Shown here: piece after piece, positions 1-37,205 of the stretch | How positions within the stretch are numbered: position 1 is the stretch's first letter | Layout: each line of letters opens with the position of its first letter | IMG/VR virus record: IMGVR_UViG_3300009506_001114 | Location: 1-37,205 of that record | Strand: one strand, 5' to 3' | DNA from: a virus | DNA: 37,205 nucleotides | Position numbers and translations under genes: made by a program | Notes under the pieces: generated by a model | Told to the model about the DNA's origin: nothing | The model's input: only the letters and a program-made list of their open reading frames with translations | Database searches by the model: none

Positions 1-1782
1 AAGAACGTCGAACAGAAGAAGCAGTTCGAGGCTCGACCTCTGGACGCGAACAACCAGCAGGTCAGAGGCTTGATCGTATCGGTGACAGCGACGTTGAGCG
101 TCGACGGCAGGGACGTGACACTAAAGAAGGAAGAGCACGAGCGGATCGTTAAGGACCAAATCAAAGGTTACACTCGGCGGTACTTCGTCGACGAAGTCCC
201 GAAGTCCGAGGGCGAGTACAAGCAGTACGTTGAATCACTCGTACGAGAAGACACTGCCAGAATACTCACAGACCTCAAGTGGTTCTGCGAAGGTATGCAC
301 TGGTCTGAGAGGCGAGCGGTTCTGAACGAGATGATCCGCGACAAAGTGGGGATGCCGCAGGGCTTCGACGACTTGATCGACCGGCTCAAAGGTCGCAGCG
401 TCGAGGACTACAGAAAAGTTCTTGCGAACCAACGCAAGCTGATCGAAGAGAGACGCAATCAGATACCAGTCAGAATGAACGAGGTCAAGCGTCGCTTCGA
501 GTCGTCTCAGGTAGACGACGAAGATGACCGGGGCGTGTTGCTAGAGGCTCGCGACCTCGAACGCAAGGCGATGGACGACCTCGTCAAGAAGCGAGCGGAG
601 CTGGTCAAGTCCGAACAGAGTCGCGGCAGTCTCATCGCGAAACGTGAGGCTGTCGAGTTGAGCCGACACCGGCGAGAGATGGAGCTATGCTCGAAAGCCA
701 TCGAAGCGTTCAATGCAGACAAGGACGCATTGAGAATGGCAATGGCGAAGGAACAGACAGAACTGGTTCAGCTCGGCCAAGACGCTACGAGAGCTTCTCT
801 TGAAGTGAACTCACTCGTCAACAATGTCAGGTATTTGCAGTCTGATCTGGATAAGGCAAGACAGCGGTGGAAGACTGTCAGTGAGACATCACTCGTCACT
901 CAGTGCTACAACTGCAAACAGGAATTGCCAGAGTCGATGCTCGAAGCAAACAAGCAAGGCAGAGCCAAGAGTCTCGCCGAGGCTGAGAACTCTGCACGCG
1001 AGCTGAAGGCTAAAGTAGTCGCAGCGAAAGCTGAAGTAGAGAAGGCAAAAGAGGCCAAAGACACGCTAGACTCAGAGCTGCTTCAACGAAAGACTGAGCA
1101 CGTCGAGAACGAGACTAGATGGAGACGCGAGTTGCAGGAGATCGACGCTCGCATAGCTAACGCGATGAAGCCTGACTTTACGACTGACGACGAGTGGGCA
1201 GGTTTGACCGATGAAATTGATAAGCTAAAGGCTCAGATCGGTCCGTCTATCCATGAGCAGATCGAACAGATCGAGCGTGACGCAAGGAAGGCTCAGGAAG
1301 AAGGCTGGCGGCTCGACAAGCTGCTCAGCTCCTACGACGAACGGCAGAAAGACAAGGCACGCCTGGAAGAACTTCAGACTGAACTACAGACGGCGGCTCA
1401 AGAGGTCGCCAACATCGACCGAGAACTCGACGAGCTTGCGGCGTACAAGGTTCAGGAGTCACTCGACATCGAGGCTGCTGCGAACGATCTGTTCGACGGT
1501 ATCGAGTGGAAACTGTTCGACTATCGTTTCAACGGCGAGACCGACGACCAGAGATGCGACGCCACGTGTCACGGCGTGCCGTTTTCAGACCTCAGCACCG
1601 GCGAACAGATCAGATGTGGGGCGGCAGTAGTCAAGGCACTGAGCAAGCACTACGACTGCCGGATGCCTCTGTTTATCGACCATGCAGAGTCAGTGACGTT
1701 GCCGATAGACGCTGACACCCAGATCATACTGTTGCAGTTCGACGACACGCTCAAAGAGCTGACGGTCACTCGGTTAAAATAA
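1..1782 (+). CDS. Rad50/SbcC-like AAA ATPase, 5' end cut by window edge
   Basis: The frame is open from base 1, so the start and the Walker A loop lie outside the window. A TTG at 70 is only an internal codon. What remains is mostly charged coiled coil (about 420-1450) interrupted by a zinc-hook-like CYNCKQELP (Cys codons at 904 and 913). The C-terminal ATPase half follows: an ABC-signature-like DLSTGEQIRCG near 1590-1620 and a Walker B-like MPLFIDHAESVT near 1663-1698. This layout is that of SMC-type DNA repair ATPases (Rad50/SbcC). Phages often carry short versions beside an annealase, and the opening FEARPLDANN...GLIVSV fits those phage versions. The probable role is ATP-dependent DNA end processing or recombination in the cytoplasm. 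It is followed 30 bases later by the Bet gene, so the two are probably cotranscribed. The family call is good; the exact role is inferred. Confidence 0.86.
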   Translation, partial: KNVEQKKQFEARPLDANNQQVRGLIVSVTATLSVDGRDVTLKKEEHERIVKDQIKGYTRRYFVDEVPKSEGEYKQYVESLVREDTARILTDLKWFCEGMHWSERRAVLNEMIRDKVGMPQGFDDLIDRLKGRSVEDYRKVLANQRKLIEERRNQIPVRMNEVKRRFESSQVDDEDDRGVLLEARDLERKAMDDLVKKRAELVKSEQSRGSLIAKREAVELSRHRREMELCSKAIEAFNADKDALRMAMAKEQTELVQLGQDATRASLEVNSLVNNVRYLQSDLDKARQRWKTVSETSLVTQCYNCKQELPESMLEANKQGRAKSLAEAENSARELKAKVVAAKAEVEKAKEAKDTLDSELLQRKTEHVENETRWRRELQEIDARIANAMKPDFTTDDEWAGLTDEIDKLKAQIGPSIHEQIEQIERDARKAQEEGWRLDKLLSSYDERQKDKARLEELQTELQTAAQEVANIDRELDELAAYKVQESLDIEAAANDLFDGIEWKLFDYRFNGETDDQRCDATCHGVPFSDLSTGEQIRCGAAVVKALSKHYDCRMPLFIDHAESVTLPIDADTQIILLQFDDTLKELTVTRLK

Positions 1783-1812
1783 GAAGACATTACAAACAGA
1801 AAGGACACAGAC

Positions 1813-2712
1813 ATGGCAAAGAAACAGGAACAGAACCTGCCGGTACTCTCACCACCCAGACTCCCGTACCACCCGGCAGTGGAGGATAGGTTCGGCATAG
1901 ACAAGAGCGGCTGGAAGGCTCTAGTTGAGGCGATCTTTCCGAACGCTCAGGCGGCGGAGTCGGTCATACTGGCACTGAGCTACTGCAAGGCACGCAATCT
2001 CGACCCGTTCAAACGCTGCATCCATATCGTGCCAGTATGGGACAAGAAAAAGGGTAGATATGTTGATACGATCTGGCCCGGCATCGGCGAACTGAGAACG
2101 ACTGCTCATAGAACGAAGAGCTACGCTGGACGGGACAAGACGGAGTTCGGCCCGATGATAGAACAGACGTGGGACGTCACTATCTGGAAGGACAAGAAGA
2201 AGGTAGGTACCGAGCAAGTGAGTGTCAAGTTTCCAGAGTGGGCACAAGTGACTGTCTACCGGACGATAGATGGTCATCGCTCTGCGTTCGCAGGGCCGAT
2301 GTGCTACTGGCTCGAATCGTATTCGTCCACAAAGGACGGTGCGCCGAACGCCATGTGGCAGAAGCGTCCCATCGGCCAGATCGACAAGTGCGCCGAGGCT
2401 GCTGCGCTGCGCGTGGCGTTCCCAGAAGAAGTAGGAAACGACTACATCGACGCCGAGGCTCATCTTCAGGACAGTCACCCTCCCGTTGATTTCGATGACG
2501 CAGTTGAGGCTGCCGAGAACAAGATCGACGAGACTATGGGCACAAAACAGATCGAGTCCGCAGACGTCACCGGCGAGACACCAGAAGAAGAGCCACCCGC
2601 TGAGACTGAGACGCAGTGGCGATGCTCCCACTACAACCGCTCCGCCCGAAGAGAAGAGGGGCAAGCTGCAATGCCCGAAGTGCCTGAAGCTCACGATGGA
2701 GCCCGTCGCTGA
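1813..2712 (+). CDS. bet: Bet/RecT-type single-strand annealing protein
   Basis: A single-strand DNA annealing recombinase of the phage Red-beta (Bet) family. It would anneal complementary strands during recombination or replication-fork repair of phage DNA. The diagnostic block is at residues 52-100: YCKARNLDPFKRCIHIVPVW followed by DTIWPGIGELRTTAHRT and YAGRDKTEFGP, which I recognise as the Bet core. Lambda Bet is about 260 residues; this ORF is 299 because of an acidic, proline-rich C-terminal tail. The ATG at 1813 follows AGAAAGGACACAGAC, a good ribosome site. The last ~30 residues in this frame become Arg-rich and unlike the tail before them, while the +1 frame continues a plausible tail to 2734 (see the separate entry). 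It lies between the SbcC-like ATPase and an MBL-fold hydrolase, a common recombination cassette in phages. Confidence 0.93.
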   Translation: MAKKQEQNLPVLSPPRLPYHPAVEDRFGIDKSGWKALVEAIFPNAQAAESVILALSYCKARNLDPFKRCIHIVPVWDKKKGRYVDTIWPGIGELRTTAHRTKSYAGRDKTEFGPMIEQTWDVTIWKDKKKVGTEQVSVKFPEWAQVTVYRTIDGHRSAFAGPMCYWLESYSSTKDGAPNAMWQKRPIGQIDKCAEAAALRVAFPEEVGNDYIDAEAHLQDSHPPVDFDDAVEAAENKIDETMGTKQIESADVTGETPEEEPPAETETQWRCSHYNRSARREEGQAAMPEVPEAHDGARR

Positions 2713-2734
2713 AGAAGACTTCATGGAGGACTGA
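2612..2734 (+). other. +1-frame continuation of Bet with a CxxC knuckle
   Basis: In the frame one base ahead of bet the sequence reads GDAPTTTAPPEEKRGKLQ, then CPKCLKLTMEPVAEEDFMED and stops at 2732-2734, two bases before the ATG of the next gene. It looks like a real protein tail: a Pro/Thr linker, a CPKC metal-knuckle and an acidic end. The in-frame Bet end is Arg-rich and stops 24 bases short of the next gene. No ATG, GTG or TTG sits at a sensible place in this frame, so it is unlikely to be a separate gene. Either Bet is made by +1 frameshifting around 2611-2622, or the sequence carries a one-base indel. I cannot tell which. Confidence 0.5.
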
Positions 2735-2736
2735 CG

Positions 2737-3474
2737 ATGAAGTTCATACCATACTACAGCAGCAGCGAGGGCAACCTATATGTTGTCGAGCATGGCGGCA
2801 AGAGACTCGTGATCGACCCCGGCGTCAGGTGGAAAGAGCTACGAAAAGCGTTAGATTCCCGACTCGATAACATCGTCGGCTGTCTTGTGAGTCACGAACA
2901 CAAAGACCACTCCGTATCAGCGTCACACCTTCACGATAGGGGCATCACTGTCTACGCGTGCCAAGACACGCTCAATGCGCTCGGTCTCGCCGGCTGCGTC
3001 ATGGCAGAGACGGTACGGCAGTTCGAGGGCTTCGACGTCGGGCCGTTTCACGTGTTCCCGTTCCCGGTCGAGCACGACGTGCCGAACATCGGCTTCATCA
3101 TCTCGCACGGCAAAGAGCACATCTTCTTCGCCATCGACTGTTCAAACATTGAGCACGAGTTCGCACTCCAGTACACCGAGATCGCCATCGGGTGTTCTTA
3201 TGATTACGAGCTGCTCACGCGACGAGTCACAGACGGTACACTCAACGAAGCTCTCGCACGACGACTGCTCAAGGCTCACATGGCGATCACGTCAGTAACG
3301 AAATATATCACCGAGAAGTGCTGCCTTGATAGGCTTGAGACGGTGACACTGCTACACATGAGTGCGGACAACATCGTCAAAGATCGTACATGCCAGCAAC
3401 TACGCGAAGCCATCAGGGAGAAGTGTCATTGTCATGCTGTGGTGACATCGGCTCCGAGGCGACCGCGAAGTTAG
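2737..3474 (+). CDS. MBL-fold metallohydrolase
   Basis: A metallo-beta-lactamase-fold hydrolase. The metal-binding HxHxDH signature is plain at residues 53-58 (SHEHKDHS), after a typical opening strand pair (NLYVVEHGGKRLVIDPG). Further candidate ligands are His113 (PFPVEHDVP), Asp134 (FFAIDCSN) and His212 (LLHMSADN). Phage members of this fold often lie next to RecT/Bet annealases; nuclease activity on DNA or RNA is the usual guess but is not shown by the sequence. The ATG at 2737 is preceded by GGAGG at a good distance, and that site lies inside the +1-frame tail of Bet, suggesting translational coupling. The last dozen residues (TSAPRRPRS) are basic and may be a disordered tail. It could equally be a cyclic nucleotide or RNA-acting enzyme. 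Confidence 0.86.
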   Translation: MKFIPYYSSSEGNLYVVEHGGKRLVIDPGVRWKELRKALDSRLDNIVGCLVSHEHKDHSVSASHLHDRGITVYACQDTLNALGLAGCVMAETVRQFEGFDVGPFHVFPFPVEHDVPNIGFIISHGKEHIFFAIDCSNIEHEFALQYTEIAIGCSYDYELLTRRVTDGTLNEALARRLLKAHMAITSVTKYITEKCCLDRLETVTLLHMSADNIVKDRTCQQLREAIREKCHCHAVVTSAPRRPRS

Positions 3475-3741
3475 GAGTTCGTGGGAGTTGGGCACGGAGG
3501 CCCTTTGAGAATAGAGTGCTGGCGGCGGCGTGTGTGAAACGCAGGGTCCAAAGGCCACGGACAACATCGCATAGATCGTGCCATTACCCTAGCTGTTTTA
3601 TGGCCTACGCATAAGTTAGAGCGACAGATAAATTGTCTCTCGCAAGTACCCAGTAGGGCTAGAGCGATGTAGCAGGTAGCGGGTAAAGCCAATTCTGCCC
3701 GCCAGCACTTTTGACAACAACGCTCGATGAAAGGAGATACA

Positions 3742-3852
3742 ATGACACGCAAACGAAAACCGCTACTGCCTCAGATCGGCAAGCAATACGATCACTGGCA
3801 GTTCTCGCCGAAGCTCAGGAACTTTCTGATGCGCCGTCACGTCACTATATAA
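3742..3852 (+). CDS. Small basic protein, 36 residues
   Basis: A short ORF, MTRKRKPLLPQIGKQYDHWQ and on to MRRHVTI, with a textbook ribosome site (AAAGGAGATACA then ATG). Its stop codon is part of TATAAGGAGATCG, which is the ribosome site for the next gene, so the two are spaced as a translationally coupled pair. The product is basic with an aromatic centre (YDHWQF) and no membrane segment. I do not recognise the family. The arrangement, rather than the sequence, argues that it is real. The 267 bases before it carry no convincing gene, only a weak hairpin near 3621-3643. Confidence 0.68.
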   Translation: MTRKRKPLLPQIGKQYDHWQFSPKLRNFLMRRHVTI

Positions 3853-3862
3853 GGAGATCGTT

Positions 3863-4342
3863 ATGAAGTATCGTTGGATTCGTCAATTAGAAGGTATGCC
3901 CTACGTGTCGGCTGACGTCGTCGGGCCTGAGCTGAGAAAGCTCGAAGAGCAGAACGGCGGCACGCTGCTGCCGTCGACAGTCGTCAGAGCAGCCAGACCG
4001 AAGAAGAGCAAGCTGCACCAGTGCTTCGAGTGGAGCGACAAGAAAGCCGCTGAGGCGTTTCGGCAACGGCAGGCACGTGAGATACTGCGGAAGATCGCCG
4101 TCGAGTATGAAGAGCAAGAAGGCGAGCCGAAGACGATACGAGCCTTCGTCTCGATCAAGAGCGAAGACGGCGGTCGATACTATTGCCAGACCAGAAGGCT
4201 ACGTGACGACGCAGAGTTGCACGCGAACGTCATGGCGCAGATACTTCAGGAGCTGCTCGCGATCAAGGCGAAGTATGCCATCTATAAAATCGAGACTTTA
4301 CAGGCGATCTGGGACGCCATCGACGAAGCGGTGTTGCAGTGA
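3863..4342 (+). CDS. Conserved phage protein of unknown function
   Basis: A 159-residue soluble protein. Its centre, LHQCFEWSDKKAAEAFRQRQ followed by AREIL and a later RAFVSI strand, matches a type of unnamed phage protein I have seen repeatedly near recombination genes; no function is established for it that I know of. The sequence shows a basic linker, one long helix (about residues 58-80), a short beta segment (RAFVSIKSEDGGRYY) and a C-terminal helical pair (LHANVMAQILQELLAIKAKY). It starts at an ATG 5 bases after AAGGAG. It is followed directly by the GTYNN pentamer array, which begins five bases after its stop. A nucleic-acid-binding role would fit the neighbourhood but is a guess. Confidence 0.82.
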   Translation: MKYRWIRQLEGMPYVSADVVGPELRKLEEQNGGTLLPSTVVRAARPKKSKLHQCFEWSDKKAAEAFRQRQAREILRKIAVEYEEQEGEPKTIRAFVSIKSEDGGRYYCQTRRLRDDAELHANVMAQILQELLAIKAKYAIYKIETLQAIWDAIDEAVLQ

Positions 4343-4346
4343 GAAT

Positions 4347-4547
4347 GTTGGGATCCGTCCTGTTCTGTTCTGTTAGGATAGGTTAGGCTTTGTTGGGTTG
4401 TGTTAAGTCCGTTGCGTTGAGTCCCGTTGAGTTGGGTTCAGTTTTGTTATGTTGTGTTCCGTTCCGTTCCGTTGAGTCCGTTCCGTTGAGTCTCGTCCGT
4501 CTTGTTTTGTTCTATTGGGTTTGTTGGGTTAGGTCACGTTGAGTTCC
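4347..4547 (+). repeat. GTYNN pentamer array, 41 units
   Basis: The whole interval parses without remainder into 41 consecutive units. There are 37 of five bases and four of four bases (at 4407, 4476, 4495 and 4519). Twenty-nine units begin GTT, eight begin GTC, and only four deviate (GATCC, GATAG, GCTTT, ATTGG). The last two bases vary freely: GG, CC, CT, AG, TT, GT, AA, GC, GA, CA, AT. The strand is almost devoid of purine runs. It fills the gap between the stop of the previous gene and the GTG start of the next. This is not a simple satellite, because the units differ, and the period is not three, so it is not coding. Confidence 0.93.
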
Positions 4548-4554
4548 GAATGAA

Positions 4555-5163
4555 GTGATTGAAGTCACGATAGTGGGTGACACCCCATTGAAGGTCCATC
4601 GTATCGGCAAGAAGTACCAGCAGGAATTGGACGACAAGGACCACGGCAAGCCGAAGAAGAAGAACGTCGAGCGTGACTACGACTATGAGTTCCGAGACAG
4701 CCTGTACATCATCGACAAGAATGGGTGCCAGATAGATGGGCCAGTCCCAGAAAAACTGACTCCAAAGATGCAGTTCGGTTTTCCAAGCAGTTCGATTAAG
4801 AAGGCAATGGTCTACTCTGCACGACAGTTCGGCAAGGACGTGAAGATGTCTGAGCTGAAGGGTCGCTTCTTCGTCAACCAGTTCAGCCCATTCTTCGAGA
4901 TCAAGGGCACTCCGAAGATCGACAAGTTCATGCGACGTATCGGTGGATCGGGACCGGGCACCGGCACGCCCGACAATGGCATCAGAGCAAGCTTTGACGT
5001 TTGGTCTGCGACACTTGAGATACGCTTCCTCAAGAATCTCATCACCGCAGAGAGCGTACTGAATCTGCTTAGCGTCGCAGGCTTCTCAGTCGGCATCGGC
5101 GAGGACCGCCCCGACAAGACAGGCGGCACCTGCGGCATGTGGCATATCAAGGGCCAGAAGTAG
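4555..5163 (+). CDS. Conserved phage protein, possible RAMP-like fold
   Basis: A 202-residue protein starting at GTG, the only usable start: there is an in-frame stop at 4540-4542 and no internal ATG until mid-gene. No Shine-Dalgarno sequence is visible, because the pentamer array ends seven bases upstream. I recognise the middle and end (FGFPSSSIKKAMVYSARQFG, then FFVNQFSPFFEIKG, then LLSVAGFSVGIGEDRP and GTCGMWHI) as an unnamed protein type common in phages. The glycine-rich segment near the C-terminus (residues 173-198) recalls the G-rich loop of RAMP-fold proteins of CRISPR systems, but this is motif-level resemblance only. The partner gene at 5477 has a similar C-terminal G-rich loop, and the two recur together with pentamer arrays on both sides here. 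Function unknown; RNA or DNA binding is my inference. Confidence 0.8.
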   Translation: MIEVTIVGDTPLKVHRIGKKYQQELDDKDHGKPKKKNVERDYDYEFRDSLYIIDKNGCQIDGPVPEKLTPKMQFGFPSSSIKKAMVYSARQFGKDVKMSELKGRFFVNQFSPFFEIKGTPKIDKFMRRIGGSGPGTGTPDNGIRASFDVWSATLEIRFLKNLITAESVLNLLSVAGFSVGIGEDRPDKTGGTCGMWHIKGQK

Positions 5164-5198
5164 TGACATGATGCGTCTGTTGAGTTCTGTCATGTCAC
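5163..5198 (+). repeat. Perfect 9-bp inverted repeat
   Basis: GTGACATGA at 5163-5171 and its exact reverse complement TCATGTCAC at 5190-5198 are separated by 18 bases, beginning at the last base of the stop codon of the preceding gene. It could fold in RNA or serve as a protein site in DNA. There is no T-run directly after it, so it is not a classical terminator; the GTTTTT at 5209 is about ten bases further on. Confidence 0.6.
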
Positions 5199-5213
5199 GT
5201 GAGGTTCGGTTTT
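5175..5213 (+). repeat. Short GTYNN pentamer array, 8 units
   Basis: Eight consecutive units in phase: GTCT, GTTGA, GTTCT, GTCAT, GTCAC, GTGAG, GTTCG, GTTTT. Seven of eight begin GTT or GTC, with one four-base unit at the start. This is the same grammar as the 41-unit array at 4347, placed on the other side of the gene it precedes. It overlaps the 9-bp inverted repeat. The ribosome site AAAGGAG of the next gene follows immediately. Confidence 0.7.
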
Positions 5214-5229
5214 TAGAAAGGAGAATATT

Positions 5230-5421
5230 ATGGACAAGTTTCAACATACAGTAGTCGGGATGATTCTCTCACTCGCGACGATGGTACTCGCAACGTGGGG
5301 AGTGACATACTGCCAGCACGGTCCGTTGTGCTTCGTGTTGTTCGTCTGCGACCTGATAGGCGGTTGCGGACTCGGATGGTACGCCTTACAGATTGGAGCG
5401 GCGCCAAAACCTGAGCATTAG
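5230..5421 (+). CDS. Small membrane protein, two predicted TM segments
   Basis: A 63-residue protein with two hydrophobic stretches, about residues 8-25 (VVGMILSLATMVLATWGV) and 32-56 (LCFVLFVCDLIGGCGLGWYA), joined by a short Cys/His loop (TYCQHG). A hairpin with both ends on the same side of the inner membrane is expected. The ATG follows AGAAAGGAGAATATT, a strong ribosome site. It lies between the two conserved phage proteins that flank the pentamer arrays. Two-TM phage proteins of this size can be holins, superinfection-exclusion proteins or orphan membrane proteins; nothing in the sequence decides between these, and an early-operon position argues mildly against a holin. Confidence 0.75.
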   Translation: MDKFQHTVVGMILSLATMVLATWGVTYCQHGPLCFVLFVCDLIGGCGLGWYALQIGAAPKPEH

Positions 5422-5423
5422 AG

Positions 5424-5436
5424 CATGACTGTCATG
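5424..5436. repeat. Palindrome CATGAC-T-GTCATG
   Basis: A perfect 6-1-6 palindrome three bases after the stop of the small membrane protein. Its half-site shares TGACAT/ATGTCA-type bases with the longer inverted repeat at 5163-5198, and it runs into GTCAT GTTCG, which fits two more GTYNN units. It could be an operator-like site; no regulator is known. Confidence 0.4.
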
Positions 5437-5476
5437 TTCGGCCAATATCAACTCCAAAGCACAAGGAGACACAGAC

Positions 5477-6124
5477 ATGAAAGTAAGACTGACGTTCACG
5501 GAGCCGTTGCTCGGCACCAGATCCGGCAACAAAGAGTTGGCGACTGAATACCAGATTGCCAAGCACCCAGACGTTAAGCTAGTCAAGGATGAGACAAGCA
5601 AGACGGTCGAAATGGAAAACACGGAAGCCGTACAGGACGAGATCGAAACGGTCGGAGAGATGATCGAGAAGGCGTCGACTCTGTTCGACCGGGACGAGAA
5701 CGGCGTACCGTTTCGATGGGACTACCAGTTCAAAGGCTTTTTCAAAGAAGCTGCTCTGGCGATGATCGAGACGGATACGATTAAGAAGGAAGACCTGCGG
5801 AAACTTCGGCTGACGCTGTACACGTACAAGCGCACCATCGGCACGCAGATATTCGTCAAGCCGAGGAAAATTCTGCTGATGTCACCGACCGAACCTATTA
5901 GTTGCGAGCGACCGCTTCGCGGCCAGACGATGAGAGGCGAGAGAATAGCCCTCGCCAAATCTGAAGAGCTTCCCATCGGCACGACGTGCGAGTTCCAAGT
6001 CATCTGCCTGAACAAGAAGCTCGAACCGTTTGTAGCGCAATGGCTCACGTATGGCGAGCTGTTCGGCTGCGGTCAGTGGCGAAGCTCTGGTAAGGGCCGG
6101 TTCACGTGGGAGCAGTTAGCATAG
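5477..6124 (+). CDS. Conserved phage protein, possible RAMP-like fold (partner)
   Basis: A 215-residue protein with a good start (AAGGAGACACAGAC then ATG). Recognisable blocks are MKVRLTFTEPLLGTRSGN at the N-terminus, PFRWDYQFKGFFKEAA in the middle, then CERPLRGQTMRGERIALAKS, LPIGTTCEFQV and the C-terminal WLTYGELFGCGQWRSSGKGR. I know this as a widespread unnamed phage protein. The alternating strands, the conserved Arg-rich PLRGQT...GERIALAKSEE segment and the final G-x-G-Q-W-R-S-x-G-K-G-R loop resemble RAMP-superfamily architecture, which is an inference from motif shape. It is separated from its partner at 4555 only by the small membrane gene, and the 645-base GC-grid array starts at its stop codon. 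The placement suggests the two proteins and the arrays belong together. Confidence 0.82.
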   Translation: MKVRLTFTEPLLGTRSGNKELATEYQIAKHPDVKLVKDETSKTVEMENTEAVQDEIETVGEMIEKASTLFDRDENGVPFRWDYQFKGFFKEAALAMIETDTIKKEDLRKLRLTLYTYKRTIGTQIFVKPRKILLMSPTEPISCERPLRGQTMRGERIALAKSEELPIGTTCEFQVICLNKKLEPFVAQWLTYGELFGCGQWRSSGKGRFTWEQLA

Positions 6125-6769
6125 GCGAAGCGGATCACTGCGAAGCGCCGCCAAGGCGAGGCGGATCTTTGCCTAGGCATCACTCAGCGACGCAACGGGC
6201 AAGGCGTGGCAGTTCTCAGCTCTGGCGCAGCCCCTCACGGCAATGGTCGTGCAATTCATGGCTCAGGCGAAGCGCAGGCAATGCGAATCAGGGCAAAAGC
6301 ATGGCGTGGCTGAGCGCGAGCAATACTGAGCAGCGCATAGGCAACGCTCAACAAGGCACTGGCAGCACAGGGCGACACTCGGCATAGGCGTAGCTGATCA
6401 GGGCTTTGGCAACGCGAGTCAGGGCGAAGGCGATGTGCAGCAAAGCACCGGTAAGGCAACGCCGAGCTTGGCTCAGGCTCTGTGGACAACGAAGCAAAGG
6501 CGGAGCGGGGCGCGTCTGGGCGATGGCGAAGCAGCGCGGAGCGCAGCGAAGGCGTGGCTCAGCCGCGCACCGGCCATGCTAGGCAGAGCCAGTCAGAGCA
6601 CTGGCGAGGCGCGGCCAGACAACGCGAGGGCATAGTACAGCAGAGCTTACCAGTGCTTTGGCATAGCGCAGCTAGGCGGTGGCGAGGCGAGGCTTGGCGT
6701 TCCACGGGCAAAGCCGCGCAAGGCAAGACAAAGGCATAGCTCCGCTATACGTCGCATAGGCGACGCGAT
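6125..6769 (+). repeat. GC-anchored pentamer array, about 645 bases
   Basis: A GC dinucleotide recurs on a five-base grid that occasionally steps by six, from the stop codon of the previous gene to about 6769. Examples of starts are 6125, 6130, 6140, 6145, 6150, 6156, 6161; 6299, 6304, 6309, 6314, 6320; and 6723, 6734, 6739, 6744, 6754, 6760, 6765. Empty grid slots are often TC, AC or CA. The other three bases vary (GCGAA, GCAAT, GCATG, GCTCA and so on), which gives roughly 120-125 non-identical units. Open frames exist through it on both strands but the period is five, not three, so I treat them as by-products. It fills what would otherwise be a 748-base gap and ends just before a terminator-like hairpin. 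Confidence 0.92.
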
Positions 6770-6794
6770 GCCCATCGCCGCGTCGGCATGCCGT

Positions 6795-6851
6795 AAGCGA
6801 CACTTCATGGATGATCGAGTATCGGCCACGGAGGGCCGGGTCGCTTTTTTT
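6795..6851 (+). terminator. Intrinsic terminator after the GC array
   Basis: AAGCGAC at 6795-6801 pairs with GTCGCTT at 6840-6846. Inside lies a second hairpin, CGGCC (6823-6827) with GGCCG (6834-6838) and a six-base loop, and a run of seven T ends at 6851. A perfect palindrome CGGCATGCCG sits just upstream at 6784-6793. The outer loop is long, so it may act as a partial terminator or a processed RNA end. The next gene starts 22 bases after the T-run. Confidence 0.6.
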
Positions 6852-6872
6852 GATATACAGAAAGGAACAGGC

Positions 6873-7127
6873 ATGGGTAAGATGGAACAAGATGTATTCG
6901 TAGGCGACACCGGTGATATATGTGAGGCTGCCTGCGAACGCTACATTCTGGTGAACATGAAACTCTGGAAAACAATATATAATAAGAGCTTGGGCGACGA
7001 TCTTGGAGGCTTCGATCTGTTTATGTGCGGTGTTCATGCTGGCATTTTCAAAACGTTCGTCGACTCGGCGACCGGAGCCATTCATATCAAGGACATAACA
7101 GGAGAGCAGAACGATGATACAGGATGA
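6873..7127 (+). CDS. Hypothetical phage protein, 84 residues
   Basis: I choose the ATG at 6873 because AGAAAGGAACAGGC precedes it and because everything upstream in frame lies in the terminator and repeat array. The product begins MGKMEQDVFVGDTGDICEAA and ends KDITGEQNDDTG. It is acidic, soluble, with a Cys-rich middle (ICEAACERY, FMCGVHAG) and alternating helix and strand tendency. I do not recognise the family. It is the first gene after the terminator-like structure, so it may depend on readthrough or on its own promoter, which I could not identify. The next small ORF overlaps its end by 14 bases. Confidence 0.74.
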   Translation: MGKMEQDVFVGDTGDICEAACERYILVNMKLWKTIYNKSLGDDLGGFDLFMCGVHAGIFKTFVDSATGAIHIKDITGEQNDDTG

Positions 7128-7221
7128 GATATATAAGAAGTTGAAAGATCCAATGAGTGAATTGGTTAAGCCACTCAGTATGCAGTGCAAGGTTCAGCTT
7201 GGCTTCAAATGCCAAGAGTGA
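7114..7221 (+). CDS. Small ORF, 35 residues
   Basis: Begins MIQDEIYKKLKDPMSELVKP and ends with a Cys pair spaced by ten residues (QCKVQLGFKCQE). It overlaps the end of the previous gene, with AGGAGAGCAGAACG before its ATG, a good ribosome site. A helical N-terminal half is likely. No family recognised; support comes from the ribosome site and the tight packing of the region. Confidence 0.5.
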   Translation: MIQDEIYKKLKDPMSELVKPLSMQCKVQLGFKCQE

Positions 7222-7251
7222 TAGAATGAACACGATTGAAAGGATAGTGTA

Positions 7252-7371
7252 ATGACGCTCGTATTCTATAACCATCGCGTTCATAAGCCAGCAACGTATG
7301 TCCCTGTGCCGCGGAAGATAGCCAGACGTATTACGATGTTGCCGAAACTGGCAAACAAGAAAGGAAAGTGA
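7252..7371 (+). CDS. Small basic ORF, 39 residues
   Basis: MTLVFYNHRVHKPATYVPVP followed by a basic tail rich in Arg and Lys (RKIARRITMLPKLANKKGK). AAAGGATAGTGTA precedes the ATG. It ends with TGA one base before the ATG of the next gene (TGACATG), and its last codons (AAGAAAGGAAAG) provide that gene's ribosome site, so the two are probably coupled. No family recognised. The basic tail could bind nucleic acid. Confidence 0.55.
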   Translation: MTLVFYNHRVHKPATYVPVPRKIARRITMLPKLANKKGK

Positions 7372-7372
7372 C

Positions 7373-8029
7373 ATGAAACGAAGGAATGTAACAGACGACG
7401 TGATAGCAATACTGATAACACTATTGTTAGGGGCGGCAGCGGCGTTGTTCGCGTACTATACGGCACGAACAACACGCGGTGACGGCGTGCGGCCAGTTGA
7501 AGTCAACGTACCATTCGCGTATGACGTGAATGTATGCGATGGCGAGATCGTGGCATGGGCTTATTCTGAGCCTAATGTTGCGATCTACTATTCGTGTTGG
7601 TTCTTCACGAAGTCTGGACGGACGGCGAACCCATTGATAGTGCAGGTCGATCATACACAGATGCCTGTGCCGCTGAGTCTGCTGTATCACGGACGAACGA
7701 AGCTCGATCCGAACGACCCAAACGGGCCGGGATGGGTCCACGAGTGGACTGTTGGATATGTCCCGATGTATACAGGCGTTCACGCCCTGAACATCACGGC
7801 TACGTATGGGCCGAAGAACTCAGACAAGAAAGCATTCTTGCAGAAGCCCGGCCCGAACGAGCAGGACACGAGGACAGTACTGTATGACGTCGTTCTCGGT
7901 GACGCACCGTTTCTGATGAACGGCAACAACCCAACAGAGATTGCCTTGAAACAGAAGCAACAGACCTTCCAGTACGCCATGAAACAGAAGTCCCTGTACT
8001 TCGGAGTCAACCAGCCGGTGATGAGGTGA
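7373..8029 (+). CDS. Membrane-anchored exported protein of unknown function
   Basis: A 218-residue protein with a basic N-terminus (MKRRNVTDD) and one hydrophobic helix at residues 9-29 (DVIAILITLLLGAAAALFAY), then a soluble domain. This reads as an N-in, C-out anchor or uncleaved signal; there is no lipobox. The outer domain is beta-rich with three Cys (DVNVCDGEIVAWAYSEPN, YYSCWFF) and a central VHEWTVGYVPMYTGVHALNI stretch reminiscent of an Ig-like strand pair, ending in a Gln/Lys-rich helix (ALKQKQQTFQYAMKQKS). I do not recognise a named family. A membrane-displayed early phage protein could act in superinfection exclusion or envelope modification; both are guesses. The next gene, also a membrane protein, starts four bases after its stop. 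Confidence 0.84.
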   Translation: MKRRNVTDDVIAILITLLLGAAAALFAYYTARTTRGDGVRPVEVNVPFAYDVNVCDGEIVAWAYSEPNVAIYYSCWFFTKSGRTANPLIVQVDHTQMPVPLSLLYHGRTKLDPNDPNGPGWVHEWTVGYVPMYTGVHALNITATYGPKNSDKKAFLQKPGPNEQDTRTVLYDVVLGDAPFLMNGNNPTEIALKQKQQTFQYAMKQKSLYFGVNQPVMR

Positions 8030-8033
8030 CACG

Positions 8034-8174
8034 ATGAACAAGACAATACTATTCTGGCTCACGATGTCAGTGCTCGTCACGACGATATTCCTGTGCGGAA
8101 TAGCGTCTGCTGTTGGTACTGGTATTTGGCTCGGACGGATGCTGTCGGAACTACTGAAGGCGGTGTCGAGGTGA
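8034..8174 (+). CDS. Small single-TM protein, 46 residues
   Basis: MNKTILFWLTMSVLVTTIFL continues with CGIASAVGTGIWLG and a short basic tail (RMLSELLKAVSR). One long hydrophobic helix spans residues 5-35, with a small-residue GxxxGxG pattern that favours helix packing. GGTGACACG lies before the ATG; the ribosome site is weak (GAGGTGA), consistent with coupling to the gene just upstream. It may partner the membrane-anchored protein encoded four bases earlier. No family recognised. Confidence 0.68.
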   Translation: MNKTILFWLTMSVLVTTIFLCGIASAVGTGIWLGRMLSELLKAVSR

Positions 8175-8176
8175 CA

Positions 8177-8301
8177 ATGACCGAGGCGTCATCCACTGGC
8201 GAGGTCTGTTTTACAAGGGACGTGATGGAGACGAAGTGACATGTCCGATCTGCCGTTATTACATGAACAGATGCGGCATTCTTCTGAAAGACGAAATATG
8301 A
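8177..8301 (+). pseudogene. Cys-rich small ORF without an in-frame start
   Basis: From just after the ATG at 8177, the frame starting at 8158 reads DRGVIHWRGLFYKGRDGDEV, then TCPICRYYMNRCGILLKDEI, and stops with ATGA overlapping a possible ATG at 8298 of the NinG-like gene. It looks like a genuine small zinc-knuckle protein but has no start codon except a GTG at 8236. The ATG at 8177 is in another frame, giving only a 20-residue peptide. A one-base indel just after 8177 would join ATG to this frame. It may be a broken gene, a sequencing error or a frameshifted gene. Confidence 0.35.
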
Positions 8302-8789
8302 GACGACGATTCAAACGCAAGTCATCGCCGGACACCCCCAAGAAGAAGGCATGGCGATGGATGAGCAGGGCAGTCAGGCTTGAAGCCGTACTCTATGCTC
8401 AGCAGCACTACGGCGTCATGTACGGTGATCACATCGGCAGATGTTTCACGTGCGGAATGATGGTGGACATCACCAAGAAGGGCGGCGGTCAGGCGGGTCA
8501 CTGGCGACCGAGAAGCAAGGGTGGCGGCTCTGGCACGTACTTCGACGAGCGAAACGTCAAATTACAATGTGCCAAGTGCAACGCATGGGAGCAAGGTATG
8601 CCAGACGAGTTCGAGGCTGGTCTTCTGAAACTGTACGGGAAAAAGGTCGTCGACGAACTGAGACTACTGCACAAGCTGCCGTCACCGTACAAGGCAACAG
8701 ACTACATAGGACTCGCTCTGCACTGGAAGCATATCACATACAACCTGCTCAAGCAGACTGGCGTTCGCAAGTGGTGGAAGAAGGACTGA
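8241..8789 (+). CDS. NinG/Rap-like recombination nuclease
   Basis: A 182-residue protein resembling the lambda NinG (Rap) family of phage recombination proteins, metal-binding nucleases that act on branched DNA. Visible landmarks are CFTC at residues 68-71, GGGQAGHWRPRSKGG with His87, FDERNVKLQCAKCNAWEQG with Asn105 and CxxC at 110-113, and a C-terminal helical part (EFEAGLLKLYGKKVVDELRL). The Cys pairs and the H...N spacing match an HNH-like zinc fold. Two starts are possible: ATG 8241, with GGAG ten bases upstream, and ATG 8298, which forms an ATGA overlap with the Cys-rich frame upstream and would give 163 residues with a basic N-terminus (MRRRFKRKSS). I lean only slightly to the longer form. 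Confidence 0.8.
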   Translation: MSDLPLLHEQMRHSSERRNMRRRFKRKSSPDTPKKKAWRWMSRAVRLEAVLYAQQHYGVMYGDHIGRCFTCGMMVDITKKGGGQAGHWRPRSKGGGSGTYFDERNVKLQCAKCNAWEQGMPDEFEAGLLKLYGKKVVDELRLLHKLPSPYKATDYIGLALHWKHITYNLLKQTGVRKWWKKD

Positions 8790-8794
8790 GTGAC

Positions 8795-9157
8795 ATGGAA
8801 ACGACAACATTCAAGCAGCGAGTCGGTCAATGCTATCGGCTCGCCGGGAGCTACGTGATAGATCACGGCGGCACGTTGGTTCACGGCACGATCAACGGAC
8901 GGAAGTGGGGTCTAGCAGACCTCGACAATCCTCATGCGTGGGTCGAACTCGAAGACGGCATGATCTTCGATGCCGTCTTGGGCAGTATGTTCGATGCTGA
9001 TAGCTACTACGTCGTCTTTCAGGCGACGCCGCTCAAGCGATACACGAGTGACCGAGTGCGTGAGCTAACACTTGAAACGGAGCACTGGGGTCCGTGGAAA
9101 GAAGAGGTGCAGGATGAGTGCGGAGTTCATCACGAGACGACAGACAGAGCGGGCTGA
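8795..9157 (+). CDS. Phage protein with a Cys-His-Asp arrangement, possibly transglutaminase-like
   Basis: The real start is ATG 8795, five bases after the NinG stop (TGAGTGACATG); upstream in-frame codons belong to a shadow frame. The 120-residue product has GQCYRLAGSYV (Cys13), LVHGTINGRKWGLADLDNPHAWVEL in outline (His47 before a Trp), and GMIFDAVLGSM (Asp59). That order and spacing, with the His in an HAWV strand, resembles the papain/transglutaminase-like fold seen in some unnamed phage proteins. Enzymatic function is therefore conceivable but not shown. Its last 44 bases overlap the next gene. Confidence 0.74.
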   Translation: METTTFKQRVGQCYRLAGSYVIDHGGTLVHGTINGRKWGLADLDNPHAWVELEDGMIFDAVLGSMFDADSYYVVFQATPLKRYTSDRVRELTLETEHWGPWKEEVQDECGVHHETTDRAG

Positions 9158-9302
9158 GGCGATGCTCGACGAGCTGTGTGAGGTCGAGTCTGGACTGAGC
9201 GAGTGGGAGATCAGGTTCATCCAAGACCTTCTGGACTGGGACGGCAGGCTGACGGTCGATCAGTTCAAGAAGCTCGAAGAGGTCTATGGCCGACACTGTT
9301 GA
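9114..9302 (+). CDS. Small helical phage protein, 62 residues
   Basis: Start ATG 9114 after AAGAAGAGGTGCAGG. The product begins MSAEFITRRQTERAEAMLDE and continues with SEWEIRFIQDLLDWDGRLTV and a final helix (QFKKLEEVYGRHC). It is acidic and almost entirely helical; the IRFIQDLLDW...LTVDQFKKLEEVY pattern recalls small phage proteins of unknown role with a helix-turn-helix-like shape. It overlaps the gene before it by 44 bases and the one after it by 17, typical of compact phage operons. Confidence 0.65.
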   Translation: MSAEFITRRQTERAEAMLDELCEVESGLSEWEIRFIQDLLDWDGRLTVDQFKKLEEVYGRHC

Positions 9303-9459
9303 TAATGGCTCAAAAACAGCGTATGCCCGTAAAACGACCCAGATCGACGGCCAGACAGCGTGTCCGACGCTGGAATTGGCCTTGAATGAAGCAGAGCAAA
9401 CGTATAAATGGGACCGTCAGCAGCGCAATAAGCCCAAGAGGGCCCGAAGAAAGAGCTGA
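9286..9459 (+). CDS. Small basic C-terminal phage protein, 57 residues
   Basis: Start ATG 9286 inside the end of the previous gene, with AAGAGG just upstream. It begins MADTVDNGSKTAYARKTTQI, has CPTLELALNEAEQTY in the middle and ends in a basic tail (RQQRNKPKRARRKS). No membrane segment. Unrecognised. This is the last gene of the + strand operon; its stop is seven bases before the stop of the convergent - strand methyltransferase gene. Confidence 0.6.
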   Translation: MADTVDNGSKTAYARKTTQIDGQTACPTLELALNEAEQTYKWDRQQRNKPKRARRKS

Positions 9460-9462
9460 CGG
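9414..9462. terminator. Inverted repeat at the convergent operon junction
   Basis: CCGTCAGC at 9414-9421 pairs exactly with GCTGACGG at 9455-9462, with an inner GCCC-AAGA-GGGC hairpin at about 9432-9443. It spans the last codons of the + strand operon and sits against the end of the - strand operon. There is no T-run on either strand, so a bidirectional terminator is likely by position but not proven by sequence. Confidence 0.4.
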
Positions 9463-9465
9463 CCC

Positions 9466-10128
9466 CTAAGACCGAGACCACACTTGACGTATGTGCCCCC
9501 TTGGTACGCGCTCGCAATTCGTCAGCAGCTCACCGTACAGCAACTCAAAACCGTAAGCAGCCAAGTCTTCGTTGATCAGAACCTTGTGTCTGGAGTATTC
9601 CTCACTGGTAAAGCGGAAGCTCTTGCCGTGCATGCTCAGGTCGAGAACCTTGACCCGGCCTATGATGTCACGACTTGCCTTGAAGATTCGGAATTCCTCA
9701 CCCTCACAATTCAACAGCAGCATTTCCGGCTCGCCGTGTGCCCTACAAAATGCGGCAAAGCTCGTTGTCTGAACGATGACCGAACGGGCAGTTTCCTTGT
9801 TGTCAGCCAGTGCCTCAGCACATGCAGCCTGCGTCACTTCGCCGTCTTGCGTGTAGTATGTCAGGCGGTACGCGTCCACCTTGTCACTGATAGCTAATTC
9901 ATGCACGTGGTAATTTTGTAGCCTGTACCTCTGCACGGCCAGCCTGAGCGCCGCGCAGTTGGCGGGGTGCGGCTCTATGCCGCGCACGGTGACCTTGCGA
10001 AACATGGTTGCCAAAGCGAGTGACGTGCCGCCGGTGTAGGCCCCGACGTCGTATATCGAGCGCACTCCAAGACGCTTGATCTGAGCTGCGAGCAGCGTGC
10101 GAATGTAGGGATATTGGTCAACGCTCAC
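9466..10128 (-). CDS. FkbM-family methyltransferase
   Basis: A SAM-dependent methyltransferase of the FkbM type, usually an O-methyltransferase acting on sugars or secondary metabolites. Residues 24-34 (SIYDVGAYTGG) form the SAM-binding motif I loop, and VRGIEPHPANCAALRLAV is the acidic strand-2 motif. LLLNCEGEEFRIFKA and the downstream Asp/Glu-rich region complete the fold. I place the start at GTG 10128, because GGAGG lies seven bases upstream and the frame above it overlaps the neighbouring gene; GTGA overlaps the TGA of that gene by four bases. The result is 220 residues, normal for the family. It is the last gene of the late operon and of the glycan cassette, so the likely substrate is a sugar of the phage-made glycan. 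Confidence 0.86.
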   Translation of the reverse strand: MSVDQYPYIRTLLAAQIKRLGVRSIYDVGAYTGGTSLALATMFRKVTVRGIEPHPANCAALRLAVQRYRLQNYHVHELAISDKVDAYRLTYYTQDGEVTQAACAEALADNKETARSVIVQTTSFAAFCRAHGEPEMLLLNCEGEEFRIFKASRDIIGRVKVLDLSMHGKSFRFTSEEYSRHKVLINEDLAAYGFELLYGELLTNCERVPRGHIRQVWSRS

Positions 10129-10712
10129 TTTTGAGCCTCCACGTAAATGCTGTCTTTCGCGTACCGTTTGAAGTCCAGCCCCAAGAACTCCTTGCTGGCT
10201 TTGCCATACTTCACCAGCTTTGCGTCTGAGAACCCGGCACGCCCTAGATAGTACATCAGCGTCTCGGCGTCGAAGGCTGTGTTGTGTCCGCTGCGCCCGC
10301 CGCCTTTGGCTCTGCTCACCCACCACAGCATGTAATGGCCCAGCGCGGTAGGTGGGTAGTTGTGCTTGGCAACGGCTTTGCCCTGCTGGGCCGTTAGCCA
10401 ATCCATGTCGCCCATCATGTAACGCTGCGTTGGTATGCGTATATCCGGCACTACTACGCGCACCTTGCCGCCCGGCACCAGCGACCGCACCATTTCGCTG
10501 AGTACCCACGGCACAAGGTCTGGGTGTACGTGCTCAAGCGTGTGGCTGCAATAGACGTTATCTACGCTGTCATTCGCAAACGGTAACGGCTTGCCGCTGT
10601 TCAGGTCGAACACGTATTCCGGCCTGCCAGCGATGTCAAGAACCTGCCATCGCTTGCGCGTCACCGGGTGTATCTTGTCCCAGTTCTTCCAGCCGCCTAT
10701 ATTTACGTTCAT
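10125..10712 (-). CDS. Class I SAM methyltransferase
   Basis: A 195-residue methyltransferase of the type-11 class found in polysaccharide gene clusters. WQVLDIAGRPEYVFDLNSGK resembles the glycan-cluster variant that starts without a full motif I, and PFANDSVDNVYCSHTLEHVH plus LVPGGKVRVVVPD are the characteristic strand-4/strand-5 motifs. The C-terminal half carries HYMLWWVS and SGHNTAFDAETLMYYLGRAG. The ATG at 10712 has GGAGACATACA before it. The gene sits inside an overlapping chain: it overlaps the nucleotidyltransferase by 77 bases and the FkbM gene by four. Its role is likely methylation of a sugar or sugar-linked group. Confidence 0.86.
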   Translation of the reverse strand: MNVNIGGWKNWDKIHPVTRKRWQVLDIAGRPEYVFDLNSGKPLPFANDSVDNVYCSHTLEHVHPDLVPWVLSEMVRSLVPGGKVRVVVPDIRIPTQRYMMGDMDWLTAQQGKAVAKHNYPPTALGHYMLWWVSRAKGGGRSGHNTAFDAETLMYYLGRAGFSDAKLVKYGKASKEFLGLDFKRYAKDSIYVEAQK

Positions 10713-11391
10713 TGTATGTCTCCAATAATTCCGGTGTGCCTATACTCCACACGTCATTGACCACAAAGGGCAGTATGATCTTGCCCTCAGTGATGAGGTA
10801 ATTGTACGTTGGCGCAAGGTAGAACTCACCTCTGAACCTGTCGTCCGCTTGAATCATTCGCTCGGCAGCCCGCACGAAGTCACTGCCGCGTCTCCACCAA
10901 TAAACGCCAACGGTTGCAAGGTTGCTGATGACTTGCTTCTCGGCAACCTCGTTGATTTCACCGCCCGGCCCCAGCCCAACATAGCTCCAGTACGGTTCAT
11001 TCTTGATACAGCAGAGGATTCCAGCGTCAGCCGTGCGACGCCAGTAGGCTAACGCGTTGTCCATGTAGCGCGGCTGGAATACTAACTGGTCGCAGTTGGC
11101 CACCAGTAACTCAGCGTCCGTATCAATCAGGTCTTTGGCCGTCAGTATGGTGCAGGCCGCACCTTCGGTTTCCCCGGTGACTAATACGTGGGCATACGCG
11201 TTCCGCAGTATCTCGGCTTCCATGTCGCTGCGGCATATGATCGTCCAACCACCGCTGCCCTGCCACTTCAGATTGACCATGACGCGCCTGTACATTGGTA
11301 TGCCGTCAACCAGTATCATGGGTTTCGGCACTGTGTACCCGGCTTGCTTAAAGCGGGTACCGCTACCCGCCATCGGCATTATCAGATTCAT
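10636..11391 (-). CDS. Sugar-1-phosphate nucleotidyltransferase
   Basis: A nucleotidyl transferase of the NTP_transferase fold that couples a sugar-1-phosphate or related molecule to a nucleotide. The GxGxR-type loop PMAGSGTRFKQAG (residues 6-18), KPMILVDGIPMYRRVM and the metal-binding LLVANCDQLVF (Asp95-Gln96 region) are visible, and FYLAPTYNYLITEGK with VNDVWSIGTPELL is the usual C-terminal core of the family. The length of 251 is normal. AAAGGAG precedes the ATG at 11391. The start overlaps the end of the GDPD-like gene by 29 bases. It may supply an activated sugar different from the CMP-activated one made by the NeuA-like protein. Confidence 0.87.
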   Translation of the reverse strand: MNLIMPMAGSGTRFKQAGYTVPKPMILVDGIPMYRRVMVNLKWQGSGGWTIICRSDMEAEILRNAYAHVLVTGETEGAACTILTAKDLIDTDAELLVANCDQLVFQPRYMDNALAYWRRTADAGILCCIKNEPYWSYVGLGPGGEINEVAEKQVISNLATVGVYWWRRGSDFVRAAERMIQADDRFRGEFYLAPTYNYLITEGKIILPFVVNDVWSIGTPELLETYNERKYRRLEELGQDTPGDAQAMAGS

Positions 11392-11815
11392 TGAGTGACT
11401 CCTTTATGATTTGCACGTAATCGCTACACACACCCAAGCAGTTGATCGGCAGGGTTGTCAGTTGCGCGTCTACTACGATTGAGCCCGGCCCCGCAGGCTC
11501 AAAGCCCCAGATGGTGCCGTTGCTGGTCAGGGTGAATCGGTCGCCTGCGTGCCAGAAACAGTTTGCACCAGATCGCCTGAGCACCATAAGCGCTGGCATA
11601 TTCTTGCAGTGCAGCCACAACGGATTGTTGCGTAACCATTGCAGGTCAACCGGGTATTGCGGCTCGTCGTGGCCCAGCATGAAACGCCCTAAGAACCACA
11701 CGTCAACTTCTGCATGGTACCCGGCGTTCAGCACCTCAGCGACATAGTCGGGCCGGTTTTCCTGTGATGGATTAGGCCCGGCCACGTTGCCCCTGTGTGC
11801 TATCAATACTGTCAT
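11363..11815 (-). CDS. Glycerophosphodiester phosphodiesterase-like protein
   Basis: LIAHRGNVAGPNPSQENRPD and AEVDVWFLGRFMLGHDEPQY show the GDPD signature: a His-Arg pair, then Glu/Asp in the second strand and a second His in GHDE. WLHCKNMPALMVL fits the third core strand. The family normally needs about 230-250 residues; this one has 150, so the barrel is partial. Short relatives of this kind occur in capsule and glycan clusters, with unknown function. I place the start at ATG 11815, which overlaps the stop of the upstream gene as ATGA, rather than at the upstream ATG 11842. It could cleave or transfer a phosphodiester-linked glycan substituent, but this is inference. Confidence 0.7.
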   Translation of the reverse strand: MTVLIAHRGNVAGPNPSQENRPDYVAEVLNAGYHAEVDVWFLGRFMLGHDEPQYPVDLQWLRNNPLWLHCKNMPALMVLRRSGANCFWHAGDRFTLTSNGTIWGFEPAGPGSIVVDAQLTTLPINCLGVCSDYVQIIKESLNESDNADGG

Positions 11816-12465
11816 CGGTCTTTCCACCTGTATAGATTCCATTCACTACTGGCCCAACCCCAGAAGTCAACAATGTCACGTGGCTCCCCAATCTGCCGCC
11901 TGACACGTGCGCTGAGCGCCTTGTGCGGGTTGTTGGAGCTCTGCATAAACCAATAGTCAGGCTGGGCACATATAAGCTTACGAATGGTAGTGAGCGAGCC
12001 CGCCACGAATACGTCGTGCAGCCAACGCCGCTTGATGGAAAAGTCGCCTTCAGCTTTGCTGCCAAGGTGCGCAAGGGTCAAGTGATTCTCCAGCATTGGC
12101 AGCGGCAACTGCTGCATAAGCAACAGGTCGAATCGCGACAGTACCACGTAGTCATACGCGCCGCGTATCAATTTGAAGCATTCCCGCCTGCTATACCACT
12201 GGCTCCGCAGGCAGAACCGTGGCCCCGGCTGGCCGAAGTCAATCTGCGGCTCAAACATGGCCGCCTTGGGCAAATAGGCCGCACACAAGCCACATGCCCG
12301 GTCGACAGTCCAACTGTGAATATAAACGTCAGCTTCGTAGGGCTGTATGAAATATTCATCCCACGCTCTTGCGCACTCAACGTAATTGATAAGCTCGCCC
12401 TTGCCGTTCTTGCCGCCCATGCCGCCCACGATTCCGGCCAAGCATAATGCTACTCGCTGTGGCAT
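11812..12465 (-). CDS. Putative glycosyltransferase-like protein
   Basis: A 217-residue soluble protein. MPQRVALCLAGIVGGMGG, then EADVYIHSWTVDRACG and YDYVVLSRFDLLLMQQLPLP resemble a glycan-cluster protein type with a GT-A-like beginning (RVALCLSG) and a putative DxD-like region in the RFDLLL strand. I do not know its donor or acceptor. Its gene overlaps the FkbM-like gene upstream by 16 bases and the GDPD-like gene downstream by four. Position inside the cassette is the main support for a sugar-related role. Confidence 0.7.
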   Translation of the reverse strand: MPQRVALCLAGIVGGMGGKNGKGELINYVECARAWDEYFIQPYEADVYIHSWTVDRACGLCAAYLPKAAMFEPQIDFGQPGPRFCLRSQWYSRRECFKLIRGAYDYVVLSRFDLLLMQQLPLPMLENHLTLAHLGSKAEGDFSIKRRWLHDVFVAGSLTTIRKLICAQPDYWFMQSSNNPHKALSARVRRQIGEPRDIVDFWGWASSEWNLYRWKDR

Positions 12466-13058
12466 ATTTCACCGTCCGTTTCGGTTATGCGTTCTAGTAG
12501 ATACTTGTGATATTTGCGGTGCAGGCATCGTGTGATACGATGCGTGCGTTTCAGCTTGTCAATGCAGCGCTCAGTATCATCCTCAGTGAAGTCGTTGCCG
12601 GGCAGCCAGTGGTGGAACTGCACGAAAATCATTCGACACTTGGCCAGTACGTCGCTGGGTGTGCCGTCCAGTATTTCGTATTCGCTGCCTTCGCAGTTCA
12701 GCAAGAGCTTGCTCAGCTTGTCGTGCAAGACGATCATCTTAGCTATTGCGCCCGTCAAACTTACCACGTTTACAGGACAACAGCCGGGTGCGGATGACTC
12801 AACGATGCGCCCTTTTGTCCCGGCTCCGGTCAGATAGGCGGTGCGATCATCAGCGCCAACGGCAGATAAACTGATACGTAACCAAGACATATCAACTGCC
12901 GCAAGTCTATAGTCCGTTGCGGCTCTGACATTTGGTTCGTAGGCATATACGGCCAATGGCTCGCTTTTGTGAAGATCACTCAAGTCACTAGCTCGCAGAA
13001 AGCCCACGCTGATCGCGGTGTCACCGGCTTCAAACGGCACGCCCTGTATCTTGGTCAT
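12450..13058 (-). CDS. FkbM-like methyltransferase, second copy
   Basis: A 202-residue protein with features of FkbM-type methyltransferases: DTAISVGFLRASDLSDL replaces the usual motif I and is degenerate, LAVYAYEPNVRAATDY supplies the acidic strand-2 motif, and LSKLLLNCEGSEYEILDGTP matches the LLxxCEG-E core seen in the FkbM gene at 9466. The weak motif I raises the question of whether it still binds SAM. AGGAGATACCT precedes the ATG at 13058, and ATGA overlaps the neuB stop. It probably methylates a sugar of the same pathway or has lost activity. Confidence 0.72.
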   Translation of the reverse strand: MTKIQGVPFEAGDTAISVGFLRASDLSDLHKSEPLAVYAYEPNVRAATDYRLAAVDMSWLRISLSAVGADDRTAYLTGAGTKGRIVESSAPGCCPVNVVSLTGAIAKMIVLHDKLSKLLLNCEGSEYEILDGTPSDVLAKCRMIFVQFHHWLPGNDFTEDDTERCIDKLKRTHRITRCLHRKYHKYLLERITETDGEICHSE

Positions 13059-13882
13059 AGGTATCTCCTGAGCTTGTTGCGAGCAAGTATCTCAGAGCCG
13101 TACACCGTCCATTGGCCGGTGCCTAAGCCCCTTTCAATGCTCCGGCAGTGCTTGACTATGCTAGTTGCGCCGGGCAACTCAATGCTGGCGGCCTGGTCGG
13201 ATCCGTACATTGCCCGGTCAAGTGTCAGGTGAAACTCGATCATCTCTGCCCCGAGTGCAGCCGCCGCAACGCAGAATGTTATGCCGGGACTGTGGTTCGA
13301 GAAGCCGATCTTGAATCGCTTGAAGTCAGGGTCTTGCTTCAGCTCGGTAATAAACCGCAGGTTCATTTGCGCGGCAGGTGCAGGATAAGTGCTTGTACAT
13401 GCCAGCACGTATTCCACAGCACTGCCTAGCACGTCGATGGCACGCATGACCTCCGGACGAGTGCTCATGCCAGTGCTGAGTATGACGGGTCGGCGTAACA
13501 GCTTGACCGCTTCCAGCAGCTCCATATCAGTAATGCACGGGCTGGCAATCTTGACCCACGGTATGTCATAGTGGCTCAAGAATGTTGCCGAGTCTACGTC
13601 CCACGGCGAGGCGAACCACGGTGTGCCCATCAGGCGGCAGTAGTCGTCGATCTCGTCGTATTCTTCCTTGTCAAACTCAAGGCCGAGCTTCTGTGCGCGG
13701 TTGGTAGTACCCCACGGTGACTCGCGGGGCTTGTCGAGTTCCTCCTGCGTGTATACCGTATCAATCGTTCTCTTTTGAAACTTGACCGCATCGCACCCGG
13801 CCAGCTTCGCGGCGCTGATGAGTTGCTGGGCCGTATTGATGTCGCCGTTATGGTTGATTCCTATCTCTGCTACTATTACCAT
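13055..13882 (-). CDS. neuB: N-acetylneuraminate synthase (NeuB)-type enzyme, no SAF domain
   Basis: A TIM-barrel synthase that condenses phosphoenolpyruvate with an amino-sugar aldose to give a nonulosonic acid (sialic, legionaminic or pseudaminic type). The conserved opening IVAEIGINHNGDINTA, then CDAVKFQKRTIDTVYT, PWFASPWDVDS, WVKIASPCITDMELLEAV and ILSTGMSTRPEVMRAI are NeuB signatures, followed by FSNHSPGI and the metal or substrate region MIEFHLTLDRAMYGSDQAAS. I start at ATG 13882 (GAGAGGAATGTAAA upstream), giving 275 residues. Typical NeuB proteins are about 340-350 residues with a C-terminal SAF (antifreeze-like) domain; the end here is RNKLRRYL, so that domain is absent. The exact product sugar cannot be read from sequence. 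Confidence 0.92.
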   Translation of the reverse strand: MVIVAEIGINHNGDINTAQQLISAAKLAGCDAVKFQKRTIDTVYTQEELDKPRESPWGTTNRAQKLGLEFDKEEYDEIDDYCRLMGTPWFASPWDVDSATFLSHYDIPWVKIASPCITDMELLEAVKLLRRPVILSTGMSTRPEVMRAIDVLGSAVEYVLACTSTYPAPAAQMNLRFITELKQDPDFKRFKIGFSNHSPGITFCVAAAALGAEMIEFHLTLDRAMYGSDQAASIELPGATSIVKHCRSIERGLGTGQWTVYGSEILARNKLRRYL

Positions 13883-13883
13883 T

Positions 13884-14672
13884 TTACATTCCTCTCGGGA
13901 TACCCCAATAGTCACAAAGCTTACAGACCGGCAGGTGTATTCTGCTGCCGTTCAGGTGCCATTGTATTCTGACTTGGCGCTTCGGGCCGTTCCAAATTTC
14001 CGCAAGTGTTTCATCATGAATGTCACCTATTACCCCTTCAGCAGCCGGGTCGAATCGCACGCACGGAAACACCCTACCATAGCGGTCTATCGTAAGGTGG
14101 TGGAGCAGGTCAAGGCACACGCCCGTCTCGGGTAGCGTAACTGGAGCCTCGTAATCGAAGCTGCCCATCGGCGAATGGAGTATCCGTTTTGCTACCAGAC
14201 CCATCTCAGCATAAGGCCCGGTGTCGACTGTGCCCAAGCAGCGGAACACGACCAGCGGCTTGCGGTCACCCTTCAAGGCCATGAAACGCCTTATGATATC
14301 AAGCTGTTCATTGGCTTGCTGGTCGTCCTGAATGATTGAAATTGCCATCGTGTCAAGGTTGCCGATTATGTCGTCGGCACGCTCCATCAACAGCAGGCCG
14401 TTGGTGTTGAACGATGTCAGCCGATGTGTACCAAGCAGCATGATCGCAGCTTTCAAAGATTCGTACAGCAGCGGCTCGCCGTTGTTGTGCAGTTGTACGG
14501 TAATACCATAGGGCAGTTGCTCGTGGATTTTCTCGACAAGCTCCCACGCCATGTCGCCGTATGTCACATTATACTTGCGCGAATGTTCGATCTTGCGTCG
14601 TCCGCACATCCAGCAGCTTTTGTTACACCGGCTGGTGAGTTCGATATTCACATTGCATAAACCGTTCATCAT
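13884..14672 (-). CDS. Radical SAM/SPASM enzyme
   Basis: Cys16-x3-Cys20-x2-Cys23 in LTSRCNKSCWMCGRRKIE is the radical SAM cluster motif. A second Cys set (ETGVCLDLLHH, VFPCVRFDPAAE, LPVCKLCDYWG) at the C-terminus fits a SPASM or twitch auxiliary cluster domain. GITVQLHNNGEPLL carries the GGE-like motif with Glu. Size (262) fits a short SPASM protein. Such enzymes perform radical chemistry such as epimerisation, dehydration or cross-linking on peptides or sugars; in glycan clusters they are usually taken to modify sugar intermediates. It sits between the SDR and the NeuB gene, with an ATGA overlap on one side, so it is probably co-expressed with them. Confidence 0.88.
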   Translation of the reverse strand: MMNGLCNVNIELTSRCNKSCWMCGRRKIEHSRKYNVTYGDMAWELVEKIHEQLPYGITVQLHNNGEPLLYESLKAAIMLLGTHRLTSFNTNGLLLMERADDIIGNLDTMAISIIQDDQQANEQLDIIRRFMALKGDRKPLVVFRCLGTVDTGPYAEMGLVAKRILHSPMGSFDYEAPVTLPETGVCLDLLHHLTIDRYGRVFPCVRFDPAAEGVIGDIHDETLAEIWNGPKRQVRIQWHLNGSRIHLPVCKLCDYWGIPRGM

Positions 14673-15466
14673 GTCACTGTCCAGCCTCCGTCAACGAGCA
14701 CCGCCTGCCCGGTCATAAATTTCGTCGTCGCCAGCATGATGAGTGGTCCCGCCAAGTCCTCAGGGGTGCCGGTACGTCCAACCACCGTTCGTCTTCGCAG
14801 TTCGTCAATGAATGGCTGATGGTCGGCTGATACCTTGTTCGCGTCAGGAAACGGACCGGGACACAGCGCGTTGACTACGATCCCGTAAGACCCAAGGAAT
14901 GACGCAGCGTATCGCGTGAAGCCAAGCAGACCAGCCTTCATCGTGCTGTACGTCACCGGGTTGAGATATGCCTTGTCAACCTCGTACAGCGCCGGGTCTG
15001 GTGCGACCACGCTGTACATAGAGCCTATGTTGATGATTGAGCCGCTGCGACGCGCTTTCATTTCACGGCCTACGATCTGCGTTGCGGCGATGGTCCAACT
15101 AAATGCCTTAAAGGCGGCGTCCCAAGTGTCGTCAGTACAGTTAAGTATCCTCCCACCCGACCAGTTAAACCCCGTCATTTCAGTCATGTCATAGGCGTTG
15201 TTGATAAGAACGTCGATGTCGTTAAGCGACACCGCCCTGTGCAGCGCCTTGAGGTATTCGTTGCGGTTGGCGTTGTCGCAGATATAAACGTCGGCCCCAC
15301 GGTCTAGTTTCAACACATGCCGCAATACTTTTTCCGTTCGACTGAATACAACCAGCCTGCACCCGCAGTCATGGAATATGTCGACCATGTGCCTACCAAG
15401 GTATCCGCTGGCTCCGGTAATGAGCACCGTCTTGTCTTTCAGTTGAAATATATCAGTCAACATCAT
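14669..15466 (-). CDS. Short-chain dehydrogenase/reductase
   Basis: A 265-residue SDR. The Rossmann loop TGASGYLG is at residues 17-24, DVLINNAY at about 85-92, IINIGSMYSVV with the catalytic Ser region at 144-153, and Tyr173-x3-Lys177 in PVTYSTMKAG. NAGTPEDLAG-type and GQAVLVDGGWTVT tail features confirm a full-length classical SDR. Reaction: NAD(P)-dependent oxidation or reduction of a sugar or nucleotide-sugar hydroxyl or keto group. It overlaps the end of the NeuA-like gene by 14 bases and the radical SAM gene by four. It most likely helps make the sugar precursor of the nonulosonic acid pathway. Confidence 0.9.
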   Translation of the reverse strand: MMLTDIFQLKDKTVLITGASGYLGRHMVDIFHDCGCRLVVFSRTEKVLRHVLKLDRGADVYICDNANRNEYLKALHRAVSLNDIDVLINNAYDMTEMTGFNWSGGRILNCTDDTWDAAFKAFSWTIAATQIVGREMKARRSGSIINIGSMYSVVAPDPALYEVDKAYLNPVTYSTMKAGLLGFTRYAASFLGSYGIVVNALCPGPFPDANKVSADHQPFIDELRRRTVVGRTGTPEDLAGPLIMLATTKFMTGQAVLVDGGWTVT

Positions 15467-16208
15467 ACTTGCTCGCGATCAGCCTTCTTACATTGGCCAA
15501 GTCATGCTTCGTGTCAATTTGCAAGCTCCGCCAGAACGGTACCCGGTGCATGCTGACCTTACCACCTATACGGCATCGGCGCTGACGGAACATCTCAGTA
15601 CGGAAGATGTAAAAGCCACCGCTCTCTACAATGGCAGTGACTCGTCGGCTTTGTCGCCTGCCCCGCTTGCGTGGGTCGTAGTTAAGCGGCTCGGGCCGCT
15701 TGGTATCTACTCTCCACAGTAACATGTCTGTGTGAGCAACCACGCTGAATACGCTGTCAAAGCCGCCGGTCAACAGAGTCTCTAATCCCGACTTTACGCT
15801 TTCGGCGGTCAGCATTGGGCTGGTACACTGCACCATGACTACAACATCGCAGTCAACCACCTTGATAAAGTGGTCGATGGCTTGTTCAGTCGTGGCGTAG
15901 TCGCCGGATATCTCATCTGGCCGATTGATGATCGCCGCCCCGTATTTGCTGGCGGTTGTGGCGATGTTGGGGTCGTCGGTGCTGACATACACAGCCGGTA
16001 TGCCCGCCGCCTGCAACAGGAGCACTGAGTTGCCCACCAGCGGCAAGCCGCCCACCACCTGAAGATTCTTCCCCTTGATACCTTTTGAGCCGCCACGAGC
16101 GGGCACAAGGCCCACAATACGGACGTTTGCCCGGCGTTTACGGGCTATGCGAGACTTGACCTTGTTGGCAGCCGCTCGTGCCTTGCGTGTTGAGTTCTCA
16201 ATGATCAT
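15453..16208 (-). CDS. neuA: CMP-nonulosonic acid synthetase (NeuA)-like cytidylyltransferase
   Basis: An acylneuraminate cytidylyltransferase: it activates a nonulosonic acid with CTP to a CMP-sugar. The nucleotide-binding motif VGLVPARGGSKGIKGKN is at residues 32-48, followed by VYVSTDDPNIATTA, DEISGDYATTEQAIDHFI and VMVQCTSPMLTAESV. The Glu-Ser-Gly-Gly-Phe-Tyr region (AIVESGGFYIFRTE) and DTKHDLANVRRL also fit. I start at ATG 16208 (251 residues) rather than at 16280. That leaves a strange 30-residue basic leader (RKARAAANKVKSRIARKRRA) that other NeuA proteins lack; a downstream GTG at V32 is the alternative. Together with the NeuB gene it gives a minimal synthesis-and-activation pair. Confidence 0.9.
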   Translation of the reverse strand: MIIENSTRKARAAANKVKSRIARKRRANVRIVGLVPARGGSKGIKGKNLQVVGGLPLVGNSVLLLQAAGIPAVYVSTDDPNIATTASKYGAAIINRPDEISGDYATTEQAIDHFIKVVDCDVVVMVQCTSPMLTAESVKSGLETLLTGGFDSVFSVVAHTDMLLWRVDTKRPEPLNYDPRKRGRRQSRRVTAIVESGGFYIFRTEMFRQRRCRIGGKVSMHRVPFWRSLQIDTKHDLANVRRLIASKYDVD

Positions 16209-16968
16209 ATCGCAGCCGTGCCTCAATACCCTCATTGTACCTGCGCTCGACGTCCTGAATGATCTGCTTCTTGACGCCAACCTTGTGCTCTCTTTTGAAA
16301 GCTGACCGGCTCATGCGGTCGGGGTGTACCCGGTACACCGCGACATAGTCCTCGATATGTACTGGTATGTGGCCGAAGCGTATTACCCGCCGCCACATTT
16401 CATTGTCGCTTGAGAACCTGAGCGTGTCGTCGTACAGACCAAGCTGCTTGTGTAGCTCACGCCTCACCATCACCGATTGAGCGTGGACGAGCCGGTGGTG
16501 GTACCGTTTGTCCAAGTCCCAGCCCTCAAGCTTCAGGCGTTTGCGAAACATTCGCTTCCACTGACGTGACTCGTCACTGAGCCGCGTGCCGTTGAGCACC
16601 TGTACTTCACCGTGGCACCACAGCTTGTCGCTCGGTGCCAGTGCCTTGTAGCGCAGGGCCAGTGAATCGGGTGTCAGCATATCGTCGGCGTCGATCATAA
16701 TGATGTAATTGCCGCGAGACTCGCGGATGCCGAGGTTCTTGGCATAGCTGTAACCGCGATTCTTGCGGCAATGGATGAGGTTTACCTTGCTAAAATACTC
16801 CCCGCCCAACACAGGTGCCATCGCTCTTTGCGGATCGTCCGTCGAGCAGTCGTCTACTATGATCCACTCCCAGCAGGGCCATGTCTGTGCGAGCACGCTC
16901 TTTGCCAAGTCCGGCAGATAGTGGGCGTAGTTATAGAGCGTCGTCACGATAGATATGAGTTCGTGCAT
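16198..16968 (-). CDS. GT2-family glycosyltransferase
   Basis: A classical GT-A enzyme: ISIVTTLYNYAHYLPDLAKS opens the fold, EWIIVDDCSTDDPQ (Asp39-Asp40) binds the nucleotide, KNRGYSYAKNLGIRESRG is the typical NxG...A.N.G segment, and DADD at 93-96 is the DxD metal motif. FSSDNEMWRRVIRFG carries the base region. The length of 256 is normal. Inverting transfer from an activated sugar is expected; the donor and acceptor are unknown. GGAGGGAGT lies just before the ATG. It overlaps the GT4 gene by 25 bases and the NeuA-like gene by 11. Confidence 0.91.
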   Translation of the reverse strand: MHELISIVTTLYNYAHYLPDLAKSVLAQTWPCWEWIIVDDCSTDDPQRAMAPVLGGEYFSKVNLIHCRKNRGYSYAKNLGIRESRGNYIIMIDADDMLTPDSLALRYKALAPSDKLWCHGEVQVLNGTRLSDESRQWKRMFRKRLKLEGWDLDKRYHHRLVHAQSVMVRRELHKQLGLYDDTLRFSSDNEMWRRVIRFGHIPVHIEDYVAVYRVHPDRMSRSAFKREHKVGVKKQIIQDVERRYNEGIEARLRYDH

Positions 16969-17927
16969 ACTCCCTCCATGAATCTTAAATACTCTGTTGC
17001 TACGTTGGCGATGTTGACGTGATCGTTGCGCACGACGGGCCGTTCCTTTGCACTCGCCAGTCTTATCATAGCATCAGCCACCATGTGCCTGTCAATCGCT
17101 GGCGGGTGGTACAGGTCGACTGGCTCGCAATCGTACGGTTCGTCGATAGCCAGCACTTCGCCCGCTCCGCTGGGGCCGACGATCTCCCAAGTACCTCCCA
17201 CGTTGTTGCAGATCACAGGCACACCGGCGCACAGAGCCTCAACCACCGAGTTCGGGCAGGCGTCGAACCAGCACAGGTGAATCGACGCCGTGGCCGCCTT
17301 GAGTATGGGCATGAGCAGGTTCTGTGGCAGGCTGCCGACATATTCAATGTCTCGGTGAGCGAAGTAGTTACTGGCTTCACCTGCCGGAATGCCGCTCCTT
17401 GATCCGTCACCGGCTACAATGAGCATGCACTTTATGACGCCGTTTGCAATCAGGAATGATTCAATGATGTCACGTAATCGCTTGTGGGGCCGCCACTTGC
17501 TGAAAGCAATGAAGACGTGCTTGTGCTGGAAGCTGGCGGGCTTCACTTCGTCATAAACTGACGGAAGACTGCCGTTGAAGATTACCCTGCTCGGACACTT
17601 GGGCTCGCCAAGGTATTTGTTGCACATACGACGCGCAAAATTGCTTTGATAAATTACCCCATCGGCGTGCTTTATAGCGTCACGCATACCACGGTTCTTC
17701 TGCCGCCAGTTACGAGCGGTGTCGTGCCACACGCCGTCGAATCGGACGATCTTATACGTGCTATGCCAGTGCTTTATGCTTATCACGTTCAGGGATACGT
17801 CTGTCTTGCCTGATGACACCACGTTGACCTTGCGCTGACGGAGCTCGTCGGCGAGCCGCCGCATGAAAAGGGCCTTGCCGCTTATCAGGTTGTATGGGGT
17901 GTTTGCAGTTTCAATCCAAACTTTCAT
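16944..17927 (-). CDS. GT4-family glycosyltransferase
   Basis: A GT-B fold glycosyltransferase of the GT4 group. The opening MKVWIETANTPYNLISGKAL, the acceptor-side VIYQSNFARRMCNKYLG and the donor-side HVFIAFSKWRPHKRL fit the family. The E-x7-E-type region is CPNSVVEALCAGVPVICNNV followed by GGTWEIVGPSGAGEV. A TTG six bases upstream could be read as start, but the ATG at 17927 has AAGGG upstream and gives the natural N-terminus, 327 residues. GT4 enzymes commonly add sugars from NDP donors onto lipid-linked or protein-linked glycans. Its N-terminus overlaps the GT42-like gene by 17 bases. The product is cytoplasmic or inner-face. Confidence 0.88.
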   Translation of the reverse strand: MKVWIETANTPYNLISGKALFMRRLADELRQRKVNVVSSGKTDVSLNVISIKHWHSTYKIVRFDGVWHDTARNWRQKNRGMRDAIKHADGVIYQSNFARRMCNKYLGEPKCPSRVIFNGSLPSVYDEVKPASFQHKHVFIAFSKWRPHKRLRDIIESFLIANGVIKCMLIVAGDGSRSGIPAGEASNYFAHRDIEYVGSLPQNLLMPILKAATASIHLCWFDACPNSVVEALCAGVPVICNNVGGTWEIVGPSGAGEVLAIDEPYDCEPVDLYHPPAIDRHMVADAMIRLASAKERPVVRNDHVNIANVATEYLRFMEGVCTNSYLS

Positions 17928-18672
17928 ATTCAAGCCCTTTGCCCTTGCACTGGAGAAATGGATTTGGATGTGCCAGCACTATGCGCCTCCCTTGCGGCCT
18001 CATGTGTCGGCGGTCGAAGTCGATAAGGAAGTCACGCGCCCTGCTGGTGGCGTGAGGCAGGTTGGGGTCTTTGGCCTCGTGAGCCTTGTTCGTCTGGTGA
18101 TGAACCTCACCGTAGATTGGGTCGCCGCCCGTCCAAAAGTAGTACGAGTTGTGCATGTCCACCCCTGCAAGCACAACTTTCTCATACCCGCACTGGTACA
18201 TCATGTCAAGCACGGTGGTCAGTGACATATCGTAACTCTTGGTAGGTATGCCGGGCCGGATGCGGTAGTGCGCGTTGAACCGCTTCATCTGACGTTTGGG
18301 ATCGCGCATGAACACCTCGTACTCGTATTTCAATGCGCCTGCAAATGTCACCTTATGTAGCGGCACCTTTTCACCATTGACCCCGATCCGCTTGCCATGC
18401 TGGAAGATAAACTTTGTGCCCTTGTACCTGTTTTGTTTTTCGATCAGTCTTCGCTGGATCAGCCTGTAGTTGTAACGCTTGACCTCTACGTGATAGAAGT
18501 CCGGCACTGCGAAGGGATGGTATACCCAGTTGTTCAACGCCCACACGTCGTGATAATAAAACAGCTTCGACCACTGAAACAACGTCAGGCGGTTGATGCT
18601 CGTTCCGCTGCCGAGCAGTACGGCCCAATCTTTTTGTCGCTCGGTTTTCAGACTGGCGAAGTCCTTGAGCAT
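17911..18672 (-). CDS. Putative sugar transferase resembling GT42/DUF115 fold
   Basis: A 253-residue protein whose layout resembles GT42 sialyltransferases such as Campylobacter CstII. The nucleotide loop is WAVLLGSGTSINRLTL (residues 16-31), then a strand-helix alternation, then CGYEKVVLAGVDMHNSYYFW (161-180), which matches the GYKEIYLxGIDF region. A downstream His207 lies in NLPHATSRARDF, a candidate for the catalytic His, and AHPNPFLQ near the end matches the CPNSLL-like segment. The match is by shape and spacing; I could not align it. In context with NeuA and NeuB it is the best candidate for transferring a CMP-nonulosonic acid. It is co-encoded with a second member at 18648. Confidence 0.65.
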   Translation of the reverse strand: MLKDFASLKTERQKDWAVLLGSGTSINRLTLFQWSKLFYYHDVWALNNWVYHPFAVPDFYHVEVKRYNYRLIQRRLIEKQNRYKGTKFIFQHGKRIGVNGEKVPLHKVTFAGALKYEYEVFMRDPKRQMKRFNAHYRIRPGIPTKSYDMSLTTVLDMMYQCGYEKVVLAGVDMHNSYYFWTGGDPIYGEVHHQTNKAHEAKDPNLPHATSRARDFLIDFDRRHMRPQGRRIVLAHPNPFLQCKGKGLEYESLD

Positions 18673-19886
18673 GCTGGAACTCCCGCGCAGGGGTCAGGCC
18701 CCTTGAGGTTCATAAGTTTCTTCCACTTGCGGCTGCCCTGAAAGTGTTCTATCACTATCTCGTTACCCATAGCAGGGAAATCGAATATACGGCAGTAGCT
18801 CAGCGGAAGCTCTTTGAAGTCACACTTCGTGCGATTCAGCTCCTGCATGAGCAGGTCTGGATTCCTACCGTGTGGGCGCTTTGCTATACGTTCCAGCCAG
18901 CCCTCTATTACCTCACGGCAGCGCGGCGTATTGCCGAAGTACATGGTGCCGCCCATCAGCTCGCCGCCGGGACGCAGCTTCGAATCTTTCCAAATCGCAG
19001 CCGCCACATCGGCCTTGAACTTTGGCCGCTCAAAGAAATCAGGGCGCTTCTGTATGATCGCATCGGCGTCAACGCGGCAGATTGCTCGTGGTTCAAACTT
19101 GCCGAGAGCCTTCTGCACCTGCGTTGCGCAGTAGTTGCTGTTTGCCCGCCACGTGCCCAAGCTGTAGATCCCTTCCAGCCAATAATCCAAGCCCCATCGG
19201 CACAGTGACGCCTCAAGGTTTTTGACTTCCTGTTCGTATGGCGTATCTACGGTGTAGTGGCTGACGAACACCGGCATACGCGGTACCAGCCTTTGCCACG
19301 GCACGAATTTTATATGCCCGTTGAGCGGGCTGATCGGTGAGCAACTGTACACGTTGATGCCGTAGTCAGTGCAGCGGTGCACGCCTGCAATGAAGTGCCT
19401 CAGAAACTGATCGTATGGACTTGCGTTGCCGCCGGGCTCGTAGCAATACTTTCTGCCGTTGACCGTTTGCAGGTCGACGCCCATCAGGTAGATGTCTTTG
19501 TAGCCAAGTTGCACCGCAAATTGAAGGGCGCAGAACCCCGTATTCTTACCGGTGGCAAAATCTGGCCCGCTCGGTACCAGTGAGCCGTCCCACCGGGTAG
19601 GCCGCACCCACGTGTCGTACTGCGGAACGTACTCCTTTACAGCCCCCCATCGCGGGTGTTCTTCAGGGTTGATCACGACCACCTTTTTTGTGGTAGTGGG
19701 CATGCCGAACCAATTCTGCGTCACGGCGTTGCGTATGACGCCTGAATCCGCAGTCAGGAAGTAGGTAGGCTCAGGCAGTTGCCTGCCCATGTAGTTGACG
19801 GCAATCGTGTCCTCATGGCGAAGCCAGCCAAGCGGTACATCGCTCATGCTTGGCCCGCCGCACACAACAAACGCTCTTTTCTTCAT
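18648..19886 (-). CDS. DUF115/GT42-like domain fused to a second transferase domain
   Basis: A 412-residue two-part protein. Residues 1-200 look DUF115- or GT42-like: FVVCGGPSMSDVPLGWLR nucleotide loop, TYFLTADSGV, GKNTGFCALQFAVQLGYKDI with YLMGVDLQ, YDQFLRHFIAGVHRC and CSPISPLNG. After about 205 a new fold starts: PVFVSHYTVDTPYEQEVKN, WRANSNYCATQVQKALGKFE and AICRVDADAIIQKRPDFFE, with a DAD motif at 273-275 like nucleotide-diphospho-sugar transferases, then GGELMGGTMYFGNTPRCREV. Fusion of an unusual transferase domain to a second GT-A-like one is notable. The DUF115 family includes Maf-type flagellin nonulosonate transferases of Campylobacter and Helicobacter; this function here is inference. 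Confidence 0.7.
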   Translation of the reverse strand: MKKRAFVVCGGPSMSDVPLGWLRHEDTIAVNYMGRQLPEPTYFLTADSGVIRNAVTQNWFGMPTTTKKVVVINPEEHPRWGAVKEYVPQYDTWVRPTRWDGSLVPSGPDFATGKNTGFCALQFAVQLGYKDIYLMGVDLQTVNGRKYCYEPGGNASPYDQFLRHFIAGVHRCTDYGINVYSCSPISPLNGHIKFVPWQRLVPRMPVFVSHYTVDTPYEQEVKNLEASLCRWGLDYWLEGIYSLGTWRANSNYCATQVQKALGKFEPRAICRVDADAIIQKRPDFFERPKFKADVAAAIWKDSKLRPGGELMGGTMYFGNTPRCREVIEGWLERIAKRPHGRNPDLLMQELNRTKCDFKELPLSYCRIFDFPAMGNEIVIEHFQGSRKWKKLMNLKGPDPCAGVPACSRTSPV

Positions 19887-20059
19887 CTTGCGCCCCGTTT
19901 GTTTGTGAGCCGTTGCGTCTGGTGCTCAAGCACCTTCTGGGCGGCGATCTTAACATCTTCCACCGCCGACCACAAGGCTAAATCTTTTTTTGCGTGCCGG
20001 TCGCGTTCAATTTTACGGCACTCGGCCAGTATTACCTCAATGTGATCTTGCAGCCTCAT
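19883..20059 (-). CDS. Small helical protein, 58 residues
   Basis: MRLQDHIEVILAECRKIERD continues with RHAKKDLALWSAVEDV and a basic tail (QTQRLTNKRGAR). It is amphipathic and all helical, with no membrane segment. The ATG at 20059 lies two bases after the tail-tip stop (TGACAATG) and its TGA overlaps the ATG of the transferase fusion (ATGA). It is the bridge between the structural genes and the glycan cassette and suggests an uninterrupted operon. No family recognised. Confidence 0.66.
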   Translation of the reverse strand: MRLQDHIEVILAECRKIERDRHAKKDLALWSAVEDVKIAAQKVLEHQTQRLTNKRGAR

Positions 20060-20061
20060 TG

Positions 20062-22731
20062 TCAGGGTATATCACCTACCGCGCTTATGACTACGTTCGA
20101 CTGGCCGCTGATTGCCCATACAAGGCCACCAGCAACTGCCACAGCGACGTTCGCCTGCCCGGCCACGCTGTAAGCCACGCTCAAGGCTCCGGTAGCTGTA
20201 ATAGCCACATCGGCCTCAGAGGCCCCGAAGCTCGTTTGTCGCGTCACAGTTACGTCGTATGCCTGCCAGCTTGCGTAGCCGCTTCGCACGGACCACAGCT
20301 TGATCCTCAGCGTGCTGTTGAGAGCACCGCCTGATCCCACTGTCGGGTCGTCGCTGCGTTCTTCGGCCTCGGTGTAGGTGTAGCTTGTGCCGGTCAGGCC
20401 GGTTTCAGTGTGTATGAGCGTGTCGCTCTGGTTGTAGATTTCCACTGTATATGTCACGCCTGCCTCGGGGCCGACGCTGGCATCTGAGTGCTCGGTTATG
20501 CCGCTAATTTGCTGGGTGCGGTCGCGGTGTGCCCAGCTTATCGTCGGCTGACTGAAGAAATATGTGGGGTAGCTGACCCCGTCAATCTTAAAGTCACCCG
20601 GCGGGTAGGGCCGGTTCATGCGGCTATTGAAGGCGCTTGCGTCGTAGGCCGTGTCGTCGGCCAGTTGCCCCGATGCGGTAGCCGGTAATATCTTTACGCC
20701 GGGCTGATCGGTCGCAGTGTATTCATGGTTGGCCGCATAGGCTACCGAGCCGATAAACCACACGCGCGCTCCTGCACCGCCGCTGTCAGGCCCGTTGTGA
20801 GCGGCTGGTACTGTGTCCAAGCACCCACGAGCGAGAGTCACCTGATCGTTTACGCTATCAATGGCAAGGACCTTGAGGATTTCACTGTCGATGACCGCGT
20901 AATCACCGACAAGCACTGCTGAGAGACCTTCGGCGTCGACAAGGTTGATGGTGACGTCTACGGCGTTGAGCGGCAAGTCAATATCCATCGTGCCGTTCGG
21001 AGTAAAGCTGCCTTGCCCGTCAGCGTAGAAAGTGCCTGATGGACTGTCCCTGAGCATCAGTTCGTAGTATATGGCGTCACTGGTGGGCATGCTGGCAGCG
21101 ACCATCAGGTAGCCGCTGTCCACGTCGAGAGCGAGCGCAGCGCTGAGTCCGTCGTTGAGGTAGATGTCCCAGAAGGGCATCTCGATCAACAGTCGGTCTG
21201 GGGCCGCCGCCGGGTCGTTGCGCGGGTCGGCCCATTGCGTGTCATCGGCTTCGGCGAATACAGCCGCCGTAGGTACCGAGAAGATGTCCTGTATGCACTT
21301 GAGCGTTACAGCCCCCTCCTGAACGGTGCCGTAGTTGACGCTGAACACACGCAGGATGATGGAGCTCATGGCGAGCGGCGGCCACGTGAGCTTGAACACG
21401 TCGCCCGGCAACAGGGCACTCATGGTACGCTTGCCCTTGACCGTGAGACGGAACGGGAACAGTGACATCTGCTCGCGCTCGCGGGCACTGACTATACGCG
21501 CCAGCGTGTCGTCGTTTATGCCGTTAAAACTCACTTCGTACGGAATTATCTTTGAGCCCTGCTGAAGCATCAGAGCAAGGTTGTACTCAGGTATCTGAAG
21601 CGGCTTGTTCGGCTGCCTGTTCCAGTATTGGAATTGCAGCATGTTGGGCGACTCGAATATCGCCCCTACCGTATCGTCGGTGACTTCGATCACGTCACTG
21701 TCGTCGTATATGGTGAGTGCTGCCGCAGTGTAGTCGTCGCGGATGAGCTTCAGCTCGATCTCGCCCGTCTGCGGATGCTGGTATATCACGCCGTTTATGT
21801 GCCTGAGCACGTCATTCACGAAGTCGCCGAGCGACTGAGTCTGATCTTCCCACTTCATGCTCAGGCCGAAGTTCTCAGTGTACAGTGTGTCGGCGGCTGC
21901 CGTCCATGCGGTGTCGTTCAGCGTGGTTATGCCGAAGCCCCACTCGGTATTCGTATAGCACTCGTGCAATATATGTGCAGCGTTGAGATCCAACGTATTG
22001 ATTGTAGCCTTGGCCGGATACCACTGGGCCGTGCCGTCGGTTAAGATCGTGGTGCGCTTGACGAGGAATTTGGGCGGCCTCAGGTATGGCGATTCGCCTA
22101 TCAGAGTATGCGGCAGCGTGGCTGTCGTGAGTCCGCGATTCGCCGACACATTCGCCCCCATCTGTGCCGTCAGGTAGGTGTTCAGCGATTGGCTGCTTGC
22201 GCCGGTATCAATATGTATGCTGCCTTGCACCCCGCCGCCGCGCTTTGGGCCGCCAAACAGATTTGGCTCGTTTATGATGATGTTCACGACACCGTCAGCA
22301 TAGTAGTTCGTCGGGTCCGTAGGGTCGGGCCACGCCAGCGTGTCGGCAAATTTGACCTGCTTAATGCCGTCGTTCTGGCCCTGCGTGACGACCAGGAGCA
22401 TGCCTATGTAATAGTTGTAGCCGACCGTATAGTAGACTCGTTTGTTGTTGCCCCACTTGTTAACCGTATAGTGATCGCGTATGGCCACGGCGGATATGTC
22501 ACCCCACCAAGCGCAGACAGGGTTTTCGACCCAACAGGTGCCGAACACTATGCTGTACTTGGTCCCCTCACGGACAGTCGGCGTAGATAATTCGTCGGGA
22601 GCTACGGTCGGCGTCTTTGGGTCTTTTTGCAATAGCTGGCTCACCGCGTAGCTTATGCCTACGGTCACAGCCGTCCAAAATACCCACGTCCAAAAGGCCG
22701 CAGCGCCTATGCCAAAAAATGCCAATATCAT
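20062..22731 (-). CDS. Tail tip / host-specificity protein (J-like)
   Basis: An 889-residue phage tail-tip protein. It starts at ATG 22731 with a hydrophobic N-terminus (ILAFFGIGAAAFWTWVFWTA), overlapping the upstream stop as ATGA; the longer frame upstream is a shadow. The next 300 residues resemble the first tip domains of J-like and gene-transfer-agent host-specificity proteins: VREGTKYSIVFGTCWVENPV, WWGDISAVAIRDHYTV, INEPNLFGGPKRGGG, and TNTEWGFGITTLNDTAW. Then come tail-hub-like regions (SLGDFVNDVLRHINGVIYQ, FRLTVKGKRTMSALLPGDVF). The last 50 residues are three copies of an AGQSDV-like 20-residue repeat, shared with the giant repeat protein at 31088. It would form the baseplate hub or tip that contacts the receptor. 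Confidence 0.88.
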   Translation of the reverse strand: MILAFFGIGAAAFWTWVFWTAVTVGISYAVSQLLQKDPKTPTVAPDELSTPTVREGTKYSIVFGTCWVENPVCAWWGDISAVAIRDHYTVNKWGNNKRVYYTVGYNYYIGMLLVVTQGQNDGIKQVKFADTLAWPDPTDPTNYYADGVVNIIINEPNLFGGPKRGGGVQGSIHIDTGASSQSLNTYLTAQMGANVSANRGLTTATLPHTLIGESPYLRPPKFLVKRTTILTDGTAQWYPAKATINTLDLNAAHILHECYTNTEWGFGITTLNDTAWTAAADTLYTENFGLSMKWEDQTQSLGDFVNDVLRHINGVIYQHPQTGEIELKLIRDDYTAAALTIYDDSDVIEVTDDTVGAIFESPNMLQFQYWNRQPNKPLQIPEYNLALMLQQGSKIIPYEVSFNGINDDTLARIVSAREREQMSLFPFRLTVKGKRTMSALLPGDVFKLTWPPLAMSSIILRVFSVNYGTVQEGAVTLKCIQDIFSVPTAAVFAEADDTQWADPRNDPAAAPDRLLIEMPFWDIYLNDGLSAALALDVDSGYLMVAASMPTSDAIYYELMLRDSPSGTFYADGQGSFTPNGTMDIDLPLNAVDVTINLVDAEGLSAVLVGDYAVIDSEILKVLAIDSVNDQVTLARGCLDTVPAAHNGPDSGGAGARVWFIGSVAYAANHEYTATDQPGVKILPATASGQLADDTAYDASAFNSRMNRPYPPGDFKIDGVSYPTYFFSQPTISWAHRDRTQQISGITEHSDASVGPEAGVTYTVEIYNQSDTLIHTETGLTGTSYTYTEAEERSDDPTVGSGGALNSTLRIKLWSVRSGYASWQAYDVTVTRQTSFGASEADVAITATGALSVAYSVAGQANVAVAVAGGLVWAISGQSNVVISAVGDIP

Positions 22732-23528
22732 TCCGTAATGCTCCCACTGTAGGGGTCTTTTATCGGTATGTATTCCAGCCCGCCGAAGTTGGCTATGTTG
22801 TTGAACTTGGTGCGGCAGGTGTCGGCTTGAAGGTTGCAACCGGCATAAGCTGTAAACGCGTCACCTGCACTGGCGTTAGCGAAGGCTCGTTCCAGTGCCA
22901 ATATGGAGCCGCTGTGTGCGACGATGAACCGCCAAACGTTGCCGATCTTGATGACTCCGCCATTGAACCACGTGTCTGCTTTGGCGGCGAGCGAGCTGCT
23001 GACGAGCGTAGTACCGGTTACGCTGTCAATCGTACCACTGACGGCAAACAGGGCTGCATTGACTCCGCACCGCGCGTCATACAAAACGCGGTCGCATGGC
23101 CGCTGAGCCCGACGCCGCCTACCAAGTCGCTTGCTGCTGCTCGTTAGCGGCTCACAGGAAACCGTAGGTACAGCATCGCCGTCAAAGCTCAGCCCGACAA
23201 GTGTACCCTGCCAGAACGTAGCGTACTGGTCGACGTGCTGCCGGTATATTATCAAGGTGATCGTCGTGTCGATGACACTGGTGCGGAAGAGGTTGGACAT
23301 GGCGTTGTCGCGCGGCAGGGTAATTTCTACAGTGTTGCGTTCCACGGAGCCGCCGATTTCAATAGCCCCGCGTGTTACCGGCCCGGCGCCGTAGGCATAT
23401 CCACCATACGTCACCGTATCCCCGCCGCTGTTGAATCGCCAGTGAGTGCCTTCCTCATCGTAGAAGTCATATAACTCGACCGGCCTGCCAAGTGCAACTG
23501 AATCCTCATATTGGCGATAGGTGGTCAT
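22728..23528 (-). CDS. Tail protein of the phage BR0599 family
   Basis: A 266-residue minor tail protein. The core is a beta domain (ELYDFYDEEGTHWRFNSGGD; VTYGGYAYGAGPVTRGAIE) followed by QRPCDRVLYDARCGVN and the C-terminal GCNLQADTCRTKFNNIANFG plus GLEYIP, which are features of the BR0599 group next to tail-tip proteins. Cys residues in these motifs may bind metal. It is encoded between the tail protein at 23525 and the tail tip, each with an ATGA overlap, the usual order in this tail-tip module. It probably bridges the tail tube distal part and the tip. Confidence 0.85.
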   Translation of the reverse strand: MTTYRQYEDSVALGRPVELYDFYDEEGTHWRFNSGGDTVTYGGYAYGAGPVTRGAIEIGGSVERNTVEITLPRDNAMSNLFRTSVIDTTITLIIYRQHVDQYATFWQGTLVGLSFDGDAVPTVSCEPLTSSSKRLGRRRRAQRPCDRVLYDARCGVNAALFAVSGTIDSVTGTTLVSSSLAAKADTWFNGGVIKIGNVWRFIVAHSGSILALERAFANASAGDAFTAYAGCNLQADTCRTKFNNIANFGGLEYIPIKDPYSGSITE

Positions 23529-24865
23529 GCCAGCACCCTCGTAAAGTTTGTCCGGCAGTAGTTGCGGAACGGCTCGTCGTACTCGACCTCAACCCGGTCG
23601 CTGGATAGTCGGCACTTGTCCAAGAATGATATTACGCAGTCGCCCGGCTGGACGGCGCGGGCCAGCGGTACGGCGAGCGTCACGTTGGTTGTTAAGTTAC
23701 CGCCGGAATCCTCGATCTTTTCCAAGGCAGTGACCTCACGGAATATCATCGTGCCGTCAGTGAAGTAGAAGGCCAAATGCGTTCTGAATGCGTTCAACTG
23801 CATGTACTGCGCCCAGCCAGCCGCTTCCATCGTGAGGATGGTGGCGGCCCCGCCAACGGCATATTTCAACACAAAGTCGGCCTTGTCTGTCGGCACCCAT
23901 ACCGGAACCTGCCGTCCGAACAATGAATGGAGCAACAGCTTGAAATTCCACACCTCAGTCCGACCCTTGTTGCGGAAAGTATGGCCTTGAACATAGATGT
24001 TGTAGTCACTATCGCTGAAGAAGTCAAAGTCACCAAGCCCGTAGTCCTGAACGAACGGGTCGGAGTCAACGCTCAGCTCAAGTCCCTTGTCCTCATGACT
24101 CGACTTGTCAATTACCGTAAGGCTGTTATAGGTAGTGTCTGCCACGTAACCTGTCAGCAATTCGTTGTCGTAGATGGAATAAGTACATGAGTAGTGCGCC
24201 TGCCCGTCAGCGGTTGACTTGAACATACTGGATGACCGCAGGTAGCCCAAGCGTACGGGCATAATGAGCTGTGAGCCGCCCCACGAAAATCCAGCCGGTG
24301 ATGACAGGTTGAGCCGGTCGCTGGCGACCGTGCCTATTGCCACGATTTCGAACGACTGCGGGGTCTGCCATATTATCGCAAAACCGCCGTCATGGTAGTC
24401 GGCCTCGCTGGTGTCGAATAATATCTGCGTGTCGCCTGCGGCAATGTTACCGGCGTGGGTCGTGTACTCTGACCACATTGGCACCGCCCAGCTTTGCTTT
24501 GCGTAGCCGAACAGAAGTGACTCGACCCTTGCCTGCTCCTGTTCGTTATTGAGGTATACGTCGTGCTGTATAGTCAGGTGCGGCGTGGAGCGTATTGACA
24601 TGCGCTGCTCGCTGCCATCCTTGCTTCGCATCACGTCAGTGTTCCACTCGTAGATTTCCTTCATCCCCAGTAGAGGCGGATGCGCGATGCACGGAATAAA
24701 TGCCGTGTAACCCAGCGTGCCGGATGCAGCAGACACACTCGTAGCGACAGCCTGCCATTGCGCCGTCTCGGTCATTATGAGGTTGACAGCAATAATCTCA
24801 ATGTGCGCTGTCGGGTCGGCCTGTAGCAGGTTGACCCCGGCTATTTCAATGCGTGCTGTACCCAT
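23525..24865 (-). CDS. Tail protein between tape measure and tip
   Basis: A 446-residue beta-rich protein, likely a distal tail or hub component. The N-terminus holds two back-to-back 16-residue units (ARIEIAGVNLLQADPT, AHIEIIAVNLIMTET), then a domain with YEWNTDVMRSKDGSEQRMSI and RSTPHLTIQHDVYLNNEQEQ typical of this phage tail protein type. A central part (QILFDTSEADYHDGGFAIIW) and a C-terminal domain (LEKIEDSGGNLTTNVTLAVP; RVEVEYDEPFRNYCRTNFTR) follow. TGATG joins it to the gene before, ATGA to the gene after. I know no precise name for it; the position and length agree with a distal-tail or baseplate protein. Confidence 0.76.
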   Translation of the reverse strand: MGTARIEIAGVNLLQADPTAHIEIIAVNLIMTETAQWQAVATSVSAASGTLGYTAFIPCIAHPPLLGMKEIYEWNTDVMRSKDGSEQRMSIRSTPHLTIQHDVYLNNEQEQARVESLLFGYAKQSWAVPMWSEYTTHAGNIAAGDTQILFDTSEADYHDGGFAIIWQTPQSFEIVAIGTVASDRLNLSSPAGFSWGGSQLIMPVRLGYLRSSSMFKSTADGQAHYSCTYSIYDNELLTGYVADTTYNSLTVIDKSSHEDKGLELSVDSDPFVQDYGLGDFDFFSDSDYNIYVQGHTFRNKGRTEVWNFKLLLHSLFGRQVPVWVPTDKADFVLKYAVGGAATILTMEAAGWAQYMQLNAFRTHLAFYFTDGTMIFREVTALEKIEDSGGNLTTNVTLAVPLARAVQPGDCVISFLDKCRLSSDRVEVEYDEPFRNYCRTNFTRVLA

Positions 24866-25962
24866 CAGGTCAGACTCGTAACCTCAAAACCAAATTCAGA
24901 ACTATCCACGACCGCCTTTGACCATAACGTACCGGTTGCCGGATTCGACTCCCATACGTATGATCGCTTGTCGGTGGAACCTGCGGACATCTGGAATGCA
25001 GTACCATAGTAAACTATGCCACCTATACGAACGTAGGGCGTCACGTTGACCGTGCCGCCGCCTGAGTTGTACCCGTAAGCTGCCACCTCGACGCCCAAGA
25101 TGCTTGGATATGTGCCGCTGGGTGTAACGTCGAAGCTGTCCATATTGTTTACTATGGCCGACTCGATATACGTGCTATCATATCCTGAACCCACATCGTT
25201 AACGGAATCGTAGTGGTCGACTTCTGTTGATGTCCAGTCAGTGTCACTGCCATCGGCGACGGGCAACAAGCCAACCACTTGCATGTCACCCATGAAATCA
25301 TTAAAAGTCGAGCCTTGATCGTCATAAATAATCAAGTCGTCAATGTATGTCTGATACGCGTTGGTATTATTATATTTGCGAATGCATATTACCTTGATTC
25401 CACCAGAGCCTGTAGCTTGAGTGTTGATGCCAGTAACATTCAACACCTGTGTTCCGTCGATCTTAATTGTAACACTGCCGTTCGTTGAGTGACACACGGA
25501 CTTGATTTCGATGTACTGCCAAACGCTAGGCGTAATAATTCCATCGGCGGTCTGTCCGAGTACTGTACCGCCGATTGTACTACGGACTTGTAATGCATCG
25601 CTAGCTGTCCGCGTGATATTATACTGGAAGCCACTGAGCGGATCAGTGCCAGTCTGAAAGATAAAGATCGGTAACGAAGTTCCCGGTGCATTCGCAGAGC
25701 TATCGACTTTATAAGCAAAACTATGAAAGATCGTTGAATATTCAGCTCCGGCGCTTACGAAAACCCACTGATAGGTAAGAGAAGTGTTACCGAAAGCATA
25801 ATCTAAACGTACGCATCCACGGCCCTCTCGACCACTCGCGGGAAGAACGGCACTACGAGATGTCTCATGTGTTATCCGCGAGTCCGCTGGCCAGTTACCA
25901 TAGGAAGCACCCGATAACAGCCACGCATAAATGTCAAAACCTTCTGCGAGTATAAGTGACAT
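24865..25962 (-). CDS. Structural protein with LamG-like beta-sandwich domain
   Basis: A 365-residue protein in the tail-tip module. Features of concanavalin-like/LamG lectin-type sandwiches are visible: EYSTIFHSFAYKVDSSANAP, QYIEIKSVCHSTNGSVTIKI followed by DGTQVLNVTG, and a late TYIDDLIIYDDQGS, the usual IDDxxxY end of such domains. After about residue 230, a second beta domain (VADGSDTDWTSTEVDHYDSV, ...GTVNVTPYVRIGGIVYYGTA) is present. The gene reads visibly more AT-rich than its neighbours, suggesting a separate origin. It may be a carbohydrate-binding tail component such as a receptor-binding or decoration protein. Starts at ATG 25962 behind GAGG. Confidence 0.7.
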   Translation of the reverse strand: MSLILAEGFDIYAWLLSGASYGNWPADSRITHETSRSAVLPASGREGRGCVRLDYAFGNTSLTYQWVFVSAGAEYSTIFHSFAYKVDSSANAPGTSLPIFIFQTGTDPLSGFQYNITRTASDALQVRSTIGGTVLGQTADGIITPSVWQYIEIKSVCHSTNGSVTIKIDGTQVLNVTGINTQATGSGGIKVICIRKYNNTNAYQTYIDDLIIYDDQGSTFNDFMGDMQVVGLLPVADGSDTDWTSTEVDHYDSVNDVGSGYDSTYIESAIVNNMDSFDVTPSGTYPSILGVEVAAYGYNSGGGTVNVTPYVRIGGIVYYGTAFQMSAGSTDKRSYVWESNPATGTLWSKAVVDSSEFGFEVTSLT

Positions 25963-25971
25963 AGCAATACC

Positions 25972-26361
25972 TCATGGCGATGTAATTGTAACGCTCAGAT
26001 TCCCTGCAAGAAACTCGGGTGTCGTGCCGCCTGAAAGCACGGTGATGCTTTGCACGAGGTCACCCACCAATAGCTCGGTGCCGCCTGAGGCTTGGTCGTA
26101 CAGCTTGAACTGCGATATCAGCCCCCAATCGCCTGTCGGCGCCGGAAACGTCACCGCCGTCAGGTTGGTCACCTCGCCGCTGGCGGCCAGATTCCAATCG
26201 TTGACATCCGTCTGGACGCGGGCGTAATTACCGCCGGACACCTCAAGCGTATCGTCCTTGATAAGTGCAACGTAAAAGTCGGTCGGGTTGGCATAGCCAG
26301 ACGCCAGATTCCCAAAGAACCAGTCGAGCATGGCGTTGCGTATGGTGACGTTGAAGCCCAT
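25972..26361 (-). CDS. Small beta-rich phage structural protein (paralog A)
   Basis: A 129-residue protein with DFYVALIKDDTLEVSGGNYA, FPAPTGDWGLISQFKLYD and GTTPEFLAGNLSVTITSP. I know this general plan (short strand list ending in FxAGxLxI) from unnamed phage structural proteins, perhaps tail-fibre related. The gene at 35318 encodes a second member with the same plan. TGATG couples it to the tape measure gene. Function unresolved: it could be a minor tail or fibre-attachment protein. Confidence 0.68.
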   Translation of the reverse strand: MGFNVTIRNAMLDWFFGNLASGYANPTDFYVALIKDDTLEVSGGNYARVQTDVNDWNLAASGEVTNLTAVTFPAPTGDWGLISQFKLYDQASGGTELLVGDLVQSITVLSGGTTPEFLAGNLSVTITSP

Positions 26362-28877
26362 CAGATAACTCCGTTTCTACGCAGGACGTTCAGAATCAGC
26401 TTTTCACCCTTGGACGTATTCATCGCGGCTAAAGCTTCTTCCCGGTCGTACACGTTGACGATCTTGGTATTTACGGTGGTTTGTGGCTGGTTGCCGAACA
26501 CACCGAGCCTGCCTTGCGAGTCTCTGCCAAGCTGCATGACGGCTTCGGGCCGTTCCTCGGCAACGAGAGCCGTGTTGTTTCCCCGCATGGGTATCAGCGC
26601 CGGTGCCGGTATAATACCGCCCATCAGCATAGGTATCAGCCGCCCGTTGCTGAACATTCTGCCTAGTGCAGCCGTTACGGTAGGGCCTGTCATGCCCGGT
26701 GCGCCCGGCATTCCCGTCGCCGGCGTACCTGCAGGCGCGCTCGCTGCTGATGGAAACAGCTTCCATCCCATTACCGAAGATATGGCGTTAGCCATCTGCA
26801 TCCGCACCATGATTCTTACGGTCTCACTCAACACCGCTGCGGCGAACGCCTTGAAGTCGGCCTTGCCCTTGATCAGAAATTCCGCCAAGCTGTCAGAAGC
26901 CCGGTCCAGCGCCCCAGTGGCAGCCTTACCGAACTCGGCCCACACGTTCGACGAGTCGCTGACCCACTGCTTGATTTCGCGAGTGAAACGCGGGAAGCCC
27001 CGTTCGCCTTGCGTCAGGTCGTCAAGTATCTGACGATATTTTGCCATCGCCTCAGCGGCACGTTCAGTACTTGCGCCGTATGCCTCATTAGCTTGAATCT
27101 GGAAATCAGTCAGTGCAAGCTGTCGCTCACGTTCCTCGTTGGTTGCGTCCAGCAGTTGCAAGTCGCGCTCCATAAGGGCAAGCTGTCGTTCAACCTGCGA
27201 TGCCGCTTCAACGTTCTGCGTACTCACGTCGGCCATCGCGGCAAGCTGTGCTTCGGCGGCCCTTGCGGCTTCCTCGGCGGCCTGCTTGTTGCCCTCAAGA
27301 AGGTTCTGCCATCGCTTGAATACCTCTGATGCGGTGGCTGCGTATTTCTTCAGGCTGGTTCCGAACATATCAAGAATGTTGATCGGTTCCTCGCCAGCTC
27401 TTTCTGCTATGACGTTGGCAAGGTTTTGTAAGGCGTCACTCGCTTGGGTCTTGAGCTTGTTGAAACTTGCGGCGATTTGTTCGTTTGCCGCAGTAATGCC
27501 GTCCTCTACCGTTTGACCGATATCGGCCTCGGCAAATGCCACCTGCATCTCCAGTGGCATCTTTTGAATCTCTGCGGTGATTTGATCGACCAGCTCCTTG
27601 GCGGTTGCCGCGTGACTCTTCATCGCCTCAAGCTCGCCAACCCTGACGCCCCAGTGGCTTATGATCGGCTGTATGTCGATGTTCTGTTCCTTGGCGAACT
27701 TGCGAAGCTCAGATGCGTCCATGCCGCTGAGTCGCTTGCGTATCGCCATCTCGCGGGCGGTGTCGGCACCGGGCAGGTTCGAGCGGTAGAGCGCATTGAA
27801 CAGGCCCTGCCCTATGACGGATCCGATCACCTTCCACAACTCAAGCGACACCTTGAACGCCTCAACGATACCGCTGTAGACCAGCCCGGTACCCTCCTGA
27901 AAGGCTCGCACGATGATTTCGCCGAGCCCGCCCTGAGCCGTAGCGAGTTTGATCTGACGTGCCAAGCCCATCGCCACGTCGAACGCGGCCATCATGTTGT
28001 TGCGAGCCTTGAGCACCTCCTTGCCGAACGCGACACCCGCCTCGGCTGCCGCCGGTTTCAGGCCCGCGATCATGTCGATCATGTCTTGTATGGCCAGCTT
28101 GGCAGGGGCAAGAAAACCAGCACCGAACGTCGCACGCAGGTCTGTAACGGCACCCTTGAGCGTGCTTGTCAGGCCGAAGAACGTCAAGCTCATTCGCTCG
28201 ATGCCGCCGCCGAACCGCTCTTCGAAGATTTCGAGCAGTATCTTCTGTGCCTCACGGAATGTTTTGGTGCTGTTGCGAAAATCCTCAGTGACGCCGCGTA
28301 TGGCACCTCTGCGGTATATCTCGTCCATCATTATACCGAGGTTGCGGATGGGCCGCACTTCCATAGACTTGACTGCGGTGGCAACGTCCAGAATGTCGCG
28401 ACGCATAGCTGCGGCACCTTCGGCGACCGACTTGACCGCAGCGGCACCCTTGACCCCTACCGATTCCAAGGCTACACGCGTGGCGACGATTTCCTCGGGC
28501 GTAAACGGCGTCCTGACCGAGAACTCAATGCTCTCGGCAAATGCCTGATCAGCCGCCTTTTTGGCTTTCGTGATCGTGAATAGTTGCTGGCCGAACGACT
28601 CATACTTTGCCGCCGCCGTCACGCTGGCTGCCGCCGTAGCCAAAGTAGCCGCCTTCATTGCGACCATTGCCTTGATTCCAATGGTCAGCGGCTTGAGAAA
28701 CAGGTGCACGCCCTTCTCAGCCAAGCGAAACGACGCCTGTGCACTGCGGCCCATCGTGCGCATGGTGGCGGTTAGCCTTTTTACTCCGCTGACGCCGCTG
28801 TTGATGCCGCGATTGAACTGAGCATCGTCCAGCTTCAGGTGGCCTATGAGATTGCCTAAGTCCAATTGAAGGGCCAT
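26361..28877 (-). CDS. Tail tape measure protein
   Basis: An 838-residue protein, mostly helical, that sets tail length and is ejected with the DNA. The N-terminal part (LKLDDAQFNRGINSGVSGVK; TRVALESVGVKGAAAVKSVA) is the phage tape-measure domain shared by many siphoviruses. Long coiled-coil segments occupy 390-640, and the C-terminal tail (SLAEFLIKGKADFKAFAAAV; MVRMQMANAISSVM; AVLERPEAVMQL-like region) matches the lambda-type tape-measure C domain. At about 0.15 nm per residue the tail would be near 125 nm, an estimate from the known length rule. It is encoded directly after the tail chaperones, with AAAGGA before the ATG, the usual gene order. Confidence 0.95.
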   Translation of the reverse strand: MALQLDLGNLIGHLKLDDAQFNRGINSGVSGVKRLTATMRTMGRSAQASFRLAEKGVHLFLKPLTIGIKAMVAMKAATLATAAASVTAAAKYESFGQQLFTITKAKKAADQAFAESIEFSVRTPFTPEEIVATRVALESVGVKGAAAVKSVAEGAAAMRRDILDVATAVKSMEVRPIRNLGIMMDEIYRRGAIRGVTEDFRNSTKTFREAQKILLEIFEERFGGGIERMSLTFFGLTSTLKGAVTDLRATFGAGFLAPAKLAIQDMIDMIAGLKPAAAEAGVAFGKEVLKARNNMMAAFDVAMGLARQIKLATAQGGLGEIIVRAFQEGTGLVYSGIVEAFKVSLELWKVIGSVIGQGLFNALYRSNLPGADTAREMAIRKRLSGMDASELRKFAKEQNIDIQPIISHWGVRVGELEAMKSHAATAKELVDQITAEIQKMPLEMQVAFAEADIGQTVEDGITAANEQIAASFNKLKTQASDALQNLANVIAERAGEEPINILDMFGTSLKKYAATASEVFKRWQNLLEGNKQAAEEAARAAEAQLAAMADVSTQNVEAASQVERQLALMERDLQLLDATNEERERQLALTDFQIQANEAYGASTERAAEAMAKYRQILDDLTQGERGFPRFTREIKQWVSDSSNVWAEFGKAATGALDRASDSLAEFLIKGKADFKAFAAAVLSETVRIMVRMQMANAISSVMGWKLFPSAASAPAGTPATGMPGAPGMTGPTVTAALGRMFSNGRLIPMLMGGIIPAPALIPMRGNNTALVAEERPEAVMQLGRDSQGRLGVFGNQPQTTVNTKIVNVYDREEALAAMNTSKGEKLILNVLRRNGVI

Positions 28878-28878
28878 G

Positions 28879-29226
28879 TCATTCCTTTCGGCTTGCGGCT
28901 ACCAGCGCTGCAAAAAACGATTTCGCCCGCACGGTGCGTTCCTTGCGACTCAGCGGCTTTTCAGCTACGAGCTTGCGAACAAAGCGCACCGGGTGCAGGA
29001 AGTGCTTCAACTGCCAGCGAGCCGGGTGCGTACTGAAAGCCCGGCGCACTTCGAGTGCTATCTGCGCCAGATAGTAATCTGATCGGCTTGGCGTGTTCAT
29101 GTCAGTATCCAAAAACGACTGCCAATCCATAAACTCTTCACGGCCTACGAACCGCTTCAACAGTTCACGCGGCCAGCCAAGGTGAGACGCTATTCTGGTC
29201 CACTGGTACGTCTCACCTTGTAGCCG
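28879..29226 (-). CDS. Tail assembly chaperone, C-terminal (T) part read by frameshift
   Basis: The -1 frame downstream of the slippery site in the preceding gene. After the shift it reads RLQGETYQWTRIASHLGWPR, then GREEFMDWQSFLDTDMNTPS and RSDYYLAQIALEVRRAF, and continues to a basic tail (KTVRAKSFFAALVAASRKE, in outline). These are features of T-type tail assembly chaperones, normally made only as the G-T fusion. The fusion product would have 129 residues from the G frame and 115 from this frame, 244 in all. Independent initiation at an upstream ATG (29283) is possible but unlikely, since those codons lie in the G gene in a shadow frame. It would help load tail tube protein onto the tape measure. 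Confidence 0.82.
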   Translation of the reverse strand, partial: RLQGETYQWTRIASHLGWPRELLKRFVGREEFMDWQSFLDTDMNTPSRSDYYLAQIALEVRRAFSTHPARWQLKHFLHPVRFVRKLVAEKPLSRKERTVRAKSFFAALVAASRKE

Positions 29227-29612
29227 TTTTTTGCCCGTTCCATCGCCTCGGGGTCGAGCTCGTTCAATTGCATCGCCGCCCAAAACAACTGGCTCACAAC
29301 CGATGCCGGGTATTCACAGCGAATTCGGTCAAGCGGCACCTTTTGTCCTTGCTCGTCACGCAGGCACCTGCTGACGAACTGAGCCTGAATACCTCGCCCG
29401 GCGCTCTTTGCCACTTTGCCGTCTTCTTCGGTCAGCCCCTGCCCATCGACGAACTCCCACCACTCGTCAAGCTCTTCACTGACGAGCTGGCGCAGGCTGT
29501 ACGCGAGCCTGGTGTCACCGTCCCTCATAATGACCGGCACCGTGCGTGGCTTCGCCGACAGTATCAATGGTTCGTCAACCAAAGGCCGACCTGCTTTCTT
29601 CTTCGCGCTCAT
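29190..29612 (-). CDS. Tail assembly chaperone (G-like)
   Basis: A 140-residue protein equivalent in place and layout to lambda gpG. MSAKKKAGRPLVDEPLILSA is a disordered basic start; then DTRLAYSLRQLVSEELDEWW, KVAKSAGRGIQAQFVSRCLR and ASVVSQLFWAAMQLNELDPE form helices. It binds tape measure and tail tube protein during assembly and is not in the finished virion, as known for the family. It contains the slippery heptamer near its 3' end, 36 bases before its stop. The ribosome site is AAGGAGAAAG before the ATG at 29612. Confidence 0.86.
   Translation of the reverse strand: MSAKKKAGRPLVDEPLILSAKPRTVPVIMRDGDTRLAYSLRQLVSEELDEWWEFVDGQGLTEEDGKVAKSAGRGIQAQFVSRCLRDEQGQKVPLDRIRCEYPASVVSQLFWAAMQLNELDPEAMERAKNGYKVRRTSGPE
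29226..29232 (-). promoter_or_regulatory. Slippery heptamer A_AAA_AAC for -1 frameshift
   Basis: On the coding strand the G gene reads GCA AAA AAC GGC in frame, so the heptamer A AAA AAC is in exactly the reading phase needed for simultaneous -1 slippage. The shifted ribosome continues CGG CTA CAA into the T frame, which stays open to the stop just before the tape measure gene. This is the known arrangement for tail chaperone frameshifting in siphoviruses, though lambda uses a different heptamer. Confidence 0.85.
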
Positions 29613-29641
29613 TGAATCTTTCTCCTTACGTCACGTTAATG

Positions 29642-30079
29642 CTACGGAGCCGCCGTCCACACCGGGGCGATCTCCACGCCTGCCGTCGTCTGGTTGCTAC
29701 ATATAATCGTACAGCTTGCCTCTGGCTGCGAGCCCTCTACTACTTCGCCCGGCGTGAACTCATCCAGCCAGCCGTAGAACTCAAGCGTGCTGTTGTCGGG
29801 GAAAGTGATCGTTATCAGCCCGTTCACGTTGAGCAGCTCGGTGACGACCTGATCGTATACCTGCGGGTCGTAGCTGGCCATGAACGTCATGTTGGTCAGG
29901 CTTTTGAGCTTCTTCGGCTGCTTCGTGCGCCACTCCGAGTTGCGCATCGTGGTGGTGTCGTTCTCACCGCCGCCGCTCATGCCGGGCGGTGTCACAGACT
30001 TCTCTTTGAACAGCAGCGTAACGCCGCTGGCAACGTCAAAGTCGATTTGTGTTGGGTGTCCGTCATTCAGGTACGACAT
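29642..30079 (-). CDS. Major tail tube protein
   Basis: A 145-residue beta-rich protein in the standard slot between tail terminator and tail chaperones. DGHPTQIDFDVASGVTLLFK, KKLKSLTNMTFMASYDPQVY and GLITITFPDNSTLEFYGWLD followed by EFTPGEVVEGSQPEASCTII fit the tail tube fold (strands, with the DxFTPGEVxEGxQPxA signature near the C-terminus). It polymerises around the tape measure to form the tube. AAAGGATTGTACT precedes the ATG. The most abundant tail protein of this phage, so it is also a possible target of the glycan cassette. Confidence 0.88.
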   Translation of the reverse strand: MSYLNDGHPTQIDFDVASGVTLLFKEKSVTPPGMSGGGENDTTTMRNSEWRTKQPKKLKSLTNMTFMASYDPQVYDQVVTELLNVNGLITITFPDNSTLEFYGWLDEFTPGEVVEGSQPEASCTIICSNQTTAGVEIAPVWTAAP

Positions 30080-30092
30080 AGTACAATCCTTT

Positions 30093-31085
30093 CTATATTT
30101 GCCTCATTGTCAGGAGGAAATTGACCGTGTGCAGATATCTGCGTTTACTGGTTCCGGGCTCAAGGCCGATGAAGTTGACCCCGCCCCGTGATATATTCTC
30201 AAGCAGGTAGTCAATACCGCCGCTGGTAGTGGTAACCTGCGCTACTGCATCGAATGCCGAAGCGATCGCGCTGGCCTTCGTCCAGCCGTCACCCCGATCT
30301 GTCGCGCGCACCAACAGCTCCACGCCGTAATGCTGCACGATGTCACCCGCCATGTGCCGCCCGTCCTTGACTGGGGCTGTATCAATAAAGGTCGCCGCGT
30401 CGTCCTCTACGGCTATGCCGTCAGGTATGGTGCCTACGTAGAGCGGCCATGCTATCCCGCTGCTTGGCAAGCTGCCGTGGCCCAGATTCACCGCGTAGGT
30501 GCGAAGCACGCTCGCGGGGCTGTCGGCCAATGTTGTCGTTTGAGCGAATACGCGCACAAGGTCGATGACCAAGTGTACCGGTACGCCGCCGGTGGCAGTG
30601 AACAACAGGCCCACGACTTCGCTTCCAGCAAAGTCTGCTACGGCCCCTTGGAACACGTACTGCCCGTTGCCACGCTCGACAAAAGTCCCACTCACCGCCG
30701 CCTGCGCCCCGCCGTCGATGATGCGGTAACCGCTCAGGCTGCCCCCGGTGAGTGCCGATCCCAGCGATGCGTTGAGCATCAGGAACGGTATAGACTGAGC
30801 CGTGTCGCGATAGAATTTCTCAATCAGGATCAGCACGTGTGCCGGTATTGCCCCGGTAGCGGTGAATAATAGACCGACGTTCTTGGTGGCCGTGAAGTCG
30901 GCTGTAACCCCTTCGAACAAATATTGACCGCTGCCCTTCTCCACTATGGTGCCGGACACCGGCTGCTGGGTGCCGCCGTCGATAACTCGGTAGCCGGTAA
31001 CGCTGGCTCCGGTCAGCGGCAGGCCGTCAAGCGAGCTGATGAGTGCGAACGGTATATCATGGGCTCTGTTTGGCAATAGTGGCAT
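30093..31085 (-). CDS. Tail terminator fused to two tandem beta domains
   Basis: A 330-residue protein. Residues 10-88 and 98-178 are two copies of one domain about 88 residues apart: IPFALISSLDGLPLTGASVT...GYRVIDGG and IPFLMLNASLGSALTGGSLS...GYRIIDGG, each ending VGLLFTATGxxP. Residues 195-330 then resemble a tail terminator / minor capsid family: IAWPLYVGTIPDGIAVEDDA, KDGRHMAGDIVQHYGVELLV, GWTKASAIASAFDAVAQV and RRYLHTVNFLLTMRQI. The terminator normally stands alone at about 130-150 residues. The added domains look like Ig- or BppU-like decoration domains and would sit at the proximal end of the tail. The ribosome site is weak (CAGGACATAACG). Confidence 0.8.
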   Translation of the reverse strand: MPLLPNRAHDIPFALISSLDGLPLTGASVTGYRVIDGGTQQPVSGTIVEKGSGQYLFEGVTADFTATKNVGLLFTATGAIPAHVLILIEKFYRDTAQSIPFLMLNASLGSALTGGSLSGYRIIDGGAQAAVSGTFVERGNGQYVFQGAVADFAGSEVVGLLFTATGGVPVHLVIDLVRVFAQTTTLADSPASVLRTYAVNLGHGSLPSSGIAWPLYVGTIPDGIAVEDDAATFIDTAPVKDGRHMAGDIVQHYGVELLVRATDRGDGWTKASAIASAFDAVAQVTTTSGGIDYLLENISRGGVNFIGLEPGTSKRRYLHTVNFLLTMRQI

Positions 31086-31087
31086 CG

Positions 31088-34000
31088 TTATGTCCTGCCC
31101 ATTACGCTATTGATGATGGTCAAATTGGGGTCAATTAGCCAAGCTGGTTTCACCCTTTGCCCCAGTGCAGCCGCCGTGCTGATTTGGACGCCTGAGGCAG
31201 CAGCCAAGGCCCACTGCACCACTTGTGACCCATCCAGCCCGACCGATACATTGACGCTGCCTGTCAGAGCCCTAGCGGCCCTGATGACTCCGCTGGCGGT
31301 TATGGTAATCGCTGATTGGCCCGCGATGGGCACAATGAGAGCCAAAGACCCGGTGGAGGTGGTGGTAACGGTGATGGCCCCGGCGAGTGCTCGCTGCAGT
31401 CCGAGCAGGGCCGTGGCGGCCGTTTGGAGCCCTACAACGCCAGCCACGCCCACTGACATTGAGGGAGTAGTAATCGTCCCGATTGTCACATTCGACGCGC
31501 CAGACAGCTGTTGCGCAAGCACTACGGCTCCTGTGGCGGTTGTCGTAACCGCTGAGACGCCTGCAAGGTCAACCACGGCCGCCGTAACGGTCAGATCAGC
31601 CGTAGTACTCACCTGTATGTCAGCTTGCCCGACGAGGCTCCTGACTAGGCTCAAGCTGGCCGTCGTGGCAAGGCTCACTGTGGAGGCCCCTGCAAGATCG
31701 ATTTGGCCCTGCACGCTCAATGTGGAGGTCGTGGTAATAAGAACGTCTGCCGCACTCGTAAGGGCAACGGAGGAGCTCAGTTGGCCGGTTGCAGCCACGG
31801 TCAGGGCTGTCGCTCCGTTCACGGTACGTGCGACCTGTGCCTGACCGCTCACCGTTATGGCGATATCTGATTGCCCCGTAAGACCAAGTGCGACAGACGC
31901 CTGTCCGGTGGTCGTTACGGTGATGGAACTCTGGCCTATCAGGGCGTTGGCCGTGAGCCCTATGAAATCGAAATTGAAGAAATGTATGGGGTTGCCCGGC
32001 AGTGCCTGCTCTATGCGGATTTGTATTTGCCCGCCCGAAATATAATCGGCGTCGTCAAACAGGCTGAAACTGTAGGTGCCGTCAACCGTCGTGCTGGGGA
32101 AGTCCGTTGAGTCGGCGGTGACATTGTCCCAGTTGGTTGTATTGTAATTGTACTGCTGTAGCTTCAATAGGTGGGCTATGTTGCCTTCGTAGTGGCCTAC
32201 TATGGTGAGCCGCAAGTTCGTGGTGGGCACTGCGATTTCTTCACCAAAGGTAAAGTCAAACCTCAGCCCCGGCGTGCCCGCAGTCTCGCCAAGTATAAGA
32301 GAGCCGCCGCCTATGTCATATACGTCCGGCAGCGTGCCGCCGTCCAGCGTGCCAGCCGTCAGGGTGTAGCTCGATGGATGATCCCATGGAATCAGTATGC
32401 TTAGGTCGGCAGCGGTATTGATCGCAAGATCTGCTTGGGCTGCCAATGGCACCGCAAGCCCAAGCGTAGCTGTGGTCGTTATGGCGATATCGCTCTGCCC
32501 GCTTATGGCCCGAGCTACACCAGCGGCGCCGGTGGCGGTTAGGCGGACGCTGCTTTGGCCCTGAGTCGCTAGCGCAACGTTCAATGCCGCCGTGGTGGTG
32601 ACGGCAACTGCACTGGTGCCCTGTAGAGCTACCTGCCCCTGTATTGATACGTCGGCGGTGGCGGCAATCGCAACGTCAGATTGGGCCGAGAGTGATACTG
32701 CCAAGGAGAGGACGCCGGAGATCGTTGTGGTGACGTCGCTCTGGCCGGTAATGCCTCGATTCACTGAGACCGCAGCACTGACTGTGATGGTGATGTCGCT
32801 TTGACCGGCGATGCTCGTTGTGACAGATACGTTGCCCGCAGTAGTTAGAGCTACATCGCTCTGGCCTGCGATTGTCCTCACAACAGAAAGGACACCTGCT
32901 GTTGATAGAGCTACGTCTGCTTGACCGGCAATATTTCTGGCGACTTCAAGTACGCCCGCAGTCGCAAGAGAAACATCACTCTGACCGGCAAGGGCGACTT
33001 GTCCAGTGACAGTTAAAACACTAACAGTTGTAAGGGTAACGTCTGACTGACCAGCCACTCCGCGTGTGACACTCAAATCGCCTGTAGTTGACAAAGCCAC
33101 ATCACTTTGACCTGCAACACCCGTTGTAACAGTCAAAGCACCTGTAGCTGTAGTCTCAATTCGTGGACCACCACGACCGGATGTTGGGTATTTGGTAGCA
33201 AGAGCAGCAACTTCGGCAGCGGTTAGGGCTTTGGGAAAAATACCGATTTCATCATAGGTGCCGGGGCAATAAGAGGCGGGAGAACTATTGAAATTCCTGC
33301 ATCCGATGAGAACATTATCCGCTTGGGTATACTCTGAAAATGTGATTCCTGATGTATCTCCCGGTGCCCCCGGATTGAGTGCAACGGATGATCCATTCAC
33401 ATAGATGAGTATTCCGCCAACACCTCCAATCGTAGAGTCGGCTACGCCCGCCAAGTGATACCAGCCCGTTGCTCCATTTGGAAAGACGGCACTATTGGTA
33501 ATCGCCGGTGCTACATTTCCACCAGCCTTATAGGCGAATCCAACAGTTCCATCACTGTTCGCCTCTAAAACAATAGCATCCTCGCCAGTCCCCCCGACAC
33601 CGCAAATGGCTTTGTACGCCCCTTGCCCGTCATTGAGTTTGATCCAGAGAGCAAAGCTAACACTGCCCCGTAGAATTGTCTGCAATGATGAGCCAATATT
33701 TATACGGTCTGGTGACGTACCAAGACTAAAACCCCCGTCAATCTTGCCTGACCCAGTATATTGTTCGCTGCTGTAGTTATTCTGATCATTTACAATAGTA
33801 CCGTCATACACACCCTTCTCGTCGGTGACTTTTGAGTCAGATGCGTTATCTTCAAGGCGATACCAAAGCACAGGTGATGCGGGTAGGTAGTTACTGCTCA
33901 ACGAGCGTGTAACACTCAAGCTGGCAGTTGTCGATATGGCTATGTCACTCTGGCCCGCAACAGTCCTTGCAACAGACAAGGCACCAGTAGTTGTAACAGC

Positions 34001-34927
34001 AACATCCGTTTGACCGGCAACCGTTTTCGGGACAGTCAAATCACTGGTTGTGCTTACAGCAATATCACTCTGGCCGGCCAAACTGACTATTCGGCCTAAC
34101 GCGGCAGCCGTCGTGATGGATATGTCACTTTGTGCCAGTAGCTGGGGCTGGGCGTCTATTGCACCCGTGACTGACATACTTACGTCACTCTGACCTGCAA
34201 TGGTGCGGGCGACACCTAATGCGCTCGTCGTGGATATGGCTATGGCTGATATTCCGGCCAAGGGAACCGCCGCAGCAGCTTCCTGCCATGCGCCCATCAG
34301 GATTGCGCTATCATCAGAACCGTCAGCCGTCCAGACGTGAGATTCGTCGCCAGTACCCGATTGTATGCTATAGCCTACGGCTGATTGATATGATCCCTCG
34401 TCGTAACTGTACTCGCCGGGAGTGCCATCATCTATGAGATGCGTGCCGGGTGAAAATCCAGTATGAGCATCCTTTTCACCGTGACCATTGACTGATACGC
34501 ATACGGAACCGTCTGGGACGTTGGCGATGGTGGCGGTTGGCGTGGCGGAATCGTTGTTGTCCGAGTCCGAGCCAAAAAATGAGGCGTCTGCGCCTGCATT
34601 GGTGTAATCCGTAATCGAATAGCGGATCGTCGCTGTTGCCGTATTGGGGATGCTGACGTTGCGAGACACGCCATCATCTGGGTCTAAAAAGTACCACATC
34701 TCAACATTGGTTTCTGTGGCACCTATAATCCCATTCACCTGTTGCATGGCTGTGGGTGTGCCGCCCGAAGCATAAGTGGGTGCCCCTCCACCGCGAGAGG
34801 TGCTGCCACCTATGACCATAGCTAACACAAGCAGCTTGCTGTTCGTCCCTGCCGTAAACGCCACATCTATAGGCGATGCAGACGAGCTGCCTGTTTGATG
34901 GCCCGCACTGTTATACGCAAACGCCAT
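31088..34927 (-). CDS. Giant 1279-residue repeat protein with two inserted beta-sandwich domains
   Basis: Domain order: residues 1-220 a beta-rich domain ending DSAILMGAWQEA; 221-343 six 20-residue repeats; 344-582 a LamG/concanavalin-type lectin domain (VLWYRLEDNASDSKVTDEKG, SVSFALWIKLNDGQGAYKAI, TYDEIGIFPKALTAAEVAAL); 588-845 about 12 more repeats; 846-995 a second inserted beta domain (LRFDFTFGEEIAVPTTNLRL, QIQIRIEQALPGNPIHFFNF); 996-1260 about 12 more repeats; and a C-terminal WLIDPNLTIINSVMGRT. The consensus repeat is roughly V/I-AGQSDVAxTTTGxLxVxRx. No signal peptide. Very likely a tail fibre or virion surface protein in the tail gene block, but its exact place is unknown. GGAG before the ATG at 34927. 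Confidence 0.84.
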   Translation of the reverse strand: MAFAYNSAGHQTGSSSASPIDVAFTAGTNSKLLVLAMVIGGSTSRGGGAPTYASGGTPTAMQQVNGIIGATETNVEMWYFLDPDDGVSRNVSIPNTATATIRYSITDYTNAGADASFFGSDSDNNDSATPTATIANVPDGSVCVSVNGHGEKDAHTGFSPGTHLIDDGTPGEYSYDEGSYQSAVGYSIQSGTGDESHVWTADGSDDSAILMGAWQEAAAAVPLAGISAIAISTTSALGVARTIAGQSDVSMSVTGAIDAQPQLLAQSDISITTAAALGRIVSLAGQSDIAVSTTSDLTVPKTVAGQTDVAVTTTGALSVARTVAGQSDIAISTTASLSVTRSLSSNYLPASPVLWYRLEDNASDSKVTDEKGVYDGTIVNDQNNYSSEQYTGSGKIDGGFSLGTSPDRINIGSSLQTILRGSVSFALWIKLNDGQGAYKAICGVGGTGEDAIVLEANSDGTVGFAYKAGGNVAPAITNSAVFPNGATGWYHLAGVADSTIGGVGGILIYVNGSSVALNPGAPGDTSGITFSEYTQADNVLIGCRNFNSSPASYCPGTYDEIGIFPKALTAAEVAALATKYPTSGRGGPRIETTATGALTVTTGVAGQSDVALSTTGDLSVTRGVAGQSDVTLTTVSVLTVTGQVALAGQSDVSLATAGVLEVARNIAGQADVALSTAGVLSVVRTIAGQSDVALTTAGNVSVTTSIAGQSDITITVSAAVSVNRGITGQSDVTTTISGVLSLAVSLSAQSDVAIAATADVSIQGQVALQGTSAVAVTTTAALNVALATQGQSSVRLTATGAAGVARAISGQSDIAITTTATLGLAVPLAAQADLAINTAADLSILIPWDHPSSYTLTAGTLDGGTLPDVYDIGGGSLILGETAGTPGLRFDFTFGEEIAVPTTNLRLTIVGHYEGNIAHLLKLQQYNYNTTNWDNVTADSTDFPSTTVDGTYSFSLFDDADYISGGQIQIRIEQALPGNPIHFFNFDFIGLTANALIGQSSITVTTTGQASVALGLTGQSDIAITVSGQAQVARTVNGATALTVAATGQLSSSVALTSAADVLITTTSTLSVQGQIDLAGASTVSLATTASLSLVRSLVGQADIQVSTTADLTVTAAVVDLAGVSAVTTTATGAVVLAQQLSGASNVTIGTITTPSMSVGVAGVVGLQTAATALLGLQRALAGAITVTTTSTGSLALIVPIAGQSAITITASGVIRAARALTGSVNVSVGLDGSQVVQWALAAASGVQISTAAALGQRVKPAWLIDPNLTIINSVMGRT
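31142..34267 (-). repeat. About 30 copies of a 20-residue (60-base) repeat
   Basis: Copies begin with (V/I/L)AGQ(S/T/A)D(V/I), for example at residues 243, 283, 303 and 323, spaced exactly 20 residues. Each has a Thr/Ser-rich middle (AVTTTGAL, AISTTASL) and a SVAR-like end. Two sandwich domains interrupt the series (about 33182-33898 and 31943-32392). The regular strand-turn period suggests a beta-solenoid or similar rod. The Ser/Thr content would permit O-glycosylation. Three related copies are at the C-terminus of the tail tip gene. Confidence 0.85.
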
Positions 34928-35225
34928 TCAACTGCTTCTCCAAAGCTCCTTTGATGGCCGCCTCACAAAAATATTCCTTGCACACTACCGGCTTGGTGTC
35001 GTGTATTGCGCATTGCGATTTGCCGTCAACAATCCGCAGGTGGATACACGTCATGGGTATCTTGATCCCTAGCTGCCCCTTGCGGTTGCAAACCGGCTGG
35101 CAATTGTGATACTCGATCAACCGCTTGATTTCTTTCGGGTCGTCGCGGAATGACCTGTTGCTCATCCAGAACGAGTAGGTTCTGCAACATGCCCCGCATC
35201 GCTTACATTTAGGTGTAAGTTCCAT
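34911..35225 (-). CDS. CxxCGxCC (YkgJ-type) cysteine cluster protein
   Basis: A 104-residue protein with Cys7, Cys10, Cys13 and Cys14 in MELTPKCKRCGACCRTYSFW, and further Cys in QPVCNRKGQLG, IPMTCIHLRIVDGKSQCAIH and PVVCKEYFCEAA. This is the YkgJ zinc- or iron-cluster family, of uncertain biochemical role. It lies between structural genes, which is an unusual place for it. Its stop overlaps the start of the 1279-residue repeat gene by 17 bases. It could help modify a virion protein or bind metal; no function is assigned. The start at 35225 has only a weak ribosome site (CGGTAG). Confidence 0.8.
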   Translation of the reverse strand: MELTPKCKRCGACCRTYSFWMSNRSFRDDPKEIKRLIEYHNCQPVCNRKGQLGIKIPMTCIHLRIVDGKSQCAIHDTKPVVCKEYFCEAAIKGALEKQLNGVCV

Positions 35226-35279
35226 CTACCGGCCCGTACCATAAGCAGCGGCTTATCACCAACAACACGTACAAAGTGC

Positions 35280-35303
35280 GTGGCACGCCATAAGACGTGC
35301 CAC
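35280..35303 (-). terminator. Hairpin between structural genes
   Basis: GTGGCACG at 35280-35287 and CGTGCCAC at 35296-35303 form a perfect 8-bp stem with an 8-base loop. It lies in the only sizeable gap (92 bases) of the late operon, after the gene at 35318 and before the Cys-cluster gene. No strong T-run follows on the - strand, so it may be an attenuator, an mRNA-stabilising hairpin or a weak terminator. Confidence 0.45.
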
Positions 35304-35317
35304 ACAACTCTCATTCG

Positions 35318-35731
35318 TTAATCGCAGGTGATATCGAGGTCACCGGCGGCAAAGCTCGGCGTGTCACCGTTGCCGACAGCCTTGGGCGTGGTGAGGTCGC
35401 CGTGGCAGATGACGTAGCCTTCGCCCCATGTACCGCTGCTTACAAGGGCGAAGTGTGTCACCGTGCCCCACGAGCCGCTGGCCTGATTGAACGTGATCGC
35501 GTTGGCGTTGTCGATCGCGCCAGCCGCAGCCGGATCCCAGTCGCTGCCTGACGTTGCCTTGCGGGCGTAGTTGTTGGAATTGGGCACCTCGTTTATACCA
35601 GAGCCAGAGGCTGCGTCTGCCGGGTCGGCAGTACACAGGGCCACGTATGCCGTTGGCATTGCCCATGCGTTCTTGCCAACCATGTGCTCGAGTATGTATC
35701 TTTCTGTTCTGTCACTTGCACTGCCTGCCAT
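35318..35731 (-). CDS. Small beta-rich phage structural protein (paralog B)
   Basis: A 137-residue protein. After a helical start (MAGSASDRTERYILEHMVGK) it runs TAYVALCTADPADAASGSGI, NNYARKATSGSDWDPAA, FNQASGSWGTVTHFALVSSG and GDTPSFAAGDLDITCD. The plan (YVAL, NYAR, xWGxVTxF, FxAGxLxI) matches the 129-residue protein at 25972, so the two are probably paralogs. AAAGGAGTATTACG before the ATG is the strongest ribosome site in this block, suggesting abundant product. Possibly a virion decoration or tail-associated protein; its slot between head-closure genes and tail genes could also fit a neck component. Confidence 0.7.
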   Translation of the reverse strand: MAGSASDRTERYILEHMVGKNAWAMPTAYVALCTADPADAASGSGINEVPNSNNYARKATSGSDWDPAAAGAIDNANAITFNQASGSWGTVTHFALVSSGTWGEGYVICHGDLTTPKAVGNGDTPSFAAGDLDITCD

Positions 35732-35743
35732 CGTAATACTCCT

Positions 35744-36172
35744 TTACTTAATGCCATCGGCAATAATCGCCAAAATTTCAGCCCGTTTGGTTTTTGCGGG
35801 CGTTTCAAGAAACTTCCACTGTTGGTTTTGACCCCTGTTGAACCATATCGGATGGTTCACTCTCGCAGTCGCAATCTTGTCGGCATGCTTGATGTTGAAA
35901 GCCTTGCCATGTGCTGCGTTGGGTACTTCATGCACGTAAGCGGCATAATCTGCGGTGTAGCCTACGACGACTTCCATCTCGCCAACGCGGCGGGTGAAGG
36001 CACTGTCGTGAAGGATGCCGGTTTGAACGGGGCATATCTCCTGACTCTCGCCCTGAAGGTACTGACCAGCCTTGATGAGCGCCGGGCCAACCTTCCGTTT
36101 GAGTTCGGCCTGCGTGCGAACCAGTTTGTTGATCATGCTGGCCGCACCCTTGAGTTCAAATACAGTCGCCAT
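35744..36172 (-). CDS. HK97 gp10-like head-tail connector / tail-completion protein
   Basis: A 142-residue protein with VFELKGAASMINKLVRTQAE, KVGPALIKAGQYLQGESQEI, PVQTGILHDSAFTRRVGEME and VVVGYTADYAAYVHEVPNAA. The PVxTGxLxxS...VGxxAxYAxYVHE pattern is the HK97 gp10 family. In siphoviruses such proteins sit between head-closure and tail terminator and help join head to tail. It is coupled to the preceding gene by TAATG. The length is normal. Confidence 0.86.
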   Translation of the reverse strand: MATVFELKGAASMINKLVRTQAELKRKVGPALIKAGQYLQGESQEICPVQTGILHDSAFTRRVGEMEVVVGYTADYAAYVHEVPNAAHGKAFNIKHADKIATARVNHPIWFNRGQNQQWKFLETPAKTKRAEILAIIADGIK

Positions 36173-36537
36173 TACAGATACGCCGTTCGTAGATACTCCG
36201 TATATTTGAGATTGGGCAGCTTTTCAAACTGCTGCACCTCCCAAGCGTCCTCGTTGTTTTTCGGTACGCTCAAGTCACTGACGTTAGCGAGTGTGCCGTG
36301 CCACAGCACGCCGCCGGGCCGCATGTCAACATTAACGTATACCACAGCACGTGACACGACCGTTGCGCCGTTTGCGTTGATAAACTCAACGGCCTTTTCT
36401 TCCCACCGGCACTCGACTTCGACTGGGCTGGCATATTGCGGGTCGCCGTCATCGTCAAAATCTTGACCGCCCGACGCCTCACTGCCGGGCGGCCAGTACA
36501 CCGCCGTGTCCTTCAGCATGCGGGTGATAATGCTCAT
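36172..36537 (-). CDS. Putative head-closure protein
   Basis: A 121-residue beta-rich protein. LKDTAVYWPPGSEASGGQDF, YASPVEVECRWEEKAVEFIN, SRAVVYVNVDMRPGGVLWHG and WEVQQFEKLPNLKYTEYLR fit the head-closure (stopper) proteins found before HK97 gp10-like genes; the CRWEEK...VYV region is typical. AAAGGAATGAC before the ATG. Family identity rests on layout and the short motif, so it is only moderately sure. Confidence 0.72.
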   Translation of the reverse strand: MSIITRMLKDTAVYWPPGSEASGGQDFDDDGDPQYASPVEVECRWEEKAVEFINANGATVVSRAVVYVNVDMRPGGVLWHGTLANVSDLSVPKNNEDAWEVQQFEKLPNLKYTEYLRTAYL

Positions 36538-36538
36538 G

Positions 36539-36877
36539 TCATTCCTTTTTGATCGCCGTGACCAGCGTTCGCATTTCTTTTTTCACGTCACACAGATGCG
36601 AGTCAATGCTGTCAAATCGTTCGCCAGCCACCTTCTGCCGTTCGTCGTGGAACTTTTCAAGCCCGTTGAATCGGTCGTCAAGACGCCGTACAATTTGCTC
36701 GCAATTTGCTGTACGTTGCACATCACTCATCTTCATGTCGCATTCGGATCGCGTTATGACGCTACGTGACGATCCGTTGCCGTTGCTGCTACGCAGCAGC
36801 AGCGGCAGCACTTCGCGTATTATCAAGACGGCGAATATGCCGCCCACTCCCAGATGCGTAATCAAATCGCCCGTCAT
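36539..36877 (-). CDS. Single-TM coiled-coil protein
   Basis: A 112-residue protein with one hydrophobic N-terminal helix (HLGVGGIFAVLIIREVLPLL, residues 8-27), a Ser/Asn/Gly spacer, and a helical acidic/basic C-terminal half (SDVQRTANCEQIVRRLDDRF; HDERQKVAGERFDSIDSHL). The plan is like some phage membrane proteins near head-tail genes, including certain class III holins and spanin-like proteins, but no diagnostic motif is present. I can only say it is a membrane protein with a cytosolic or periplasmic coiled coil. GGAGTGTAACT precedes the ATG, and it is close to, but not overlapping, the head-closure gene. Confidence 0.66.
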   Translation of the reverse strand: MTGDLITHLGVGGIFAVLIIREVLPLLLRSSNGNGSSRSVITRSECDMKMSDVQRTANCEQIVRRLDDRFNGLEKFHDERQKVAGERFDSIDSHLCDVKKEMRTLVTAIKKE

Positions 36878-36889
36878 AGTTACACTCCA

Positions 36890-37205
36890 TCAAGTAGCGG
36901 GGAGCTCGCCGTCCTCAGCGCCGAGCCATTGCAAGGCGAACACAGAGGCTTCGCCATCGACTATGGCCTTGTTAAGTTGAGCAAGGTTGCCCGCGTAGTC
37001 TAATAGCATGGCCTGCTGGCCCTCGTGCGTCACGTTGAGCGCAAGGTCGACACGGCTGCGATACGTAGCTCGTACCGATCCAGCCCCTTCACCTGTGAGC
37101 CCGGCGTTGTACACACGATAGAAATGGCCCGCCAGCCATCGCTCAATCAATTCAAGCGTAGCTGCCGTGTAGCCAGAACTGGTGCAATGCTGCGTCACCA
37201 TTGCG
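36890..37205 (-). CDS. Putative head-tail connector protein, start may lie beyond the window
   Basis: Open to within four bases of the right edge. The ATG at 37201 may be an internal Met, so the gene could be longer. The 103 visible residues read YTAATLELIERWLAGHFYRV, AGLTGEGAGSVRATYRSRVD and QQAMLLDYAGNLAQLNKAI. The helical LIERWLAxHF start and GQQAMxLDxxGxLA end resemble the gp6-like neck or connector proteins next to head-closure genes. This agrees with the gene order to its left. Confidence 0.68.
   Translation of the reverse strand, partial: AMVTQHCTSSGYTAATLELIERWLAGHFYRVYNAGLTGEGAGSVRATYRSRVDLALNVTHEGQQAMLLDYAGNLAQLNKAIVDGEASVFALQWLGAEDGELPAT

Follow-up and report, generated by a model that had tools for sequence, protein, structure and literature searches.

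A degenerate array with a two-level architecture of five- and six-nucleotide units, linked to and strand-concordant with a gene whose product is predicted to adopt a RAMP fold and is distantly homologous to the Vipr family, is present in the viral genome studied here (the window, i.e., the whole stretch analyzed, 37,205 nt, positions 1 to 37,205 of IMG/VR record IMGVR_UViG_3300009506_001114). The array (array 2) is probably the template of a guide RNA for that protein (gp5477), and the pair a VIPR-type (Viral Interference Programmable Repeat) inter-phage interference module in a variant with a GC-type code. The features concerned are as follows.

Positions 3863 to 4342, plus strand: gp3863 (phrog_15946), a candidate vipr-accessory (vap) gene that recurs with gp4555 homologues.
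Positions 4343 to 4550, plus strand: array 1, a run of GTTNN pentads (period 4.90) interrupted after 12 and 13 pentads by 4-nt units (GTCC); by homology and architecture a VIPR guide array.
Positions 4555 to 5163, plus strand: gp4555, 202 aa, a RAMP protein whose family profile matches SUSP1 Vipr (PDB 36pp).
Positions 5477 to 6124, plus strand: gp5477, 215 aa, RAMP (Cas7-like) with GCGQWRSSGKGRF as its C-terminal glycine-rich loop; predicted to partner array 2.
Positions 6126 to 6775 (645-base stretch 6125 to 6769), plus strand: array 2, made up of about 122 units of 5 nt (NNNGC) or 6 nt (NNNGGC), in superunits of 21-31 nt that each start with a 6-nt unit; predicted to be a vrRNA-like array of guide RNA.
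Positions about 6795 to 6848 (stem 6822 to 6839), plus strand: hairpin resembling an intrinsic terminator, then T7; may close the gp5477-array transcription unit (inferred, on weak evidence).

The 111 GC dinucleotides in the 645 nt of array 2 lie on a regular grid. Pairs of GC at lag 5 were observed 48 times, where 300 dinucleotide-preserving shuffles predict 19.0 (z 7.5), the excess recurred at lags 10, 16, 21 and 26 (z 6.4, 6.6, 11.2 and 9.5, respectively), and pairs were depleted at lags 3 (z -2.1) and 4 (z -5.0). The periodogram peaked at 5.26. The segment was parsed into 90 five-mers and 32 six-mers, 122 units altogether, with six-mers spaced by 21 nt in 14 cases and by 26 nt in nine. An earlier note, made without database searches, had described a noncoding array of 120-125 units with GC at steps of 5 or 6 bases, and had named the lack of a lag-5 excess over lags 3 and 4, or evidence of coding, as grounds for refutation; when the lag check was run the grid held, and the noncoding reading was supported by the presence of 3-6 stops in each of the three forward frames. 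The TC or AC reported there in empty slots also held. These slots are not random but fall mostly in the penultimate unit of each superunit, where the G anchor was kept in only 12 of 27 units versus 88 of 95 elsewhere; this loss of the anchor is marked in array 2 of the window and weak across the whole family. The claimed start at a stop codon was confirmed (TAG of gp5477, 6122-6124). As for the claimed end before a terminator, the hairpin and T7 are present, but the evidence is weak, and terminator-like matches in the region were not above chance (four found, 3.3 expected). Inferred from sequence alone, the gene downstream is likely to start at 6873 rather than at 6768. RNA structure, for which probing had been proposed, received no computational support: folding of array 2 was no better than that of shuffles (z -0.48), a structured 3' tail at its end was not indicated (fold z -0.58; no Rfam match), and comparison of sense and antisense folding was uninformative. 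The note gave no mechanism, and the link to RAMP proteins and VIPR goes beyond it.

The same architecture was found in related arrays, which were assigned to class A (GC-type arrays with the gp5477 family) or class B (GTT-type arrays with the gp4555 family). In 74 class-A arrays (38 kb), 81% of the units were NNNGC and 16% AANGGC. Because the same arrays served to train the unit model, the unit frequencies are descriptive; the lag and periodogram tests are independent of that model. Six-mers of class A recur every 5-7 units (gaps of 31, 26 and 36 nt), within an overall range of 4-7 pentads; against a geometric null, 320 spacings of six units were counted where 76 were expected, and 27 spacings of one unit where 186 were expected. 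In class B, the GTTNN units are interrupted at intervals of about 49-69 nt, i.e., about 10-13 pentads, by a 4-nt unit, which is GGCG in L274 and L219. Because regular 6-nt or 4-nt units interrupt the pentads, the mean periods are 5.17 (31/6) and 4.92 (59/12), respectively. The consensus can be written as G-C(A/T)-R/NN for array 2 and GTT/NN for array 1. Between relatives, substitution was 0.077 at the G anchor (position 4) versus 0.106-0.146 at positions 1-3, and the GG of the six-mer changed least (0.011-0.022). Unit positions 2-3 were near maximal entropy across arrays (1.97 bits), and in the few alignable pairs they evolved no faster than position 5.

The linkage between gene and array was examined in gp5477 homologues drawn from IMG/VR, INPHARED and GTDB genomes. 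The search beside homologues of this gene, suggested in the earlier note, was strongly positive, with a degenerate array touching the homologue in 71 of 76 distinct loci including the window (period 5.0-5.3, median 5.155); the gene-array pair is thus shared by about 70 further viruses and prophages. The array was downstream of the gene in 47 of the 71 loci, upstream in 12 and on both sides in 12, and only eight arrays lay away from the gene in 860 kb of gp5477-family loci. Most homologues showed a period peak of 5.06-5.20 in the 400 nt downstream. The grid held over phage GC contents of about 0.4 to 0.7 (40% to 69%). The 58 GTDB loci came mostly from MAGs of Clostridia and Coriobacteria, with Phycisphaerae, Zixibacteria, Saccharibacteria and others also represented. 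No adjacent array was called in three fully flanked class-A loci (L028, L034 and L042), of which L028 is a Lokiarchaeota MAG. Across the class-A loci no conserved or constant vap gene was found, nor a structured 3' tail. All 83 class-A arrays scored were purine-rich on the strand of the gene; class-B arrays had G>C on the gene's strand in 28 of 28 cases, with GTT commoner there in 26 of 28. This strand concordance fits an RNA function.

Scans by DNA pattern, blind to genes, served as the reverse test. GC arrays found in this way (L079, L101, L119, L128, L148, L169, L176 and L187) adjoin gp5477 homologues, and degenerate GTT arrays, with a period mostly of 4.90-4.96, adjoin gp4555 homologues, often together with gp3863 homologues. 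Loci with the GTT pattern and neither gene were mostly near-perfect microsatellites; in L195, L208, L229, L246, L254 and relatives, which are related phages, a near-perfect (GTTAA)n microsatellite lies beside a hairpin without a RAMP gene. One degenerate GTT array without a RAMP gene (L196) lies where the retrieved sequence stops, and one GC-type array without a detected gene (L179) is within a stretch of 3.4 kb. Most matches to the DNA patterns sit in no array, which we take to be chance. In L080 and L095 a gp4555 homologue is paired with a GC-type array, and therefore the array code is not strictly bound to the protein family. In these two loci and in L106, gp4555-family genes are accompanied by GC-rich arrays whose period is 4.92-5.13; such arrays could possibly represent intermediate codes between the classes.

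AF2 modeled gp5477 with modest confidence (pLDDT 63, pTM 0.60), and the predicted fold is that of a RAMP protein with an RRM core and G-loop. Foldseek matched the model to type VII Cas7 (E 3.3e-4, prob 1.00), and a sequence profile from 55 homologues also hit type VII Cas7 (E 3.1e-4). A viral homologue (41% identity, E 2.9e-15) carries the annotation 'Cas system-associated RAMP superfamily protein'. Profile search gave no direct match to SUSP1 Vipr (36pp). The gp5477 family was aligned by hhalign with the gp4555/Vipr family (prob 89%, E 2.4e-6), and gp5477 is thus in all likelihood a distant relative of Vipr, indirectly via the gp4555 family. PADLOC returned no matches for nine neighboring proteins, and neither CRISPR repeats near gp5477 and array 2 nor other adjoining cas genes were found.

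Array 1 was confirmed (GTT lag-5 z 15.2). The gp4555 family profile hit 36pp, the Vipr of phage SUSP1, with E=3.5e-35 in hmmsearch, and the AF2 model of gp4555 (pTM 0.82) matched Csm3 in Foldseek (E 9.8e-6). By Vipr homology and architecture, array 1 and gp4555 very likely form a VIPR system. Homologues of gp3863 (11 sequences including the window) all lie within gp4555-family loci and are present in about half of these. The earlier claim that the two arrays are separate classes held, with different anchors and two RAMP families. That they share the same period failed as an exact claim (5.26 vs 4.90), the difference being caused by regular 6-nt units in array 2 and 4-nt units in array 1 within the 5-nt grid. 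The phage therefore appears to carry two VIPR-like systems with different codes, array 2 and gp5477 counting only as a probable variant; no other record examined had both classes, in searches without a positive control. Elsewhere in the window, a minus-strand block of glycan genes was observed at 9466-19886 (FkbM methyltransferase, glycosyltransferases, a sialyltransferase-like protein and a FabG-like reductase), together with a 1279-aa ORF without PHROG match at 31088-34927 (minus strand) and a 266-nt intergenic region at 3475-3740 without 5-nt periodicity.

In VIPR, a phage RAMP protein works with vrRNAs of 9-16 YNNGG pentads, whose NN dinucleotides read dsDNA with a 1-nt skip and repress competing phages and satellites, as shown for SUSP1 (PMC13142463, bioRxiv 2026.04.26.720920). 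Seven types are described with the consensus GGY/NN 'or a related consensus', staggered arrays are mentioned (PMC13142463), and VIPR has been proposed as an ancestor of CRISPR. Both systems of the window resemble it in having a minimal phage RAMP gene flanked by long intergenic stretches of degenerate pentads, in which one part is conserved and NN varies. The resemblance is closer for array 1 and gp4555, through Vipr homology and about 10-13 pentads per delimiter against the published 9-16. Array 2, however, has the anchor G-C instead of GGY and does not meet the GGY/NN consensus, receives a 6-nt unit every 4-7 pentads so that its superunits comprise 4-7 units rather than 9-16, was found with neither a vap partner nor a 3' tail, and is accompanied by merely distant kin of Vipr. 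It is treated here as a variant working like VIPR and not as a proven member, and it may possibly be among the seven published types. The backbone proteins of class 1 CRISPR-Cas (Csm3, type VII Cas7) form oligomers contacting guide RNA every sixth nucleotide (PMC11127173). They share with gp5477 the RAMP fold, the glycine-rich loop and regular spacing on guide RNA, whereas at the gp5477 locus CRISPR repeats and further cas genes are absent, the spacing is 5 instead of 6, and the array is continuous, without spacers. RNA anti-CRISPRs (Racr) are phage RNAs that nucleate a Cas7 filament, mimic host CRISPR repeats and use host Cas proteins (PMC10651486); the predicted array RNA would likewise be phage-encoded with a Cas7-like partner, but the window phage encodes its own RAMP protein and no repeat mimic was seen.

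In the proposed mechanism, gp5477 and array 2 would be co-transcribed from the plus strand, and gp5477 subunits would polymerize on the array RNA, one per pentad, each holding the conserved G-C while the variable bases, mainly those at unit positions 2-3, point outward. The outward bases may then read a double-stranded DNA target non-contiguously, as in SUSP1 VIPR, and the RNP would repress genes of competing phages or satellites; the AANGGC units every 4-7 pentads would partition the array RNA into 21-36-nt words. The evidence for transcription and RNA binding is indirect, from homology and strand concordance, and target reading and repression are likewise inferences. No excess of the 1-nt skip over other skips was found in 6 Mb of phage DNA (both strands), two decoded array-1 guides had no match in IMG/VR, a class-A guide had one match in 308 genomes versus two for reversed controls, and the variable positions matched the remaining genome of the window no better than permuted ones. 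Since the databases were small or only exact patterns were searched, these empty results neither support nor refute the guide role.

The alternative that survives best is that gp5477 binds the array RNA for autoregulation or as a structural ribonucleoprotein, the variable bases carrying no target information. Strict linkage and strand concordance would suit any RNA partner, no targets were found, and positions 2-3 evolve no faster than position 5 in the few pairs that could be aligned. Nevertheless, we consider it unlikely, as the related Vipr system has a similar architecture with a demonstrated guide (PMC13142463) and the near-maximal entropy of positions 2-3 is not required by pure protein recognition. 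A second alternative is a cis-acting DNA site for the phage RecT annealase with its 5-bp footprint. RecT is encoded 3.4 kb upstream, and cryo-EM of the Listeria phage homologue LiRecT showed 5 bp per monomer with a wedge at every fifth base pair (PMC9772228). However, RecT was found in just five of 36 array-bearing phage records and Erf above the cut-off in two, while the RAMP gene was nearly constant (the records may be fragments); the period is not 5.0 but 5.16 or 4.92, reset regularly by 6- or 4-nt units; and the two array classes correspond to two RAMP families. A search for RecT relatives in IMG/VR returned nothing. The footprint was rejected by the co-occurrence counts and is very improbable. 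A half-turn of B-DNA as the source of the 5.16-5.26 period was rejected too, as the excess over 5 comes from discrete, regularly spaced 6-nt units and the period of the second class is 4.92. That the array is a protein-coding or selfish repeat whose period of 5 is incidental is suggested only by long chance ORFs in some arrays (e.g., cluster 52), which arise because GC-rich pentads avoid stops, and is practically ruled out by the stop codons present in each forward frame of array 2, a period that is not a multiple of 3, non-identical units on a grid kept across GC contents, and the failure of Tandem Repeats Finder to report any array at 6125-6769.

Within the preferred guide reading, a bolder version would take gp5477 and the GC arrays as a VIPR type outside the published seven, with its own reading rule (AANGGC word boundaries, words of 4-7 pentads), so that the phage would have two VIPR systems with different codes; on balance we lean slightly against it. 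A widespread sister family with a G-C anchor instead of GGY and a regular 6-nt reset would mean that the VIPR guide code is evolvable. The period of 5.16 or 4.92 is a simple computable signature for such presumed guides in phages, without the need of homology searches, and the reading rule becomes testable over many gut prophages.
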